Below are positions 1 through 64,000 of a stretch of 64,000 nt of DNA, piece by piece; the stretch's first letter is position 1; each line of letters opens with the position of its first letter. The stretch comes from Odoribacter sp. AF15-53 (GTDB taxonomy: Bacteria > Bacteroidota > Bacteroidia > Bacteroidales > Marinifilaceae): positions 62,001 through 126,000 of the forward strand of contig NZ_QUHC01000011.1 of assembly GCF_003479425.1 (NCBI RefSeq). Direction: 5' to 3'. Both the position numbers and the translations under genes were made by a program. Under the pieces are notes generated by a model that was not told where the DNA came from, ran no database searches, and saw only the letters and a program-made list of their open reading frames with translations.

Positions 1-112
1 ACAGGGATTAAGAAAAAAATCACAGACAATTTCCTCATAATTAACTCATTTTAAATTTACACAAAACATCAAACTCCCAAATTATAGACAAAGAACATCT
101 AGGAGACTGTGC

Positions 113-271
113 AAAAAGTCCACATTCAAACTCCCTCCCGGCTTCGCCGTACTCCCTCTATAAACAGAGGGAGAGCTAAGTTACTCACAGTCTTCGAAAA
201 GAGTCACCAGCTCCTCCTCTGTTTATAGAGGAGGTGGCGGCGAAGCCGACGGAGGAGTTTATTGAACTTTT
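113..271. repeat. Palindromic MITE-like intergenic element (copy 1)
   Basis: Two arms of about 56 bp (roughly 114-170 and 216-271) are near-perfect reverse complements. Their inner ends are CTCTATAAACAGAGG and CCTCTGTTTATAGAG, and a GGCTTCGCC word lies in the middle of each arm. The arms enclose about 45 bp and no coding sequence is visible. A related element with the same inner word lies at about 21993-22240. It could act as a terminator-like hairpin downstream of the gene ending at 312 or be a non-autonomous mobile element. The sequence does not decide between these. The rest of 1-311 shows no gene. Confidence 0.75.
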
Positions 272-311
272 AACACAGCCTATTAGCTATCAAATTATTA
301 AAATCAACTTA

Positions 312-1853
312 TCAATACCGACCGAACGCCCAATTATACGAACCTCCCCACTTCCATTCGACATCCACGATCTTTCCTAACCCGGAAACAGAGAACAACA
401 ATCCTTTCTCTCCCGGATTATCATCGGCCAAAACTTCGGTACTTAGTTTATAGATATAGAAATTACCGTCATCCAAAGCTACCCCGATACCTCCGGCATC
501 TGCATCCTGCAAAATCTCGACAATATTACCGGTCGTGTAACTCGTAAACAGTTTCACTCTCTTCGTGTTCACATCATAGAAATACAAGCGATTTCCTTCT
601 CCCATAAACAAATAAGAGCTATTCCGTATCCGGAAATACACCGTGTTATCAGAGATCACGTCACTCCCCGCGAAAACCTCCTGCGTGCAATTCATGATAT
701 TAAAATCAATCCAACTATCCATCTCCATATTCTGGTATAGATATTTACCGGTACTCTCCTCTTTCAACATAGCCATCAATCCGCTACCATCCCCGTAATC
801 CCCCAGATACAACACTTTATAACCGGTCAGATCGTAAAATTTCACCACATCCGGCTCATCCGGGGTATAGATAAAGTTCAGCGGCCCGCTATCACTATTA
901 CTGTTGAAACTTGTAATACGTCCCACGATCCGGCTATTTCCCTCGTCATACATTAACACCGCCCCACAAGCTTTCGTATCCAAATCAAACAACTTGGTGA
1001 TTTTCCCTCCATCCTGCGCACCTTCAAAATAAAGCGGGATATCAATAAAAGCGGATACATGTTGCGTTTCAGAACCGACATTTCGTCTCCAATATACTTC
1101 CCCGCCAGCACTCAACACGAAATCGTGCCAACCGCCATTCCGCACGTCAACAGGCTCAACGCCTGCCGGGTATGCCGCTCCCGGAAATTCTTCATGCAAG
1201 GCCGCCACTTTTTGAAAATCCGCCCCGCTCAGATAATAACATCCCCCGGTTCTTTGCACCACCATCACTTCATCTTCCTCCCCGCCCGTCATCACGTTTT
1301 CCAATTTTATCGGTCCCGTTCCCAAAGCATTACCCGGATAGAGGTCCGCGTAAATATCCGGATAAGCCACCCATTCATAATGGGTTTTCTTGTCCTCATC
1401 CTGCCAACTATCCCGCCGGATATAACTTAAACTCGTGCGATTATCTTTTTCCGACAAGATAAGCCACCCCACTTTATAGGGAGATTGAACCTCTATTGCC
1501 GTGTGACTCGCATGAGCCACGATCCCGGTCTTCTGATCCGTCATATAGAAATTCACATCAAACTGACCGCAACCCGTGGGAATATATTCAAAATTCCGCT
1601 CTGTAGAAACGACATTCCCCAACCCCATTTCCCAACGGTAATCAAAAGACAACGTATCCCGATCGGGGTATTTCCAGGTCATCTTAGGCACGATACGCAC
1701 CGTATCGCCCAAAATTATATTCTTCTTTGTCAAAGAAGTTACCACATCTAACGTAACCTCATTATAATCAATCAGACTATATTTACCTTTATCTTCATAA
1801 CACGCGTTCAACAAAAAACACGTGAACAAAGAGTATAATATCCATTTTCTCAT
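312..1853 (-). CDS. PKD-like family surface lipoprotein of a SusCD locus
   Basis: This 513-residue protein starts with a short hydrophobic signal and a lipobox ending LLNAC, so it should be lipidated at Cys18 and exported through the outer membrane. The N-terminal third resembles the PKD-like lipoproteins that accompany SusC/SusD pairs in Bacteroidota. The rest is rich in short beta-strand patterns, consistent with a propeller-like or Ig-like fold. It is the last gene of the minus-strand susC-susD-DUF4843 operon, 16 bp after the DUF4843 gene. A surface ligand-binding role in nutrient capture is inference from position. No catalytic motif is seen, and the ligand cannot be told. Confidence 0.75.
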   Translation of the reverse strand: MRKWILYSLFTCFLLNACYEDKGKYSLIDYNEVTLDVVTSLTKKNIILGDTVRIVPKMTWKYPDRDTLSFDYRWEMGLGNVVSTERNFEYIPTGCGQFDVNFYMTDQKTGIVAHASHTAIEVQSPYKVGWLILSEKDNRTSLSYIRRDSWQDEDKKTHYEWVAYPDIYADLYPGNALGTGPIKLENVMTGGEEDEVMVVQRTGGCYYLSGADFQKVAALHEEFPGAAYPAGVEPVDVRNGGWHDFVLSAGGEVYWRRNVGSETQHVSAFIDIPLYFEGAQDGGKITKLFDLDTKACGAVLMYDEGNSRIVGRITSFNSNSDSGPLNFIYTPDEPDVVKFYDLTGYKVLYLGDYGDGSGLMAMLKEESTGKYLYQNMEMDSWIDFNIMNCTQEVFAGSDVISDNTVYFRIRNSSYLFMGEGNRLYFYDVNTKRVKLFTSYTTGNIVEILQDADAGGIGVALDDGNFYIYKLSTEVLADDNPGEKGLLFSVSGLGKIVDVEWKWGGSYNWAFGRY

Positions 1854-1869
1854 AATCGTTTCGTTTAAA

Positions 1870-2562
1870 TTATCCGACTTCTATCTCCACGGTCATTTCC
1901 GTTCCGTCATCCTCGCGCACCATTTCATCCGCATCTTTCTTTTTCTGCAAATAGTGCTTGAACATGATCGAGTAATAACGAAGTTCTTCGATATTATCGC
2001 TATCAATATCTGCCTTTCCGGTTTCCTGGATAAAAAGCCTATATTTTTTATCCGAATACACACCCAGATAATAAGAGGTCACGTTATCCGTCCACCAGTT
2101 GGGCTTAGCTATCACGTTAGAAACATAAATGATCGCTTCCCGGCACTCGGTCTGTCCCAATTGAAAATGATCCGTAGGCTCCAATCGTAACATCAGTTTC
2201 AAAGCTTTTGTCGATATTTCCGGGGTTTTAATAAATGTGATTTTACACGTATCGCACACCTTTCCCGATTTTATCGAAAACTTATCCGGCAATCTGTAAT
2301 TGGCCGTCGTGGCACTCGTGTTCTCCTCGTCAACCGTGATCTTATATTCCACTTCCTGACCGGAAGGGATTCCGATAACCTCCACAACCACGGGAAACTC
2401 CAACTCGTTGTCATTCGGGTAAGCCAGAAACGAACAAACCGATGAATCCGTCACCAATTTCACGAATTGAAGGTAATTATGACTACTATATGTTTTGATA
2501 TCATCCTTCGAACAAGCTCCCAGAACAATCATAAATCCCAAAAACAAATATATTTTTCTCAT
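1870..2562 (-). CDS. DUF4843 domain-containing lipoprotein
   Basis: Starting at MRKIYLFLGF gives a 230-residue protein with a lipoprotein signal ending LGAC (Cys17). An upstream in-frame ATG at 2598 would overlap the susD stop and bury the signal, so the 2562 start is preferred. The body matches the DUF4843 family, small beta-rich lipoproteins coded after SusC/SusD pairs. It probably sits in the surface complex with SusCD as an accessory binding protein, but no function has been shown for the family. It lies 16 bp from both neighbours and is surely co-transcribed with them. Confidence 0.8.
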   Translation of the reverse strand: MRKIYLFLGFMIVLGACSKDDIKTYSSHNYLQFVKLVTDSSVCSFLAYPNDNELEFPVVVEVIGIPSGQEVEYKITVDEENTSATTANYRLPDKFSIKSGKVCDTCKITFIKTPEISTKALKLMLRLEPTDHFQLGQTECREAIIYVSNVIAKPNWWTDNVTSYYLGVYSDKKYRLFIQETGKADIDSDNIEELRYYSIMFKHYLQKKKDADEMVREDDGTEMTVEIEVG

Positions 2563-2578
2563 AGCTATTCGATTTAAA

Positions 2579-4084
2579 TTATTGATATGCCGTTTCACTG
2601 TACGGGATTGGAACTACCCATTTCTCAGGGGTCATCTTGATACCCTCACGTCCGTTAAATATATCCCGGTTCAAACGTTTAAACATGAAAAACGTCTGCC
2701 CCTCCGTCAACGTTTCCCGGATAATATCATATTCCAGCTTCAACCTCAAATCGGTAACCGTCATATCTGCCGTTAACTTCGTTTTTGCCCCACGGCTTGT
2801 CCGCAAAGAATTAAACAACTCGATTGCTTCCGTTTTCCTGTTTTTGTTCAATAAATATTCGATCTGGATATGGTACATCTCGGAAGCCCGGATCACGGGC
2901 AATAACGGTAACTGGTCCAGCACCTCTGAAAAAGTTGCCCCGGAAAAACGTAACCACGTCGCATACCGCTGAGACCCGTACGTCAAAGTTGTTTTATTAT
3001 AGAATCCCGTGTACCGGTAATCATCCAAGTCTCCGGCAAAAAGGATATCCATATTTTTCATCCGTAAAGAATACGTGTACCCCTTCAAAATATTCTCCAC
3101 TTGGTCCACCACGTCGTTATTCGAGAAGCAAAGGAAGAGTTCATTATAGCGTTTCGGATAAAGGAAATTAATATTGGAAACACTTCCCTGATTCGAGTTC
3201 GATGTCCAACGGAACCACCGCTGGTGGTATTTGTACGCCACCACCGCATTCGTATAAGCATTCTCGTCATCTCCTTTATACATATATATCCGGGCAAGCA
3301 ACGCGTTGACCGCAAAATAATTCATGCGACACGCCCGGTACAGGAAAAAATCATCCGGAGAATTTGATAAACTTCGATTTATACTCCTCACCCGGGAATA
3401 AATACTCGTGTTTTGTCTGCGATTAAACACCGTATCCACCACGGCTAACAAACTCTGGGCCCGGGTCATATCGGTGATAATCGAATCCATCACGGCCGGA
3501 GACGTCTGGTATTGAGGTTGCAGGTCCGGGTACTTCGTCACGTAAGGAATTGCCCTTCCCGTATGGTTCATCACCGGTGCCGGACAGAACAAACGGAACA
3601 ATTCAAAATGCATCAGCGAACGCAAGCCATACATTTCTCCCAGAATCATATCTTTCTCCATCTTTCCCTCCCCGAAGAAACTTGTGTCCTTAGTCACGAC
3701 ATGCTGAATAATATCGTTACAACTGGCGATCACGTTATAAGCCTTGGACCATATCCTCTCGGCAAAGCTCTGCGCATCGGCACTCTCCCAGTTAAACGCA
3801 GCCGCTTCATACAAGCCGTAAGGTAAATATGAAGTTCCGTTGGATTGATAATTGTGCCCGATAGCACTTGCGAAACCCCAAGTCAGATTCTGACCGTACA
3901 AATCCATTGAAGAAAGATTCCGATACACCCCGTTCACCGCCATTCGCACCCCTTTATAGTCCCCGTAAATCTCGTTCTGCAGTAATTCATTATCAGCCGA
4001 GACATCCAGAAAATCATTACAGGATATCAACCAGAAGGCCGGCAACAAAAATATTAAATATAACTTTCTCATATTCTTCATCAT
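2579..4084 (-). CDS. SusD/RagB-family nutrient-binding lipoprotein
   Basis: The 501-residue protein has a signal peptide with lipobox LISC followed by NDFLDV, the usual SusD start. Helical TPR-like segments follow (for example ARIYMYKGDDENAYTNAV), and the C-terminal RagB/SusD region includes the motif IRETLTEGQTFFMFKRLN. SusD proteins are surface lipoproteins that lid the SusC channel and bind the imported ligand. Five bp separate it from susC. The absence of any nearby glycoside hydrolase leaves the substrate open. A peptide or an unusual glycan is possible, but the sequence does not say. Confidence 0.92.
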   Translation of the reverse strand: MMKNMRKLYLIFLLPAFWLISCNDFLDVSADNELLQNEIYGDYKGVRMAVNGVYRNLSSMDLYGQNLTWGFASAIGHNYQSNGTSYLPYGLYEAAAFNWESADAQSFAERIWSKAYNVIASCNDIIQHVVTKDTSFFGEGKMEKDMILGEMYGLRSLMHFELFRLFCPAPVMNHTGRAIPYVTKYPDLQPQYQTSPAVMDSIITDMTRAQSLLAVVDTVFNRRQNTSIYSRVRSINRSLSNSPDDFFLYRACRMNYFAVNALLARIYMYKGDDENAYTNAVVAYKYHQRWFRWTSNSNQGSVSNINFLYPKRYNELFLCFSNNDVVDQVENILKGYTYSLRMKNMDILFAGDLDDYRYTGFYNKTTLTYGSQRYATWLRFSGATFSEVLDQLPLLPVIRASEMYHIQIEYLLNKNRKTEAIELFNSLRTSRGAKTKLTADMTVTDLRLKLEYDIIRETLTEGQTFFMFKRLNRDIFNGREGIKMTPEKWVVPIPYSETAYQ

Positions 4085-4089
4085 AAATA

Positions 4090-7000
4090 TTAGAAACTAG
4101 CATTTAACGTAAACGTAAATGTTCTGGCAAACGGATAATTCAACCCCATCTCACGTTTAATCGTCGACATCGTTGCAAGATCCTTCATGTTAAACTGTAC
4201 TCTCAACGAACTCAGGTAAATCTTCCGTAACCATATCGGGTCAACGTCATACCCCACGGAAAGAGAGTTAAAGACCACATTATTGTTCTTTTGCACGAAT
4301 CGGGAAGTTGAACGGGTCACGTACAAACGATCCTTGATATCTTTCAACGGGACTACATCTCCGATATTCAGCCAACGATCCGTGGTCACCCGATTATCCG
4401 CATTGTACTTGATCAGATTGGCATTTTCCACGTTATTCACCAACGTCGAATTGTATTCATCCCCACCACACTCGTAAAGGAATGTCGTGTAGAACGTGAA
4501 ATTCCGAAAACGCAGATTCAATCCGAAAGCACCTTGAATTTTCGGTTCGGTATCCCCGATCTTCTGTTGCTCGCTCGACTCCCACGTGTAAGTGATCGTT
4601 CCGTCGCGTTTCATGTAAACCTCCTGACCGTTTGCCGGATTGATACCCAAAGACTTCATCCCGTAAATCGCTGTCAATGAACTTCCCTCCTCGTATTTCA
4701 TAAACGTTTGGGAGAATTTGGAATCCTGAGCTTTCGAAGCATTCTGATTATATTCATCAAAATACTCGTCAATCCGCTCGTTATACTGCTTCAACGACTC
4801 GGAAATCTTCAATATCTTATTCTTGTTATGCGCCAAGTTTCCAAACACGATAACATCCCAGTCCTTATCACTATACGCACGCACGTTCAGATCCAACTCG
4901 ATCCCCTCGTTCAGGATCTCACCGATGTTATCCGTGTACTTGCCGAAACCGGAGGAAGACGGGAGGGATACTTCAGTCACCAGATCAATCGTTTTCTTGT
5001 AATAATAATCAAACCCCAGCGTCAGGCGATCTTTCCAAGTCGTAATATCCGTACCGATATTCCAAGATAACTGTTTTTCCCAAGTCAGATCGTCATTTCC
5101 CATGTAAATCAGGTTGGCACCGATACCCGTCTGATACCAGTCATCCAACAAAACCTCATAAGTATTTCTTGCCATATAGGGTTGGAAATTCGATTTACCG
5201 GTTTGTCCTACATTCCCTTTTATTCGGAATTGAGTGATCCATTCGTTTCCTTTTATAAAAGCATAGTTATGAAGATTGATTCCCGCACCGACAGACCAGA
5301 AAGGAGCCCACTTATTATCGGAACCAAACTCCGAAGAACCGTCATAACGGAAAGACACGTCGGCCAGATAAATATCATTATAACTGTAATTCATCATCAG
5401 GAATGCCCCGAACAATCGGGTCTTGTTATCCGAGAACGTCGGTTTTTTCACCACCTCGTAAGCATAAGCCGGAGAATGTCGGTTAGCATCCGGAAAACCC
5501 CGGTAATGAGAATACGAATAGGCCGTGTTCGAATAGGTCGCATTAAATCCCAAAGAAAAATTCAGGTTATGTAACCCCAGCAAACGATTATAAGCGGCAA
5601 AAACATTCGTGTTCCAACGAGTTGTCGTTGTCTGGGATTGTGTCAACTCTCCCTTTAAAAAAGCCGTAAGGCCCGTACCGTATTTTGCAGATTCCGGGTC
5701 CGTGAACACGTTCGTTTTATCCTGTTTATAACTGATCGCAAACTGCCCTTTTACTAACAAATAATCATTCACGTACCAATTCATTGAAAGATTATCCGTG
5801 AATTCCTTGTAATCGCTCTTGTTAAAATTTCCCAATGTAGCCTCGTACAAAGGATTAATAAAACTATCCCCGTAATTCCGTTGCGGCAATTTCTTCAACA
5901 ACTTTCCGTTTTTATCTTTCCAGTGTTCATAAGGATGCTTGTTCGTGTAATCCCCAAACGATCCGTAAGGCGAAGCCTTGGAACGCATCATGTCATAAGA
6001 CACCTTATTCTGCATCTGGAACCCTTTGTAACGATATTCCAGCGTCAGCCCCGCACCTATCCGGTTACGGAAAGATTCTTTCATGACTCCATTCTGGTTA
6101 TCGTAACGTAACTCTATACCAAAGCGAATCACATCGGAACCACCCTCCACGTAAAGGCTATGCTTGTGATTAAACATCGTTGTCAAAGGCTGGGACAACC
6201 AGTAATAATCACCTCCCGCCAGAATCGCATTCCTCTTATCCAGATATATACCGTACAAGTTGGCTTTTTCTCGTTCATAGTACTGGTAATCCGGATCCGA
6301 AGCATATACCCCTGCAGCCCACTCGGCTTCCAGATTCTCCCGCGCATTCATCATGTTGTAGCTACTAAGATCCGGAGCTGTAATCTCGTAATTACCACTA
6401 TAAGACACCACGAAACGCCCCGGACGAGGAGCAATCGTCTCGATCACCACCACCCCGTTTGAGGCCCTTGAACCGTACATGGCGGTTGCAGCCGCATCCT
6501 TCAAGATCGTGATATCCTTAATCCGGTTCACATCGAAATCATACACTTTCTCCACCGATACCTCGAAACCGTCTAATATAAAAATAGGCGTGTTCGGATT
6601 ATTAGTTATCGCAAATTGCGACACGTCAGCAGCTTCCAGCACGTCCAATTCCTTTATCCCCGCGATACCGGAACGACCCCGCACGTAAAACTCCGGCAAA
6701 GTATTCGGGTCCGACCCCATCAGATTATTCTTCATGATACGCAAAGAAGGATCAAACACCTGCAAGGCATCTATCACGTTTCGCCCGGCAACCTTCAAAA
6801 TATCTTCCCGCTTCACCTGCGTGGCGGTTCCGGTAAAACTCGATTTCTTGATATTCGCGTATCCCGTTACCACGACATCCTCCAGCGCCACCTTATCCTC
6901 CCTCATCGTGATATTCAAATCCTTCAGATTTTTCCAATCCCAAACCTTCACCTCCTTATTCTCCATGCCGACAAACGTCAGTAACAACGTTACCGTGTCC

Positions 7001-7530
7001 CTAGGAATAAACTCAAGCCTGAAAACGCCATCATTATCCGTTGCCACCCCCAACTTCGTACCTTTTATCAAAACGGTCACGCCGGGTAACACCCCTCCTT
7101 TCTCGTCTCTCACCGTACCCTTGATAACAACCGGCTTTTGTTGAACCGTATCCCGGCCCACCACCGAAACAGGGCGCACGACAATCAATTTCTCCTTGAA
7201 CTCGTAAGTCAGATTCCTAGGCCCCAACAGTTCCTTCAACACCTCTTCCAGACGCATATTCGTCACCCGGATAGAAACATTCTTTTGGGATTCGACCACA
7301 TCATAATTGTACAGGAAATCATAGCCGCTCTTTTTCGTGATTTCTTTAAAAACCTCAGCGAGCGTGGCGTTTTTTACTTTCAGATCAAGAATCTCACTTT
7401 GAGAGTAAACATTAGCCGATAATGACATGGTTCCCAAGAGAATAAAAAATGCAATCCTACTCATCATAAATAACATTTTCTGTAGCCACATTTTCTTACG
7501 AAAGGTGGCATAGATCCACTTTTTTTTCAT
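4090..7530 (-). CDS. SusC/RagA TonB-linked outer-membrane transporter with STN domain
   Basis: At 1146 residues this is a full-length SusC protein. After a signal peptide ending near ANVYSQ come an STN domain (about 46-120), a carboxypeptidase-regulatory-like beta-sandwich (about 135-215, GTVRDEKGGVLPGVTV), a TonB plug (about 225-350) and a beta-barrel to the C terminus (TFTLNASF). The STN domain is the part that contacts a FecR anti-sigma factor, and fecR and an ECF sigma gene lie directly upstream. This points to ligand-sensed self-induction: transport signals through FecR to release the sigma factor. It uses TonB energy and pairs with the SusD downstream. Confidence 0.95.
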   Translation of the reverse strand: MKKKWIYATFRKKMWLQKMLFMMSRIAFFILLGTMSLSANVYSQSEILDLKVKNATLAEVFKEITKKSGYDFLYNYDVVESQKNVSIRVTNMRLEEVLKELLGPRNLTYEFKEKLIVVRPVSVVGRDTVQQKPVVIKGTVRDEKGGVLPGVTVLIKGTKLGVATDNDGVFRLEFIPRDTVTLLLTFVGMENKEVKVWDWKNLKDLNITMREDKVALEDVVVTGYANIKKSSFTGTATQVKREDILKVAGRNVIDALQVFDPSLRIMKNNLMGSDPNTLPEFYVRGRSGIAGIKELDVLEAADVSQFAITNNPNTPIFILDGFEVSVEKVYDFDVNRIKDITILKDAAATAMYGSRASNGVVVIETIAPRPGRFVVSYSGNYEITAPDLSSYNMMNARENLEAEWAAGVYASDPDYQYYEREKANLYGIYLDKRNAILAGGDYYWLSQPLTTMFNHKHSLYVEGGSDVIRFGIELRYDNQNGVMKESFRNRIGAGLTLEYRYKGFQMQNKVSYDMMRSKASPYGSFGDYTNKHPYEHWKDKNGKLLKKLPQRNYGDSFINPLYEATLGNFNKSDYKEFTDNLSMNWYVNDYLLVKGQFAISYKQDKTNVFTDPESAKYGTGLTAFLKGELTQSQTTTTRWNTNVFAAYNRLLGLHNLNFSLGFNATYSNTAYSYSHYRGFPDANRHSPAYAYEVVKKPTFSDNKTRLFGAFLMMNYSYNDIYLADVSFRYDGSSEFGSDNKWAPFWSVGAGINLHNYAFIKGNEWITQFRIKGNVGQTGKSNFQPYMARNTYEVLLDDWYQTGIGANLIYMGNDDLTWEKQLSWNIGTDITTWKDRLTLGFDYYYKKTIDLVTEVSLPSSSGFGKYTDNIGEILNEGIELDLNVRAYSDKDWDVIVFGNLAHNKNKILKISESLKQYNERIDEYFDEYNQNASKAQDSKFSQTFMKYEEGSSLTAIYGMKSLGINPANGQEVYMKRDGTITYTWESSEQQKIGDTEPKIQGAFGLNLRFRNFTFYTTFLYECGGDEYNSTLVNNVENANLIKYNADNRVTTDRWLNIGDVVPLKDIKDRLYVTRSTSRFVQKNNNVVFNSLSVGYDVDPIWLRKIYLSSLRVQFNMKDLATMSTIKREMGLNYPFARTFTFTLNASF

Positions 7531-7602
7531 AGATTTGTAGTGTTTAAATTAAACATTTCACTCTTGCCAACGAATTGCAAGCAGTTAGCTTGAGTGGTTA
7601 CC

Positions 7603-7641
7603 ATAAAACTGAGAATGATAGGAGTCGTTCTCAGTTTTATT
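7603..7641. terminator. Bidirectional hairpin between fecR and susC
   Basis: The arms AAAACTGAGAA (7605-7615) and TTCTCAGTTTT (7628-7638) form an 11-bp stem with a 12-nt loop. A run of T follows in one direction and A-rich sequence precedes in the other. The hairpin overlaps the fecR stop codon. It probably separates regulator transcription from the susC operon, which would need its own ECF-dependent promoter in 7531-7600. Confidence 0.7.
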
Positions 7642-8791
7642 TATTAGTCACAAAAACAGTCCTATCTTTAATCTTAAAATCAACATCTTGTGTTAATTTT
7701 ATGGTTTCAAGAAATTCCAAGATTTCACCGTACCGTTTTACCCGTCCGGAAAATCGGACATCCCTCACGGCATTCGTTTCATAAAATACATCAACATCAT
7801 ACCAACGAGCCAATGTGTTCATGATATCTTCCAAACGTTCTTTTTCAAACATGTAATACCCGTCTTTCCAGGAGGTGTACAACCGAACATCCACCTGTTG
7901 AACTTCCAGTTGTTTCGATTGAACGGTAAATATGGCCTGTTCTCCGGGTTTCAATACTTTTTCGACATGCTCGCCCTCCACCCGAACAACACCCTCAACT
8001 AACGTGGTCACAACTTGATGCAGATCTTCATACGCCGTTATATTAAAAGAAGTACCGAGAACCCGGACGTTTAGCTCCCCGCTTGTCACGATAAAAGGTC
8101 TCTTGGAATCCTTCACTACCTCAAAAAAACCTTCTCCCTCCAACACAACCCGACGCTGATCAGCAGCAAAAACAACCGGAAAAACCAAACGGGATTCCGC
8201 GTTCAACCATACTTTGGTTCCATCTTCCAAGATCAACCGGTACTCCCCTCCCCGCGGAATTTTCACCGTGTGAAAGGCCTCCTCTTTCACGAAAGAAAGC
8301 GTATCCGCCGTGTAGACCAATATTTCATTCTCGTTATTTATAATTCCGCCTTGTTCCTGTAACGTGATACTTTTCCCCGCACTCAACGGCACCTCTACCC
8401 CGGAAGCCATCGTCAGAAGCGCTTTGGACTCTCCGGCACGTATCGCCAAAATATCCTTCGGCTCCACGTCTCCCCGGTAATCCCAATACAATCCGGCAAA
8501 TGTAAACACGATGGCGACAACCACGGCTGCAGCAAAACTAACATAACGATACAACCTCTCCTGTCGACGCTTCTTCACCTTCGACAGTCCCGCCAGATAT
8601 TTCTCATAAGCGGCATCCACATCTATTTTACTTTCCGCACGACAAGCCCTGTAATACTTCTCCAATCGATGAAAAAGTAAGCGACGGTCCGGAGATTCAT
8701 CCATCCATTGCAGCAATTCCTCTTCCTCCGATAAACTTAATAGTTCCCCGTTAATCTTGGCAGAAATTATTTCCCATACACGATCTTGCAT
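7637..8791 (-). CDS. FecR-family anti-sigma factor
   Basis: This 384-residue protein has a cytoplasmic N-terminal segment expected to bind the sigma factor. One membrane helix (about 82-106, AAAVVVAIVFTFAGLYW) follows, then a periplasmic FecR domain (about 175-270, with IPRGGEYRLILEDGT and VWLNAESRL), and a C-terminal DUF4974-type STN-like domain (about 313-380). It holds or activates the ECF sigma factor encoded 104 bp upstream in response to the SusC STN domain. Length and domain order are typical for Bacteroidota. Which SusC it serves is inferred from adjacency. Confidence 0.92.
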   Translation of the reverse strand: MQDRVWEIISAKINGELLSLSEEEELLQWMDESPDRRLLFHRLEKYYRACRAESKIDVDAAYEKYLAGLSKVKKRRQERLYRYVSFAAAVVVAIVFTFAGLYWDYRGDVEPKDILAIRAGESKALLTMASGVEVPLSAGKSITLQEQGGIINNENEILVYTADTLSFVKEEAFHTVKIPRGGEYRLILEDGTKVWLNAESRLVFPVVFAADQRRVVLEGEGFFEVVKDSKRPFIVTSGELNVRVLGTSFNITAYEDLHQVVTTLVEGVVRVEGEHVEKVLKPGEQAIFTVQSKQLEVQQVDVRLYTSWKDGYYMFEKERLEDIMNTLARWYDVDVFYETNAVRDVRFSGRVKRYGEILEFLETIKLTQDVDFKIKDRTVFVTNK

Positions 8792-8895
8792 CTTGTCACA
8801 TTTTGTTTACAACCGTATGACACCAAATTTTCATTTTGATGTGACAAGAAATTTCATTTTTTTTAATCACATAAGAAAAAAAATACCCCCACCCC

Positions 8896-9456
8896 TTAAC
8901 GGTGAAACAATATCATATATAATATCATCGTGAATGTCTTCCCGCTTAAAGAATCGCGCAAGGACTTAAACGCCCTGCCCATCTGCGTGCGCACCGTGTT
9001 AATCGAAATTCCCAACTGATTGGCAACTTCTTGATATTTCATGTTTTCCAGACAACAAAGCGTGAAGATCGCACGACATTGCTCAGGTAACTTATTTATC
9101 GCCCGTTGGATTTCTTCCCGTTCTTCCATCTCCTCCAGACTGAATTTAAACTCCTCAGCCTCCTCCACCACCATGTGAATCAAACGATCATGATGTCGTT
9201 TCTCGTTTCGCAAGTAATTCAAACAGTTATTTCGTACAGAACGGTACAAGTAACCTTCCAAACCTCCCACGATACTCTTATACTTCTTTTCGTACCAGAA
9301 CGTGATAAAAAATTCTTGAACAACATCCTCCGAGGCCTCCCGATTTTTTAGAAAAGCATTAGCATAGAGCACTAAATTAGCGTAATACATATAAAACAAA
9401 CGCTTGTATGCCCGTTCATCGCCCAGTTTTAGTTCTTGTAATTCTTCATCTGTCAC
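8896..9456 (-). CDS. ECF-type RNA polymerase sigma factor (sigma-70 family)
   Basis: The 186 residues contain sigma region 2 (about 20-85, with EDVVQEFFITFWYEK) and region 4 (about 125-175, with YQEVANQLGISINTV as the helix-turn-helix). They lack regions 1 and 3, the ECF pattern. It sits first in the fecR-susCD group and probably recognises a promoter in front of susC. The C terminus carries an extra hydrophobic tail (FTMILYMILFHR), which may tether it near the membrane or FecR. Confidence 0.93.
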   Translation of the reverse strand: MTDEELQELKLGDERAYKRLFYMYYANLVLYANAFLKNREASEDVVQEFFITFWYEKKYKSIVGGLEGYLYRSVRNNCLNYLRNEKRHHDRLIHMVVEEAEEFKFSLEEMEEREEIQRAINKLPEQCRAIFTLCCLENMKYQEVANQLGISINTVRTQMGRAFKSLRDSLSGKTFTMILYMILFHR

Positions 9457-9701
9457 GTACCTGCATTTTTTAATTGTACCACTCCAATATTAATTAAAAT
9501 TCACAACACGAAAAAATATAATCCAGAATATTTACAATGACATCAACAAATATATAAAAAAACAAACTGTTTTTTACGAATATAGAAATAATAACTTGAA
9601 CACTCAACCGACCCCACGTTTTACACCGATTTGATTTTCAAAGCCTCAGAACAAGTCTCCAAACAATTTTCAATTTTTCATTAAATTTTCTCCTGAATTA
9701 T

Positions 9702-9732
9702 TTTGCATGATCCCCTAAAAACCCTATATTTG
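9702..9732 (+). promoter_or_regulatory. Consensus Bacteroidota promoter of the tRNA-Asn gene
   Basis: A -33 box TTTG (9702-9705) and a -7 box TATATTTG (9725-9732) are separated by exactly 19 bp. This matches the primary-sigma consensus TTTG-N19-TAnnTTTG known from Bacteroides. Transcription should start about 7 bp downstream, just before the tRNA. Confidence 0.85.
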
Positions 9733-9750
9733 CATCGCTTTTGAGAAAAT

Positions 9751-9824
9751 TCCTTAGTAGCTCAGTTGGTTAGAGCGGCGGACTGTTAATCCGTAGGTCG
9801 TAGGTTCAAGTCCTACCTGAGGAG
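9751..9824 (+). tRNA. tRNA-Asn (anticodon GTT)
   Basis: The sequence folds as a full cloverleaf. The acceptor stem is TCCTTAG with CTGAGGA, the D stem is GCTC with GAGC, and the anticodon stem is GCGGA with TCCGT around loop CTGTTAA. The T stem is GTAGG with CCTAC around TTCAAGT. The anticodon GTT is at 9785-9787 and the discriminator base is G. No CCA is encoded. It is a single gene between its own promoter and terminator. Confidence 0.97.
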
Positions 9825-9835
9825 CTTCAAAAACT

Positions 9836-9862
9836 AAGCCAGCAGAAATGCTGGCTTTTTTC
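9836..9862 (+). terminator. Rho-independent terminator after tRNA-Asn
   Basis: AAGCCAGCA and TGCTGGCTT form a 9-bp stem with a GAAA tetraloop, followed directly by a T run. It ends the tRNA transcript and lies between convergent genes. Confidence 0.9.
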
Positions 9863-9917
9863 TTTTATAAACTTGTTTTTACAGGTAATTTTAGCTTCTT
9901 GATCCAAGATTTTCAAA

Positions 9918-12575
9918 TTACTCCTTCTTATCTTCCGGTTTCAGATAAGGTATTTTAAAATAAACAGTCGCTCCTTCCCCCAAGACAGACTCGACCCAAA
10001 TCTGACCTCCCAAAAGCTCTATAATCGTCTTACAAATGGAGAGTCCCAACCCGGTACCTTGTACAAACTCGTTAACTTTATAGAACCGATCAAAAATATG
10101 CTCCAAGCCTTCGGGTGAAATTCCGATCCCGGAATCTTCCACGCAACACTCGATCCATTTTCCATCCGCAGAAACGTTAGCCCCCACGACAATACTCCCC
10201 CGCATGGTAAACTTTTTTGCATTCCCTACCAGATTCATAAACACTTTCGTCAACTTCGCCTCATCCGTCAGAACCAACAGTTCCTTCCGGGGACCTTTAG
10301 AGACGAACTTAACCCCTTCCGCCGCATTCAAATGGCCGATATCCAATATGAAATTCACCAGAAAATGAAAATCACAAACCGCAAAATGCACCTTTTCCAT
10401 ACCCGCCTCCAACCGGGACAGATCAAGCACGTCATCCAACAACCCCAATAACGCCCGGCTATTATTAGCAATCGTGTCACTAAACAACTTCCTCTCCTCT
10501 TCGGAGTATTCCCCTTCCACCATCAAATTTGCAAATCCGACAATACTGTTCAGCGGCGTTCGGATCTCATGCGAGATATTGGCCACGAAAGCCGATTTCA
10601 AGCGATCAGATTCCTCGGCCTTACGCATGGCGATCTCCATATTTTCTTCGGCAACCTTATAACGATTAATGTCGATGCCCATTCCATATACATATTTGAC
10701 CTTCTGACCTTCGCTCATTTCCACGGTTTCCACAATCCCGCGACTTTCCAACCAAATATATTTGCCCGAATTATTAAAATCTACTCGAAACAAGGTAGTA
10801 AATTCACTGACATTCTGATTCGATATTTTATCGAAACACGCGAGCATTTCTTCCCGATCATCAGCGTGGACGTGAGCGATCAATTTTTCAATCGTGTTCA
10901 ATTTATCCTTCAGCTCGTCACTCCCAAAGAACCCTTCACCAAACTTCAACACGTTCTTATCAACATCATACCACCACGAGTAAGCCTGCAAAGCATTAAT
11001 CGATATACGCAGGAACGTCTGTTGTTGCCATTCGCGAGTGATATCCCGCAACATGAGTACCGCACCATTCACTTCATTCAAATCATTCATCAACGGTGAA
11101 ACGTTCCCGGCTATCTGCTGAACGGGAGCCTTGCACGGGATCAGCACCGTGTTCATGGACAAATCCCGTCTTTTTCCCTCCCGTATCACTTTTAACAACA
11201 ACTCTTCAATCCCCTCACCCCCGTTCCGGCTTATTTCACAAAGCTCTTTCAAAGGTCTCCTGATTACTTCGTTCCCGCATCCCAAGCCCTCCACGGAAGC
11301 CTGATTCAACTCGATTACTCGCAACTCCTTATCCACGACAATAATCCCCTCACTCATGGAAGACAACGTATTCGACAAAATTTCAGTCTTTTTCTTTAGC
11401 ATCTCGGCAATCTGTTGCGTTGCTTTCTCTAAATAAACACTCCGGTGTAAAATCTTTCTATATCGCATTCGCGACAAGATCAAAAACAACACCAAGCACA
11501 ACAACAACACGAATACTCCTCCCGCCATTAAAATATAACTCTTATAGGTATTCCAAAATGTTCCCCGTTCATTAAGCACCAAGCTGTTTTTCGGAAGCAT
11601 CGCTTGCTCAACCCTCCACTTCTTCAATTGATTATCATCAAAAACCGGTATTGGGTGTACCGTATCAATCGGAATGGATCGCGCACGCTCTCCATTCAAT
11701 ATCCTCACGGCTATTCTCCCCGCCCGGTTCCCCTGTTGATCGGCAAACGCAACAATTCCCCCGAATATACCCTTACCCAACCCGTTATCAATTGCCGTGA
11801 AAATTGGCACCGGACACTCGTTAGCATACATCGAATAATACACGTCCGGATCAAGATAAGTCCCCTGTTTTCCCAGTTGCCACGTGGTCAATATCACGAA
11901 CGACAAAGGATAAACATTCTGAAGCTCTTTCAAGAAATTATTCACCCCCGTGATTGTATCACCCCCGAAAACAATCGGGAATTTATCCCCGTACTTTGCC
12001 AATTGCTGTTGTGCCAACGTCTGGTGAGCTTGTCCTGCCCCCGTCCGATCTGAAAACACGTATACTTTTTGTGCTTCCGGGAATAACTTACGTCCTAGCA
12101 AAAATACCTTCTCGTAATCAACATTACAAATAACCCCCGTCACGTCCTCGAAACCTGCTCTCTTCTCGTAACAGGAAATACCACAAAACACAATAGGTGT
12201 CTCTTTCAATAGAGGAACGTCCAAAGAAAAAAGAGTATTGTTCGCCTCTTCATCCGAAACGATAATCAGATCCAACTTCCCCTGAATCTCCCGCAATTGT
12301 GTTTCCAATAATGATTGTCTTACCGTCAAATTTGTCAGCCGCTTGGAATCCAGATAAATGACTCTCAAGTCAACATTACAAGAAGTTTTGTTCAATTGTT
12401 TCGTCACGCCATTCAACACTTTCCGTCCCCAGACCTGTTCCGAATCATAAGAACTCACGAATAAAACCCGTTTGATCTCATGTTGAGGCACATTTTCCCC
12501 CATAACGTCTTGAACGGACGTAAACAATCCGTACAAAAGGAGTAATATGAACATTCGGAGGTTTTTCATATACAC
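9918..12575 (-). CDS. Sensor histidine kinase with ABC substrate-binding-like periplasmic domain
   Basis: The 885-residue protein has a signal helix, then a periplasmic region of about 300 residues resembling ABC-transporter substrate-binding proteins (KRVLFVSSYDSEQVWG, LIIVSDEEAN). A membrane helix follows (about 350-370), then two PAS domains (about 400-510 and 530-645), a HisKA domain with the phosphoacceptor in SHEIRTPL, and a HATPase_c domain with the N box, DSGIGI and GTGLGLSI. It should autophosphorylate on sensing a small ligand. There is no receiver or HPt domain and no response-regulator gene beside it, so its partner is encoded elsewhere. Its ligand is unknown. Confidence 0.9.
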   Translation of the reverse strand: MYMKNLRMFILLLLYGLFTSVQDVMGENVPQHEIKRVLFVSSYDSEQVWGRKVLNGVTKQLNKTSCNVDLRVIYLDSKRLTNLTVRQSLLETQLREIQGKLDLIIVSDEEANNTLFSLDVPLLKETPIVFCGISCYEKRAGFEDVTGVICNVDYEKVFLLGRKLFPEAQKVYVFSDRTGAGQAHQTLAQQQLAKYGDKFPIVFGGDTITGVNNFLKELQNVYPLSFVILTTWQLGKQGTYLDPDVYYSMYANECPVPIFTAIDNGLGKGIFGGIVAFADQQGNRAGRIAVRILNGERARSIPIDTVHPIPVFDDNQLKKWRVEQAMLPKNSLVLNERGTFWNTYKSYILMAGGVFVLLLCLVLFLILSRMRYRKILHRSVYLEKATQQIAEMLKKKTEILSNTLSSMSEGIIVVDKELRVIELNQASVEGLGCGNEVIRRPLKELCEISRNGGEGIEELLLKVIREGKRRDLSMNTVLIPCKAPVQQIAGNVSPLMNDLNEVNGAVLMLRDITREWQQQTFLRISINALQAYSWWYDVDKNVLKFGEGFFGSDELKDKLNTIEKLIAHVHADDREEMLACFDKISNQNVSEFTTLFRVDFNNSGKYIWLESRGIVETVEMSEGQKVKYVYGMGIDINRYKVAEENMEIAMRKAEESDRLKSAFVANISHEIRTPLNSIVGFANLMVEGEYSEEERKLFSDTIANNSRALLGLLDDVLDLSRLEAGMEKVHFAVCDFHFLVNFILDIGHLNAAEGVKFVSKGPRKELLVLTDEAKLTKVFMNLVGNAKKFTMRGSIVVGANVSADGKWIECCVEDSGIGISPEGLEHIFDRFYKVNEFVQGTGLGLSICKTIIELLGGQIWVESVLGEGATVYFKIPYLKPEDKKE

Positions 12576-12983
12576 GTTTCAAACGTCTAGCACACTATAT
12601 ACAGCCGTAAAGATAATATTTTTATCACAAAACATTCGATTCACAAGCTATTTTGCACAACATTGACAATTTATATCTCCAAGATAAAAGCATTTTACAG
12701 GATCATTCTCCTTATCAATTCTTTTCATAATACAAAAAAACATAATATTTGCGACAAAAAATCCCTTCATTTCGTTTATATCAAATCTTTCACTTTCAGC
12801 CATCCCGCCACACACCCCTAAAAACCAGATAAATAACGTCCAATTCTCACCCCACAAGTACCTTTTTCACCTATTTGCATGCACAAAGACTTTATCAACC
12901 TTCTCCTCAAACCCAAACAAAAATCATTGTGATTATTGCAAATTATTATTATATTGCCATTCAATCTAAAACCAATAAACATT
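12576..12983. other. Intergenic region between divergent kinase and dsrC genes
   Basis: About 400 bp of AT-rich DNA must hold the promoters of the sensor kinase (leftward) and of dsrC (rightward). I find no match to the TTTG-N19-TAnnTTTG consensus placed well for either gene. A 69-codon open frame on the minus strand has no recognisable features and is not called. Confidence 0.6.
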
Positions 12984-13301
12984 ATGGCAACACTAGAAAT
13001 TCAAGGAAAAACATTCGAAGTAGACGGGGACGGATTCCTCACTGATCCTTCAATCTGGAACGAAGACGTGGCAAAATTATTCGCGGCATCAGACGGAATC
13101 AATGATTTGACGGATAACCACTGGGCCGTGATCAAAATCATCCGCAATAACTTTGAAGAAAAAGGGAACGCTCCCATGGTTCGTACCATCTGCAAAGAAA
13201 CCGGATTAAAATTGAAAGATATTTACGAGTTATTCCCGTTAGGACCAGCCCGGGGTGCGTGTCGGGTGGCAGGATTACCCAAACCTGACGGTTGCGTCTA
13301 A
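12984..13301 (+). CDS. dsrC: DsrC/TusE-family sulfur-carrier protein
   Basis: Starting at MATLEIQG gives 105 residues, the normal DsrC length. The longer frame from 12936 adds residues with no family match. The C-terminal arm carries both functional cysteines, Cys93 and Cys104, spaced C-X10-C with Cys104 penultimate. That is the form able to make an intramolecular disulfide or carry a trisulfide, unlike TusE with a single cysteine. In sulfite reducers DsrC receives sulfur from DsrAB and is reduced by DsrMK. DsrM-like and DsrK-like genes follow within 6 bp, but no dsrAB is present. It is cytoplasmic. Another source of sulfane sulfur, perhaps the cysteine desulfurase downstream, is inferred. 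Confidence 0.92.
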   Translation: MATLEIQGKTFEVDGDGFLTDPSIWNEDVAKLFAASDGINDLTDNHWAVIKIIRNNFEEKGNAPMVRTICKETGLKLKDIYELFPLGPARGACRVAGLPKPDGCV

Positions 13302-13306
13302 TACCC

Positions 13307-13975
13307 ATGACCATGTCTTGGTATATTTGGACCTCGTTAGCTGCACTTCTTTTTTGTGTAGTACTACTGGGGGGATATTTTCTACGGTTATTAAAAAAGG
13401 GTTCTCCCAAGGACCTTTCTCAAAAATCCGGGAATATTGCCCAAGCAGTCTGTTACTCTTGTATCGGAGCCATGTCACCTATGCAAAAAGAATCAGCATA
13501 CTTACACCTGCCCACTTATACGGCAGGTATATTTTTTCATATAGGAAACTTTCTGGCTATAGCCGTGTACCTTCTATTCACGCTCGCGGTTATTTTTCAG
13601 TTCCAACTTCCTATTGAAAGCGCAACGAACCTCATCGTCATTTTAGTGGCGGCAGTCATTTTTATCGCGGCAGTTTGCGGGTTGGCTTTATTCATCAAGC
13701 GACTGGCAAAAAAAGAACTCCGGGAACTATCCTGCGCGGATGATTATATCTCGAATCTTCTCTGCACGGTGATGCTTTTCCTGACGACTTATTCCCTGTT
13801 GACGTTACAATTCGGGACCGCGTATTATATCATAATGGCGCTCCTTTTCGTGTGGATACCCCTGGGTAAAATCAAACACGTGCTTTACTTTTTCTTTGCC
13901 AGATATCATTTGGGCTTTTTCTACGGTTGGCGTGGGACATGGCCTCCTAAAAAAGCAGTACAATATGACAAATAA
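13307..13975 (+). CDS. DsrM/NarI-like heme b membrane subunit
   Basis: The protein of about 222 residues has five predicted membrane helices. Histidines within or next to helices (LPTYTAGIFFHIGNF and GKIKHVLYFFFARYHLG) could ligate heme b as in DsrM, HmeC and NarI. The start is ATG at 13307 or 13313, 5-11 bp after the dsrC stop. An earlier ATG at 13292 would overlap dsrC. Its 3' end overlaps the DsrK-like start by 11 bp, which implies translational coupling. The likely role is to pass electrons from menaquinol to the cytoplasmic DsrK-like subunit. It is shorter than DsrM of sulfate reducers, so family membership is by context and pattern. Confidence 0.72.
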   Translation: MTMSWYIWTSLAALLFCVVLLGGYFLRLLKKGSPKDLSQKSGNIAQAVCYSCIGAMSPMQKESAYLHLPTYTAGIFFHIGNFLAIAVYLLFTLAVIFQFQLPIESATNLIVILVAAVIFIAAVCGLALFIKRLAKKELRELSCADDYISNLLCTVMLFLTTYSLLTLQFGTAYYIIMALLFVWIPLGKIKHVLYFFFARYHLGFFYGWRGTWPPKKAVQYDK

Positions 13976-15278
13976 TATCACCAACGAACAAAAAGCCAAA
14001 GCTCTTGCGATCCTCTCGAACACGAGCGACAGCAAACTGGAAACCCACCTGAACGCGTGTGTACGCTGCGGCTTGTGTGCATCCAGTTGCATGTACTACC
14101 TCACCATGAAAGAAGGTAAATACATCCCGGCCCGAAAAGTCGATCAGGTCAGTTCTATTTACAGGCGTTACCAAACGTGGCAGGGCGCCATGTTCCCCTC
14201 ACTGTTCAACGCCCGGGAACTAAATGAAGAAACGTGCGACGAAATGATTGATTCCCTCTTCGGCTCATGCACCATGTGCGGCCGCTGCGTGAAACATTGC
14301 TCCATCGGCGTGGACATCCCGTTCATCGTGAAAAAAGGGCGAGAAATGCTTGCCGCCATGGACCTTGTCCCGAAAACCCTTCAGGCAACCGTGGATGCGG
14401 CCATCAACACCGGGAACAACATGGGCATTCCTACCGAAGAATTCGTGGACACGATACAATGGATGGAAGAAGAACTACAAGACGAGTTGGAAGACCCAAA
14501 AGCCGGGATATTCCTGGATCAACCCGACAAGAACGTCTTCTACACGCTGAACCCGCGGGAACCGAAATTCTTCCCCCTATCCATATCCGCCATGGCAAAA
14601 GTATTTTACGCTGCCGGCGAGGAATGGACATTGTCATCCAAGTACTACGACGTGACCAACTACGGGTATTTCAACGGTAATAACGCCGAGGCAACCCAAA
14701 TTGCCCGCAACCTTTACGACGAGATCCACCGCCTGCACGGCAAACGTCTCGTGCTCGGGGAATGCGGACACGGTTCAAGAGCCATGCGCTGGGAAGGTCC
14801 CAATTATCTCAAAACCCAATACGATTTCGACACGATTACCGTGGTGGAACTCATCGGAGAATACATTCGTAGTGGAAAAATCAAGCTCGACAAAACCCTG
14901 AATGACAAAGTAGTCACCATACATGACCCGTGTAATCTAGTGCGCAACGGGGGACTACTCAACGAGATTCGTTTCGTGGTAAATTCAGCCGCCGCGCATG
15001 TCGTTGAAATGACACCTTACGGCACGGATAATTTCTGTTGCGGGGGTGGCGGAGGAGCTTTAGCTATGAGTGAATACAACGAACGTCGTCTCAAAATCGG
15101 CCAGATCAAAGCCGACCAGATCACCGCAACCAAAGCCGAGATTGTCGTAACCCCGTGCCACAACTGCGTGGATCAGCTAACCCAAATAAATCACACTTAT
15201 AAACTGGGCATCACCATAAAAACGGTGGCAGAGTTGGTAGCGGATGCCTTAGTAATTGAAAATGAAATGATTCAGTGA
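13965..15278 (+). CDS. DsrK/HdrD-like iron-sulfur CCG-domain protein
   Basis: The start at MTNNITNEQ gives 437 residues. Two 4Fe-4S motifs of form CX2CX2CX3C lie at Cys32-42 and about 103-113. A partial first CCG region with GECGHGSRAM (the ECGH form of DsrK) follows, and then a complete CCG domain with DPCN, FCCGGGGG and TPCHNC that would hold the noncubane disulfide-reducing cluster. HdrD and DsrK reduce heterodisulfides or the DsrC trisulfide at this site. Together with the membrane protein before it and dsrC it makes a menaquinol:DsrC oxidoreductase-like unit. A heterodisulfide other than DsrC as substrate is possible but less likely given the gene order. Confidence 0.87.
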   Translation: MTNNITNEQKAKALAILSNTSDSKLETHLNACVRCGLCASSCMYYLTMKEGKYIPARKVDQVSSIYRRYQTWQGAMFPSLFNARELNEETCDEMIDSLFGSCTMCGRCVKHCSIGVDIPFIVKKGREMLAAMDLVPKTLQATVDAAINTGNNMGIPTEEFVDTIQWMEEELQDELEDPKAGIFLDQPDKNVFYTLNPREPKFFPLSISAMAKVFYAAGEEWTLSSKYYDVTNYGYFNGNNAEATQIARNLYDEIHRLHGKRLVLGECGHGSRAMRWEGPNYLKTQYDFDTITVVELIGEYIRSGKIKLDKTLNDKVVTIHDPCNLVRNGGLLNEIRFVVNSAAAHVVEMTPYGTDNFCCGGGGGALAMSEYNERRLKIGQIKADQITATKAEIVVTPCHNCVDQLTQINHTYKLGITIKTVAELVADALVIENEMIQ

Positions 15279-15358
15279 TTGACATCACTCATTTTAATGC
15301 GGTTAGCTTGTGCAGTTGGAATCTAAAATTTAAAATCTAAAATTATAACACGAGCATT

Positions 15359-16522
15359 ATGAGCAAATTAATCTACTTAGACAATTCAGCAACCAGCTTC
15401 CCGAAGCCGGATGTAGTTTATGATTTCATGAACGATTTCTACCGTAAACATGGTGTAAACCCAGGACGTTCCGGTTTCGACGCCGCCGTTGAAACCGAGG
15501 AAGTAGTAAACTCTACCCGTAAAATGTTGACCAAACTCTTCAACGGGGGAACCGACCACAATCGTCTAACATTCAGTTACAACGCAACCGATTCTTTAAA
15601 CCTGATCATCAACGGCCTGGTTGAAAAAGGGATTCACGTGGTTTCCACCATGCTGGAACACAACTCCGTGTTGCGCCCGCTTAACATGCATCATCAAAAC
15701 GGCACCATAGACGTAACTTACGTACCTTTTGACGAAAATGGTTACGTGCATCCTGATGATATCAAGAAAGCTATCCAACCAAACACCAAGTTCGTGGTCG
15801 TAACCCATTGCTCCAACGTACTGGGAACCATCCAACCGCTGGCAGAAATCGGTAAAGTCTGCAAGGAAAAAGGCGTGATTTTCGTGGTTGACGGAAGTCA
15901 GGGTGCCGGGGCTGTCGATCTGGACATGCAAGCTTCAAATATCGACGTGTATTGCTTCACGGGTCACAAATGCCTCATGGGACCGACAGGAATCGGAGGT
16001 TCATACGTGCGTGAAGGAATCGAGATCAAACATACCCGTGCCGGAGGTACCGGAGTTCGTTCCGCTTACCCCGTACACTTGGACGAATACCCCTACCGTC
16101 TGGAATACGGAACGCTTAACTTGTTGGGTGTTGCCGGATTGAACGCCGGGGTTAAATGGATTCAGGAACAAGGCATCATGAACATCCATCACCGGGAAAT
16201 ACAGTTATGGGATAAACTCCGGAAAGCATTACAAGATATCGAAGGAGTTAAAACATACTGCGCTAACAGTCCTGAAAACAAGAACCCGGTTCTTAGCTTC
16301 AACATTAACGGTTTCGATTCCGCTGACGTGGGCACGATGCTCGACGTGGATTACAATATCGCCGTACGTACCGGGCTACAATGCGCCCCGAAAGTACACG
16401 AGGTTATCGGCACGTTCGACATTCACGGGACAGTTCGCATGAGTATCGGTGCGTTCACGACAGAAGAAGACGTTAACACCGCCATCGAAGCCGTGAAAGA
16501 AATCGCCGCAATCAAGAATTAA
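15359..16522 (+). CDS. Class V aminotransferase-fold cysteine desulfurase (EF2568-type)
   Basis: The 387-residue PLP enzyme has the pyridoxal lysine in CFTGHKCLMGPTG, the N-terminal LDNSATSFPKP of cysteine desulfurases, and the catalytic cysteine in RTGLQCAP. It resembles the cysteine-desulfurase family modelled on EF2568 rather than IscS or SufS. It would release sulfur from cysteine as an enzyme persulfide. It lies 80 bp after the DsrK-like gene on the same strand, separated only by a repeat-rich spacer, so co-transcription is likely. Feeding persulfide to DsrC is an attractive but untested inference. No selD or yedF gene, common partners of this family, is nearby. Confidence 0.88.
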   Translation: MSKLIYLDNSATSFPKPDVVYDFMNDFYRKHGVNPGRSGFDAAVETEEVVNSTRKMLTKLFNGGTDHNRLTFSYNATDSLNLIINGLVEKGIHVVSTMLEHNSVLRPLNMHHQNGTIDVTYVPFDENGYVHPDDIKKAIQPNTKFVVVTHCSNVLGTIQPLAEIGKVCKEKGVIFVVDGSQGAGAVDLDMQASNIDVYCFTGHKCLMGPTGIGGSYVREGIEIKHTRAGGTGVRSAYPVHLDEYPYRLEYGTLNLLGVAGLNAGVKWIQEQGIMNIHHREIQLWDKLRKALQDIEGVKTYCANSPENKNPVLSFNINGFDSADVGTMLDVDYNIAVRTGLQCAPKVHEVIGTFDIHGTVRMSIGAFTTEEDVNTAIEAVKEIAAIKN

Positions 16523-16563
16523 GGCAAGAAATATCCCCCCTGATACTAAAGTGTATCAAAAAT

Positions 16564-16604
16564 CCCCCCTTTCCCTCCTACCCGGGAGGAAAGGGGGGTG
16601 CTTT
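16564..16604 (+). terminator. Terminator of the dsrC-cysteine desulfurase group
   Basis: CCCCCCTTTCC and GGAAAGGGGGG form an 11-bp GC-rich outer stem, with a smaller CCCGGG palindrome inside the loop. A short T run follows (CTTTT). Confidence 0.7.
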
Positions 16605-16708
16605 TACATTTCCCTTAGTTCACGGGCTCAAAACCTAAAATTCATAACCGAAAACCTAAAATTAATTCGATATCTTCATTTTCGAATACATTGTTAGTAA
16701 AAAATCAT

Positions 16709-16716
16709 TACTTTTG
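16709..16716 (+). promoter_or_regulatory. Candidate -7 box for kbl
   Basis: TACTTTTG matches TAnnTTTG and lies 32 bp before the kbl start. The nearest upstream ATTG is only 15 bp away, so the -33 element is weak and the call is tentative. Confidence 0.4.
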
Positions 16717-16748
16717 AGGCCATTAAAACAAACAAAAAAATTAGCTAT

Positions 16749-17939
16749 ATGTACGGAAAATTTCAAGACTTTTTAAAGACTGAAATCCAGTCAATAAAAG
16801 ATGCCGGCTTATACAAGAGCGAAAGAATTATCGTTACCCCGCAAGATGCTGAAATTAAACTTGCCACGGGAGAAACTGTATTAAACTTTTGTGCAAACAA
16901 CTACCTAGGACTTTCTTCTAACGCTGCCGTGATCGAGGGAGCCAAGAAAGCATTGGACAGCCGTGGTTACGGTATGTCTTCAGTACGTTTCATCTGCGGA
17001 ACCCAAGATATTCACAAAGAACTGGAAGCTAAAATCTCTCAATTCTTCGGGACGGAAGACACCATTCTCTACGCGGCTTGTTTTGATGCCAACGGAGGTG
17101 TATTCGAACCATTATTCGGACAAGAAGATGCCATCATCTCCGACGAGTTGAATCACGCTTCTATCATTGATGGTGTTCGTCTTTGTAAAGCCGTACGTTA
17201 CAGATATAAACACGCCAACATGGACGATCTGGAAGAGCAATTGAAAATCTCTCAGGCTCAACGTTACCGGATCATCGTTACCGATGGTGTATTCTCCATG
17301 GACGGAGATATTGCCAAAATGAACGAAATCTGTGATCTGGCTGAAAAATACAATGCCTTGGTAATGGTTGACGATAGCCACGCTGCCGGATTTATCGGTG
17401 AAACAGGACGTGGAGCCGCCGAATATCACCATTGCATGGAACGTGTTGACATTTTCACCGGAACCCTTGGTAAAGCTCTGGGTGGAGCCATGGGAGGATA
17501 CACGACCGGTAAAAAAGAAATTATTGACATGTTGCGTCAACGCTCAAGACCTTATTTGTTCTCTAACTCTCTATCTCCGGCAATCTGCGGTGCTTCTATC
17601 GCCGTGTTCGATATGCTGACCAAGAGTACGGAACTGAGAGACCGGGTAATGGACAACGCTAACTATTTCCGGGCCAAATTAACGGAAGCCGGATTCGACT
17701 TGAAACCGTCTGAATCAGCAATCTGTGCCTTGATGCTTTACGATGCAGTTCTTTCTCAACAATTTGCTGCCGAATTACAGAAAGAGAACATCTACGTTAC
17801 CGGATTCTACTACCCGGTTGTTCCGAAAGGACAAGCCCGTATTCGTATCCAATTGTCTGCCGCTCATACACGTGAACAATTGGATCGTGCATTGGCTGCC
17901 TTCATCAAGATTGGTAAAAAATTGGGTGTTATCAAGTAA
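16749..17939 (+). CDS. kbl: Glycine C-acetyltransferase (2-amino-3-ketobutyrate CoA ligase)
   Basis: This 396-residue alpha-oxoamine synthase matches Kbl throughout, with ANNYLGLSSN near the N terminus, VDDSHAAGFIGETGRG binding the cofactor, and the PLP lysine in TGTLGKALGGAMGG. It splits 2-amino-3-ketobutyrate with CoA into glycine and acetyl-CoA, or runs the reverse reaction, completing threonine degradation after threonine dehydrogenase. No tdh gene is beside it; it stands alone between two terminators. It fits the amino-acid-fermenting character of the window. Confidence 0.93.
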   Translation: MYGKFQDFLKTEIQSIKDAGLYKSERIIVTPQDAEIKLATGETVLNFCANNYLGLSSNAAVIEGAKKALDSRGYGMSSVRFICGTQDIHKELEAKISQFFGTEDTILYAACFDANGGVFEPLFGQEDAIISDELNHASIIDGVRLCKAVRYRYKHANMDDLEEQLKISQAQRYRIIVTDGVFSMDGDIAKMNEICDLAEKYNALVMVDDSHAAGFIGETGRGAAEYHHCMERVDIFTGTLGKALGGAMGGYTTGKKEIIDMLRQRSRPYLFSNSLSPAICGASIAVFDMLTKSTELRDRVMDNANYFRAKLTEAGFDLKPSESAICALMLYDAVLSQQFAAELQKENIYVTGFYYPVVPKGQARIRIQLSAAHTREQLDRALAAFIKIGKKLGVIK

Positions 17940-17962
17940 ACAAGATAATCACGATACCATAA

Positions 17963-17999
17963 AAAACAGTTTGAGACATGATCTCAAACTGTTTTTATT
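17963..17999 (+). terminator. Terminator of kbl
   Basis: AAACAGTTTGAGA and TCTCAAACTGTTT form a 13-bp perfect stem with a 5-nt loop, followed by TTATTTTAA. It follows the kbl stop by about 24 bp. Confidence 0.92.
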
Positions 18000-18130
18000 T
18001 TAATACACCTTTCTATCGTCTTTCCTGTTAACTTGTATTCCCACCCTAATATTTTTACCCCAGAAATCATAATTCGATGTTATCGAAATAGAGCACAATA
18101 AGTAACAGCAAGCCAATTAAAGCATTATTA

Positions 18131-18805
18131 CTACGGGATAAAGGTAGTATTACCCTTAGACAACTCATAATATTTGCAATGCTTGTTCAACACGCATTCA
18201 TCACACAAGGGGTTCCTGCTTTTACACACCAGCGCGGCATAATCCAGTATAGCCCAGTTCAATTCCTTGCATCGACGGACTTCCACGATATCATTGGCCA
18301 ATTCCTGAATTTCCTTGTCATGGCGCACGTCGATAAAATCACCCGGTTTAAAATAGCGTTTCAGCAACCGGGACATATTCACGTCCAAAAGCGGTTTCCG
18401 GTTCCGCAGAATAAACAACTCGAAAGCATTCGTGACATACAACCCGATAAAACCGGAATCCCGCAACTCGTTCGAATTTCCCGGGATATTACCCCCTCTT
18501 CGCCGGATATCCTCCCCCAACTTGTAAAGTCGTTTCGCCCGATGCCGGTATAATCCCAAAGGTTTCATCACCTCCTCCAACTCTTCGAGTGAAGCATTTG
18601 CCAAAGCATTCCAATCGGAATATTTCGAGAAAAATGTATCAAAATACTTGGCCACAGTCTCTGCCTTCGTGCGCTGTAACAGGATTTCCGATACAATCTG
18701 CTGGTATTTGGTCGCCCCGTCTTCCCGCCACGGAAATACCCGCTGGTTCTCGTCGAACCACCGTAACAGACGATGTTGCAGATATTGTACCATGACTTCA
18801 CGCAT
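18131..18805 (-). CDS. HhH-GPD DNA glycosylase, Mig/MutY-like, lacking the MutY C-terminal domain
   Basis: The 224-residue protein has the endonuclease III-superfamily layout. SEILLQRT carries the glutamate that in MutY acts in catalysis, LLDVNMSRLL carries the conserved aspartate, and a C-terminal 4Fe-4S loop has C-X6-C-X2-C-X5-C (CKSRNPLCDECVLNKHC). The LLQRT form, the short length and the closing sequence after the cluster resemble archaeal Mig-type G:T mismatch glycosylases more than full MutY, which adds a NUDIX-like domain. The usual LPGVGxYTA hairpin is replaced by SGFIGLYVTNA, losing one glycine. The lyase lysine of Nth is absent. It probably removes a mispaired base; which one is open. 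Confidence 0.82.
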   Translation of the reverse strand: MREVMVQYLQHRLLRWFDENQRVFPWREDGATKYQQIVSEILLQRTKAETVAKYFDTFFSKYSDWNALANASLEELEEVMKPLGLYRHRAKRLYKLGEDIRRRGGNIPGNSNELRDSGFIGLYVTNAFELFILRNRKPLLDVNMSRLLKRYFKPGDFIDVRHDKEIQELANDIVEVRRCKELNWAILDYAALVCKSRNPLCDECVLNKHCKYYELSKGNTTFIP

Positions 18806-19444
18806 ATACCCTATAAATTTATTCTAATAGTCTAAAGCCAACACTCCCCAATATACCAATTTTACGACAAAGATAATGAATTAAAGAAAGTCCCCATATT
18901 TTTCTCGATCATCCGTTAGGGCAAACACGTCAAAACTCGTGATGCATTTAACCTGACATGAATACCCCTTTTCAAGGAAAACACTTGAGATAAACTACAT
19001 TTTTAAGCGACCATTGCCTCACGTCTAGGCCACCTCTAGGCGACTTGACCGCCATTTAGCCGCCACTTAACCGCCACCTAACCGCCATTTTAGTAGGAAA
19101 TAAGCTTTTTTAACGCTTACAAAAAGTTGGTATTCCGGATCATAAAAGAAATCGCTAACAGGCTATTCCAATACCACGGGACGGTTTATCCCTTGTTTAT
19201 CATCTTCCGTCCCCCTGTGAAATACATTTTTTACATTTTATCGCTATAAATCATTCAAGGCAAACGTATCAAAACGCTCCACTCTTCCGGGGATATATTC
19301 CTTCGGGACATTCTCGATCGTCAAGAACGGGAAATAGCAACCACATCCACACTCATCAGCATGAAAGGCGTCGGGAGTCAACCGCAGGCACACTTGAATA
19401 AATGTACAACCAATATAACGCAATCCCAAATAAAACAAGGCGGT
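18806..19444. other. Long intergenic region with a tandem repeat and a possible gene remnant
   Basis: About 640 bp without a confident gene. It holds six 11-bp tandem units (19025-19090) and a 64-codon minus-strand frame (19244-19438). That frame's C-terminal half (including YFPFLTIENVPKEYIPGR) looks protein-like but matches nothing I recognise. It could be the remnant of a gene downstream of the AraC regulator. The rest shows no clear signals. Confidence 0.5.
19025..19090. repeat. Six tandem 11-bp repeats
   Basis: Units read CTAGGCCACCT, CTAGGCGACTT, GACCGCCATTT, AGCCGCCACTT, AACCGCCACCT and AACCGCCATTT. The period is 11 bp, about one helical turn, and not a multiple of three, so coding is unlikely. 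The shared core is approximately CCGCCAYYT. The repeat lies in the gap between two minus-strand genes, about 280 bp beyond the start of the glycosylase gene. Confidence 0.85.
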
Positions 19445-20344
19445 CTAACTTAATGCCGCCCTGTATTCGTTAGGGGAACAACCGACTACTTTTTTAAACA
19501 GTCGACTGAGGTGATGAGGGTATTTGAATCCCAGCTCGTAAGCAATTTCACTCACCGATTTATCTTGATCGGCAAAACGTTCTTTCACCCGGTTAATAAC
19601 CGTCAACTGGATATATTCCTGCGCTGATTTCCCGGCCTCCTTTTTTATCAGATCACCGAAATAATTGGCAGACAAATGAAGTTTATCCGCGCAATAGGCA
19701 ACAGAAGGCAAGCCATAGGTCAGCGGGGCCTCCGAATCAAAATAATTGACCAACAAATCTTCAAAGCGAGAAAGAATATCCTTATTGACATCCTTGCGGG
19801 TGACAAATTGACGATCGTAAAAACGCACGCAATGATTCAGGAACACCTCGATATTAGCGGTAATAATCGCACGACTGTGTTTATCAATCGCGTGTTCCAG
19901 TTCCTCCCGGATTCCCAGAAAACAATTGATGACGATCTCCCTCTCCCGGTCGGACATGTGGAGCGCCTCGTTTGCCTCGTAAGAAAAAAACGTGTACTCT
20001 TTCATTTTTCGCCCTAGCGAAGTTCCAAGTAACAAATCAGGATGAAAAAGTAACGCCCACCCTTTTCCCTGCACACGGGTTCCGTCGTCATCAATTCCCG
20101 CTATTTGGCCCGGACCGATGAAAACCAATGTACCTTCCTGATAATCGTAAGTTTTACGCCCATACCGTAAATCCCCGCACTTGACATCTTTCAGGAAAAC
20201 GGTATAAAAACCGGCATTCCGACGTGCATGTCTTACCGGGGGCACTTCAGAAAAGTTGAGCACGCTCACGAGCGGATTCAAAGTCTCCACTCCCAAGAAT
20301 TCATGGTAATCATGAATCGAATCCATTTTCAATATTTCACCCAT
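19445..20344 (-). CDS. AraC-family transcriptional regulator (paralogue 1)
   Basis: The start at MGEILKMDSIHD gives 299 residues and aligns with the start of the paralogue at 22284. The more distal ATG at 20386 lies upstream of the likely promoter. The N-terminal ligand domain (about 20-180) leads to a C-terminal double helix-turn-helix with VSEIAYELGFKYPHHLSRLFKK and GCSPNEYRAAL. It is divergent from the aldo/keto reductase, which it probably controls. The 160-bp gap contains two copies of TTTGATAC 30 bp apart, a spacing suited to an AraC-type operator. The inducer is unknown. Confidence 0.87.
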   Translation of the reverse strand: MGEILKMDSIHDYHEFLGVETLNPLVSVLNFSEVPPVRHARRNAGFYTVFLKDVKCGDLRYGRKTYDYQEGTLVFIGPGQIAGIDDDGTRVQGKGWALLFHPDLLLGTSLGRKMKEYTFFSYEANEALHMSDREREIVINCFLGIREELEHAIDKHSRAIITANIEVFLNHCVRFYDRQFVTRKDVNKDILSRFEDLLVNYFDSEAPLTYGLPSVAYCADKLHLSANYFGDLIKKEAGKSAQEYIQLTVINRVKERFADQDKSVSEIAYELGFKYPHHLSRLFKKVVGCSPNEYRAALS

Positions 20345-20360
20345 ACGTTTAATAATTTTG

Positions 20361-20398
20361 TTTGATACAAATTTAATGATTCTCATTCAATTTGATAC
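20361..20398. promoter_or_regulatory. Direct repeat and -7 box in the araC-aldo/keto reductase divergent region
   Basis: TTTGATAC occurs at 20361-20368 and 20391-20398. Between them CAAATTTA (20368-20375), read on the minus strand, is TAAATTTG, a TAnnTTTG box suited to the araC gene. A further candidate, TAATTTTG, at 20473-20480 on the plus strand lies before the reductase. Overlap of repeats and promoter suggests autoregulation; this is inference. Confidence 0.5.
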
Positions 20399-20505
20399 TA
20401 CATGTACTCGAAATCAGTAATATTGGTATACATATCTGTAATCCGTCTAGTTCCTATTCAGCATTCAGTTCGTAATTTTGTCATACACAAAAAAAAGAAT
20501 AACGC

Positions 20506-21357
20506 ATGGAAAAAGTAGTATTAAATAATGGAGTGGAAATACCGGTTCTGGGATTCGGCGTTTACCAAGTGAGTGACGCCGAAGAATGCGAGCGCAGTAC
20601 ATTTGAGGCTCTCCAAGCAGGTTATCGTTTGATTGATACGGCTGCCGCTTACATGAACGAAGAGGCTGTCGGGCGAGCTATAAAACGTAGCGGTATTCCC
20701 CGGGAAGAGTTATTTATCACAACGAAACTATGGGTACAGGATGCCGGTTACGAGAAGGCAAAAGTAGCTTTCCAGAAATCACTCGATCATTTGGGACTGG
20801 ATTACCTGGATTTATACCTGATCCATCAACCTTTCGGCGATTACTACGGGGCATGGAGAGCCATGGAAGAGTTGTACGCCGCGGGAAAGATTCGTACAAT
20901 CGGGGTTTCGAATTTCTTCCCGGATCGACTGGTAGACTTGATTCTTCACAACAAAATTGTTCCGGCCGTGAATCAAATCGAAACGCATGTTTTCTTCCAG
21001 CGAAATGAAGACCAAGCCTTGATGAAAGCACACGGGGTACAAATCGAGTCGTGGGGGCCGTTTGCAGAGGGACGTAATGATATGTTTCACAATGAAATTT
21101 TGACTTCTATCGCCCGAAAATACAACAAATCCGTGGCGCAGGTTGTACTCCGCTGGTTAACGCAAAGAGGCGTGGTGGCTATCCCGAAATCCGTACACCG
21201 GGAACGAATCGTCGAGAATTTCCAGATTTTCGACTTCCAACTGGACGATAACGACATGCAACAGATCGCGTCTCTCGACATGAAGAAAAGTTTATTCCTC
21301 GATCACCACGACCCGGAAATCGTGAAATGGCTGGGGACTGTAAAATTTGAGAGTTAA
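20506..21357 (+). CDS. Aldo/keto reductase
   Basis: This 283-residue TIM-barrel NADPH-dependent reductase has the family signatures: GFGVYQV at the N terminus, the catalytic aspartate and tyrosine in [14 protein letters not shown], the lysine in TTKLWV, the histidine in YLIHQPFG, and the cofactor motif [14 protein letters not shown]. It resembles the 2,5-diketo-D-gluconate/methylglyoxal reductase branch. It is followed 27 bp later by a flavodoxin and flanked by two related AraC regulators, suggesting an inducible carbonyl- or redox-stress module. The substrate cannot be deduced. Confidence 0.92.
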
Positions 21358-21384
21358 GACAACACGAATTCATTACCATTCAAT

Positions 21385-21960
21385 ATGTATATAAATATGA
21401 TCGCAAAATACCTTTTAATAATCGCAACAATCATGGGAACATTCAACATGGAGACAAAAGCACAGAAAAATACTTCCGGCAAAAAAGTATTAATCGCTTA
21501 CTTTTCCCGTAGCGGGAACACGAAAGCTGTCGCTAATCATATCAAGAATCTGACAGGCGGAGATCTGTTCGAAATCGAGGTAGCCAAACCTTACCCGGCA
21601 GAATATCACGCTTGCACGGAAGTTGCCAAAAAAGAAAAAGAGGCAAACGCCCGACCGGAGTTGAAAACGAAAGTGAAGAACATGGAGGAATACGATATCA
21701 TATTCATAGGGTATCCGAACTGGTGGGGAACGATGCCCATGCCTATCCTGACATTCCTGGAGAGTTACAAGCTGGACGGAAAAATCGTTATCCCCTTCTG
21801 TACTCACGGGGGCGGAGGCGAGCAGAATTGCTTCAAGGATTTCGTGAAAAACACGAATAAAGCCGTGAACAAAAAAGGATTTCTCGTTAGCGGCGGAATG
21901 GCAGAATCAGCCCGCCCGCAAGTGGAGAAGTGGTTACGAGAGATTGACGTGATAAAATAA
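21385..21960 (+). CDS. Flavodoxin with N-terminal signal sequence
   Basis: The 191 residues begin with a hydrophobic stretch (MIAKYLLIIATIMGTF) and a likely cleavage site after TKAQ. A flavodoxin fold follows with the FMN phosphate loop YFSRSGNTKAVA, the flavin-stacking region GYPNWWGTMP, and PFCTHGGGGEQNC. An exported flavodoxin is unusual because the family is mostly cytoplasmic, but similar signal-bearing forms occur in Bacteroidota. It probably acts as a periplasmic or membrane-attached FMN electron carrier or quinone-like reductase, co-expressed with the aldo/keto reductase upstream. An internal start would remove the signal, but no good internal ATG precedes the fold except Met16 and Met21. 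Confidence 0.85.
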   Translation: MYINMIAKYLLIIATIMGTFNMETKAQKNTSGKKVLIAYFSRSGNTKAVANHIKNLTGGDLFEIEVAKPYPAEYHACTEVAKKEKEANARPELKTKVKNMEEYDIIFIGYPNWWGTMPMPILTFLESYKLDGKIVIPFCTHGGGGEQNCFKDFVKNTNKAVNKKGFLVSGGMAESARPQVEKWLREIDVIK

Positions 21961-21992
21961 ACATACATTTTATCTAGGAGTGGTTGTTTCAA

Positions 21993-22240
21993 ATCCACGT
22001 TCAGACTCCCTCCCTCTCCGGATACACCCTCTATAAACGAGGGCTCCGAAAAAGTCCTTTCCAAAGGAAACAACTACCTCCTCCAGCTCCCCCTTACACA
22101 GGGGGAGAGCTGATTACCAAGCAGCTTCCCCTCCTGTGTAAGGAGGGAACAGGGGTGGTAGTTCAAGATTATGGGACTTTTTCAGCGGCCTCGTTTATAG
22201 AGGAGGTGGCGGAGGAGTTTATGAAAGAGAATTGAACTTT
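21993..22240. repeat. Nested palindromic element (copy 2, with a second palindrome inside)
   Basis: The outer arms (about 21995-22041 and 22189-22238) share the inner word CTCTATAAACGAGG with its complement and are related to the element at 113-271. Inside them lie GAAAAAGTCC (about 22048-22057) and GGGACTTTTTC. Further in is an independent palindrome with arms around CTCCCCCTTACACAGG (about 22071-22111) and CCTGTGTAAGGAGGG (about 22120-22163). The whole could fold into one long hairpin. It looks like one repeat family inserted into another. It fills the gap between the flavodoxin and the second araC gene. Confidence 0.72.
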
Positions 22241-22283
22241 TGGCTCCCTCTCCCTCAAATTATAAAACAACATCTTAATCCCT

Positions 22284-23210
22284 ATGCCAGATAACGTGCT
22301 AAATATCGAAACGTTGCATCAATATAACACATTGATCGGACAAAGGACATTACATCCTTTAGTCAGCATCGTGGACACGTTCGAGGCAAAGCAATTCAAG
22401 AATTTATCTATCCGGGGTAATTTTTATGCCCTGCTTTTCAAACAAGTCCGGTGCGGGAATACCCGATTCGGACGTAAATGCCATGATTTTCAAACCGGAA
22501 CTCTCGTGTTCAAGTCGCCCGGCGAAGTGGTTGAACTAAATAAAAAAACTATTTTCGGACAAAATCACATACTGGGAATCTTGTTCCACCCGATAGTGTT
22601 AAACGAAGCTCCTCTTATTCACAAAAAATCGGACTACTCATTCTTTTCTTACAGGGAAAACGAATCCCTCCATCTATCCGAACAGGAAAAACAAATTATC
22701 CTGAACTGTACCAACAATCTACAAAAAGAACTGTCACGGGATATTGACAAATTCAGCTTAAGATTAATAGCCGTGCATCTTGAACTACTCATGGATTACT
22801 GCCTACGCTTTTACGAACGGCAATTTATCACCCGCACGAATATAAATCAGGATATCCTCGCCCATTTTAACCGATGTTTAGAGAAATATTTCCAAAGTGA
22901 ACGCCCCGAAAAGACAGAATTACGAGCCATCGAGTTCGCCCGGGAAGAAATTCCCCAATCACTCGCCTACTTAAATGATCTGATCAGAAGCGAGTCCGGC
23001 AAAACACTACGGGAATACACTCGTTTTAAGCGAATTGAGATGACGAAAGAACTGATCCGGACTTCCGATAAAACCCTCCCGGAAATCGCAACCGGACTAG
23101 GATTCACGGATTCACGCACGCTATTCTGTTTATTCAAAAAAATCGTCGGTTCTACCCCTGAGGAATACAAAAAGAAATGGGGATACCCCTCCAACGAACT
23201 CCCGTCATAA
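22284..23210 (+). CDS. AraC-family transcriptional regulator (paralogue 2)
   Basis: At 308 residues it is clearly related to the regulator at 19445-20344. Shared patterns include LHPLVSIVD, the CGNTRFGRK region, YSFFSYRENESLHLS and FYERQFITR. The C-terminal helix-turn-helix pair includes LPEIATGLGFTDSRTLFCLFKK and GSTPEEYKK. It lies on the plus strand after the flavodoxin and before the lysine cluster, 255 bp from atoD. It might regulate the aldo/keto reductase pair together with its paralogue or, less likely, the lysine operon. Nothing in the sequence settles this. Confidence 0.87.
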   Translation: MPDNVLNIETLHQYNTLIGQRTLHPLVSIVDTFEAKQFKNLSIRGNFYALLFKQVRCGNTRFGRKCHDFQTGTLVFKSPGEVVELNKKTIFGQNHILGILFHPIVLNEAPLIHKKSDYSFFSYRENESLHLSEQEKQIILNCTNNLQKELSRDIDKFSLRLIAVHLELLMDYCLRFYERQFITRTNINQDILAHFNRCLEKYFQSERPEKTELRAIEFAREEIPQSLAYLNDLIRSESGKTLREYTRFKRIEMTKELIRTSDKTLPEIATGLGFTDSRTLFCLFKKIVGSTPEEYKKKWGYPSNELPS

Positions 23211-23409
23211 ATTCAAAACAGAGAAAATCAACCACATACAAAATATTTTCCACGGGAAGTATTGATTTCTATCTTAAAATATTCTAATTTAATAGCGAAA
23301 ATCTTACGGCGATAACGGGTATTTATTTTCAACTACGTAAAATGATTCTCAATAAAGAATTTTTTCCGTTTTTGTGTTGAAAATATTTCATTTATTGCCC
23401 GGAATGATA

Positions 23410-23417
23410 TAAATTTG
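23410..23417 (+). promoter_or_regulatory. Candidate -7 box for the lysine-butyrate cluster
   Basis: TAAATTTG matches TAnnTTTG and lies about 50 bp before atoD. No convincing TTTG is found 19 bp upstream, which could mean a regulated promoter or a false match. Confidence 0.42.
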
Positions 23418-23464
23418 ACAAATCAATGCGAATGTGTTAAATATTTAACTGAAACAATATAAAA

Positions 23465-24118
23465 ATGCTTCCTATGAGTAAATTTATTTCTATCGAAGAG
23501 GCTGTATCAAAAGTAAAAGATGGCATGACCATCATGGTAGGCGGATTCCTCGCAAACGGAACCCCTAACAAAATCGTTGATGCGTTAGCAAAATCAGGCG
23601 TGAAAAACCTGACGTTGATCTGTAATGACACGGCTTACCCGGACAAAGGAGTCGGTCAATTGATTGCCAACAAACAAGTAAAAAAACTTTTCGTGTCACA
23701 CATCGGGACAAACCCGCACACGAGCGAACAAATGAATAGCGGAGAACTGGAAATCGAATTCTGCCCGCAAGGTTCATTGGCCGAACGCGTACGTGCAGGC
23801 GGTTGCGGTCTGGGAGGAATCCTAACTCAAACCGGAATGGGTACCATCGTGGCTGAAGGGAAACAGATCGTCAACGTGGATGGCAAAGACTACTTGTTGG
23901 AAAAACCGTTGAGAGCCGATATCGCATTGGTTGGTGCCAGCCTTGGAGACAAAGCCGGAAATCTGGTTTACCGGGGAACATCTCAAAATTTCAACCCGTT
24001 AATGGCTTCTGCCGCCGACTTGGTAATTGCAGAGATTAACGAACTGGTTGAAATCGGTGAAATCGCCGCAGAGAACGTGAAGACCCCCTCAATCATGGTG
24101 GACTTCATCGTGAAATGA
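23465..24118 (+). CDS. atoD: Acetoacetate:butyrate CoA-transferase, alpha subunit
   Basis: The 217 residues match the alpha subunit of family I CoA transferases, with VGGFLANGTPN binding CoA and the conserved region CPQGSLAERVRAGGCGLGG. Translation may begin at 23465 or at the second ATG (23474, MSKFIS). With the beta subunit at 34238 it moves CoA from butyryl-CoA to acetoacetate, linking lysine cleavage to butyrate release. Alpha and beta genes are normally adjacent; here 10 kb of pathway genes lie between them. It is the first gene of the long plus-strand cluster. Confidence 0.9.
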   Translation: MLPMSKFISIEEAVSKVKDGMTIMVGGFLANGTPNKIVDALAKSGVKNLTLICNDTAYPDKGVGQLIANKQVKKLFVSHIGTNPHTSEQMNSGELEIEFCPQGSLAERVRAGGCGLGGILTQTGMGTIVAEGKQIVNVDGKDYLLEKPLRADIALVGASLGDKAGNLVYRGTSQNFNPLMASAADLVIAEINELVEIGEIAAENVKTPSIMVDFIVK

Positions 24119-24195
24119 TCTACGATTGACGATTTATGATTTTCTAATCAAAAATCATTACATCACCCAATTAATAAAATTCAAAATTCAAGGAA

Positions 24196-24582
24196 ATGGA
24201 AAAATCAATGATAAGATTAAGAATGAGTGCAAAAGACGCTCATTATGGTGGTAACTTAGTTGACGGCGCACACATGGTACATTTGTTCGGGGATGTGGCC
24301 ACGGAATTATTAATCATGCATGACGGTGACGAAGGGCTGTTTGTTGCTTATGACAACGTGGAATTCTTGGCTCCTGTTTATGCCGGAGATTATATCGAAG
24401 CTACCGGGGAGATCGTGAAAGTAGGAAACACCTCCCGCAAAATGGTTTTCGAGGCGAAGAAAGTTGTCGCTGCAAGACCTGACATTTCGGCTTCGGCAGC
24501 GGATGTACTAGAAGAACCGATCGTAGTTTGCCGTGCAAGCGGAACCTGCGTGGTGAAAAAAGAAGACCAGAGAAAGAAATAA
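24196..24582 (+). CDS. kal: 3-aminobutyryl-CoA ammonia-lyase
   Basis: This 128-residue hotdog-fold protein matches Kal of lysine fermenters, with [16 protein letters not shown] and [17 protein letters not shown]. It removes ammonia from L-3-aminobutyryl-CoA to give crotonyl-CoA, which Bcd-EtfAB reduces to butyryl-CoA. It lies 14 bp before kce, the preceding step, and the order fits clustered transcription. A general thioesterase-like hotdog would be the alternative by fold alone, but the context makes Kal nearly certain. Confidence 0.93.
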
Positions 24583-24596
24583 TCTAAATTATTATT

Positions 24597-25424
24597 ATGG
24601 AGAAATTAATTATCACAGCAGCCATTTGCGGGGCAGAAGTTACCAAAGAACAAAACCCTGCCGTTCCTTATACAGTAGAAGAGATCGTGAGAGAAGCGAA
24701 ATCCGCTGTAGACGCAGGCGCAGCTATTGTTCACCTTCATGTTCGTGAAGATGACGGTACCCCGACCCAAAGCAAAGCACGCTTCAAAGAGTGTATCGAC
24801 GCTATTTATAAGGTATGCCCGGACGTTATTTTGATCCCCTCTACCGGAGGAGCCGTGGGAATGACCGCTGAAGAACGTCTTCAACCGACAGAACTTTTCC
24901 CCGAAATGGCAACTCTGGATTGTGGTACCTGTAACTTCGGAGACGAGGTTTTCGAGAACACCATGCCGATGATGAGAGATTTCGGCAAGAGAATGCTCGA
25001 AAACAACATCAAACCGGAATACGAATGTTTTGAAATGGGACATCTTGACACCGTATTGACCATGGCTAAAAAAGGTCAGGTTCCCGGAGCCCCGATGCAA
25101 TTCAACTTCGTTCTCGGCGTTCCCGGATGTACCCCAGCCACGGTACCGAATCTTTGCTGGCTTGTAAACGCAATCCCCGCAGGTTCTACGTGGACGGCAA
25201 CCGGAATCGGTCGTCATGCCTTCACTCTTGCAGCTCCCGCTATCGCAATGGGAGGTAACGTTAGAGTAGGCTTTGAAGATAATCTTTACTTGGAAAGAGG
25301 TGTACTGGCTAAATCCAATGGCGAATTAGTAGCAAAAGTAGTTCGTATCGCCAAAGAATTAGGGCGTCCGATCGCTACCTCCGCAGAGGCAAGAGAAATT
25401 TTAGGATTAAAACCGTTAAAATAA
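24597..25424 (+). CDS. kce: 3-keto-5-aminohexanoate cleavage enzyme
   Basis: The 275-residue protein belongs to the beta-keto acid cleavage family (DUF849). The zinc ligands appear in IVHLHVRE near residues 45-50, and the substrate loop is around PSTGGAVGMTAEER. It condenses 3-keto-5-aminohexanoate with acetyl-CoA to give 3-aminobutyryl-CoA and acetoacetate. It lies between kal and kdd, which use its product and supply its substrate. Length and motifs are normal. Confidence 0.95.
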   Translation: MEKLIITAAICGAEVTKEQNPAVPYTVEEIVREAKSAVDAGAAIVHLHVREDDGTPTQSKARFKECIDAIYKVCPDVILIPSTGGAVGMTAEERLQPTELFPEMATLDCGTCNFGDEVFENTMPMMRDFGKRMLENNIKPEYECFEMGHLDTVLTMAKKGQVPGAPMQFNFVLGVPGCTPATVPNLCWLVNAIPAGSTWTATGIGRHAFTLAAPAIAMGGNVRVGFEDNLYLERGVLAKSNGELVAKVVRIAKELGRPIATSAEAREILGLKPLK

Positions 25425-25456
25425 TTGATTTATAAATTTTCAAATTTAATTATACT

Positions 25457-26500
25457 ATGCAAAAGAAAGGAAATAAATACGGCACCCACCGTGTAATCGA
25501 ACCCAAGGGAGTGTTACCCCAACCCGCCAACAAGATTGATAACAACATGGACGAGATCTACGACAACGAAATCCTGATCGACGTTCAGACTTTAAATATC
25601 GACTCGGCTAGTTTCACCCAGATCGAACAACAAGCTGGTGGCGATAAAGCAAAAATCGCCGAGATCATGCTGGAAATTGTTGCAAAACAAGGAAAACATC
25701 GTAACCCGGTAACCGGATCAGGCGGTATGTTGTTAGGTACGGTTGAAAAAATCGGTGATGCATTGAAAGGTAAAATTGATTTGAAAGAAGGTGATAAGAT
25801 CGCAACTTTGGTTTCTCTTTCTTTGACTCCTCTTCGTATTGACAAGATCAAAGATATTCGCCCGGACATCGACCAAGTAGACATCGACGGTAAGGCTATC
25901 CTTTTCGAAAGCGGAATCTACGCTAAGATCCCGGCTGACCTTCCTGAAAACTTAGCATTGTCTGCATTAGACGTGGCCGGAGCTCCCGCTCAAACTGCTA
26001 AATTGGTTAAACCCGGTGACACCGTGTTAATCATCGGTGCTGGAGGTAAATCAGGTATGTTGTGCTGCTACGAGGCCAAAAAACGTGCAGGCGTTACCGG
26101 TAAAGTAATCGGCTTATGCCACAGCCAGAAGAGTACCGAACGTTTACAGAAACTTGGTTTCTGTGACTATGTATTCTCTGCCGATGCAACTCAACCTGTT
26201 CCGGTAATGGAGAAAATCGAGGAATTGACCAATGGCGAAATGTGTGACGTTACGATCAACAACGTAAATATCACTGATACTGAAATGACTTCTATCCTTT
26301 GCACGAAGAACACGGGTATCGTTTACTTCTTCTCTATGGCAACCAGCTTCACGAAAGCAGCCCTTGGAGCAGAAGGTGTTGGTAGCGACGTGACCATGAT
26401 CGTTGGTAACGGTTACACGAAAGGACATGCAGAGATCACGCTTCAAGAACTGAGAGAAAGCGAGGCTTTGAGAAAGATCTTTACTGAACTTTACGCTTAA
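25457..26500 (+). CDS. kdd: L-erythro-3,5-diaminohexanoate dehydrogenase, copy 1
   Basis: The 347 residues match Kdd from the conserved start (YGTHRVIEPKGVLPQPA) to the end. The nucleotide-binding loop is LIIGAGGKSGMLCCYEAK. The enzyme oxidises 3,5-diaminohexanoate to 3-keto-5-aminohexanoate with release of ammonia. At the end of the second Rossmann strand it has KVIGLCHSQKS, without the acidic residue that usually selects NAD. Its tandem paralogue has an acidic residue there. The two may therefore differ in cofactor; this is inference from one motif. Confidence 0.94.
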   Translation: MQKKGNKYGTHRVIEPKGVLPQPANKIDNNMDEIYDNEILIDVQTLNIDSASFTQIEQQAGGDKAKIAEIMLEIVAKQGKHRNPVTGSGGMLLGTVEKIGDALKGKIDLKEGDKIATLVSLSLTPLRIDKIKDIRPDIDQVDIDGKAILFESGIYAKIPADLPENLALSALDVAGAPAQTAKLVKPGDTVLIIGAGGKSGMLCCYEAKKRAGVTGKVIGLCHSQKSTERLQKLGFCDYVFSADATQPVPVMEKIEELTNGEMCDVTINNVNITDTEMTSILCTKNTGIVYFFSMATSFTKAALGAEGVGSDVTMIVGNGYTKGHAEITLQELRESEALRKIFTELYA

Positions 26501-26507
26501 TTAATTA

Positions 26508-26597
26508 CATGATTCTGTGATTTCCGATTCCGAGATTACAATTCTCTGACCGGAGATCACGGAATCATCTAATCATAGAATCATTTAATCACAAAAT
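26508..26597. repeat. Intercistronic inverted repeat between the two kdd genes
   Basis: GATTCTGTGATTTCC near the left end and GGAGATCACGGAATCA on the right form an imperfect hairpin built from the words GATTC and GTGATT. A similar hairpin lies at 29033-29096 after kamA and another related stretch at 42262-42300. It could modulate mRNA stability within the operon. Confidence 0.65.
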
Positions 26598-26603
26598 TAA
26601 TAA

Positions 26604-27641
26604 ATGGACAAGGGTTGTAGATACGGAACACACAGGGTAATTACTCCGGAAGGCACACTTCCTCAACCGGCATTAAAGCTGGATAACACGATGAGCATTT
26701 ATGACAACGAATTGTTGATAGATGTGCAAACATTAAACATTGATTCGGCCAGTTACACGCAGATAAAAAGCGCTTGCAACGGGGACGCGGACAAAATGAA
26801 AGAAATGATTCTTTCTATCGTGGCAGAAAGAGGTAAAATGCAAAATCCTGTTACCGGATCGGGTGGTATGCTTATCGGAACGGTAAAAGAGATCGGGCCT
26901 AATTTCCCGGACAAATCACTGAAAATCGGAGACAAAATTGCCACGCTGGTTTCCTTATCCCTGACTCCATTAAAAATAAACAAGATCAAACATCTTGATC
27001 CGGCATCGGATCAGGTTGACGTGGATGCACAAGCGATCCTATTTGAAAGCGGTTTATACGCCGTGCTACCGAATGATATTCCGGAAAAACTGGCATTAGC
27101 CGTGTTGGACGTGGCAGGAGCCCCGGCTCAAGTAGCCCGTCTGGTAAAAGAAGGAGATACGATATGTATCATCGGAGGGGGTGGAAAGTCTGGAGTACTT
27201 TGTTGCTACCAGGCCATGAAAAACGTCGGACCTTACGGAAAGGTCATCGTGGTGGAATACTCGGAAGAGAACGCCCGAAGAATTAAAGATATGAATCTCG
27301 CCACTCACGTTATTGTTGCCGATGCGACAAAAGTGATGGACGTGTATAAAAAAGTGACCGCGATTGCAGGGGAAAGAGGTTGTGAGGTAACGATTAACAA
27401 TGTAAATGTTCCCTCAACAGAAATGACCTCGATTCTCGTCACAAAAGGACAAGGATGCGTTTATTTCTTCTCCATGGCGACCAGCTTCACGAAAGCGGCA
27501 CTGGGAGCTGAAGGAGTAGGAAAAGATATAAATTTAATCGTAGGAAACGGATATGCCAAAGGACACGCCGAACTGACACTGAGTATCATTCGGGAGTCGG
27601 TGGAAATCCGGGAACTATTTAATAGACTGTACGTTAAATAA
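26604..27641 (+). CDS. L-erythro-3,5-diaminohexanoate dehydrogenase paralogue, copy 2
   Basis: The 345 residues are strongly similar to the preceding kdd over the whole length, with the same start pattern (YGTHRVITPEGTLPQPA), CVYFFSMATSFTKAALGAEG, and a loop IIGGGGKSGVLCCYQAM. It differs at the second Rossmann strand, KVIVVEYSEEN, where a glutamate should favour NAD. Tandem kdd genes are not part of the usual lysine cluster. It may widen cofactor use, act on another diamino acid, or be a backup. It shows no broken motifs. Confidence 0.9.
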   Translation: MDKGCRYGTHRVITPEGTLPQPALKLDNTMSIYDNELLIDVQTLNIDSASYTQIKSACNGDADKMKEMILSIVAERGKMQNPVTGSGGMLIGTVKEIGPNFPDKSLKIGDKIATLVSLSLTPLKINKIKHLDPASDQVDVDAQAILFESGLYAVLPNDIPEKLALAVLDVAGAPAQVARLVKEGDTICIIGGGGKSGVLCCYQAMKNVGPYGKVIVVEYSEENARRIKDMNLATHVIVADATKVMDVYKKVTAIAGERGCEVTINNVNVPSTEMTSILVTKGQGCVYFFSMATSFTKAALGAEGVGKDINLIVGNGYAKGHAELTLSIIRESVEIRELFNRLYVK

Positions 27642-27782
27642 AATCGCAATGCGATTTTATAGATAAAAGATAAAAATTAAAAGTTGAAAAAAGCGTTGGC
27701 TGGTGCAGTTGAAAGCTAGAATTAAAAAAGCGCTCGCGCTTATGGCAATTTAAAATTTAGAATTTAAAATAAATAAACAGAG

Positions 27783-29027
27783 ATGGCTGAAAGCAGACGA
27801 AAAGAATTTTTTCCAGAAGTAACAGATGAACAATGGAATGACTGGAAATGGCAAGTGAAAAACAGAATTGAGACTGTGGATCAATTAAAAAAATATCTTG
27901 ATCTGGATCCCAGCGAAGAAGAGGGTATTCGCAACGCATTAAAAATGTTGAGAATGGCAATCACCCCGTATTATTTAAGTTTAATCGACAAGAACAATCC
28001 ACATTGTCCTATCCGCAAACAAGCGGTTCCTTCTGCCTTGGAGCTACACAAAGCAAGTGCAGACTTGGAAGACCCGTTACACGAAGACAGCGATTCTCCC
28101 GTACCGGGATTAACTCATCGGTATCCGGACCGGGTGTTATTCTTGATCACGGACCAATGTTCCATGTATTGCCGTCACTGTACCCGCAGACGTTTTGCCG
28201 GACAAAAGGACAGTGCCTCCCCGACCGAACGCATTGATAAATGTATCGAATACATCGCCAAGACGCCACAAGTAAGAGACGTACTGCTGTCCGGTGGTGA
28301 CGCATTGTTGGTAAGCGACGATCGTTTGGAATACATCATCAGCCGCTTGAGAGCCATCCCTCACGTGGAAATCATCCGCATCGGTAGCCGTACCCCGGTA
28401 GTATGCCCGCAAAGAATTACCCCGGAGCTGGTAAATATGCTGAAAAAATATCACCCGATCTGGTTAAATACTCACTTCAACCACCCGGATGAAATCACGG
28501 AAGAATCAGCTGCCGCTTGCGCTCGTTTGGCGGATGCAGGTATCCCGTTAGGAAACCAGACCGTATTATTGAGAGGGATCAACGATTGTACCTACGTGAT
28601 GAAAAAATTGATGCACGGATTAGTAAAAATGCGTGTTCGTCCGTACTACATCTATCAATGTGACCTTTCCATGGGTATCGAGCATTTCCGTACTCCGGTT
28701 TCCAAAGGTATCGAAATCATCGAGAACTTACGCGGACACACTTCCGGATATGCCGTTCCCACGTTCGTGGTTGACGCTCCCGGTGGTGGCGGTAAGACCC
28801 CGGTAATGCCGAACTACGTGATCTCTCAATCTCCGAACCGGGTTGTATTGAGAAACTACGAAGGTGTTATCACCACCTACACGGAACCGACAGATTACAA
28901 GGAAGAGTGCCACTGCCCGGAATGTGAGCAAGCTCGCAAAGAAGGTGTTGCCGCACTGTTACATGGCGATATGCTCTCTATCGAACCGAAACATCTGGCT
29001 CGTAACGAGAGAAATCATCACGAATAA
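27783..29027 (+). CDS. kamA: Lysine 2,3-aminomutase
   Basis: This 414-residue radical SAM enzyme has the cluster motif CSMYCRHC (CX3CX2C) at about 125-132. The PLP-binding lysine lies in APGGGGKTPVMPNYV, and a C-terminal CHCPECEQ segment contributes to zinc binding in the family. It interconverts L-lysine and L-beta-lysine, the first step of the pathway. It follows kdd2 after a 140-bp spacer full of repeat words. Length is typical for KamA, longer than the EpmB-type homologues. Confidence 0.96.
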   Translation: MAESRRKEFFPEVTDEQWNDWKWQVKNRIETVDQLKKYLDLDPSEEEGIRNALKMLRMAITPYYLSLIDKNNPHCPIRKQAVPSALELHKASADLEDPLHEDSDSPVPGLTHRYPDRVLFLITDQCSMYCRHCTRRRFAGQKDSASPTERIDKCIEYIAKTPQVRDVLLSGGDALLVSDDRLEYIISRLRAIPHVEIIRIGSRTPVVCPQRITPELVNMLKKYHPIWLNTHFNHPDEITEESAAACARLADAGIPLGNQTVLLRGINDCTYVMKKLMHGLVKMRVRPYYIYQCDLSMGIEHFRTPVSKGIEIIENLRGHTSGYAVPTFVVDAPGGGGKTPVMPNYVISQSPNRVVLRNYEGVITTYTEPTDYKEECHCPECEQARKEGVAALLHGDMLSIEPKHLARNERNHHE

Positions 29028-29032
29028 AATAA

Positions 29033-29100
29033 TTAAGTGATTCCGTGATTTCCGATTAAGTGATTTAATCTCTTCTCCGAAAATCACAGAATCACTTTAT
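29033..29100. repeat. Intercistronic inverted repeat between kamA and kamB
   Basis: AGTGATTCCGTGATTTCCG and CGAAAATCACAGAATCACTT form an imperfect inverted repeat with the same words as the element at 26508-26597. It lies wholly within the gap and probably forms an mRNA hairpin. Confidence 0.65.
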
Positions 29101-29119
29101 CAATAATCATCAATAGCCA

Positions 29120-30130
29120 ATGTTTATCGAGGAGATTCTAAAATACAACAGTATAGCAATCGTGGGTCTGGCCAAAAATGCCGGAAAAACGGAATGCTTG
29201 AACTATATTCTTCGGAAAGTGAAGAATACGGGAAAGCGTTTCGCCCTTACCTCAATAGGCATCGACGGGGAAAACAGAGATCAGGTTTGCCAAACGCCCA
29301 AACCGGAAATTGAAATCTTCGAAGACATGATTTTCATCACGTCTGAGATGCATTACCGGTCCAAACGTCTGGTGGCAGAGATCATGGATGTCAGCACACA
29401 ACAAACCTCGTTAGGACGTCTGGTAACCGCCAGAGCTGTCAGTTCGGGGAAAGCCTTGTTATCAGGGCCTGCCGACACGGGATCATTAAAAGCCCTCATC
29501 CAAGGGATGAAACGTTTTGACGTGGACACCACCATCGTCGACGGGGCTCTCTCCCGACTTAGTCTCAGCTCTCCGGCCGTGACGGAAGCCATGGTGTTAG
29601 CCACGGGAGCCGCGGTATCCTGTAATATACCTCAACTGGTTAGAAAAACAAAATACGTGTATGACCTCATTTGCTTGGAGACAGCAGAACCGGAGATGAT
29701 CCGGCAACTGATTGACATCGAGCAAGGCATGTGGTCCATTGACGAAAACGGGAAAGTTCACGATCTGAACATTCCTTCCGTGTTTATGCTTGAAAATAAC
29801 AAAGACGAAGTTTTCAAGTACGGGAACACATTATACGTGGCAGGCGCCATCAGTGACAAATTATTGCAATTCCTACGGCAACAGAAACAAATCAAGGAGA
29901 TCACACTGATCATCCGTGATTTCACCAAAATGTTCGCCTCCATGGAAACATACTATGCTTTCCTCAAAAAAGGCGGAACCATGAAGGTATTGCAAAAAAG
30001 TAAACTATTGGCTGTTTGTATCAATCCCCAATCCCCGGAAGGATATTGTCTGGATTCCGACGAACTGAGAGTAGCCATGCAAGAGTGCTTGGGTATCCCT
30101 GTTTATGACGTCAAGAGAATTGAAAATTGA
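29120..30130 (+). CDS. kamB: KamB, lysine 5,6-aminomutase reactivase subunit
   Basis: The 336 residues carry a P-loop near the N terminus (VGLAKNAGKTECLNY) and otherwise match the protein coded between kamA and the MutS-like gene in lysine-fermentation clusters, now named KamB. The family is thought to restore adenosylcobalamin-dependent lysine 5,6-aminomutase after inactivation, with KamC as the ATPase partner. That role is annotation knowledge, not shown here. It lies after kamA and is followed by kamC with a 97-bp repeat-rich gap. It is cytoplasmic. Confidence 0.85.
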   Translation: MFIEEILKYNSIAIVGLAKNAGKTECLNYILRKVKNTGKRFALTSIGIDGENRDQVCQTPKPEIEIFEDMIFITSEMHYRSKRLVAEIMDVSTQQTSLGRLVTARAVSSGKALLSGPADTGSLKALIQGMKRFDVDTTIVDGALSRLSLSSPAVTEAMVLATGAAVSCNIPQLVRKTKYVYDLICLETAEPEMIRQLIDIEQGMWSIDENGKVHDLNIPSVFMLENNKDEVFKYGNTLYVAGAISDKLLQFLRQQKQIKEITLIIRDFTKMFASMETYYAFLKKGGTMKVLQKSKLLAVCINPQSPEGYCLDSDELRVAMQECLGIPVYDVKRIEN

Positions 30131-30187
30131 AAATTGAAAATGAATTTAGATTGAAGGAATTAAAAAGCGACCGCCCCGTGCGGCTGG

Positions 30188-30220
30188 AATCTAAAATCTA
30201 AAATCATTAAATCTAAAATT
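30188..30220. repeat. 33-bp repeat upstream of kamC, identical to one upstream of etfA
   Basis: Built from AATCTAAAAT words, this stretch is identical over 33 bp to 38108-38140. Both copies sit within 10 bp of a start codon. Shorter relatives occur at 15318-15344, 27748-27768 and 42990-43018. Confidence 0.85.
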
Positions 30221-30227
30221 AAAAAAG

Positions 30228-31643
30228 GTGTTTTTAAGAAGTGCCATAGAAGAAATTAACGGGTTCAGATTCATGATCGACAAACTGGAAATTCAATCCG
30301 GTCTGGCGAAACGAATCTTGAATACACTACCTTATTTGCATACCCCGGAAACGATTGCCCAGGAATTGGACAAAACCGAGGTCATGCGCAATATTCTACA
30401 AACCTCCGAACTAACAGACACCATTACCAAGATCAAAGTCAAACTGATGCAAGTGAAGGACATCCGGGGAACAGCAAACCGGGTGACGGAATCACAGATA
30501 CTGGATGACATTGAACTATTTGAATTAAAAGCCTTTTCTTTGCTGGCCATGGAGATACGGGAATTACTCCTATCAGCAAATATCACGGTTGTTTCACTCC
30601 CGGACTTGGAACCGGTAGTAAACATTCTGGATCCCGAAAAGATGCGTATCCCTCATTTTTACGTGTACGATGCCTATTCCCCGGAACTGGCAGCCCTGCG
30701 GGCAAAAATGAAAACGCTTAAAATGGATGAAAAAACAGAAGAACGAGTACTGGACCAACTTCAATTCGAACACACGGAACTAGAAGACCGGATTCGGGAA
30801 AAGTTATCCGAACAGATTCATCCCTATAAAAAAGAAATTAACGAAGCCCTGGTAAACACGGCTACTTTAGATATCCTGTTGGCAAAAGCCCAACAGACCA
30901 TTGATATGCAGTTGTGCAAACCGGAAATTTCCACTAGCACGACTCGCTATATAAAAATATTCAACCCACAAGTAAAAGAGGTACTTTGGCAAGAAGGTAA
31001 GAAATTCCAGGCAATTGACATTGACATCGAGCAAGGAGCCTGTTTGATTACCGGAGCCAACATGGCCGGGAAAAGTGTTATACTGAAAACAGTGGCACTG
31101 GCACAAACGCTATTCCAATTCGGCTTTTACGTTCCGGCAGAACAAGCCGAGATTGCCTTGGTTGACGAAGTTCTCCTTTGCATCGGGGACGAGCAATCCG
31201 AATTAAGCGGCCTATCCTCGTATGCCTCAGAAATGCTACGGGTAAATGCCATCGTTCAAGACGTGAAAGCAGGTAAAAATGCCTTGATCCTAATTGACGA
31301 GCTGGCAAGAACCACCAACCCCACGGAAGGAAAAGCGATCGTGAATGCCATGCTTGACTTCCTGACGGATAAAGGAGCCCGTTCCTTGATTACCAGCCAT
31401 TACAGCGGGATCAAAGCCCGTTGCAAAAAGATGCGGGTAAAAGGATTTGTCAAAGAATACGTGAAAGGTCAATTGACCATCAACAATATAAACGAGTTTA
31501 TTGATTACTCGCTAATCGAAGATACTCATGACTCCGTGCCGCAAGAAGCCATGCGCATCGCCCGCATTCTGGGCGTTGACGAAGAATTGTTGGACAAAGC
31601 AGAGGAGTTTTTAGATGACGAAGAGAAGAAGAACAGAAATTAA
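30228..31643 (+). CDS. kamC: KamC, MutS-like lysine 5,6-aminomutase reactivase ATPase
   Basis: The 471-residue protein has the MutS core and ATPase without mismatch-recognition domains. Walker A is GANMAGKS, Walker B is ALILIDELART, and a SSYASEMLR segment corresponds to the MutS signature region. Translation appears to start at GTG (30228), since the first good ATG is at 30273 within the conserved region. It accompanies kamB and kamDE in lysine clusters and is annotated as the ATPase that reactivates the B12 aminomutase. A DNA-repair role is unlikely given the context. Confidence 0.87.
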   Translation: MFLRSAIEEINGFRFMIDKLEIQSGLAKRILNTLPYLHTPETIAQELDKTEVMRNILQTSELTDTITKIKVKLMQVKDIRGTANRVTESQILDDIELFELKAFSLLAMEIRELLLSANITVVSLPDLEPVVNILDPEKMRIPHFYVYDAYSPELAALRAKMKTLKMDEKTEERVLDQLQFEHTELEDRIREKLSEQIHPYKKEINEALVNTATLDILLAKAQQTIDMQLCKPEISTSTTRYIKIFNPQVKEVLWQEGKKFQAIDIDIEQGACLITGANMAGKSVILKTVALAQTLFQFGFYVPAEQAEIALVDEVLLCIGDEQSELSGLSSYASEMLRVNAIVQDVKAGKNALILIDELARTTNPTEGKAIVNAMLDFLTDKGARSLITSHYSGIKARCKKMRVKGFVKEYVKGQLTINNINEFIDYSLIEDTHDSVPQEAMRIARILGVDEELLDKAEEFLDDEEKKNRN

Positions 31644-31658
31644 TAACAGAACAAAGAT

Positions 31659-33215
31659 ATGCAGAACAGTAAACTAGGGCTTGATTTCACCAAAGTGGCA
31701 CACGCGAAGGACGTGGCCCGGAAGATAGCCGACGATGTACAGAAATTCGTGGAACAATACTCTACCGTTGCCGTTGAGCGTACGCTATGCCGTTTACTCG
31801 GTATTGACGGGGTCGACGCTAACACCGTGCCCCTACCCAACGTGCTGGTAGACGAGATCAAAGACAAAGGCGTGTTAGGTGAAGGTATTCTATTCTTCCT
31901 CGGAAACGCTATCGTGGAGACCGGTATGAACCCGCAACAAATAGCAGAGAAAGTTGCAGTGGGAGAACTGGATATCACCACGTTACCCGTCCACCCGACA
32001 GATAAGATTAAAGCCGCATTGAAACCTCACGTTGACGCAAGTATCAAACGGATCAGTGATCGCCGTGCCAAGAAGGAAAACTACTTAAACACGATCGGGG
32101 AAGGTCCGAAACCTTACCTCTACGTAATCGTGGCAACCGGAAACATCTATGAAGACGTCGTACAGGCACAGGCTGCCGCACGTCAGGGAGCTGACATTAT
32201 TGCCGTAATCCGTACAACAGGGCAGAGTTTGTTGGATTACGTACCTTATGGAGCTACCACAGAAGGATTCGGGGGAACATTCGCTACACAGGAAAACTTC
32301 CGCATCATGCGTAAGGCCTTGGATGAAGTAGGCGAAGAAGTAGGCCGTTACATCCGCTTATGTAACTATTGTTCCGGTCTGTGTATGCCGGAAATCGCGG
32401 CTATGGGAGCATTGGAAGGATTGGACGTGATGCTGAATGACGCTCTTTATGGTATCCTGTTCCGGGATATTAACATGCAACGTACACTGGTTGACCAGTT
32501 CATGTCAAGAGTAATCAACGGATTCGCCGGAGTAATCATCAACACCGGAGAAGATAACTATCTGACAACCGCTGATGCCGTGGAACAGGCACACACCGTG
32601 CTGGCATCCGACTTGATCAACGAGCAATTAGCCTTGATCGCCGGACTGAAAGAAGAACAAATGGGATTAGGACACGCTTTCGAAATGGACCCGTCTCTTG
32701 AAAACGGTTTCTTGTTGGAATTGTCTCAGGCTCAAATGACCCGTGAGATTTTCCCGAAAGCCACGTTAAAATATATGCCTCCGACCAAATTCATGACGGG
32801 AAATATTTTCCGCGGACATATTCAGGATGCACTTTTCAACATGATCGGAATCTGGACTTCACAAGGAATCCAATTATTGGGTATGCCAACGGAAGCGATC
32901 CACACGCCGTTCATGTCCGACCGTTACCTTTCTATCGAAAACGCCAAATATATCTTCGGTAACATGAAGAACATCGGCGACGAAGTAGAATTTAAAAAAG
33001 ACGGTATCATCCAAAGTCGTGCCAAGGAAGTATTGAACAACGCTATCGCATTACTTGAAAACATTGAACGTGAAGGCCTTTTCACCGCTTTGGAAAAAGG
33101 AATCTTCGGTGACGTGAAACGTCCGAAGAATGGTGGTAAAGGACTTGACGGAGTTGCTGCCAAAGGCACCAACTACTACAACCCGTTTATCGAGTTAATG
33201 CTGAAAGGCAATTGA
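31659..33215 (+). CDS. kamD: Lysine 5,6-aminomutase alpha subunit
   Basis: At 518 residues it matches KamD, the catalytic TIM-barrel subunit that binds adenosylcobalamin and PLP (for example RQGADIIAVIRTTGQSLLDYVPYGAT and LCNYCSGLCMPE). With KamE it moves the terminal amino group of beta-lysine to C5, giving 3,5-diaminohexanoate. It starts 15 bp after kamC. Confidence 0.95.
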   Translation: MQNSKLGLDFTKVAHAKDVARKIADDVQKFVEQYSTVAVERTLCRLLGIDGVDANTVPLPNVLVDEIKDKGVLGEGILFFLGNAIVETGMNPQQIAEKVAVGELDITTLPVHPTDKIKAALKPHVDASIKRISDRRAKKENYLNTIGEGPKPYLYVIVATGNIYEDVVQAQAAARQGADIIAVIRTTGQSLLDYVPYGATTEGFGGTFATQENFRIMRKALDEVGEEVGRYIRLCNYCSGLCMPEIAAMGALEGLDVMLNDALYGILFRDINMQRTLVDQFMSRVINGFAGVIINTGEDNYLTTADAVEQAHTVLASDLINEQLALIAGLKEEQMGLGHAFEMDPSLENGFLLELSQAQMTREIFPKATLKYMPPTKFMTGNIFRGHIQDALFNMIGIWTSQGIQLLGMPTEAIHTPFMSDRYLSIENAKYIFGNMKNIGDEVEFKKDGIIQSRAKEVLNNAIALLENIEREGLFTALEKGIFGDVKRPKNGGKGLDGVAAKGTNYYNPFIELMLKGN

Positions 33216-33357
33216 AAATTGAGAATTAAAAATTGAAAATGAAAGGGGCTGCCTTATCATTTTCAATTTCAGATTTTCAAGAGAGTGAATAAAAATAAAA
33301 TTTAAACCGATGCGATTGATGATTTTCAATTTTGCATTTTCAATTTTCAATTCATTA
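33213..33357. repeat. Low-complexity inverted repeat between kamD and kamE
   Basis: The left part has ATTGAAAATTGAGAATT-type words and the right part has their complements (CATTTTCAATTTTCAATT). Together they form an AT-rich imperfect hairpin filling the intercistronic gap. The same word family recurs at 30119-30143, 40219-40230, 40925-40958 and, inside a coding region, 44011-44040. Confidence 0.65.
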
Positions 33358-34145
33358 TGAGTGGAGGATTATATTCTACTGAAAAAAATGATTTCGACCA
33401 GACGCTGGATCTGAAAAAAATAAAACCCTACGGGGACACGATGAACGACGGGAAAACTCAGTTGAGTTTCACGTTACCCGTGCCTGCCGGGGATGAAGCT
33501 ATCGAAGCCGCAAAACAATTGTTGAAAAAAATGGGCTTCGAAAACCCGCAAGTGGTATTCCACAAAGAATTGACCAAGGGCTACACCTTCTTCAACTGTT
33601 ACGGTAGTTGCACGCACACCGTGGACTTCACGAGCATCCATGTTCCGAAAGTAGAAGGAACGAAATGGGATATGCACGAAACGGACGAGTTTATCCGTGA
33701 AAACATCGGGCGTCCTTTGATTGTTGTAGGAGCAAGTACAGGAACCGACGCTCACACCGTGGGAATCGACGCCATCATGAACATGAAAGGCTTTGCCGGA
33801 CACTACGGACTGGAACGTTACGAAATGATCGAGGCTCACAACTTGGGAAGTCAGGTTCCTAATGAAGAGTTTATCGCAAAAGCTATCGAGCTGAAAGCCG
33901 ACGCTCTTCTGGTATCCCAGACCGTTACCCAGAAAGATGTTCACATCAAGAACCTGATCGAACTCGTGGAAATGCTGGAAGCTGAAGGTTTGCGGGATAA
34001 AGTAATCCTGGCTTGCGGAGGTCCTCGTATCTCTCACGAGTTGGCAAAAGAGCTAGGTTACGATGCAGGATTTGGCATGAACACCTACGCGGATGACGTG
34101 GCGTCATTTGTTGCACAAGAATTTGTTAGAAGAAAAAATAAATAG
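33357..34145 (+). CDS. kamE: Lysine 5,6-aminomutase beta subunit
   Basis: The 262 residues have the B12-binding motif DAHTVG, with Asp131, His133 and Gly136 in the DxHxxG form. Lys144 occupies the position that holds PLP in the characterised clostridial enzyme. A Rossmann-like cobalamin domain follows to the C terminus. It partners KamD. The 140-bp gap before it is filled by TTGAAAATTG words arranged as an imperfect inverted repeat (33215-33355), so KamE may be translated from a structured junction. Confidence 0.95.
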   Translation: MSGGLYSTEKNDFDQTLDLKKIKPYGDTMNDGKTQLSFTLPVPAGDEAIEAAKQLLKKMGFENPQVVFHKELTKGYTFFNCYGSCTHTVDFTSIHVPKVEGTKWDMHETDEFIRENIGRPLIVVGASTGTDAHTVGIDAIMNMKGFAGHYGLERYEMIEAHNLGSQVPNEEFIAKAIELKADALLVSQTVTQKDVHIKNLIELVEMLEAEGLRDKVILACGGPRISHELAKELGYDAGFGMNTYADDVASFVAQEFVRRKNK

Positions 34146-34149
34146 CATT

Positions 34150-34232
34150 TTAAATTTTAGATTTTAAATTTTAAATTACAGGACTCATCGGTAATCAATT
34201 TACAATCTAAAATTTACAATTTAAAATTGAAA
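34150..34232. repeat. Low-complexity inverted repeat between kamE and atoA
   Basis: ATTTTAGATTTTAAATTTTAA on the left and ATCTAAAATTTACAATTTAA on the right can pair imperfectly. The words are those of the TCTAAAAT family seen elsewhere in the cluster's spacers. Confidence 0.6.
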
Positions 34233-34237
34233 ACGGT

Positions 34238-34897
34238 ATGGATAAAGATCAAGTAAGAGAAGTTATCGCAAAACGGGTAGCTCTCGAATTAAAAGACGGC
34301 GACGTGGTAAACTTGGGTATCGGACTGCCAACAATGGTTCCGAACTACTTGCCCAAAAACGTACACGTGATCCTACAATCCGAAAACGGATTATTAGGTA
34401 TGGGTCCGAAACCGGAAGAAGGTAAAGAAAATCCGGAATTGACGGATGCCGGTGGTGGCTACATCTCGGCGATCGAAGGCGCCTGCAGCTTTGACAGCGC
34501 AACCTCTTTCGGACTTATCCGCGGCGGACACGTGGATGTCACCATTCTCGGTGCTTTACAGGTAGACGAGAAAGGAAACTTGGCAAACTGGATCATCCCC
34601 GGTAAAAAAGCCCCGGGTATGGGTGGAGCCATGGACCTTCTGGTAGGTGCTAAAAAAGTGATCCTTGCCATGGAACACACGGCAAAAGGGAATCACAAGA
34701 TTTTGAAAGAATGTACGCTACCGTTAACCGCCGCCGGGGAAGTTGACATGATTATCACCGAAATGGGTGTTATGAACATCACCCCTGCCGGAATCGAACT
34801 GGTAGAATTAAACCCTGAATTTACTTTAGATGACATCAAAGCAGCTACAGGCTGTGAATTAATAATTTCCAAAAACTTAAAAGCAATGCCTCAATGA
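34238..34897 (+). CDS. atoA: Acetoacetate:butyrate CoA-transferase, beta subunit
   Basis: The 219 residues match the beta subunit of family I CoA transferases, with the catalytic glutamate in LQSENGLLGMGP near residue 47 and the GGAMDLLVGAKKVI region. It pairs with AtoD at 23465, 10 kb upstream in the same cluster. It overlaps the thiolase start by 4 bp, so these two are translationally coupled. The enzyme makes acetoacetyl-CoA for the thiolase and frees butyrate. Confidence 0.92.
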   Translation: MDKDQVREVIAKRVALELKDGDVVNLGIGLPTMVPNYLPKNVHVILQSENGLLGMGPKPEEGKENPELTDAGGGYISAIEGACSFDSATSFGLIRGGHVDVTILGALQVDEKGNLANWIIPGKKAPGMGGAMDLLVGAKKVILAMEHTAKGNHKILKECTLPLTAAGEVDMIITEMGVMNITPAGIELVELNPEFTLDDIKAATGCELIISKNLKAMPQ

Positions 34898-36099
34898 CAA
34901 AAACCTATATCGTAGCAGCAAAAAGAACAGCGATCGGCAAATTTTTAGGAACAACTCTTTCAATGACAGCAGCAGACTTGGGAGCCGCCGTAATAAAAAA
35001 CATTATCGCGGAGACCGGAGTCAATCCCGCCAATATTGATGAGGTGATAGTCGGCAACGTGCTATCCGCCGGACAGGGTCAAGGTGTAGCCCGTCAGGCA
35101 TCCATCAAAGGAGGGATCCCACAAGAAGTTCCGGCTTACGGAATCAACATGATATGCGGGAGCGGTATGAAAGCCGTGCTCAATGGTGTAACCGCTATCA
35201 AATCGGGACTGGCGAACCTGATCATTGCAGGAGGAACCGAATCCATGTCCAATGCGGGCTATATCCTCCCGGCGCGTGTACGTGACGGGCACAAGATGGG
35301 CGACGTGACAGTAGTGGACCACATGGTGTATGATGGCCTGACGGATGCCTTCGAAGGATACCACATGGGCATAACGGCTGAAAACATCGCGGAGAAATAC
35401 GCGATCAGCCGGGAAGAACAGGATGAATTTGCTATCGAATCGCAACAACGTGCTATTGCGGCTATCGATAACGGTAAATTCAAGTCAGAGATCGTGCCTA
35501 TAGAGTACAAGGTGAAGAAAGAGACTCACGTGTTCGACACGGATGAATTCCCGAACCGGACGACCTCCCTGGAGAAATTATCGACCTTACGTCCCGCTTT
35601 CAAAAAAGAGGGTTCCGTCACGGCCGGTAACGCTTCGGGCATCAACGACGGGGCATCATTCGTACTGATCGCATCGGAAGAGGCCGTTAAACAATACAAC
35701 TTAACTCCTCTATGCGAGATCATTGGTGTCGGACAAGGCGGTGTGGATCCGGCCATCATGGGTATGGGTCCCGTGCCTGCCATTGCCAACGCACTCAAGA
35801 ACGCCGGAATCAAACTATCCGATATCGACGTGATCGAGCTAAACGAGGCTTTCGCAGCACAATCACTGGGAGTCATTCACGAACTCATGGCACAACACGG
35901 CGTTACGAGAGAATGGATAAATGAACGTACGAACATCAACGGTGGCGCAATTGCACTGGGACATCCCATCGGGGCATCAGGAAACCGCATCGTTGTATCA
36001 TTAGTACATGAAATGATAAACAATGAAGCAAAATTAGGTCTTGCATCCCTCTGTATCGGAGGGGGCATGGGGACGGCCTTAATTCTGAAGAAATGTTGA
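34894..36099 (+). CDS. atoB: Acetyl-CoA C-acetyltransferase (thiolase)
   Basis: This 401-residue thiolase has the nucleophilic cysteine in NMICGSGMKAV, the histidine in NGGAIALGHPIGASG and the second cysteine in LCIGGGMGTAL. It cleaves acetoacetyl-CoA, formed by AtoDA, to two acetyl-CoA, of which one re-enters at Kce and the other gives acetate and ATP. In reverse it starts butyrate synthesis with Hbd and Crt. The 4-bp overlap with atoA supports the shared role. Confidence 0.94.
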   Translation: MTKTYIVAAKRTAIGKFLGTTLSMTAADLGAAVIKNIIAETGVNPANIDEVIVGNVLSAGQGQGVARQASIKGGIPQEVPAYGINMICGSGMKAVLNGVTAIKSGLANLIIAGGTESMSNAGYILPARVRDGHKMGDVTVVDHMVYDGLTDAFEGYHMGITAENIAEKYAISREEQDEFAIESQQRAIAAIDNGKFKSEIVPIEYKVKKETHVFDTDEFPNRTTSLEKLSTLRPAFKKEGSVTAGNASGINDGASFVLIASEEAVKQYNLTPLCEIIGVGQGGVDPAIMGMGPVPAIANALKNAGIKLSDIDVIELNEAFAAQSLGVIHELMAQHGVTREWINERTNINGGAIALGHPIGASGNRIVVSLVHEMINNEAKLGLASLCIGGGMGTALILKKC

Positions 36100-36145
36100 T
36101 TTAGAATTAAAAACTAGCTTCGATCAATTAAAACATTTAATAATA

Positions 36146-37285
36146 ATGGATTTCAGTCTATCAAAACAAGACCAACTCTTCTTACAAATGATAAGAGAGT
36201 TTGCAGAGAAAGAGGTAAAACCTCTGGCGGCGGAAGTGGACGAATCAGAAAGATTCCCAATGGAAACCGTTCAAAAAATGGCAAAACTTGGTATTATGGG
36301 TATCCCATTCCCGGTTGAATTCGGTGGTGCCGGTGGTAACAACATCCTTTACACGATGGCGGTAGAGGAGTTATCCCGTGTATGCGCCACGACCGGAGTA
36401 ATCGTGTCGGCACACACCTCTTTGTGCTGTGCACCGATCATGGAACACGGTACGCCCGAACAAAAAGCCAAGTATCTTCCCAAGTTGACTTCCGGTGAAT
36501 GGATCGGAGCATTCGGTCTGACAGAACCGAACGCCGGAACCGACGCATCCGCACAACAGACTTTCGCGGTAAAAGAGGGAGATCATTACGTGCTGAACGG
36601 ATCTAAAATCTTCATCACCAATGCTGGCTATGCACACGTGTATATCATCATGGCGATGACCGATAAATCCAAAGGAACCAAAGGGATTTCCGCCTTTATC
36701 GTGGAAAAAGACTTCCCGGGATTCTCCATCGGTAAAAAAGAGAAGAAAATGGGTATCCGCGGTTCGGCTACTTGCGAGCTGATCATGGAAAACTGTATCG
36801 TTCCGGCCGAGAACTTACTCGGACAAGAAGGTAAAGGTTTTGGTATTGCCATGAAAACACTTGACGGCGGACGTATCGGTATCGCTTCTCAAGCATTGGG
36901 TATCGCTCAAGGAGCTATGGACGAAACCGTGAAATACGTGAAAGAACGTAAACAATTCGGTAAATCCCTTGGCCAATTCCAGAACACTCAATTCCAATTG
37001 GCAGACCTGCAAACCAAGGTGGAAGCTGCCCGTTTGTTAATAAGACAAGCTGCTTACAAAAAAGACCAGAAAGTGCCTTATTCCACAGATGCAGCTATGG
37101 CGAAACTATTCGCGGCAGAAACGGCCATGGAAGTAACCACGAAAGCCGTACAATTCCACGGAGGATACGGATATACCCGTGAATATCCTGTTGAAAGAAT
37201 GATGAGAGATGCCAAGATTACTGAAATCTACGAGGGTACGTCAGAAGTTCAGAGAATGGTGATTGCAGCAAATTTATTAAAGTAA
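36146..37285 (+). CDS. bcd: Butyryl-CoA dehydrogenase
   Basis: This 379-residue acyl-CoA dehydrogenase has the FAD and substrate signatures FGLTEPNAGTDAS and QFHGGYGYTREYPVERMMRDAKI, and the catalytic glutamate in IYEGTSEVQRM. Adjacent etfB and etfA show it works with the electron-bifurcating ETF. Crotonyl-CoA reduction by NADH is coupled to ferredoxin reduction, the energy-conserving step of butyrate fermentation. It is 12 bp from etfB. Confidence 0.94.
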   Translation: MDFSLSKQDQLFLQMIREFAEKEVKPLAAEVDESERFPMETVQKMAKLGIMGIPFPVEFGGAGGNNILYTMAVEELSRVCATTGVIVSAHTSLCCAPIMEHGTPEQKAKYLPKLTSGEWIGAFGLTEPNAGTDASAQQTFAVKEGDHYVLNGSKIFITNAGYAHVYIIMAMTDKSKGTKGISAFIVEKDFPGFSIGKKEKKMGIRGSATCELIMENCIVPAENLLGQEGKGFGIAMKTLDGGRIGIASQALGIAQGAMDETVKYVKERKQFGKSLGQFQNTQFQLADLQTKVEAARLLIRQAAYKKDQKVPYSTDAAMAKLFAAETAMEVTTKAVQFHGGYGYTREYPVERMMRDAKITEIYEGTSEVQRMVIAANLLK

Positions 37286-37297
37286 AAGACAGTTGAC

Positions 37298-38080
37298 ATG
37301 AAGATCGTTGTTTGTATTAAACAAGTTCCGGATACCACGGAAATCAAACTGGACCCCGTTACAGGAACCCTTATCAGAGACGGTGTACCCAGTATTATGA
37401 ATCCCGATGACAAGGGAGGACTTGAATTTGCCCTTCAATTAAAAGATCAATATGGAGCACACGTAACCGTGATCACCATGGGACCTCCTCAGGCAGAAGC
37501 TATTTTGAGAGAGGCATACGCCATGGGAGTGGATCGTGCCATCCTGTTAAGCGACCGCAAATTCGGTGGAGCCGATACGTTGGCCACTTCTAATACAATT
37601 GCCGCAGCCTTGAGATCTCTGGAATTCGACTTAGTGATCACCGGACGTCAGGCTATCGACGGGGATACCGCTCAGGTTGGTCCGCAGATCGCCGAACACT
37701 TGGATTTACCGCAAGTAACCTACGTGGAAAGCTTAACTTTCGACGGGAACAAGACTTTCACGGTGAAGAAATCCATGGAAGACGGTTACCAGATGGTACA
37801 GGTTGACACACCTTGCGTGTTCACGGCATTAGCTTCCGGAGTGAAACCCCGTTACATGTCTGTAAGAGGAATCGTTGAGGCTTACAATCACCCCATCGAA
37901 ACCTGGACCTACAACGACATCACCGTGGATGACCAGAAGATCGGATTGAACGGATCACCGACCCGCGTATTCAAATCATTCACCAAGGGAGTAAAAGCTG
38001 CCGGACAAATCTACGAAGTAGACCCTGCAGAAGCTGTAGACATTATTATCAGCAAATTGAAAGAAAAATTTATTATCTAA
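37298..38080 (+). CDS. etfB: Electron transfer flavoprotein beta subunit
   Basis: The 260 residues begin MKIVVCIKQVPDTTEIKLDP and carry the FAD/AMP-site pattern DLVITGRQAIDGDTAQVGPQ. Both features fit bifurcating EtfB proteins of butyrate producers. It forms a dimer with EtfA downstream and passes electrons to Bcd. Confidence 0.94.
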   Translation: MKIVVCIKQVPDTTEIKLDPVTGTLIRDGVPSIMNPDDKGGLEFALQLKDQYGAHVTVITMGPPQAEAILREAYAMGVDRAILLSDRKFGGADTLATSNTIAAALRSLEFDLVITGRQAIDGDTAQVGPQIAEHLDLPQVTYVESLTFDGNKTFTVKKSMEDGYQMVQVDTPCVFTALASGVKPRYMSVRGIVEAYNHPIETWTYNDITVDDQKIGLNGSPTRVFKSFTKGVKAAGQIYEVDPAEAVDIIISKLKEKFII

Positions 38081-38107
38081 TGAAAGAGGATAGATTTAGA
38101 GTATTTC

Positions 38108-38140
38108 AATCTAAAATCTAAAATCATTAAATCTAAAATT
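38108..38140. repeat. 33-bp repeat upstream of etfA, identical to one upstream of kamC
   Basis: An exact copy of 30188-30220, ending 4 bp before the etfA start. It fills the 64-bp etfB-etfA gap. Confidence 0.85.
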
Positions 38141-38144
38141 AGAA

Positions 38145-39137
38145 ATGGATAAGGCACAATATAAAAACGTTTACGTCTTCGTTGAACAAAGAGAAGGCGT
38201 TATCCAAAACGTGGGTCTGGAATTGTTAGGTAAAGCCAGAGAATTAGCTGATGCTTTAAATGAGAAAGTATATGCCATGTTATTGGGACATGACCTGACG
38301 ACGCAGGCTCAGGAATGTATTGCTTACGGAGCTGACACCGTGTTACGTGTGGATGCACCGGAATTGGCAACCTACGTTACCGAACCTTACGCGCAGGCTA
38401 TTTACCAAATCATCCGTGACAACAAACCGAGCATCGTGTTGATCGGGGCAACTACCATCGGTCGTGACCTCGGTCCTCGTTTGTCTGCCCGTGTAGAAAC
38501 CGGATTGACAGCCGACTGTACCGGATTGGAAATTTCCGAGGATCGGGATCTTCTGATGACCCGTCCTGCATTCGGTGGTAACTTGATGGCAACCATCATT
38601 TGCAAGGAACACCGTCCGCAAATGTCAACCGTTCGTCCGGGTGTAATGCGCATGGGCCAACGTGACGAGAACCGGAAAGGAACTATCGAAGATGTAAAAA
38701 TAAACTTCGACAAATCTAAATTCCGTGTACGGGTTCTTGAGACGGTTAAACAAACCAAGAACTTGGTTGATATTACCGAAGCTCACGTATTGATCTCCGG
38801 AGGTCGTGGAGTTGGTAACGCTGAAGGATTCGATATGTTGCGTGCTATGGCAAACACCATCGGCGCTGAAGTATCTGCATCTCGTGCCATGGTTGATGCC
38901 GGAGTATTAGGCCACGAACGTCAGGTTGGGCAAACCGGTAAAACCGTACGTCCCGACTTGTATTTCGCCATGGGTATCTCCGGAGCCATCCAGCACTTGG
39001 CCGGTATGGAAGAATCCGAATACATCATCGCGATCAACAAAGACAAATTTGCCCCGATCTTCAACGTGGCAGACTTGGGTATCGTCGGCGATGTCCGCAA
39101 GATCGTTCCGCTTTTAACTGAAAAGTTGAAAAGATAA
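38145..39137 (+). CDS. etfA: Electron transfer flavoprotein alpha subunit
   Basis: The 330-residue protein has the C-terminal FAD-binding signature ([17 protein letters not shown] with the INKD segment after it). There is no N-terminal ferredoxin domain. It is the last gene of the lysine-butyrate cluster and is followed by a strong terminator. Confidence 0.94.
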
Positions 39138-39140
39138 GAT

Positions 39141-39176
39141 AAAAAGAGACTGAATCAAATCAGTCTCTTTTTTTTA
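39141..39176 (+). terminator. Terminator of the lysine-butyrate cluster
   Basis: AAAAGAGACTGA and TCAGTCTCTTTT form a 12-bp stem with a 6-nt loop, followed by eight T in all. It lies directly after etfA. Confidence 0.94.
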
Positions 39177-39333
39177 CCAAACCTTCATTAAGAAATCACG
39201 AATTCCCAGAAAAAGTTTTCATCATACTGAAAACTCACCTATCCTCTCTAACACAAGTTGGGTAAACACCTAATAATCATCATTCCCCCTGTGCAAGGGG
39301 TAGTTGAAGGGGATCGTCCCCCCATTATAACCC

Positions 39334-39362
39334 AAAAGGGGCAGCCGAAGCCACCCCTTTTT
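39334..39362 (-). terminator. Terminator of the phage-like cassette, with UUCG tetraloop
   Basis: Read on the minus strand, AAAAGGGGTGGC and GCTGCCCCTTTT pair (two G-T wobbles) around TTCG. It begins 2 bp after the stop of the 58-residue membrane protein. Just to the right of etfA's terminator, 39275-39330 holds further C/G-rich palindromic words (CCCCCTGTGCAAGGGG) like those at 22090-22150. Confidence 0.8.
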
Positions 39363-39363
39363 C

Positions 39364-39540
39364 TCATTTCTCGAAACGTTTCCGTTTCCATCGCTCTTTA
39401 AACCAAGCCACCACCACCGAACTTATCACCCCTCCTACAATACTTAACATCCCGGCGATAAAATGATCCGCCACTTGTGAAAGGAAAGCATTAAAGCCCA
39501 GCGTGAAAAATATTCCGGTAAAAAAATAAATGCTAGCCAT
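39364..39540 (-). CDS. Small membrane protein (58 residues)
   Basis: An open frame starting MASIYFFTGIFFTLGFNAF and ending WKRKRFEK encodes 58 residues. Two hydrophobic stretches (about 3-20 and 28-46) and a strongly basic C terminus give a two-helix membrane topology. It lies 22 bp after the DUF6266-type gene and has its own terminator, which supports expression. The place resembles that of the small 'smalltalk' proteins next to amidase genes in Bacteroides capsule regions, but I see no clear sequence match. Possible roles are a second holin-like or antiholin-like factor. Confidence 0.6.
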   Translation of the reverse strand: MASIYFFTGIFFTLGFNAFLSQVADHFIAGMLSIVGGVISSVVVAWFKERWKRKRFEK

Positions 39541-39562
39541 AAATCTGTTTTTTAATCGTTAA

Positions 39563-40195
39563 TCACTCTATCGTCAGGAAACGACTATCCGAAGCCGCAC
39601 TTCCATTCTTCAACGTTGCGAAACAGTACGCTTTCACGTTCGCATGATCCCAATCTTCAGGAAGATTAAAAATCGTACTTCCACTTTCGCCCCGACTTCT
39701 TAACGTCACGATCTTCGCCCTACTCAACACGGTTTCGAACAACACACCATACACTTTATCATCCGTGAAAGCGTATCCATCCTCCTCTTCTTCGATCTCC
39801 TGCTTAAAAGAATACATTTTATTCTCCGGCTCATACGTCACGGTCACTTTGGCCGGATAAAGCATTCCGGAAGCTACTTTCATCTGATCAAACATAATCG
39901 TTGCCACATGTTTCTCATCCACCTCTACCGCAACTTGATTTAACTTCACGAAAGCATTGGAAGTTGTTCCACGCCCGCTCCCCACGAATCCTTTCCGAAT
40001 CACGGGCAGTAATCGTCGGGATAATTGAACCAACGCCTTCATCCTTGCCCGTTGACCAAGTATTTCCGGTGTCGGGTTATCCTTTCTTGCAAAAATCTTC
40101 GCTTTCGCGATATTTTGCTTGTTCACGTAACACATGGTCACGTTACCAACGGACCTGGTTACCTTACCTAATAAATAAGAATTAAATTTTGCCAT
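39563..40195 (-). CDS. DUF6266-type protein (copy B)
   Basis: The 210-residue soluble protein has the N-terminal pattern of DUF6266 proteins: a GxVxxSVGNVTMCYVN stretch followed by a basic segment and NPTPEILGQRARM. The family is found in Bacteroidota, often near phage-like genes, and has no known function. A second, diverged copy lies at 41397-42020. No signal peptide is seen. It is likely co-transcribed with the amidase and holin-like genes upstream. Confidence 0.7.
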   Translation of the reverse strand: MAKFNSYLLGKVTRSVGNVTMCYVNKQNIAKAKIFARKDNPTPEILGQRARMKALVQLSRRLLPVIRKGFVGSGRGTTSNAFVKLNQVAVEVDEKHVATIMFDQMKVASGMLYPAKVTVTYEPENKMYSFKQEIEEEEDGYAFTDDKVYGVLFETVLSRAKIVTLRSRGESGSTIFNLPEDWDHANVKAYCFATLKNGSAASDSRFLTIE

Positions 40196-40360
40196 AACTA
40201 AACAAATTAATGATTAATAATTGAAAATGAACTTTACATCCCTCGTATGGGCCCTACACGACAAATGCAACTCACTTCATCATAAAATAAATGCGAGTTC
40301 GCCTGCAAAAGAAACAACCTGTAACTTGCAAACCTGTAACCTGCAACTCGCCGCAGGCGC

Positions 40361-40966
40361 TCAATAATATTTCATCCAATCACACAATTGTAACGCCGGT
40401 CCCGGATCCACCTTTCTTGATGTCACGTCCGAATGTCCCACGATATCCCGGATCTGGTAACACCCCGTCAACAAATCACACACCTCTTCCAACACTCGCA
40501 TCTGCACATCGGTGTAACGATGCCAGTAGGTTGATTCGTTCCCCGAATCTTCCGTGTATACTTCCCTCACGGGAACTTTCCGGCCACACTCTGCCACGAA
40601 TTGCCCACCCTCCAAACGCAATTGCCCCAAGTTATCCAGTTCAATCCCGATAGAATAGTGATTCAACTCGTTCCTTCCCTCGTAACAACTCTTCCCGGCA
40701 TGCCACGCCTCGATGTTAAACGGTACTAATTGAATCACCTCCCCCTTTCGACCAATCACCAAATGTGCCGAAGCCTCCACGTCCGAGCGAGCCAAGAATT
40801 TTGCTGAAGACAGGGCATCCCGACCGGCCGTGTAATGTAAAATAATCATGTCCGGTCCTGCTACCCCTCGTCTATTCTTCGGACACTCCAGTTGAACAAC
40901 TCCCTCCCCGACCAACCTGTGCTTTACTATTAAAAATGGAGAATTAGAAATTGAAAATGAATCCAT
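40361..40966 (-). CDS. N-acetylmuramoyl-L-alanine amidase (amidase_2)
   Basis: The 201-residue protein has the zinc-site histidines of amidase_2/PGRP enzymes: IILHYTAG near the start, HAGKS in the middle, and IVGHSDVTSRKVDPGP with the closing histidine and aspartate region. It cuts the amide bond between muramic acid and peptide. It lacks a signal peptide, as expected for a phage-type lysin needing a holin, and a holin-like gene lies 48 bp upstream. The first about 15 residues are encoded by a low-complexity repeat word (40925-40958), so the start may lie further inside, although no nearer ATG precedes the domain. Confidence 0.88.
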   Translation of the reverse strand: MDSFSISNSPFLIVKHRLVGEGVVQLECPKNRRGVAGPDMIILHYTAGRDALSSAKFLARSDVEASAHLVIGRKGEVIQLVPFNIEAWHAGKSCYEGRNELNHYSIGIELDNLGQLRLEGGQFVAECGRKVPVREVYTEDSGNESTYWHRYTDVQMRVLEEVCDLLTGCYQIRDIVGHSDVTSRKVDPGPALQLCDWMKYY

Positions 40967-41014
40967 AACACAAAAATTTAAAGTTTAAAATTTAGAGTTC
41001 TAAGTGACGATCTT

Positions 41015-41389
41015 TTAGTTTTTACCTTTTATCTTAAAAATGGCTTTTGCCATTTTTTCACCGCTTCTCCCCACCACGTATCCACCCAACCCGATCTCCA
41101 ACAAATCCCAGAACCGGGAGGTATCAGCGAGTATCGGCAAACTGGTAAACGTCCCGATCAGGATAATAACCGCAAACACCAACATCACCAAAGGTCGCCA
41201 CGAACGCTGTAACCAATTCCCTTTTACCTCATCCCGCACCACGCTTGCCCGAGCTCGTGTTAATTCTCGCTCCCATTCTTGAATTAATTTCAACAATCCG
41301 GCTTCCAACTCTTTTCTCTCCCGTGCTGGGAGTGTCAATTGACCAACTAACTCGCTGACCGAATCAACAATTCCACTTATCGGTTTCAT
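41015..41389 (-). CDS. Holin-like membrane protein
   Basis: Starting at MKPISGIVDS gives 124 residues. The open frame continues upstream to 41449 but overlaps the preceding gene. An acidic/basic N-terminal coiled segment (ERKELEAGLLKLIQEWEREL) precedes two membrane helices (about 70-90, VMLVFAVIILIGTFTSL, and about 98-112), then a basic tail. This is the layout of the 3TM-type phage holins. It probably permits the amidase to reach peptidoglycan. Confidence 0.68.
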   Translation of the reverse strand: MKPISGIVDSVSELVGQLTLPARERKELEAGLLKLIQEWERELTRARASVVRDEVKGNWLQRSWRPLVMLVFAVIILIGTFTSLPILADTSRFWDLLEIGLGGYVVGRSGEKMAKAIFKIKGKN

Positions 41390-41396
41390 CTCCCGT

Positions 41397-42020
41397 TCAC
41401 AATTTAACGTATTGTGAATTCGAAAACCGTTTTCCATCCGAGGAAACAAAGAAACAATACAAATGCAGTTTCACCCCTTTTTTACACGTCAACGGGAAGA
41501 TTGCTTTCTCTGCTTCCCGCACCACCTCCAATCCTTCCAGCAACTCCGGGCTAAACGAACGATTCGAACGAAGCACCACAACATTCAAACGATCCTCCTC
41601 CTCGTGAGGGTATAGCCCCGCACCATTCTCCCAACACAACGTGACCATCCCTTGATCATCCCTTGTCCCCATCAGGTTATACGCCTGTTGTCTTTTCCCG
41701 GCAGCAAAATGCAACTGCGAAAAATCACCGATCTTCCCGTTTGCCCGAAATGCTTTCAGATTCTTCTTCATGAAAAGCACGTAACCACTACTACAAATCC
41801 CGTCAGCAGAAAGATCCAAAATTCTCTTCAAAGGAGTATCCTTTATCTTCTGGTAAAAACGCACGGTAACCCGGAACCGGGATCTCACCTCCTGCTGTTT
41901 CGGCGTGTTGGAATCATTCTTCACGGGTACAGTCCTCATGTAAGACTTCCCGTTCAATTTACAAAAAACGACATTCCCGACTCGTCCTCTTATTCCAAGA
42001 ACATTACTAAATGAAGCCAT
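41397..42020 (-). CDS. DUF6266-type protein (copy A)
   Basis: The 207 residues begin with GIRGRVGNVVFCKLNGKSYM and NTPKQQEVRSRF, the same pattern as copy B at 39563, though the two differ through most of their length. It is the first gene of the minus-strand cassette (A, holin-like, amidase, B, small membrane protein). Function is unknown. The basic N terminus and position suggest a structural or nucleic-acid-associated phage-derived protein, which is speculation. Confidence 0.68.
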   Translation of the reverse strand: MASFSNVLGIRGRVGNVVFCKLNGKSYMRTVPVKNDSNTPKQQEVRSRFRVTVRFYQKIKDTPLKRILDLSADGICSSGYVLFMKKNLKAFRANGKIGDFSQLHFAAGKRQQAYNLMGTRDDQGMVTLCWENGAGLYPHEEEDRLNVVVLRSNRSFSPELLEGLEVVREAEKAIFPLTCKKGVKLHLYCFFVSSDGKRFSNSQYVKL

Positions 42021-42198
42021 AACTCATCTTTTTTAATTAATACTACTTTCATGCTCTCAACCTTTGTTGATTTCTGAATGCAATATTACAACACCCTGAA
42101 AACCTTATTATTATACGTAACAGTTACATCAAATAAAATATTTTACAACACGCTGATTACCAACAGCAAAAAAATCACATATTCTACCTCAAAGACAT

Positions 42199-42240
42199 TA
42201 AAAAAGGGTGGCAAAAGTCCAAAATACTTTTTACCACCCT
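42199..42240 (-). terminator. Terminator after the RteC-like gene
   Basis: On the minus strand AGGGTGGTAAAAAGT and ACTTTTGCCACCCT pair around a 7-nt loop and are followed by TTTTTT. It lies 75 bp after the stop at 42315. Confidence 0.85.
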
Positions 42241-42314
42241 CAAACTCTCTTCATCTCTTTGTAATCACAGAATCATAAAATCGGCAATCACAGACTCATT
42301 TCATCTTTTAGTTT

Positions 42315-42722
42315 TCATTTGTCCATTCCATCCCTCACCTGTTCTATCAATCTCTCCAATTGCTTCAACAGCACGACACTTTTTCCCCGATCCAAAACCG
42401 TTTTCTTCAACTGCCTGAAATTCTTGATTCGTATTCCCAACACTTGCTCTGCAATCGCCACGAGTTCATGAAACTCCAGCAAAATTCCTCTAGGAGAATA
42501 AAACTCCTTGAGAGCCTCGAATGCAATCAATAATTCCACCACCTTCGTCTGCACGTCTTTCGTCTGCCAGTACAGCAAAGGTTCCCTTTTCTCTCCTCCA
42601 ACCCGGAACCTTTCCGGATTGCACGCCCTCTCCCGAAAAAGCCGCCACTCATCTTCAACCACTTGCTGTCCCCTCTCGATAAAACATAACCGGCACAACC
42701 CGTTTTTCCCCCGACCCATCAC
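42315..42722 (-). CDS. RteC-like C-terminal domain protein
   Basis: The 135-residue frame starts at GTG (42722) or ATG (42719). Its C-terminal half resembles the RteC domain: a KVVELLIAFEALKEF helix, then an IAEQVLGIRIKNF segment and a final amphipathic helix. RteC activates excision of CTnDOT-type conjugative elements by binding DNA, but no excision genes are nearby. The frame overlaps the 93-residue frame upstream by 68 bp. The two together would make a protein closer to RteC length, so this may be the 3' part of a frameshifted gene. Confidence 0.55.
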   Translation of the reverse strand: MMGRGKNGLCRLCFIERGQQVVEDEWRLFRERACNPERFRVGGEKREPLLYWQTKDVQTKVVELLIAFEALKEFYSPRGILLEFHELVAIAEQVLGIRIKNFRQLKKTVLDRGKSVVLLKQLERLIEQVRDGMDK

Positions 42723-42936
42723 CGACTCGACACGTTTCCCGCAAAGCCTGTAATCGGTTTTTCGTGTAATTTAATGTGCGACATGTGGATAAATAATCCT
42801 CCCCCATATCGCACACTTCTGCTACTGCCTCGGAAAACTTTCCGGACTCTTCTTCCAATTCCGCTCTCATGTTACCAGCCAATGATTCCCCCGCCAATAA
42901 TGCGAAGAACCTTGTTTCAATCAATTCTTTCATCAT
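42655..42936 (-). CDS. Hypothetical protein, possible N-terminal part of the RteC-like gene
   Basis: The 93 residues start MMKELIETRFFALLAGE and include helical, charged sequence to about residue 70. Beyond LNYTKN the reading frame runs in the +1-shifted frame of the RteC-like gene. In that downstream frame the sequence is open back to just after a TAA at about 42770, near a GAAAAACC run, where a one-base change would join both frames. Without reads or relatives I cannot tell a real overlap from a frameshift. Confidence 0.4.
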   Translation of the reverse strand: MMKELIETRFFALLAGESLAGNMRAELEEESGKFSEAVAEVCDMGEDYLSTCRTLNYTKNRLQALRETCRVGDGSGEKRVVPVMFYREGTASG

Positions 42937-42953
42937 TTCAAAATTTTATATTA

Positions 42954-42982
42954 TAAAAAAAGCCCCGGGATTTCCCGAGGCA
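42954..42982 (-). terminator. Terminator of the surface-polysaccharide operon
   Basis: On the minus strand GCCTCGGGA and TCCCGGGGC pair with a short AA loop, followed by seven T. It comes after the last gene of the locus (43005), separated by AATTTAAAATCTAAAAT-type repeat words. Confidence 0.88.
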
Positions 42983-43004
42983 TATCATCAATCCAATTTA
43001 AAAT

Positions 43005-44180
43005 CTAAAATTTAAAATCAGCAAGTTGTTTCACAACTTGCACAACTCTTTCAACATCTTGATTAGTCAATGTCGGCCCCGACGGCAAACACAATCCGAT
43101 CTCGAACAAACGTTCGCTCGTACCGTTTCCGTAAAATGGTGCGTTCTTAAACACCGGCTGCAAATGCATCGGTTTCCATAAAGGTCGACTCTCTATATTA
43201 TCCGCATCCAAGGCCAATCGCACATCCTCTCTCGTGAATCCGGCCACTTCCGGCTCCACCGTGATACACGTCAACCAGTAATTCGAGTTAAAATCACCTC
43301 CCGCCGGCTGGCACATCACCTTCACTCCCTTCACCCCATCCAACAACCGTACATACAAATCATGAATCTCCCGTCTCCTCGCCACGTGTTCCTCCAACAC
43401 GAACATCTGTCCCCGTCCGATTCCTGCACATATATTACTCATCCGGTAATTATAACCGATCTTCTCGTGTTGGTAATGTGGCGCCTGTTCCCTCGCTTGC
43501 GTGGCGTAAAATAACGCTCTTTTCGCCCGCTCTTCACAAGGACAAACCAAAGCCCCACCACCCGATGTCGTGATCATCTTGTTCCCATTAAAAGAGAGTG
43601 CCGCAAATTCCCCGAAAGTTCCACACTTCCGTCCCTTGTATTCCGAACCCAACGCCTCCGCCGAATCCTCCAACACCGGAATCCCATAACGATTCGCCAC
43701 CTCCATGATCTCATCCATACGCCCCGGCATCCCGTACAAGTGTACCGGGATAATCGCCTTCGGCAATCTTCCGGTCTTCTCTAACCGATCTTTAATGGCC
43801 ATCTCCAACAACTCCGGATCCATGTTCCAAGTATCCCCCTCACTATCCACAAAAACAGGAGTTGCACCCTGATAAGCAATCGGATTCGCCGAAGCCGAAA
43901 ACGTGAAACTCTGACAAATCACCTCATCTCCCTCTCCAACACCTAAAAGTATCAACCCCAAATGCAACGCCGCCGTCCCCGCACTCAACGCCACCACCCG
44001 CTTGTCTTTATTTTCAACTTTCAATTCTCCATTTCCAATCAAAAAGTCCTGCAAGGACTTTTCAAAAGCGTTCACATTCGGCCCTAACGGTACCACCCAA
44101 TTGGTATCAAATGCTTCTTGTATAAACTCCTGCTCCCGACCACTCATGTGAGCTAAGGAGAGCCAAATTCGATCTTTCAT
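43005..44180 (-). CDS. DegT/DnrJ/EryC1-family sugar aminotransferase (PglE-like)
   Basis: The 391-residue PLP enzyme has the cofactor patterns ALSAGTAALHLGLILLG, VLEDSAEALGSEYKG and the lysine in LSFNGNKMITTSGGG. It resembles PglE/WeeJ-type enzymes that convert a UDP-4-keto-6-deoxy sugar to the 4-amino sugar. Between FEKSLQDFL and RVVALSAG it has about 12 extra residues encoded by a low-complexity word shared with intergenic repeats (44011-44040). It is the last gene of the locus. The dehydratase it would need is not in the window. Confidence 0.9.
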   Translation of the reverse strand: MKDRIWLSLAHMSGREQEFIQEAFDTNWVVPLGPNVNAFEKSLQDFLIGNGELKVENKDKRVVALSAGTAALHLGLILLGVGEGDEVICQSFTFSASANPIAYQGATPVFVDSEGDTWNMDPELLEMAIKDRLEKTGRLPKAIIPVHLYGMPGRMDEIMEVANRYGIPVLEDSAEALGSEYKGRKCGTFGEFAALSFNGNKMITTSGGGALVCPCEERAKRALFYATQAREQAPHYQHEKIGYNYRMSNICAGIGRGQMFVLEEHVARRREIHDLYVRLLDGVKGVKVMCQPAGGDFNSNYWLTCITVEPEVAGFTREDVRLALDADNIESRPLWKPMHLQPVFKNAPFYGNGTSERLFEIGLCLPSGPTLTNQDVERVVQVVKQLADFKF

Positions 44181-44376
44181 AAATTCTAAATGTATTTCGG
44201 TTTTGTATAAGACTACACGAAAGAATATACAATTCTTATTTTAACAGTTCATTCATTGTTCTATACATTGCTGGCTGATTGCATACATTCAAGTTTTTGG
44301 ATTCTGTAGCAAATATCACGATCATAACATATTGTTACAAAACGTCAAAATTAAACGCATCACCTAAATAATGTTA

Positions 44377-45471
44377 TTAAAGAATAATTGTATTACAACA
44401 ACCGTATCGAAGACGCCATAAATTTTGGTCAGATGCATCTTTAAATTGCTCTTTTTTATCTTTAAAACTCATTTGAAAATTACCATGACGAATAAATCCT
44501 AAAAGTTTTAATCGCTTTTCCGTATTTTTATCACTAGTCACAGTCGCAATATGAAATGTATCCGGCGAAAATGTAGACATCGCCATCAAAATAATATCAG
44601 CCTCGCTGAGTAAATCCGCATCAGTAGTAGCCCATTCTACAATAGTACCTCGAATAATATTTTGGTATCGCCCAGCTCGCTCTTCAAAACGTTCCTTTGT
44701 CATAAAAAAACCTTGCGGTTCCCCTTCTTTATCATAAACCGCATAAAATGATTGTTTATCACGCATATGCCCCATCAAATTATAATCAAGATTCCATTGC
44801 AACCATGATCTATCGTGTAATTCCATATATTTATGACCATCGTTTGTTGCCATCCGACCTGCCCACTCTGGAATAATTGTTTCTTTTTTCGTGTTGAATT
44901 TCTTCTTTAATTTATTAAGTCTAGAACGATTCATAAAATCAATGCTCTTAATTGGTAGATTGGCTATAGCAGAACACAATTCTAATAATACGCCTTTCAT
45001 TCCCATTGATTTTAATATTGCGCGCAAATTGCAGAACTTTACAAATTGAGGAATCTCAAAGATGTAATTATTCAATTTTCTGAATATAGGCAATGCCATT
45101 GTTGAATAAAGCGAACCTATATATACGTCATATTCAGCATTGGTCATACAATTCATAATAAGCTCAACACCAAGGCCTTTACGTCTATATTCATTATGTA
45201 CCTCAATTGCACCTCCAGTCTGTACCATGATAATCTCATCCCCGACTTTTATTCGAGTCCCTAACATCATCATTCTTCCCACAGCGATACCATCATATAA
45301 TTTGAGGTACATAGCCGTTTTTGAATCATCATTGTTATTGGGACAAGCCAAAAGTGTTTGTCGTACCGATTCTGTCATAAAAGCGGCAATGCCATAGCGG
45401 TCATCTTTTATGACATATGATCTATCACGAAGTTCCTTGTAGGTTATTTTTTGCGATATTATCTCTGACAT
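44377..45471 (-). CDS. GNAT-family acyltransferase with probable double GNAT fold
   Basis: The start at MSEIISQKIT gives 364 residues. The annotated longer frame adds an unlikely leader. The N-terminal GNAT domain has the acyl-CoA loop EYRRKGLGVELI, after GGAIEVHNEY. The C-terminal half (about 240-340) looks like a second, degenerate GNAT fold. In this locus it may acylate an amino sugar or attach an aminoacyl group. Sequence is AT-rich compared with the flanking regions. No substrate can be assigned. Confidence 0.75.
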   Translation of the reverse strand: MSEIISQKITYKELRDRSYVIKDDRYGIAAFMTESVRQTLLACPNNNDDSKTAMYLKLYDGIAVGRMMMLGTRIKVGDEIIMVQTGGAIEVHNEYRRKGLGVELIMNCMTNAEYDVYIGSLYSTMALPIFRKLNNYIFEIPQFVKFCNLRAILKSMGMKGVLLELCSAIANLPIKSIDFMNRSRLNKLKKKFNTKKETIIPEWAGRMATNDGHKYMELHDRSWLQWNLDYNLMGHMRDKQSFYAVYDKEGEPQGFFMTKERFEERAGRYQNIIRGTIVEWATTDADLLSEADIILMAMSTFSPDTFHIATVTSDKNTEKRLKLLGFIRHGNFQMSFKDKKEQFKDASDQNLWRLRYGCCNTIIL

Positions 45472-45781
45472 AATTTTAATCTGATGTTTACAACCCCAAA
45501 GCGGATTTCCCACATTTACTTATACAAGTATATTCCAGTTTTCTTATATCAACTCAATATTAGAGGGAGTTGTCACCAAATAGATTTCTCCATGAATCTT
45601 TTCAAACAATCACAAAGCGTCTTTTGAATACTTGTTTCTATTAAAGGTGGGAAGATCATCTTATCAATAGTAAAATTTCAACAGACTATTCCAAATTGAA
45701 AAACATTGTATACATTTTCATCATCATATCAATAATAATCGGTAAATGTCCAATCTTGCAATTTTTAAATTTACATTTTTA

Positions 45782-46984
45782 TTAATCAATACAATCTTCA
45801 ATAGTATTAAAACCATAAAAGCATGGAATACCAGCTTTCAAGGGCTCATTCAGATCGGGGCTATTTAACATCAAATGATTATCATCATCAATAATATTTT
45901 CCTGACGAATTATCTGAGCCCAATGAAGAATTTCGTCAATAGTAGGAGTAACTATATTCAATTGTTCTGCCATCCATTTTGCAATACAATTACCATAATA
46001 GATATCATCCAGAAAAAAACGATGATTACGATCGACCTCCCAAGTTCCTTCACTATTTTGAATAACAGGTGTCTTGATCGAAACTAATGTCTGAGAAGTT
46101 ACAAATGACTCTTTTATGTCAGTATTATGTGAATGATAAGAAAAACGTTCCAATGCAAGGTAATCAAGCATATAACTGTAATCCTTTTCCGGATGCAATT
46201 TTTTTATTGCATTACGAATATTTGTATAATCAGTATCAAGATCTGCCAACAACTTTGCTGAAATATCATCATAATCTTTATAGAACCACGGAACACTCTC
46301 TTCATTTTTCCAAGTCGTTCCATATACCTTATACAGTCCTAAACAACGAGATGTATGAATGATCTGATTATCAACAGATAACGTCAAAGACAAGAAATTA
46401 TCACTCTGTTCAACCTTTCCTTTACCGAACCATTTATAACAAATATATTCTAAAAGTTCCTCATTAACTTGGTTAAAATAATCCATGGGATAAGTTGCTG
46501 CATAGTTTACAGCTTTGCATCCATAAGTAACACCAGTATGTCCATATTCTATAATACGACAAATCCAAGGAATCAGCCCAAAAGCAAAGGTTACAATTTT
46601 AGTTAACCCATACTGCTTCTTAATTTCATCAACCATCCAATTCCATCCTCCTTGACCATAAACCGTACCTACAAATACCGTTTTATCTTTATTAATGAAT
46701 GGTGCAATTTTTTGAAGTGCAACTCTGTATTTATGAACAGGCATACAAAACACAATATAGTCCGCATCCGGGAATAAATCTTCTGGATTATTGGATATCG
46801 TTTTTAAATCACCAGAATAAGTTCCTAATACCTTACCTGAAGGATCATGCCATTCCAAATTAATTGTTTTTGCCCATCGCTCAGGGCGTGAAGTATACAC
46901 TGACACTTCAAATATTGAATCTTTCAAAAAAGGAATTAAAGCGTGAGCACTACTACCTCCACCACAAATTACTAGTTTCTTCAT
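45782..46984 (-). CDS. NAD(P)-dependent octopine/nopaline dehydrogenase-family protein
   Basis: The 400 residues start with a Rossmann loop (VICGGGSSAHALIPFL) and end with the helical domain typical of opine dehydrogenases (FFLDDIYYGNCIAKWMAEQL). The family reductively joins an amino acid amino group to a 2-keto acid, or oxidises the product. In a polysaccharide locus it could build an opine-like substituent that the neighbouring ATP-grasp ligases attach; this is inference. The central part is less conserved, so a different dehydrogenase activity is possible. Confidence 0.78.
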   Translation of the reverse strand: MKKLVICGGGSSAHALIPFLKDSIFEVSVYTSRPERWAKTINLEWHDPSGKVLGTYSGDLKTISNNPEDLFPDADYIVFCMPVHKYRVALQKIAPFINKDKTVFVGTVYGQGGWNWMVDEIKKQYGLTKIVTFAFGLIPWICRIIEYGHTGVTYGCKAVNYAATYPMDYFNQVNEELLEYICYKWFGKGKVEQSDNFLSLTLSVDNQIIHTSRCLGLYKVYGTTWKNEESVPWFYKDYDDISAKLLADLDTDYTNIRNAIKKLHPEKDYSYMLDYLALERFSYHSHNTDIKESFVTSQTLVSIKTPVIQNSEGTWEVDRNHRFFLDDIYYGNCIAKWMAEQLNIVTPTIDEILHWAQIIRQENIIDDDNHLMLNSPDLNEPLKAGIPCFYGFNTIEDCID

Positions 46985-47073
46985 ATGATATAATATATAA
47001 AATTTCTAATTATTATTCTCTATAAACAAGATTGAGATTTTTTGAAACTTGATTATAGCTTATATAACTTTAT

Positions 47074-48372
47074 TCAATCAAATAATTGTTCCGGATCAAA
47101 CTTATTAATAAGGATTGACTCCCCCCTCTCATTAAGAACGTCAAATACATTATTTATATACGCAACATCTTCTTTTACTTTTATCACATTATCCACTACT
47201 ATTTCAGCAGTAAAAATAGGTTTGTCAACTGTTTTATCTTTAGTATAATGATAACCCACTTCGTGGTATTGAATAGTCGAAATACACGATGGAAGCTTCT
47301 TGACTTCTTCTATCCCTTTAATTTCAGAAACAGTTTCATCAGAACCTTTTAACAGATAATTACAATCCAAAGCGTACTTATGATTATATTTTGCGATATC
47401 TTTATCTATCACATTTATATCATAAACCATTTTCCCCGCAAGAGCATACCTAATAATCATATCCACAGGATCATATCCAATACATTTTTTCTCGTGATTA
47501 TAAAAAGAACCACCTAATCTACAACCCATTTCAAAAAAAGTGATTTGATTACCTTCAGTATATCCTTGCATAAATAAAAGCCCATCTTTAAAACCTAAAT
47601 CTTTAAACATATTAATGACCTTATCATTAATACGATCAAGATAAATATCAATTGCTTTTGATGGAGCCATACTAATATTTGCATAATTCACTGCACTCCC
47701 TCTATCAGATGTCACATACCTATCAAACATAGAGAGTAATCTAAATTCTCCATCAACGGCAATATAATCCAATAAAAAATCTCTCCCCGTTATATAATCT
47801 TCAATAATCGCTTTGTTTGTTGAAGAATAACTAACTGCCTCTTTGAATTGAATCTTCAATTCTTCTTCATCATTACAAACACCAGCACCACGCGAACCAC
47901 TCCCATCTAACGGCTTCACAAAAACAGGATAATTAATCTTGTCATACATTTCGACAGGAATTAAATCTCCAACAAGATAAGTTTTAGGAACTGGTACATC
48001 ATACTTGTCACAAGTATCTTTAAAATCTATCTTGTTAGTCGACATAGTTAACATTTTAGGCGTAACATAATAAGGTAATCCCAAACGTTTGCATACTTCA
48101 TAACAAGGAGCCAAAAGAATATCAACAAACCCTGTTGTTACGCCATCAATATTTTCTAGTTTACACAATTCAACTATTGCATCGACATCAAGTGCATCAA
48201 TTAATACCGCCTTATCTGCTATTTTTTTTGCAGGAGAATTTCTATCATAATCAGCAACGACCACATAGACACCCATAGCTTGAGCATGCCTGACGATATC
48301 ACAAGCAAGTGTTATGCCACCTAACACTAGCAATTTTTTCCCTCTAAATTCTTGATTGTTTTCCATTTTCAT
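47074..48372 (-). CDS. ATP-grasp family ligase (1)
   Basis: The 432-residue protein has an N-terminal Rossmann-like pre-ATP-grasp domain (LLVLGGITLACDIVRHAQ), an ATP-grasp core with YPVFVKPLDGSGSRGAG binding phosphate, and the metal-site region with FFEMGCRLGGS. Such carboxylate-amine ligases form acyl-phosphate then amide bonds. With a second ATP-grasp gene 96 bp away and an opine dehydrogenase-like gene downstream, it may attach an amino acid to a sugar acid or amino sugar. Translation could also start 6 bp later. Confidence 0.85.
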   Translation of the reverse strand: MKMENNQEFRGKKLLVLGGITLACDIVRHAQAMGVYVVVADYDRNSPAKKIADKAVLIDALDVDAIVELCKLENIDGVTTGFVDILLAPCYEVCKRLGLPYYVTPKMLTMSTNKIDFKDTCDKYDVPVPKTYLVGDLIPVEMYDKINYPVFVKPLDGSGSRGAGVCNDEEELKIQFKEAVSYSSTNKAIIEDYITGRDFLLDYIAVDGEFRLLSMFDRYVTSDRGSAVNYANISMAPSKAIDIYLDRINDKVINMFKDLGFKDGLLFMQGYTEGNQITFFEMGCRLGGSFYNHEKKCIGYDPVDMIIRYALAGKMVYDINVIDKDIAKYNHKYALDCNYLLKGSDETVSEIKGIEEVKKLPSCISTIQYHEVGYHYTKDKTVDKPIFTAEIVVDNVIKVKEDVAYINNVFDVLNERGESILINKFDPEQLFD

Positions 48373-48468
48373 TTTTTGTTACTGTAATTTGTCACAGATA
48401 CATTACAATAAGCTACATTATTGATAGGTTTTACTTGAGAAGTTGTGATAACTTATTAATTTCTTGAT

Positions 48469-49536
48469 TTATTGACGATAAAATATATCTTCACTTTCCA
48501 GAACGATAGGCTCTGTATCAACGTCTCGAAGAAAAATATATGGTGAGTCATAATGAAAAAATGGTGCTTTTTTTACACTATGTACACCCCCATTTTCCAT
48601 AATTCTAATTGTATCTTCAATCAAATCAAAACCGACTTGAGCCATAACGCCCGTGTATGCCATATGTCGAATATTCACTTCTGTAACCTTCATATTACCA
48701 TTTCTATCCTCTTTCAGATCAAAAGATAAAACCCCATGAGCTACCACATTCAGTTTCTTACACAAATACTTTATACAATCATCGCAAAATTTATTAATAC
48801 GATCCTCGTTCAAAAATCGGCCAAATGCAGTATTACCTGTCACATGAGATGGAGCGGTATTTGCCATCACATATTCGGCACACTCTAGTGCTGCACCTTT
48901 CACGTATTCATTATTATAATAAAGCATTTCATTGGCTAAATGTCGACCTGGTAAAAATTCACTAACAGTAAACTCAGGTATCTGATTATTGATAAAAAGC
49001 CAACTCTTGTAACTACTGAGGTTTTCCAATTTAAGAGACCCTAACCCACCAGTACCTTCAGTTGCGCGAATCCAACAGGGGAAGCCTATCTCTTTTTCCA
49101 CTTCTTCAAACCGGGGATCATCCTGTGTTACCTTAATGGTTTTAGGAATAAAATTCGTATCTCGCAATAATTCAGCCATGATAGACTTATCTCTCAACGA
49201 TTCTGATAATAATTTACATCCCATAAAAACAGGACATGGAAAAACCTTATGTTTTTCAAAATAATCTCCCCACATAATAATTTCACTCTCTGGCTGAACA
49301 AATGCATAATCAACTTTTTTTTCTGCCACCAACTTCTCTATGAAAAAAAAGTATTCTGGATCAGTACATTTGGGACATACCGAATAATCGTCCAATAGAC
49401 CTTTTATGAAAAAGCCAATAGCTTTTTTATTTACATCTATCCCGATTAACTTGTAATCAGGATGATTTTTCCGGATTATCTTCGCTATTGAACGAGGAGT
49501 TAACCCACCAATCCCCGTTATCAAAATTGTTTTCAT
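48469..49536 (-). CDS. ATP-grasp family ligase (2), CarB-like
   Basis: The 355-residue protein begins ILITGIGGLTPRSIAKII, a pre-ATP-grasp fold like that of CarB-type proteins in capsule loci. The ATP-grasp core has GFPCWIRATEGTGGLGS and metal-binding VTEVNIRHMAYTG. It overlaps the aminotransferase-like gene upstream by 4 bp, implying coupled function: the aminotransferase product is a likely amine substrate. The exact reaction is unknown. Confidence 0.85.
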   Translation of the reverse strand: MKTILITGIGGLTPRSIAKIIRKNHPDYKLIGIDVNKKAIGFFIKGLLDDYSVCPKCTDPEYFFFIEKLVAEKKVDYAFVQPESEIIMWGDYFEKHKVFPCPVFMGCKLLSESLRDKSIMAELLRDTNFIPKTIKVTQDDPRFEEVEKEIGFPCWIRATEGTGGLGSLKLENLSSYKSWLFINNQIPEFTVSEFLPGRHLANEMLYYNNEYVKGAALECAEYVMANTAPSHVTGNTAFGRFLNEDRINKFCDDCIKYLCKKLNVVAHGVLSFDLKEDRNGNMKVTEVNIRHMAYTGVMAQVGFDLIEDTIRIMENGGVHSVKKAPFFHYDSPYIFLRDVDTEPIVLESEDIFYRQ

Positions 49537-50621
49537 ATGTTAATTCTATTACAATAATTCTTTATCAATTCCACAACCCTTTTCATTTGCCCCTCATCAT
49601 ACCGTTGATCACAAACCAGTGATAATTCACTATCATAAAAAACATCTGCTTGTATCGAATTAGATAATAATTGGCTTTTAGACCAATGAACAGGACAATA
49701 AACGTTATTATCAATCAGGTATTTTCTTAACGAATTTCGAATCTCTTTTTTGACAAGAATTGGCACAAATAAAGGTACACACCCATTACCATATTGAAAC
49801 ATCATTGATATATGATCTAATCTAGATAACTCTTCATATAGCAATACAGCATTTTGCTGACGACAAATTTTTATTTGCTCCAAATCTTGTCTGTTCAATA
49901 ACTGTAATGACGTTTTATCTATCAGGTAATCTTGGTAGTCACTCGACAAATTCTTATTGAAAGAAGCGAATAGACGCAAGAAATCTTCTTTTACAATAGC
50001 AGTATCACCATGTATATAAAAATATTTCTTTCTCATTCCCTCACGTTTATCTTCCACGAAATCACACTCTTTCAACAATGATTTAAAGAAATATCCATTC
50101 TTTTTAGAAACAATAGCCCCAGTAGGGATTCCCATCCATTTTCTAAGACTACAGAAGCAATAATCTGAAATCAATACAAACGGCTCTCCATTATTAAAAA
50201 AGTCATGCGTCTTATCGTAAAGAATGATTACGCCTTTTCTCCGCATATTTGCAACAACCTCAAAATCAACGCCTGTACTAAAACCAAAATAATTACAGAT
50301 GTATAAAATATCTATTTCTAAAGTTGTATCTATATCACACTTAATATTTCCCTTCTCATATCTAATATCATAGAAAATAACATTAACATCTCGATTTTTA
50401 AAAGGATATATCATTGAATCACAGCAATAGGCAGGCATATATACTGTGGCTATTTTTCTATCGCATGCAATATCTTGACAAATATAATCTATGGCAGTTC
50501 TCCCCGATAACACCAATCGATTATCCCCACCAAAGCCATTCTCCTTAAAATCATGATATATATCATTACTTTCATTGGCTACATCATCAACCCAAAATTC
50601 ACTACCTATTTCCTCTTTCAC
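49533..50621 (-). CDS. DegT-like PLP aminotransferase fold protein
   Basis: The 362 residues follow the DegT fold: LSGRTAIDYICQDI, VYMPAYCCDSMIYPF, and a probable cofactor lysine in CSLRKWMGIPTGAIV. It is diverged from sugar aminotransferases, with DKTHDFF in the region that contacts the cofactor ring. It could transaminate a non-sugar keto acid. Its start overlaps the sugar-transferase gene by 20 bp and its end overlaps the ATP-grasp gene by 4 bp. Confidence 0.75.
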   Translation of the reverse strand: MKEEIGSEFWVDDVANESNDIYHDFKENGFGGDNRLVLSGRTAIDYICQDIACDRKIATVYMPAYCCDSMIYPFKNRDVNVIFYDIRYEKGNIKCDIDTTLEIDILYICNYFGFSTGVDFEVVANMRRKGVIILYDKTHDFFNNGEPFVLISDYCFCSLRKWMGIPTGAIVSKKNGYFFKSLLKECDFVEDKREGMRKKYFYIHGDTAIVKEDFLRLFASFNKNLSSDYQDYLIDKTSLQLLNRQDLEQIKICRQQNAVLLYEELSRLDHISMMFQYGNGCVPLFVPILVKKEIRNSLRKYLIDNNVYCPVHWSKSQLLSNSIQADVFYDSELSLVCDQRYDEGQMKRVVELIKNYCNRINI

Positions 50622-51270
50622 GTGCCTTATCCACTAAATCTTGTCTACCCATTGCTTGCCATTGAGCAATTCTATAGTCATCAAAATCAATAACATCTAC
50701 CCCCACACCCACATTCTCTCTTTTAAAAACTTTATAAACGGTAAGAAAAAATATTTTCGCATCCATCCACAAACTCATGTTACTAACATAATCAATATCA
50801 TAAGCTAATTTCTGTTCCCACGTAATAGATTTTCGACCGTTTACCTGTGCCCAACCCGTAATTCCAGGACGGACATCATGTCGATGTTGCTCTTTTTCAT
50901 CATAATAAGGAAGATATATTGTAGCAAGAGGCCTCGGCCCGATCAGAGACATATCTCCTTTTATCACGTTGAACAATTGTGGCAACTCATCCATTGAAGT
51001 AGAACGAATGAAACGTCCTATTTTTGTCAATCGCTGATTATCAGGAAGTAATTTTCCATCTTTATCTCGTTCATCCGTCATAGACTTGAACTTGATCACT
51101 TTGAATATTTTATTATACTTCCCAGGTCTTTCTTGAAAAAAGAAAACTCCAGCTCCTTTATTAGCAAAATGAAGCCCAACCATAATGACCAAAAACAATG
51201 GCCAAATCACCAACAACACGCAAAATACTATGATAAAATCTAACCAACGTTTTAAAAATCTTCGATACAT
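50602..51270 (-). CDS. Initiating sugar-1-phosphate transferase (PglC/WcaJ-type)
   Basis: The 222-residue monotopic phosphoglycosyl transferase has an N-terminal hydrophobic re-entrant helix, KFKSMTDERD with catalytic acidic residues (the E-R-D pattern), STSMDELPQLFNVIKGDMSLIGPRP, and PGITGWAQVNGR. It transfers a sugar phosphate to undecaprenyl phosphate to begin the repeat unit. Length fits the short PglC type. It lies 2 bp after the glycosyltransferase gene. Confidence 0.94.
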   Translation of the reverse strand: MYRRFLKRWLDFIIVFCVLLVIWPLFLVIMVGLHFANKGAGVFFFQERPGKYNKIFKVIKFKSMTDERDKDGKLLPDNQRLTKIGRFIRSTSMDELPQLFNVIKGDMSLIGPRPLATIYLPYYDEKEQHRHDVRPGITGWAQVNGRKSITWEQKLAYDIDYVSNMSLWMDAKIFFLTVYKVFKRENVGVGVDVIDFDDYRIAQWQAMGRQDLVDKARERGNR

Positions 51271-51272
51271 GA

Positions 51273-52469
51273 TTACTTCTCAAAAATTTCTACAATACTT
51301 TCATAAGTTTTTCTACGATCGAAACGTTCCTCCGCAAGCACCCGGGATTGCTTACCCATTTGTAGCCTAATTTTTTCATCCAAAACTAATTTTTCTATAG
51401 CTAACGCCACATCTTCCGAATTTCCCACTTCACAATTTATTCCACAATTATACTGATCAATAAGCATACGATACTCCTCACATTCTTGGGTATTAATAAC
51501 AGGAAGTCCAGACAAAGCGTAATCACCTACTTTATTAGTTATACTTTGTGCAGCCCCTTTGTTTATAGGGTTTACAACAATATCACAAGAACACAATAAT
51601 CCAACCATCTTTTCATACGAGAGTCTCCCCGTAAATTCTGCATAAATTTCTTTTTCATTTGCATAACAAGTAAATTTTTCTCGCAAAGGCCCATCTCCAA
51701 TTATCATAAATTTAATATTACGATTTACTTGGCCCCTCTTTTTCACAACATCCAAAGCATCTATAACACACTCGATATCATAACTATAACCCAAAGAACC
51801 TATATAACATAACCAAATCTCATCATCAGGTTTATCAACATGATATTTCAATTTTGCAGAATCAAAAACGACCTTATCATTTCCTAAGTAAATACCCAAA
51901 CCTGCACCATTATTTCCCCGTACAGACATAGCTCTATTTTTATAGGTCTCTGAAACAGCTATCACCTGATCTGCAAGTTCATAAATACGATTAGCATATA
52001 ATTTAAAAGGAAATAGCAACACATTTCGTAAAAAACGATTTTTTATAACCAATCCAAAAGCTTCCGGCCACAAATCTTGGACATCTTCAATAAACTTCAC
52101 ATTATGCCGACGAGCATATTTTCCTGCTTTCAGTGCAACTGTTAACGAAGGTATGGCACAATAAATATAATCAGGAACAGGATGCGAATTTAGATACTTT
52201 CCCACATTCATTCCCCATTTCCAATGACTATACAATCTTTTAAAACTAATATTAGACTGATAACCAGGCTCATGTACATAAGTAATTATAGATTTATATG
52301 CATCCACGGGTGCTTCTTTAAACTTTTTCATCCCATGACTGAAATCACTTGTGATCAACTCAACACAGAATCCTCTATTGGCCAACATTTCTGCTAAATA
52401 AAGAAAACGTCCATTGATAGTTCCATCAAACTTACGGCAAAAATTTGCTATAATATAAATTGTTTTCAT
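51273..52469 (-). CDS. Glycosyltransferase family 4 (WbuB-like)
   Basis: The 398-residue GT-B enzyme has an N-terminal acceptor domain (NGRFLYLAEMLANRG) and the C-terminal donor domain with CYIGSLGYSYDIECVIDAL, IGDGPLREKF and NPINKGAAQSITNKVGDYA. It is the only ordinary glycosyltransferase I find in the locus, so the repeat unit is probably very small unless others lie outside it. It adds the second sugar to the lipid-linked primer at the inner face of the membrane. Confidence 0.9.
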   Translation of the reverse strand: MKTIYIIANFCRKFDGTINGRFLYLAEMLANRGFCVELITSDFSHGMKKFKEAPVDAYKSIITYVHEPGYQSNISFKRLYSHWKWGMNVGKYLNSHPVPDYIYCAIPSLTVALKAGKYARRHNVKFIEDVQDLWPEAFGLVIKNRFLRNVLLFPFKLYANRIYELADQVIAVSETYKNRAMSVRGNNGAGLGIYLGNDKVVFDSAKLKYHVDKPDDEIWLCYIGSLGYSYDIECVIDALDVVKKRGQVNRNIKFMIIGDGPLREKFTCYANEKEIYAEFTGRLSYEKMVGLLCSCDIVVNPINKGAAQSITNKVGDYALSGLPVINTQECEEYRMLIDQYNCGINCEVGNSEDVALAIEKLVLDEKIRLQMGKQSRVLAEERFDRRKTYESIVEIFEK

Positions 52470-52491
52470 TTAAAAAAATTAAATTTAAAAT

Positions 52492-53526
52492 CTATTGAAA
52501 TAACATGTTTTTATAGGGCAATACCGTAGCTGAATTATTTAATAAAAAGATAAAGAAAAAAATTGCCATAGCCGTATTTATTAAAAAGATAGGAACAAAT
52601 TTATATTCCATACGGTTATGCAGAATAAAAATTGGAAATACGATAACCTGAGCAATACTAAACAAAAGTACCACTCTTAACCCTAATTCTGCTCTAAATG
52701 TCAGATTAGTTACCAATATTGAAAAGAAATATATTTTTAACCAAAGATTCTGTCTGTATTCTTTCTTGATCAAAGAATAAATACAAACAAACAAAACGGA
52801 CCAATATACTGCAAGCATTGCTGCCTGTAGAACTCGTTGTCCAACACGCAAACCATTATCTCCAACTGTTAAATATTTACCATACGAACCCATCAATCTA
52901 ATGAATAACGAATTATTAAAAATAAAAAAACCAATTACAAAAGAAATTAAGAGACATGACAAAACAAACACAGGAGAACGTAGATCGATTCTTCTTAACC
53001 ACAACATTGCCAAAGCCAATACAGAAAGTGTATGACACAACGTTGCTAATATTACGCAAATCACAAAGCCTGTAATACGTTTTTCATTTAATAAAGAATA
53101 AGCATAGAATATGATTGAAATTGCTATTAATTGTCTAAAAATATTCATTGCATAAAATACAAAAAACAACGCAAATAACACAAAGAAAGAATATCCATAA
53201 TTGGGGCTACATTTTATGATGGTTTTACCAAATAACCCCATCATTATCAAACTTAGTACCCACTGAGAAAAATGGAAACTACATCCTAATCTAAAACACA
53301 ATAAATTTAAATAGCCGAATAATGGTTCTGGATAACCTAAATACCCATGATTTCCTATTGAATAATATGTCTCTGCATAACGAAACGTATCTGCCCCTAC
53401 CGCCATATCACGAAATCCTATAAGCAGAGAAAATAGTAGAGATATTAACACTACAATCCATTTTTTTCTACAAATAAAGAAACTGAATATCGACAACAAA
53501 AGAAATAATGAAATAAATACAATCAT
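52492..53526 (-). CDS. EpsG-family polysaccharide polymerase (Wzy-like)
   Basis: The 344-residue protein has about 10 membrane helices. LIGFRDMAVGADTFRY is the EpsG-type loop motif, and FRQLIAISIIFYAYSLL with a histidine in LATLCHTLSVL follows. It probably polymerises repeat units in the periplasm. High AT content is evident. Confidence 0.86.
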   Translation of the reverse strand: MIVFISLFLLLSIFSFFICRKKWIVVLISLLFSLLIGFRDMAVGADTFRYAETYYSIGNHGYLGYPEPLFGYLNLLCFRLGCSFHFSQWVLSLIMMGLFGKTIIKCSPNYGYSFFVLFALFFVFYAMNIFRQLIAISIIFYAYSLLNEKRITGFVICVILATLCHTLSVLALAMLWLRRIDLRSPVFVLSCLLISFVIGFFIFNNSLFIRLMGSYGKYLTVGDNGLRVGQRVLQAAMLAVYWSVLFVCIYSLIKKEYRQNLWLKIYFFSILVTNLTFRAELGLRVVLLFSIAQVIVFPIFILHNRMEYKFVPIFLINTAMAIFFFIFLLNNSATVLPYKNMLFQ

Positions 53527-53606
53527 TATGACTACAATAATGTAATTATATATAATTAAAAATTACAATACGAACTCAACTGAATAATATACATGAAAGT
53601 TACACT

Positions 53607-54893
53607 TTATATTTCCCTATCTTTTATTTTCAGATAATATACAGTTATCAAAATCACCAAATAAAATGCAGATGAAACGACATAAGCTATTGAAAAATAG
53701 AAGGCGGCATTCTCGCCTCTATCTTTTTGAATTAACCAATAAGCTAACACTAGAAGTAAAATATCACGTAACAGACGCATCGCAAAAAAATGCCAATTCT
53801 TACCTATTGTAATAAATTCCGCCCTAAACACATTCGAACAACAATTAAATATTGCTGCCAATATTATAATATTCAATACCGAAGCCATCCCGACAAATGT
53901 TTCACCATACCATGAAACAATCCAACTAGAAAGAAAATAAACAATAATAAATGGAATTAACGTACAAACTAAATTAACTAATAGCATCACTTTCATTGTT
54001 TTATTATGACGTCTACAATCGTTTGTACTATTAGACAAATGAGATAATATCACATTCGACAATAAAATAGGAATAAACGTGATGAACAACTCCCATTGAC
54101 TTGTCGCAGAATATATTCCCAATTCTCCCAATGAGGATAATTTGGTAATCAAAAACACCCCACCTAAATTACAAATATTAATACTAATCTCTTGCAATGC
54201 TATAGGTAAAGAAAAGCGAAACAATTCTTTAACAAAAGAACAAGGATGTTGTTCTGGGAGATTCTTCATTATAGAATGAAGCGCCCCATAATTAATCCAA
54301 CAATTAAACACTTGAGAAAAAAATAATGCCCCCAATGCCCCCTTCAATCCACCCCAATAAGCCATAGGAATACACAACAAAAAGAAAACGATTCCTGACC
54401 AAATACTATTCTGCGCAATAACTTTAAACACGCCAAAACCTGCCAATATACCAGATTGAGTTGTTGAAATTGCTTTCAATACAATAATAACACCTAAAAC
54501 TTGAAAAGCCAATGTTAAGCGCGGTTCATCAAGATAAACTGCCAACGTTTGAGCAAAAATAAATAATAAAATTGCCAATATTAAACTCGTAACTAAGGTG
54601 ACACTTAAAGCTCCTCGACATATTGCTTTCAATCTAGATTCATCAAATTGTTTAAATTCTGCAATATATTTTGTCGAAGTAAAATTTAATCCAAAAGTTG
54701 CTATTGAAGCGATATTAAACATTGTGGTTTTAATTACACCATATTCGCCATATAAATCTTTACCCAGAAATCGAGCAATAAAAATACCTCCCAGTAACAG
54801 TAAACCATAACTTATACCATTACCAGAAATTGCCCAAAACGAATCCTTAAAAAGTTGGCTTTTTTTTATCCGATATAAAATGCTAACATTCAT
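53607..54893 (-). CDS. Wzx-type oligosaccharide flippase
   Basis: Starting at MNVSILYRIKK gives 428 residues with 12 or more membrane helices and the MATE/MVF-like opening SQLFKDSFWAISGNGISYGL. It flips the lipid-linked repeat unit across the inner membrane. The upstream 245 bp up to the UpxZ-position gene hold no gene and are very AT-rich. Confidence 0.9.
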   Translation of the reverse strand: MNVSILYRIKKSQLFKDSFWAISGNGISYGLLLLGGIFIARFLGKDLYGEYGVIKTTMFNIASIATFGLNFTSTKYIAEFKQFDESRLKAICRGALSVTLVTSLILAILLFIFAQTLAVYLDEPRLTLAFQVLGVIIVLKAISTTQSGILAGFGVFKVIAQNSIWSGIVFFLLCIPMAYWGGLKGALGALFFSQVFNCWINYGALHSIMKNLPEQHPCSFVKELFRFSLPIALQEISINICNLGGVFLITKLSSLGELGIYSATSQWELFITFIPILLSNVILSHLSNSTNDCRRHNKTMKVMLLVNLVCTLIPFIIVYFLSSWIVSWYGETFVGMASVLNIIILAAIFNCCSNVFRAEFITIGKNWHFFAMRLLRDILLLVLAYWLIQKDRGENAAFYFSIAYVVSSAFYLVILITVYYLKIKDREI

Positions 54894-55163
54894 TATCACG
54901 ATTTTTACTCCATGCAAGAAATAGAATATCTTGTAATCCTCACAATTTAAATACCCTTAAATGTATTAGGCAACTTCATTAACAGATATATCTAAGCTTA
55001 TGAATATTCATTTTATCAAACCGATATTTTTCTCCATTTTACAACAACAAAAAACTTAATTTCAGTTATCCTAAAACGACACGCAGGAAAATCATTTAAT
55101 AACCATACCTTTCTTCCATCGTACACACAGTCACATATCATACATTATAAAGCACAGAACTAT

Positions 55164-55910
55164 TTATTTTCCGAAAACCTCATTACACATTATAAATTCC
55201 CGTCTTGCCAAAATATCAAACACTTTTGCAATCAAACAGACATCACTATTATTTTGTTGAAAATCTTCTATCTTTTCATCCTCGACCTGTTCTACACTTA
55301 CACCTAACCGTATTCTCTCACCAACTAATCGCTCCTTTTCTTCAACTGGTACTTCCATTTCCCCAATAACACTCTCATAAGTCCGAATAGCCTCCCACCA
55401 AGCAATCAACTCCTCACAACTAAATTTCCGACTTAATCCTAGGGCTTCCGTTACAAGGCTCCTAGCCAATAGCCCACTTTCTTCCTCTCCGGTAAAATAA
55501 TAACAATTACAGAGTAACCGACAGATATTAGGTGTCCGGCAAGGTAAAACCATTTTCTCACTTCCTTTAGGAGTAAGAATCTCGTAAGCTGTATCCAAGG
55601 CTACATCCAAAAAATTCATATCCGAATACAACAGATAAGCGTCCATTAAATCCACCACGTATCCGGCCCGTGTATCCACGGGAATATCACCATCTTTCAA
55701 CAACTCTTGGATCATCCGTGCAATCTCACGTACTCGTTCATGAATATCCCACGGCCCTTCAAATTCGTCTTCCAACCACGGATAGACTCTCACCATAGAA
55801 TAAACAGACAAGTAACCATGCAAGAGTCCCGAAAGAGATGACGGGGGACAATCCTTCAGCGTCAACCCACATGTCCGCTTGTACAACTCTCGAAATAAAT
55901 TCTTTTCCAT
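55164..55910 (-). CDS. Capsule-locus protein in the UpxZ position
   Basis: The 248-residue protein lies 13 bp after upxY, where upxZ sits in Bacteroides capsule loci. UpxZ proteins are shorter (about 160 residues) and inhibit non-cognate UpxY. Here a central region (DLMDAYLLYSDMNFLDVALDTAYEIL with CRLLCNCYYFTGEEES) has a loosely similar helical pattern. It is cytoplasmic, helical and has no catalytic motif. An UpxZ-like role is inferred from context and weak pattern only. Confidence 0.6.
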   Translation of the reverse strand: MEKNLFRELYKRTCGLTLKDCPPSSLSGLLHGYLSVYSMVRVYPWLEDEFEGPWDIHERVREIARMIQELLKDGDIPVDTRAGYVVDLMDAYLLYSDMNFLDVALDTAYEILTPKGSEKMVLPCRTPNICRLLCNCYYFTGEEESGLLARSLVTEALGLSRKFSCEELIAWWEAIRTYESVIGEMEVPVEEKERLVGERIRLGVSVEQVEDEKIEDFQQNNSDVCLIAKVFDILARREFIMCNEVFGK

Positions 55911-55923
55911 TGTTTCGTGTTAA

Positions 55924-56445
55924 CTACTCTATTTTTTCCAAAAACGATCCCGGTATAAAAGATGTCGCAATGGATGCCACTCCTTCCAAACGAACGACAA
56001 CCCGTTTGTGTCCTTTCAAACGCACCAGTTCCCCTTCCAATCCTTGTAAAGACCCTTTGATTACTCTCACCCGATCCCCCCGCTTCAAATCTTTATTAAG
56101 AACCTCCACTCCCTCGGTTGAAAAATCCAACAGGAACATGAAATCCTGCATTTGTTTGTCCGGGATAATCAAAGAATGACGATTTTCACGATCTTTCAAA
56201 TAAACGATATTCAACAGGTAATCATTCAACAAAGAAAAACTTGTCGCTTTATCCGTACGGATAAAAATCATCCCGTGGATCAAGATTACACGTATTTTCT
56301 TCCGTCCAAGCGGGGTGTCACGAACTTGTTCCTCTTGTGGCAAGTAATTCTCGATACCCAACTCGTCCAGTTTCTTTTTAATAATTAATTCCTGATTTAC
56401 ACGGGTGTAAGCCGCATACCAGTTTAGATTATCACTTGTTACCAT
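55924..56445 (-). CDS. upxY: UpxY-family NusG-like transcription antiterminator
   Basis: The start at MVTSDNLNWYAAYT gives 173 residues. The longer frame from 56484 adds 13 residues of uncertain use. The NusG N-terminal domain (WYAAYTRVNQELIIKKKL to about residue 110) is followed by a KOW domain (LKRGDRVRVIKGSLQGLEGEL). UpxY proteins keep polymerase elongating through their own capsule operon. It is the first gene of the locus and has a long leader up to the invertible promoter region at 56620-56780. Confidence 0.9.
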   Translation of the reverse strand: MVTSDNLNWYAAYTRVNQELIIKKKLDELGIENYLPQEEQVRDTPLGRKKIRVILIHGMIFIRTDKATSFSLLNDYLLNIVYLKDRENRHSLIIPDKQMQDFMFLLDFSTEGVEVLNKDLKRGDRVRVIKGSLQGLEGELVRLKGHKRVVVRLEGVASIATSFIPGSFLEKIE

Positions 56446-56619
56446 GAATTGTTTTTTAGCGGAAGCTCCTGTTTCTACTGACAATAACCGAAATCACGAT
56501 TTAACCGGATACGCTTCGCGCACTAACCCCGTCACGAGTTCTGATTTCTTTCCATATGTCCTACACGCTACACTTAAACAGCAATAACGCACAGAAGCTG
56601 TCTGCAAAACGTCATTTAG

Positions 56620-56641
56620 ATTAAAAAACGATCGTTTAATG
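56620..56641. repeat. Left inverted repeat of the putative invertible promoter
   Basis: This 22-bp sequence, with core AAACGATCGTTT, is inverted at 56759-56780 with 20 of 22 positions matching. The core resembles the recombination half-sites reported at Mpi-controlled capsule promoters of Bacteroides fragilis, from memory. Confidence 0.8.
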
Positions 56642-56723
56642 ACAGAGATACTTTTAGAGATTTGTCGTTTTAAGCAAAATCACAAACGCTTGATTGTTAA
56701 AAAGAAAAAATAATTCATTTTCA

Positions 56724-56753
56724 TTTGCGCAATTCGAAATTTTCGTATCTTTG
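56724..56753 (+). promoter_or_regulatory. Promoter inside the inverted repeats, currently pointing away from the capsule locus
   Basis: The -33 box TTTG (56724-56727) and -7 box TATCTTTG (56746-56753) are 18 bp apart. Transcription would start near 56760, inside the right repeat, and run rightward. Inversion of the 117-bp segment would place the promoter before upxY with a leader of about 200 bases. No comparable minus-strand promoter is seen in the segment, so this orientation is probably OFF for the capsule. Confidence 0.82.
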
Positions 56754-56758
56754 CGACG

Positions 56759-56780
56759 CATTAAACGATCGTTTTAAAAT
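56759..56780. repeat. Right inverted repeat of the putative invertible promoter
   Basis: The reverse-complement partner of 56620-56641, with core AAACGATCGTTT. The spacing of the two repeats is 117 bp. No recombinase gene is present in the window, so a master invertase elsewhere would be needed. Confidence 0.8.
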
Positions 56781-57105
56781 AACTTGCAAATTAGAACAAA
56801 ACACAACGAATCTACTGAAACAGTGCTCATTACGCTTTACTTTCTATAAAATGAAGTCACCCTTAAGCCAAATGCAGCAAGAGTTCGATTACCTTACTTC
56901 CGTAACGGATAAAAATTTCAGCCAAACACTTATTTTTCTGCATATTACACCGATTCACATAACTACGACCAACTCGTTGTAACTTAATTTACAAGTAAAA
57001 AGAGGAACTGTTCGAAAAGTTAAGGTAAAACACACGACACCCCATGCGGCCGTAAAAGAAAAGCAAGGGTTTCAAACTATAAATGTTAAAGCCTGCCCGA
57101 TTTGC

Positions 57106-57147
57106 AAAAAAAGTGCAGCACGCCGTTCGTGGTGTACTGCACTTTTC
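57106..57147 (+). terminator. Rightward terminator between invertible promoter and immunity-like genes
   Basis: AGTGCAG and CTGCACT (7 bp) continue after a C/A mismatch into ACGCC and GGTGT, around a short loop. Seven A precede the stem and four T follow it. It would stop transcription from the invertible promoter in its present orientation. Confidence 0.8.
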
Positions 57148-57156
57148 TTACATTTG
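57126..57156 (+). promoter_or_regulatory. Candidate promoter of the immunity-like array
   Basis: TTCG (57126-57129, one change from TTTG) and TACATTTG (57149-57156) are 19 bp apart. It overlaps the terminator hairpin and lies 95 bp before the first gene. Confidence 0.55.
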
Positions 57157-57251
57157 CCTTACAAGTGATATATTAAAGAAAATAACAGCGGATTTCACAA
57201 ATTTCGCTGTTAGTACAATATTATCGCTAAATAAATTACAAACTAAAGAAT

Positions 57252-57755
57252 ATGGAACTTTATATAAAAAAATGGTGGGGCAATTATATAGGTGGATGTG
57301 ATGATTCCCTTCTATTGCTGGATTATTTCGGAAATCAGGAACAATATAATTTAGAGTTAAGTAAAATTTTATCCGATATCCATTTGAATGTCTTATTAAA
57401 AGAAGACTCTGTGAATGGAGGAGACGTTTATTTCTGCATAGATGAGTCTTATGAACCGCATTTCGATATGGCTATTGATGTAGTAATTGACTTGTCGGCC
57501 ATTTTACTGGAAAGTATAAAAAATGGAGAGGTTAACATAGAAGAATTAGATCCCAATAGCGAATATTCTAATTTCTTCTCTATTTCTACATCAAAAGATG
57601 ACGCAATGCTACTTCTAAGTGGTTTGAACAAATTTATAAATGCCCCACAAGAATACGAATTGGCAGATTTTATGGATGAAAACGAATTGAAAGAATTAGT
57701 TGATGCCTGTAAGGAGATGAGCAGTATATTAACCGATTGCATTAGCCAAATGTAG
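57252..57755 (+). CDS. Hypothetical immunity-like protein 1
   Basis: The 167-residue, acidic, soluble protein (MELYIKKWWGNYIGG to the end) has no signal, membrane helix or catalytic motif. I do not recognise the family. Size, acidity, AT-richness and position ahead of DUF6756- and DUF4303-like genes suggest an immunity protein of a toxin system, with the toxin absent. Confidence 0.6.
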   Translation: MELYIKKWWGNYIGGCDDSLLLLDYFGNQEQYNLELSKILSDIHLNVLLKEDSVNGGDVYFCIDESYEPHFDMAIDVVIDLSAILLESIKNGEVNIEELDPNSEYSNFFSISTSKDDAMLLLSGLNKFINAPQEYELADFMDENELKELVDACKEMSSILTDCISQM

Positions 57756-57794
57756 CTAACAAGTACCTGTTTCGCCTAACGGCGGCAAGCTACA
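57751..57794. repeat. Hairpin spacer after immunity-like gene 1
   Basis: TGTAGCT (57751-57757) and AGCTACA (57788-57794) enclose CGCC-TAAC-GGCG (57773-57784), giving a two-level stem-loop that includes the stop codon. A smaller perfect hairpin TGCCGTAAGGCA (58105-58116) follows the next gene. Confidence 0.55.
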
Positions 57795-57812
57795 ACCCAT
57801 TATCAATAAAAT

Positions 57813-58097
57813 ATGACACCAAGATTTAAAGTTGATTTTAATGAATGGTTAGAAGATGATATCGTCTTATTTTCTCAATCCGATGTAAGGAAAGATGTTT
57901 ATGGGAATGAGCATTTTCTGACAGAAGGCTTAAGAATTGAAATTTGTGAAATCGATTATGACGAGGCAGGCAACAGGGATGACTTATGGGCTAGTGGATA
58001 TGTAACAGTATGTAATATTCCAAACTTTGCATATGTTAAATGGTGTTGTAAGATTGACAACAAAGAGGTAAAACATATTGGGAAGGCAGCGTATTAG
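57813..58097 (+). CDS. Hypothetical immunity-like protein 2
   Basis: The 94-residue acidic protein (MTPRFKVDFNEWLEDD) looks like a small beta-rich soluble domain. It has no recognised motif. It lies 57 bp after protein 1 and is followed by a GCC-GTAA-GGC hairpin. The 230 bp after it hold a possible short gene remnant (about 58192-58271) but no complete gene. Confidence 0.55.
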   Translation: MTPRFKVDFNEWLEDDIVLFSQSDVRKDVYGNEHFLTEGLRIEICEIDYDEAGNRDDLWASGYVTVCNIPNFAYVKWCCKIDNKEVKHIGKAAY

Positions 58098-58331
58098 AAC
58101 CTGATGCCGTAAGGCAATAATATAAAAATTAGCACAGAAGAGAATAATCATAGAGATTTTATGTACTATGTGCAAATGTCTCTGGCAAAATGCAAAAGAA
58201 GAAAATCGTGTATGACTTCAACTTGTTGAAAAGAGATTTGAGCATGATTAAAAAATGGGAAAATAGCTGACCGACGAATAAAAAACTCCCAAAGTAATTT
58301 TCATCGGACATTATCAACTAAATAAAATACC

Positions 58332-58763
58332 ATGTTTGACTATAAAGAAATCGAAAGGACAATCAAGGATAATAATCTTCTATTTCAGAAAATAGAAGAT
58401 GCAGATAAAGAATGTTTGATACAAAGACTATATGATACTTTCGTGGTTGGTAATCCTCGTGCATTATGGTTAAGCTTTAAGTATATACCCTACAGCATAG
58501 ACTGCAACAGGGAAGACCCCTATTGGCATTTGTTAGATATCATAGACAAGAATAGGGTTCTTTACTTTATTATTGACTATTGGAACAAAGATTTCGTCAT
58601 TTATAAAGCAAAAATGTCCGACATACATATATTCATAGGTGATTGTGAAGGTCTGGATGAGTTTTATCTGATGACATCGGATTTTATGGAATTATACAGC
58701 ATAACAGACCACGATGATTTACTTCATATTGATGTGAGGAAAAATAAAAAAATTTCTGATTGA
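58332..58763 (+). CDS. DUF6756-like immunity-type protein
   Basis: The 143-residue soluble protein resembles DUF6756: ALWLSFKYIP, then VLYFIIDYWNKDFVIYKAK, and the final segment LYSITDHDDLLHID. The family is found among immunity genes of polymorphic toxin loci. It lies 28 bp before the DUF4303-like gene. The cognate toxin is not in the window. Confidence 0.62.
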   Translation: MFDYKEIERTIKDNNLLFQKIEDADKECLIQRLYDTFVVGNPRALWLSFKYIPYSIDCNREDPYWHLLDIIDKNRVLYFIIDYWNKDFVIYKAKMSDIHIFIGDCEGLDEFYLMTSDFMELYSITDHDDLLHIDVRKNKKISD

Positions 58764-58791
58764 TTAATAACCCCAAAATAGAGAACAAAAA

Positions 58792-59286
58792 ATGGATATA
58801 GCAGAATTGGAAAAGTTTAGCAAAAGATGTTCCCAGGAATTGCCCCATGAAATCGACAAAATACTGGATAGCGCCAAAGATAAAAACATGTGTGCCATTG
58901 GCTTTGTAACAACAGATGATTTTTATGGCTTTTATCTGACATGGGATTACAGCAATAACATCAATAAGTATTACGATTGGAAAAACGGACTTGAAGCAGA
59001 TTTCCTTTATCAGCCTCTTGTCGATATTGTTGAAAATTGTAAAGATATTGATTTCTTTAATCCGTCCGACGAAAAGTGGGCGTTCGCACAAGCCTTACTT
59101 TCCGTATTAGAAAGAAGTATCAGACAAATTCCCGATAAAATATTCCAGAAAAACGGTTTTAAAAGAGAGGATATTCTATTCTTTTCAACAATGAGTGCCG
59201 GTGACTATATGCAAGAGATGATGGACACATCTGTAAAAATGTTTAATACGACAAAAACCATTGAAAAATATAAAATTGTAATATAA
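58792..59286 (+). CDS. DUF4303-like immunity-type protein
   Basis: The 164 residues match the DUF4303 layout: an N-terminal helix with CSQELPHEIDKIL, the MCAIGFVTTDDFYGFYLTWDY strands, then helices with a conserved tryptophan (SDEKWAF). DUF4303 occurs in immunity arrays. It is the last gene of the group; a MITE-like element follows at 59384. Confidence 0.66.
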   Translation: MDIAELEKFSKRCSQELPHEIDKILDSAKDKNMCAIGFVTTDDFYGFYLTWDYSNNINKYYDWKNGLEADFLYQPLVDIVENCKDIDFFNPSDEKWAFAQALLSVLERSIRQIPDKIFQKNGFKREDILFFSTMSAGDYMQEMMDTSVKMFNTTKTIEKYKIVI

Positions 59287-59636
59287 TTGTTACATTACGG
59301 TTTATATAGGCTGGACAATTGTTATCGCTAAATAATGCAAGCTTAAATTCCACTCAAAACACAAAACTCCCCTGATAAAGAAGTAATCCTAGGGTAATAA
59401 TACCCCTCTCTCGAAGCACCTTCGAAGCTTCCTCGTAGATCGAATAGCGGGGAACGGCGGAGCTCTGGCGAAGCCACGGTACTGCTTCAAAGGATGGGTA
59501 TTATTACCTTAGGATCACCCTAGGTTTACTCACAAATTATAACGAACATTCTTTTTTAACAAATCCTAAAAATACACAAACCGGCACAAGTTTTCACACA
59601 TATCCCTGTCAAACCCATAAACAACAAAACGGATAT
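59287..59636. other. Intergenic region with MITE-like element
   Basis: About 350 bp between the DUF4303-like gene and the beta-barrel gene. It contains an inverted-repeat element at 59384-59517 and otherwise no gene. A promoter for the next gene is expected in 59520-59636, but I see no clear consensus. Confidence 0.6.
59384..59517. repeat. MITE-like inverted-repeat element of about 134 bp
   Basis: The terminal arms 59384-59405 and 59496-59517 match at 20 of 22 positions and centre on the word GGTAATAATACCC. The interior is more GC-rich than its surroundings and holds TTCGAAG words and a GGCGAAGCC motif. There is no coding capacity. Confidence 0.75.
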
Positions 59637-61424
59637 ATGAAAAAACGGATTATTCAAGTACTCTTCTCTCTACTTCCCTTGTGCATGTATGAAGATATAT
59701 TCGCACAAGAAAATAACAAAAGAAACAAAACCCCATGGAGCGGCGTGGTCTCGTTAAATTATGACTTCACGAACAACTTCACGGGAAACATAAATTTAGA
59801 ATATAACCGGGAAAAATGGGATTTACACGTGGATTATTCGGGTCATTCCGACCGGATCGAGATCAGTAGCGAATTATTCCGTATCCCCGTGGGGACATCC
59901 ATCAAATCCTTACAAAAGATCGAAACAGAACAACACCATCTAAGTCATGCTATCGGTTTGCAACTGAACCTTCGTCCTTCTTCCCGCAATCTCTTTTTCG
60001 GAGAATTTAAATTACAATTTCCAAAAATCACGACTAATCAGGATGTGAGTAATAACGGACTAAACGACGGGGTACACTCCACTTATGATGCCCATAACCG
60101 AATCGCTTTCAGCAGAAAAACCATCGAGGGTTCGTTAGCCCACAAATACATATTCGAAGAAAACAAGCATGAATTATCCACAAGCGGAGTTTTTTCCTAC
60201 ACGGAAGATTCCCGCCCGGCAACATATCACATAAACGAAATCCTATCACATACCGCAGACGGCAAAGAATCCCCCCGATTTGCCCAACTACAAGCAGATT
60301 ATCTATACACGTTTGCAAACGAAGGACAATTGGAAGCCGGGATTCATTTTTTCTCCAGATGGAATAAAACACGATACTATTTCCACGACAAAGCACAGAA
60401 TTCGGAAGAGTGGGTTAATAACCCTAATTTAAATCAAGGGGTAGATCACAGCGAATTCGTTTATTCCGCTTATCTCTCCTATTCCCGGCAATGGGGAGAA
60501 CAATTCTCCTGTAAAATAGGACTATATTCGGATTACGACATCAGCCGGACAACACTCTTGCAAACAAACAGGAAAAACAATACAAACCGATTTTATCCCT
60601 ATCCACGGTTAACAATCCAATACCACCTTTCGGATCGTCAGGAACTGGCACTCCATTTCAACCGAGAAAGCATCCGGCCGGATTACGTTCAACTCAACCC
60701 GTACACGAACCCGATCGATCCTATCACTTTCGAACGTGGCAATCCTTTTCTACGCCCGGAGATCATGAACCGGATCGCACTCCAATACTCCGTGACGGGT
60801 AAACAAGTACAATTAAACAGCAATCTCTATTTCAAATCCACGGAAAAGTTTATCACACCCGTTGCCCTCACAACAACTCCCGACACGTTAATCATGACCT
60901 ACACGAACGGGGGAATCCAAAACGAAGTGGGTTGGGATATAAATTTACCTGCCCAAATTTTCCCATGGATGTCCCTGACCCCTTCGATCTCGCTTTTACA
61001 CACGCATTCAACCGGAAAATTTCAAGGGATCGACCTTCACGTCGATGATTTCTGCTGGTCCAGCCATGTCGAACTTTCCCTGTTTGCGGGTAAATATACC
61101 GAATTTCAAGCCAGTTTTTCTTACCAATCGGCAACAAAGGTTCCACAATTCAAGGTAGAAGAAAATCATTATCTCGACTTGGCTATCAAACAAGGATTCC
61201 TGAAAGACAGGCTTCAGGTCAGTTTCTCCATCTCGGACGTGTTCGATACCTCGAAATGGACAGCCCGTTCAAATCAAGGCCCGCTTCGCCTGGAAAATTA
61301 CAGCAAAGAAGCCACTCACGCCTATTGGATCGGGTTGACCTTCAATTTCAACTCGTATAGTCTCCGCCCGACAGCCGCAGACTCTCACCCGCAAAAACGT
61401 TCGACGATTAAAATCGGACAATAA
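59637..61424 (+). CDS. Outer-membrane beta-barrel family protein without plug domain
   Basis: The 595 residues have a signal peptide ending near DIFAQ, then immediate beta-barrel sequence of the outer-membrane beta-barrel family that resembles TonB-dependent receptors (HFNRESIRPDYVQLNPYTNP, RGNPFLRPEIMNRIALQY). Typical members are about 800 residues, with a carboxypeptidase-like domain and plug before the barrel. Both are absent here. Either this is a genuine short barrel or an N-terminally reduced copy. An intact signal peptide argues for a functional gene. The ligand is unknown. Confidence 0.82.
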   Translation: MKKRIIQVLFSLLPLCMYEDIFAQENNKRNKTPWSGVVSLNYDFTNNFTGNINLEYNREKWDLHVDYSGHSDRIEISSELFRIPVGTSIKSLQKIETEQHHLSHAIGLQLNLRPSSRNLFFGEFKLQFPKITTNQDVSNNGLNDGVHSTYDAHNRIAFSRKTIEGSLAHKYIFEENKHELSTSGVFSYTEDSRPATYHINEILSHTADGKESPRFAQLQADYLYTFANEGQLEAGIHFFSRWNKTRYYFHDKAQNSEEWVNNPNLNQGVDHSEFVYSAYLSYSRQWGEQFSCKIGLYSDYDISRTTLLQTNRKNNTNRFYPYPRLTIQYHLSDRQELALHFNRESIRPDYVQLNPYTNPIDPITFERGNPFLRPEIMNRIALQYSVTGKQVQLNSNLYFKSTEKFITPVALTTTPDTLIMTYTNGGIQNEVGWDINLPAQIFPWMSLTPSISLLHTHSTGKFQGIDLHVDDFCWSSHVELSLFAGKYTEFQASFSYQSATKVPQFKVEENHYLDLAIKQGFLKDRLQVSFSISDVFDTSKWTARSNQGPLRLENYSKEATHAYWIGLTFNFNSYSLRPTAADSHPQKRSTIKIGQ

Positions 61425-61555
61425 AATAGTCCATAAAGTCCATAAAGTCATGGAAGTTTTTCGGACAAAGTAAAACGGCAGCTTAAGCTGCCGTAAAACC
61501 AAGCGCCCGCAGGGTCAAAGACTTTATAAACTTTACAGACCTTATGGACTATTTT
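61423..61555. repeat. Convergent inverted repeat between the barrel gene and hbd
   Basis: The end arms AAAATAGTCCATAA (61423-61436) and TTATGGACTATTTT (61542-61555) are perfect complements, with AGTCCATAAAGTC words repeated next to them. A perfect 20-bp palindrome, ACGGCAGCTTAAGCTGCCGT, lies at 61475-61494. It overlaps the last bases of the hbd region and serves two convergent genes, so it probably works as a two-way terminator. Confidence 0.8.
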
Positions 61556-62399
61556 ATTTCCGATAATCGTAGAACCCGATTCCGGTCTTGCGTCCCAACA
61601 AGTTAGCACGAACCATTTTCCGTAATAACGGGTGCGGACGGTATTTAGAATCACCGAATTCGTTATACAATACCTCCATGATAGCCAAACATACATCGAG
61701 ACCTATCAAATCGCCTAACGCCAAAGGTCCCATCGGGTGGTTGGCTCCTAATTTCATGGCCTCGTCAATCTCTTCCTTCGAAGCAACCCCGTCGGCATAA
61801 ATACCGATTCCCTCGTTTACCATCGGGATCAGGATGCGGTTTACCACGAAGCCGGGAGCTTCGTTCACGCTTACCGGTGTCTTACCGATCTCGGAGGCAA
61901 TAGCCATTACTCTATCGTGTACTTCTTGAGAGGTCAACTGACCTTTAATCACCTCTACCAATTTCATCATCGGTACCGGATTAAAGAAGTGCATCCCGAT
62001 TACCTGCTCGGGACGGCTCGTGGCAGCGGCAATCTCGGTGATAGAAAGAGAAGAAGTATTCGTCGCCAGGATAGCTTCCGGTTTGCAGATAGCATCCAAC
62101 GTTTTGAATATTTCATTCTTGGTAGCCATATCCTCGGCAACTACCTCGATAACCAAATCTGCATCTTTGCAATCTTCATAAACCATCGTGTCCTTGATCC
62201 GGGCATTGATCGCATCCTTCTCGGCTGCTTCCATTTTACCTTTCTCTACGAGCTTGGAAAGACTCTTCTCGATAGACTTGTGAGCTTTAGCTAAAGATGC
62301 TTCTGAACGGCCTTTCAACAAGACGTCATGTCCTGCTTGCGCGAAAGTCTGGGCTATTCCATTACCCATTGTTCCTGTTCCTACAACGCAAATTTTCAT
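61554..62399 (-). CDS. hbd: 3-hydroxybutyryl-CoA dehydrogenase
   Basis: The 281-residue NAD-dependent enzyme has the Rossmann loop VVGTGTMGNGIAQTFAQAG, the catalytic histidine in IGMHFFNPVPMMKLVEV, and the family C-terminal helical domain. It reduces acetoacetyl-CoA to 3-hydroxybutyryl-CoA. With crt upstream on the same strand it supplies the steps missing from the cluster at 23-39 kb, so acetyl-CoA can also be turned into butyrate. Confidence 0.95.
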   Translation of the reverse strand: MKICVVGTGTMGNGIAQTFAQAGHDVLLKGRSEASLAKAHKSIEKSLSKLVEKGKMEAAEKDAINARIKDTMVYEDCKDADLVIEVVAEDMATKNEIFKTLDAICKPEAILATNTSSLSITEIAAATSRPEQVIGMHFFNPVPMMKLVEVIKGQLTSQEVHDRVMAIASEIGKTPVSVNEAPGFVVNRILIPMVNEGIGIYADGVASKEEIDEAMKLGANHPMGPLALGDLIGLDVCLAIMEVLYNEFGDSKYRPHPLLRKMVRANLLGRKTGIGFYDYRK

Positions 62400-62438
62400 T
62401 TTATCCCCAAAATTAGTTTATTATAAATTAGTTTCCTC

Positions 62439-63218
62439 TTATTTCTTTTTGAAGTTGGCAGCCTTCTTACCCAGGAAAGCCTGCATCCCCTCTTTCTGAT
62501 CCTCGGTTGAAAAACAAAGGCCAAACAAATCACTCTCGATCGAGATACCCGTGTCGATATCGGTCTCTATCCCCCGGTTGATCGCTTCTTTAGCATAACG
62601 CACGGCTAGCGGGGCCTTCGAAGTGATTTTCTTTGCCATAGCCATACACTCGTCCATCAAAGCATCCGGCTCGACAACCTTGTTTACCAGACCGATACGA
62701 TAGGCTTCCTCGGCAACGATCACGTCGGCCGTGTAAATCAACTCTTTCGCTTTTCCCAAGCCCACGATGCGCGGCAAACGTTGTGTACCGGAAAATCCAG
62801 GGGTTATACCAAGTCCAACTTCCGGCTGACCGAATTTAGCTTTAGCCGAAGCGATACGAATGTCACAAGCCATGGCCAATTCACAACCGCCCCCCAAAGC
62901 GAAACCATTCACACCGGCAATAACAACCTTGTTCAGCAATTCTATTTTACGAAAAACGGCAGCCCCCAACTCCCCGAAAGCCTTTCCTTCTACCGCATTC
63001 AACGTGCTCATCTGGGAAATATCCGCTCCCGCAACAAACGAACGTCCCTCGCCCGTGAGAATCACCACGTCAATACTATCATCCTCGCTTATTGCCGTAA
63101 AAGCAGCATCCAATTCTTTCAATATCACGGAATTCAACGCATTTAATGCCTCCGGATTATTAATTTTTACCGTACAAATATTGTCTTGCTTTTCTACTAT
63201 TAGTTTCGTATACGTCAT
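62439..63218 (-). CDS. crt: Enoyl-CoA hydratase (crotonase)
   Basis: Starting at MTYTKLIVEKQ gives 259 residues, the family length. The open frame extends upstream to 63272 across the likely promoter, so that start is rejected. The CoA-oxyanion region is GRSFVAGADISQM and the catalytic pattern is NGFALGGGCELAMACD, with the second glutamate in FGQPEVGLGITPGF. It dehydrates 3-hydroxybutyryl-CoA to crotonyl-CoA. It lies 39 bp before hbd. Confidence 0.94.
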   Translation of the reverse strand: MTYTKLIVEKQDNICTVKINNPEALNALNSVILKELDAAFTAISEDDSIDVVILTGEGRSFVAGADISQMSTLNAVEGKAFGELGAAVFRKIELLNKVVIAGVNGFALGGGCELAMACDIRIASAKAKFGQPEVGLGITPGFSGTQRLPRIVGLGKAKELIYTADVIVAEEAYRIGLVNKVVEPDALMDECMAMAKKITSKAPLAVRYAKEAINRGIETDIDTGISIESDLFGLCFSTEDQKEGMQAFLGKKAANFKKK

Positions 63219-63233
63219 AGCTTTACATTTCAT

Positions 63234-63264
63234 TTTGATAACACCTCCGATTTCCTTATCTTTG
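63234..63264 (+). promoter_or_regulatory. Consensus promoter of marC
   Basis: TTTG (63234-63237) and TATCTTTG (63257-63264) are 19 bp apart, a perfect Bacteroidota promoter. On the other strand, 63277-63270 reads TATTTTTG with TTGG placed about 20 bp upstream, the likely crt promoter. The two genes are thus divergently transcribed from overlapping promoters. Confidence 0.82.
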
Positions 63265-63310
63265 CACTTCAAAAATAACCTTTAATTGAGAATTAACCAA
63301 TCTTTTTGAT

Positions 63311-63907
63311 ATGAGTTTTTCCGATATTAATATTCAAGAACTTGCAAGCGCTTTCATGGTTTTATTTGCCGTTATCGACATCACGGGAGCGGTACCTATC
63401 GTTAACGACATGCAAAATAACGGACACAAAATTAGCGCCATGAAAGCCGCCTTGGCTTCATATATTCTCCTTGTAGCCTTCCTATTTGTAGGGGACGGAT
63501 TGCTCAACCTGTTTAGCGTGGATATTTCTTCTTTCGCCGTGGCAGGTTCTCTCGTTATATTCGTGCTGGCCGTGGAGATGATTTTTGGAATCCCGATTTT
63601 CAAAAACGACAGCCCGTCAGGCACGGCATCCATCGTTCCGCTGGTCTTCCCGCTTATTGTCGGTGCCGGAACGTTAACCACCATACTGGCTCTACGGGCA
63701 GAATATCATATTATAAACATCATTATCGCCCTTACACTAAACATCATCGTGGTTTATTTCGTCTTAAAGAATGTTTCTCTGGTAGAAAAAATATTCGGAA
63801 AGGGTGGCGTTTACATCCTACGTAAATTTCTAGGAATTATCCTTCTTGCCATTTCCGTGAAACTATTTACCAGCAACTTGACCTCCTTGATTGATATTTT
63901 TAAATAA
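63311..63907 (+). CDS. MarC-family integral membrane protein
   Basis: The 198-residue protein has six hydrophobic helices and the MarC patterns MVLFAVIDITGAVPIV and IVPLVFPLIVGAGTLTTILAL. The family was once linked to antibiotic resistance, but its function is unknown and later work did not support that role. It is monocistronic with its own promoter and terminator. Confidence 0.9.
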   Translation: MSFSDINIQELASAFMVLFAVIDITGAVPIVNDMQNNGHKISAMKAALASYILLVAFLFVGDGLLNLFSVDISSFAVAGSLVIFVLAVEMIFGIPIFKNDSPSGTASIVPLVFPLIVGAGTLTTILALRAEYHIINIIIALTLNIIVVYFVLKNVSLVEKIFGKGGVYILRKFLGIILLAISVKLFTSNLTSLIDIFK

Positions 63908-63927
63908 GAGGCCCGAAAGCCTCTTTA
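63906..63927 (+). terminator. Terminator of marC
   Basis: AAGAGGC and GCCTCTT form a 7-bp stem with a CCGAAA loop and a short T tail. It overlaps the end of the marC coding region. The remaining bases to 64000 carry repeated AACCTGTAACTTG words, also seen at 40316-40350. Confidence 0.82.
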
Positions 63928-64000
63928 ATTGTTGCAAGTTACAAGTTAAATCCCGTACAGTAACCTGTAACTTGCAGAGCGTAGCTCAACCTGTAACTTG

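What the first reader, a model, noticed from the sequence alone, without database searches (positions are those of the whole stretch)
12984..16522. DsrC, DsrM/DsrK-like proteins and a cysteine desulfurase without DsrAB
The DsrC protein keeps both arm cysteines (C-X10-C), the form that carries a trisulfide and is reduced by DsrMK. A heme b membrane protein and a two-cluster CCG protein follow directly, with coupling by overlap. No sulfite reductase is present. The next gene is a cysteine desulfurase. The order suggests a route in which persulfide from cysteine is loaded on DsrC and reduced by menaquinol through the DsrMK-like pair, releasing sulfide. That would be a respiratory or redox-balancing use of cysteine sulfur not described for gut Bacteroidota as far as I know.
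Basis: partly seen in the sequence, partly recalled or inferred. Interest (0 to 1): 0.85.

Follow-up and report, generated by a model that had tools for sequence, protein, structure and literature searches.

The report
Cysteine-fed DsrC–DsrMK sulfide module
Many anaerobic Bacteroidota, including gut Butyricimonas, carry a conserved four-gene set in which the last step of sulfate respiration (DsrC and its membrane reductase) is paired with a cysteine desulfurase instead of a sulfite reductase, which suggests a quinol-driven way of turning cysteine sulfur into sulfide.

Summary
In detail: dsrC, a NarI/DsrM-like cytochrome gene, a DsrK/HmcF/TmcB-like CCG gene and a cysteine desulfurase (CSD) gene lie at 12984-16522 of a Butyricimonas-like window. 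(1) No siroheme sulfite reductase domain in 3 of 3 Butyricimonas genomes or in 37 of 38 genomes with the four-gene cluster. (2) The order dsrC-M-K-CSD is kept in 38 of 80 loci; of the 42 genomes behind the other loci, 40 still hold the CSD ortholog. In 198 Bacteroidales genomes, the 23 with a two-cysteine DsrC are exactly the 23 with this CSD; 22 have the DsrK-like gene, none a NIR_SIR protein. The other 42 DsrC hits lack the first arm cysteine. TusB/DsrH was over cut-off in 0 of 38 genomes. Best reading: the CSD persulfurates DsrC, and the DsrMK-like pair reduces DsrC with menaquinol, releasing sulfide. The unit is near-certain; the sulfur transfer is likely, with an in-vitro precedent (PMC3397948); direction, donor and respiratory role are inferred.

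The parts
12984..13301 (+). dsrC, 105 aa; arm cysteines C93 (codon 13260-13262) and C104 (13293-13295), third conserved C70
   Evidence: PF04358; C93, C104 and C70 in 39/39 linked sequences; best PDB match 2xsj_C, named TusE/DsrC/DsvC family (111.6 bits, residues 1-105 on 1-105, no gap)
13307..13975 (+). DsrM/HmcE-like membrane cytochrome b gene (start 13307 or 13313), NarI-like fold
13965..15278 (+). DsrK/HmcF/TmcB-like protein: two [4Fe-4S] motifs plus one CCG-type motif CX34CCX38CXXC
15359..16522 (+). cysteine desulfurase of TIGR01977; PLP Lys204 (15968-15970), Cys342 (16382-16384); subfamily-specific Cys205 and Cys301
   Evidence: Lys204 and Cys342 in 39/39; Cys205 38/39 and Cys301 39/39, 0/14 each in the outgroup
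16564..16598 (+). strong hairpin after the CSD gene, possible end of the transcript
   Evidence: the 86-base stretch folds at -34.6 kcal/mol, z -4.43; the terminator scan did not list it

Best explanation
The four genes form one sulfide-producing module. The cysteine desulfurase takes sulfur from cysteine (leaving alanine) as a persulfide on Cys342 and hands it directly to the C-terminal Cys104 of DsrC. Cys93 of DsrC then attacks, releasing sulfide and leaving a Cys93-Cys104 disulfide. The DsrK-like protein, at its CCG-type cluster, reduces this disulfide (or the persulfide or trisulfide form) with electrons that the NarI-like cytochrome b takes from menaquinol. Net: cysteine + menaquinol -> alanine + sulfide + menaquinone. 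The cysteine desulfurase thus replaces DsrAB as the enzyme that loads DsrC. Shown here: genes, motifs, order, co-retention, absence of the siroheme and TusB/DsrH routes to DsrC. Inferred: every chemical step in these organisms, the direction, the donor and the purpose (electron sink or sulfide supply).
For: Order kept in 38 of 38 loci that hold all four, out of 80; no other neighbour family in more than 14 of 111 loci, many of them short. In 198 Bacteroidales genomes the 23 with a two-cysteine DsrC are exactly the 23 with the CSD ortholog at 61% identity or more, one of them (G197) in two pieces; 22 of 23 have the DsrK-like gene. DsrK x CSD: 22 of 22 against 1 of 176, Fisher p 2.6e-28, not corrected for shared ancestry. 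In the exception G122 dsrC and the CSD gene are direct neighbours near a contig end. Of 42 genomes whose DsrK locus lacks the CSD, 40 hold it elsewhere and 38 hold DsrC. In a second sample both genes are in the same 2 of 395 genomes, one of which (G050) was the seed. No NIR_SIR protein in 37 of 38 four-gene-cluster genomes and in 23 of 23 of the sample. TusB/DsrH over cut-off in 0 of 38 (one weak match below it, G011). Sister desulfurases have a TusA-type carrier beside them in 11 of 14 loci (two checked as YedF). IscS plus cysteine, or sulfide, persulfurates DsrC at the penultimate cysteine in vitro (PMC3397948, section read), and the first arm cysteine is reported only from DsrAB organisms with few exceptions (same paper, passages). 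Odoribacteraceae have MK-9/MK-10 (PMC5167729, passages).
Against: No biochemistry or expression data. Linkage is not universal: in 42 of 80 loci the CSD is not beside dsrK, and DsrM was not searched in those genomes. The K subunit is below the DsrK, HmcF and TmcB equivalog cut-offs and the M subunit below that of HmcE, so their reaction is by analogy; EtfD, the only PDB sequence match of the K profile, is recalled to serve ETF and menaquinone. In the IscS experiment sulfide alone also loaded DsrC, so it is a precedent, not proof of direct transfer. Free energies that I recall put the cysteine/(alanine + sulfide) couple near menaquinone, so the gain would be small and the direction depends on sulfide level. 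One 16S study reports Butyricimonas correlating negatively with H2S in hens (PMC6813079, passages), weak and indirect. One cluster genome (G004) has a NIR_SIR protein. Co-occurrence comes partly from shared ancestry.
Confidence: 0.6

Rival explanations
1. Same sulfur transfer, but for supply and not for respiration: DsrC carries cysteine-derived sulfur to a biosynthetic acceptor (Fe-S clusters, thio-cofactors, sulfide for assimilation), and the DsrMK-like pair only keeps DsrC reduced.
For: The DsrC relative TusE is a sulfur carrier in tRNA thiolation in E. coli (PMC3397948, passages); sister desulfurases pair with a TusA-type carrier.
Against: No biosynthetic gene is conserved beside the four. 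A membrane reductase would be a costly way to keep a carrier reduced (inference). The CSD is absent from 175 of 198 sampled Bacteroidales, so there is no general need.
Confidence: 0.2
2. DsrC is a dithiol redox hub with another partner: the DsrMK-like pair oxidises DsrC dithiol and feeds menaquinone, or reduces disulfides made elsewhere; the desulfurase only serves the iron-sulfur clusters of the DsrK-like protein.
For: The only PDB sequence match of the K profile is EtfD, and the membrane subunit is nearest NarI and EtfD by fold; such proteins are recalled to work with other partners and in either direction.
Against: The CSD is in all 22 DsrK genomes of the sample and also in G122, where dsrC and CSD are adjacent and no DsrK was found: the tightest tie is CSD with the two-cysteine DsrC. 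The dsrC of G122 ends about 420 bases from the contig end, so a lost dsrMK is not excluded.
Confidence: 0.1
3. Selenium module: the CSD is a selenocysteine lyase and DsrC carries selenium.
For: Selenocysteine lyase SclA is a near family (312.7 bits), and sister desulfurases lie beside YedF, named for selenium metabolism.
Against: SclA cut-off of 525 bits not met; no further gene conserved in the neighbourhood. Selenium genes were not searched genome-wide.
Confidence: 0.06
4. An unseen sulfite reductase (siroheme type missed, or octahaem MccA) loads DsrC as in sulfite reducers, and the desulfurase is a passenger.
For: One of 50 genomes has a NIR_SIR protein, in a frame that looks AsrC/Fsr-like to me (G004); MccA-type enzymes were not searched, and the window's own genome is not held.
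Against: 0 of 3 Butyricimonas, 37 of 38 cluster genomes and 23 of 23 sampled two-cysteine genomes lack NIR_SIR, while the control search finds it in 11 of 14 well-known genomes. A passenger would hardly be kept through scattering.
Confidence: 0.04

Closest known systems
Terminal Dsr module of sulfate and sulfite reducers (DsrC + DsrMK(JOP))
   Same: Two-cysteine DsrC, co-linear with DsrC chains solved with dissimilatory sulfite reductase; membrane cytochrome-like protein and two-cluster CCG protein in tandem; DsrMK-only versions without JOP are known (PMC10504309, passages)
   Different: No DsrAB; a cysteine desulfurase takes its place; K subunit nearer TmcB/HmcF and under all three cut-offs
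E. coli Tus relay (IscS-TusA-TusBCD-TusE-MnmA)
   Same: Cysteine desulfurase sulfur ends on a DsrC-family protein (PMC3397948, passages)
   Different: No TusB/DsrH over cut-off in 38 genomes; DsrC here has two arm cysteines; a membrane reductase follows
A. vinosum DsrEFH-DsrC sulfur transfer
   Same: Persulfide on the penultimate DsrC cysteine; loaded in vitro by IscS plus cysteine or by sulfide (PMC3397948, section read)
   Different: Sulfur oxidation, donor DsrEFH, works with DsrAB
TIGR01977 desulfurase-YedF pairs of other Bacteroidales
   Same: Related desulfurase with a neighbouring sulfur/selenium carrier gene
   Different: 34-43% identical; carrier is TusA-like; lack Cys205 and Cys301 in 14/14
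Single-cysteine DsrC of Bacteroidales
   Same: DsrC family in the same order
   Different: Arm has one cysteine (42 of 42 hits); in 8 of 8 loci read no DsrMK or CSD beside it; in L113 the neighbours are a type III SQR and a protein like DsrE2 but under its cut-off
Syntrophic propionate oxidiser MAG4 (PMC10579422, passages)
   Same: dsrC and a cysteine desulfurase gene expressed, with cysteine discussed as sulfur source
   Different: Has asrAB; no such gene cluster or cysteine-to-DsrC route is described in the passages seen
EtfD / NarI
   Same: NarI-like cytochrome b working with a CCG protein
   Different: EtfD is one chain; its partner is recalled to be ETF, not DsrC

Membership tests
DsrC (reductive type) | PF04358 / TIGR03342 over cut-off | tested here: met
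   123.6 and 102.4 bits
DsrC (reductive type) | two arm cysteines, C-X10-C, penultimate Cys | tested here: met
   39/39
DsrC (reductive type) | occurs with DsrAB | tested here: not met
   NIR_SIR in 0/3 Butyricimonas, 1/38 cluster genomes, 0/23 sampled; own genome not held
Dissimilatory sulfite reduction (DsrABCMK) | DsrAB siroheme enzyme | tested here: not met
   in relatives
DsrMK complex | NarI-like cytochrome b subunit | tested here: inconclusive
DsrMK complex | K subunit with two [4Fe-4S] motifs and a CCG catalytic motif | tested here: met
DsrMK complex | NCBIfam DsrK equivalog cut-off (400 bits) | tested here: not met
   227.7 bits
Hmc/Tmc complexes | HmcF (750) or TmcB (735) equivalog cut-off | tested here: not met
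   291.6 and 292.3 bits
DsrMK complex | reduces DsrC disulfide/trisulfide with menaquinol | not testable with these tools
   needs biochemistry
Cysteine desulfurase TIGR01977 | over cut-off, PLP Lys and catalytic Cys | tested here: met
   433.8 bits over 377; K204, C342 39/39
Selenocysteine lyase SclA | NF040779 cut-off 525 bits | tested here: not met
   312.7 bits
TusE in TusBCDE | TusB/DsrH in the genome | tested here: not met
   0/38 over cut-off, one weak match (17.3 bits against 24.4) in G011; control rings in E. coli

The most novel reading that the evidence does not exclude
Cysteine is a terminal electron acceptor: a distinct form of anaerobic sulfur respiration ('cysteine respiration') in which a dedicated desulfurase, evolved in lock-step with a two-cysteine DsrC, replaces sulfite reductase, letting anaerobic Bacteroidota dispose of electrons from menaquinol as sulfide in guts, rumen and other anoxic places. 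Such organisms would be invisible to dsrAB surveys of sulfidogens.
Probability: 0.4. Interest if true: 0.9.

Novelty: new variant of a known kind. Interest (0 to 1): 0.75.

Why it matters
DsrC's first arm cysteine has been taken as a mark of organisms with DsrAB, with a few listed exceptions (PMC3397948, passages). Here is a group without a detected siroheme sulfite reductase in which that cysteine tracks a cysteine desulfurase one to one (23 of 198 genomes). If the proposed reaction is right, surveys that count sulfide producers by dsrAB or by cysteine lyases miss a quinol-linked route, and the modular history of the Dsr pathway gains a branch where the loader of DsrC was swapped. It is directly testable in a cultured type strain, B. 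synergistica DSM 23225 (L003).

Tried and rejected
TusE/tRNA thiolation: rejected, no TusB/DsrH over cut-off in 38 genomes. A DsrE-domain search (PF02635) in 10 of those 38 genomes gave a match in 7, over cut-off in 6. In the two Butyricimonas genomes with a match (G001, G002) the frame is about 820 aa; G003 had none. Four genomes (G005, G008, G018, G038) have 120-135 aa frames over the cut-off, not followed up, so another DsrE-type donor is not excluded there. Conserved extra partners: none seen; the commonest other neighbour families are in 14 of 111 loci at most (frames of 80 aa or more, clusters by at least 30% identity over 60% of length, and the loci L081-L111 are short). Tree of the DsrK-like protein, 81 rows: the unlinked state needs 2 changes, starred branches force 1 (FastTree, no bootstrap), so linkage looks old and lost rarely, but this is no proof of direction. 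The lack of NIR_SIR is not significant as avoidance (13 of 198 have it, expected overlap with DsrK 1.4, p 0.37): it shows absence only. CSD structure model (pLDDT 83.1, under 50 at 34-38, 226-233 and 247-252) was not used for claims. No CSD-DsrC fusion was seen in the Pfam columns of the 120 best of 7345 CSD relatives. Promoter scan: 14 sites against 7.1 expected, of a type not made for Bacteroidota, not used. Papers: ten searches, passages of eleven papers and one section of PMC3397948 gave no description of this four-gene set; subscription papers, including Venceslau 2014 and Santos 2015, were not read.
Full report

CONSERVED UNIT. Of the best 80 loci (of 247 confirmed) returned for the DsrK-like family, 38 carry dsrC, dsrM, dsrK and the CSD gene together, always in this order and strand. 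By the script's choice of start codons most spacings are under 60 bases; larger ones are in L002 (164 before the CSD), L007 and L015 (144-288 before dsrM or dsrK, probably start-choice effects) and L075 (2.3 kb before the CSD). Record titles and the tree labels place them in Odoribacteraceae, Rikenellaceae, Lentimicrobiaceae, unnamed Bacteroidales and an Ignavibacteriae MAG. No other gene family is shared by more than 14 of 111 loci. In the other 42 loci the CSD is not beside dsrK (five of them, L022, L027, L028, L031 and L033, keep dsrC-M-K). Of these 42 genomes 40 hold the CSD ortholog elsewhere (67-78% identity) and 38 hold a DsrC (its arm was not read there); no genome lacks both. DsrM was not searched in them. 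On a quick tree of the DsrK-like protein the unlinked state needs 2 changes.

AN INDEPENDENT SAMPLE. 198 genomes of the order of G003 (B. synergistica, itself in the sample) were searched with four queries. DsrC: 60 genomes, 65 hits. CSD at E 1e-60: 36 genomes; 23 have a match of 61-98% identity (G197 in two pieces), 15 have one of 35-43%, two of them (G178, G237) both kinds. DsrK-like at E 1e-40: 22 genomes. NIR_SIR: 13 genomes. I fetched all 65 DsrC hits and read the arm: 23 have Cys at the first arm position, 42 have Ser (22), Thr (17), Ala (2) or Met (1). The 23 genomes with the two-cysteine form are exactly the 23 with the close CSD. 22 of the 23 have the DsrK-like gene. The 23rd, G122, has dsrC and the CSD gene about 50 bases apart near a contig end and no DsrK found. 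None of the 23 has a NIR_SIR protein. DsrK against CSD gives Fisher p 2.6e-28, not corrected for kinship. In some genomes of the sample the CSD is inverted (L139-L141) or on another contig (G171: L119/L120) and is still kept. A second sample of 395 genomes around the Ignavibacteriae relative has CSD and DsrK in the same 2 genomes, the seed G050 and G456.

WHAT LOADS DsrC. In known systems DsrC gets sulfur from DsrAB or from DsrEFH/TusBCD. NIR_SIR is absent in 3/3 Butyricimonas and present in 1 of 47 further genomes, a frame in MAG G004 that looks AsrC/Fsr-like to me; the positive control rings in 11 of 14 genomes. TusB/DsrH is over cut-off in 0 of 38 cluster genomes, with one weak match in G011. 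DsrE-domain frames of 120-135 aa exist in 4 of 10 genomes tested, not in Butyricimonas, so another donor is not excluded in those four. The desulfurase is the one conserved partner able to give sulfur. A. vinosum DsrC incubated with E. [quoted passage not shown] the capacity is lost when the penultimate cysteine is changed and kept when the first arm cysteine is changed (PMC3397948, section 7 read). As sulfide alone also works, this is a precedent and not proof of direct transfer. The same paper states that the first arm cysteine is found only with DsrAB, exceptions Methylococcaceae, Marinobacter and Lawsonia (passages). The present group is a further exception, and it comes with an explanation.

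SPECIALISATION OF THE DESULFURASE. Fourteen of the fifteen lower TIGR01977-like matches of the sample were fetched (34-43% identical) and form an outgroup on one side of a starred branch. 11 of 14 have a TusA-type carrier frame directly beside them; the two that I scanned are YedF. Cys205 beside the PLP lysine and Cys301 are near-invariant in the module (38/39, 39/39) and absent in the outgroup (0/14 each); so is Arg227 (39/39 against 0/14). This fits a subfamily adapted to a new acceptor, but the roles of these residues are unknown.

HOW IT MOST LIKELY WORKS. Shown: the parts, motifs, their co-retention and the lack of the siroheme and TusB/DsrH routes. Likely: persulfide transfer from Cys342 to DsrC Cys104. 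Inferred: attack by Cys93, sulfide release, and reduction of DsrC by the CCG protein with menaquinol through the cytochrome b. Odoribacteraceae contain MK-9 and MK-10 (PMC5167729, passages). From recalled free energies, cysteine + H2 -> alanine + H2S yields roughly 60 kJ/mol, so the couple lies close to menaquinone; the reaction would run at low sulfide but give little energy by itself, more like an electron sink. The nearby genes 23465-39134 are a lysine-to-butyrate fermentation set, consistent with an organism that must balance electrons, but no link is shown. A hen-gut 16S study finds Butyricimonas negatively correlated with H2S (PMC6813079, passages), which speaks mildly against a strong sulfide source.

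COMPARED WITH WHAT IS KNOWN. It works like the terminal part of dissimilatory sulfite reduction but is not that pathway, because DsrAB was tested in relatives and not found. The DsrMK part is a relative of, not a member of, the named DsrK, HmcF or TmcB groups. A large Dsr survey (PMC10504309, passages) mentions DsrMK without DsrAB in a few assemblies and holds neither 'bacteroid' nor 'desulfurase' at a word start in its main text. The nearest account seen is a syntrophic propionate oxidiser expressing dsrC, asrAB and a cysteine desulfurase, without such a cluster in the passages seen (PMC10579422). Ten literature searches found no account of the four-gene set in the open library.

Noticed in passing
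window 23465-39134: Lysine-to-butyrate fermentation cluster (CoA transferase, KAL, KCE, KDD, KamA, KamB/C reactivase, lysine 5,6-aminomutase, thiolase, acyl-CoA dehydrogenase, ETF); the KDD gene is present twice in a row (25457-26500 and 26604-27641).
   Followed up: partly
L113-L118, L121, L123: A second class of DsrC in Bacteroidales (one arm cysteine) sits after a 406-426 aa frame (in L113 a type III sulfide:quinone reductase of selenoprotein subtype, 646 bits) and, in 7 of 8 loci, a 222-235 aa frame, and before a 165-181 aa frame (in L113 DsrE2-like, 92 bits, under the cut-off of 210): seemingly a sulfide-handling module. G147, G178, G199 and G221 have both DsrC classes.
   Followed up: partly
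window dsrC Cys70 (codon 13191-13193): A third cysteine of DsrC is invariant in 39/39 module sequences; 2xsj_C and 2v4j_C have serine there (alignment).
   Followed up: no
L124-L137: TIGR01977-type desulfurase beside a TusA-type carrier (YedF in the two scanned), in L125 and L130 also a short DUF3343-like frame (name recalled).
   Followed up: partly
L081: One MAG with the module (G004) also holds a NIR_SIR protein on another contig; contamination of the bin not excluded.
   Followed up: partly
window 16749-17939: Glycine C-acetyltransferase gene (TIGR01822) directly after the module; also next to it in L003, not a conserved neighbour in the other loci.
   Followed up: no
L122: In G169 the frame after dsrC-dsrM (468 aa) is not recognised as DsrK by BLAST, while the DsrK-like gene lies on another contig.
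   Followed up: no
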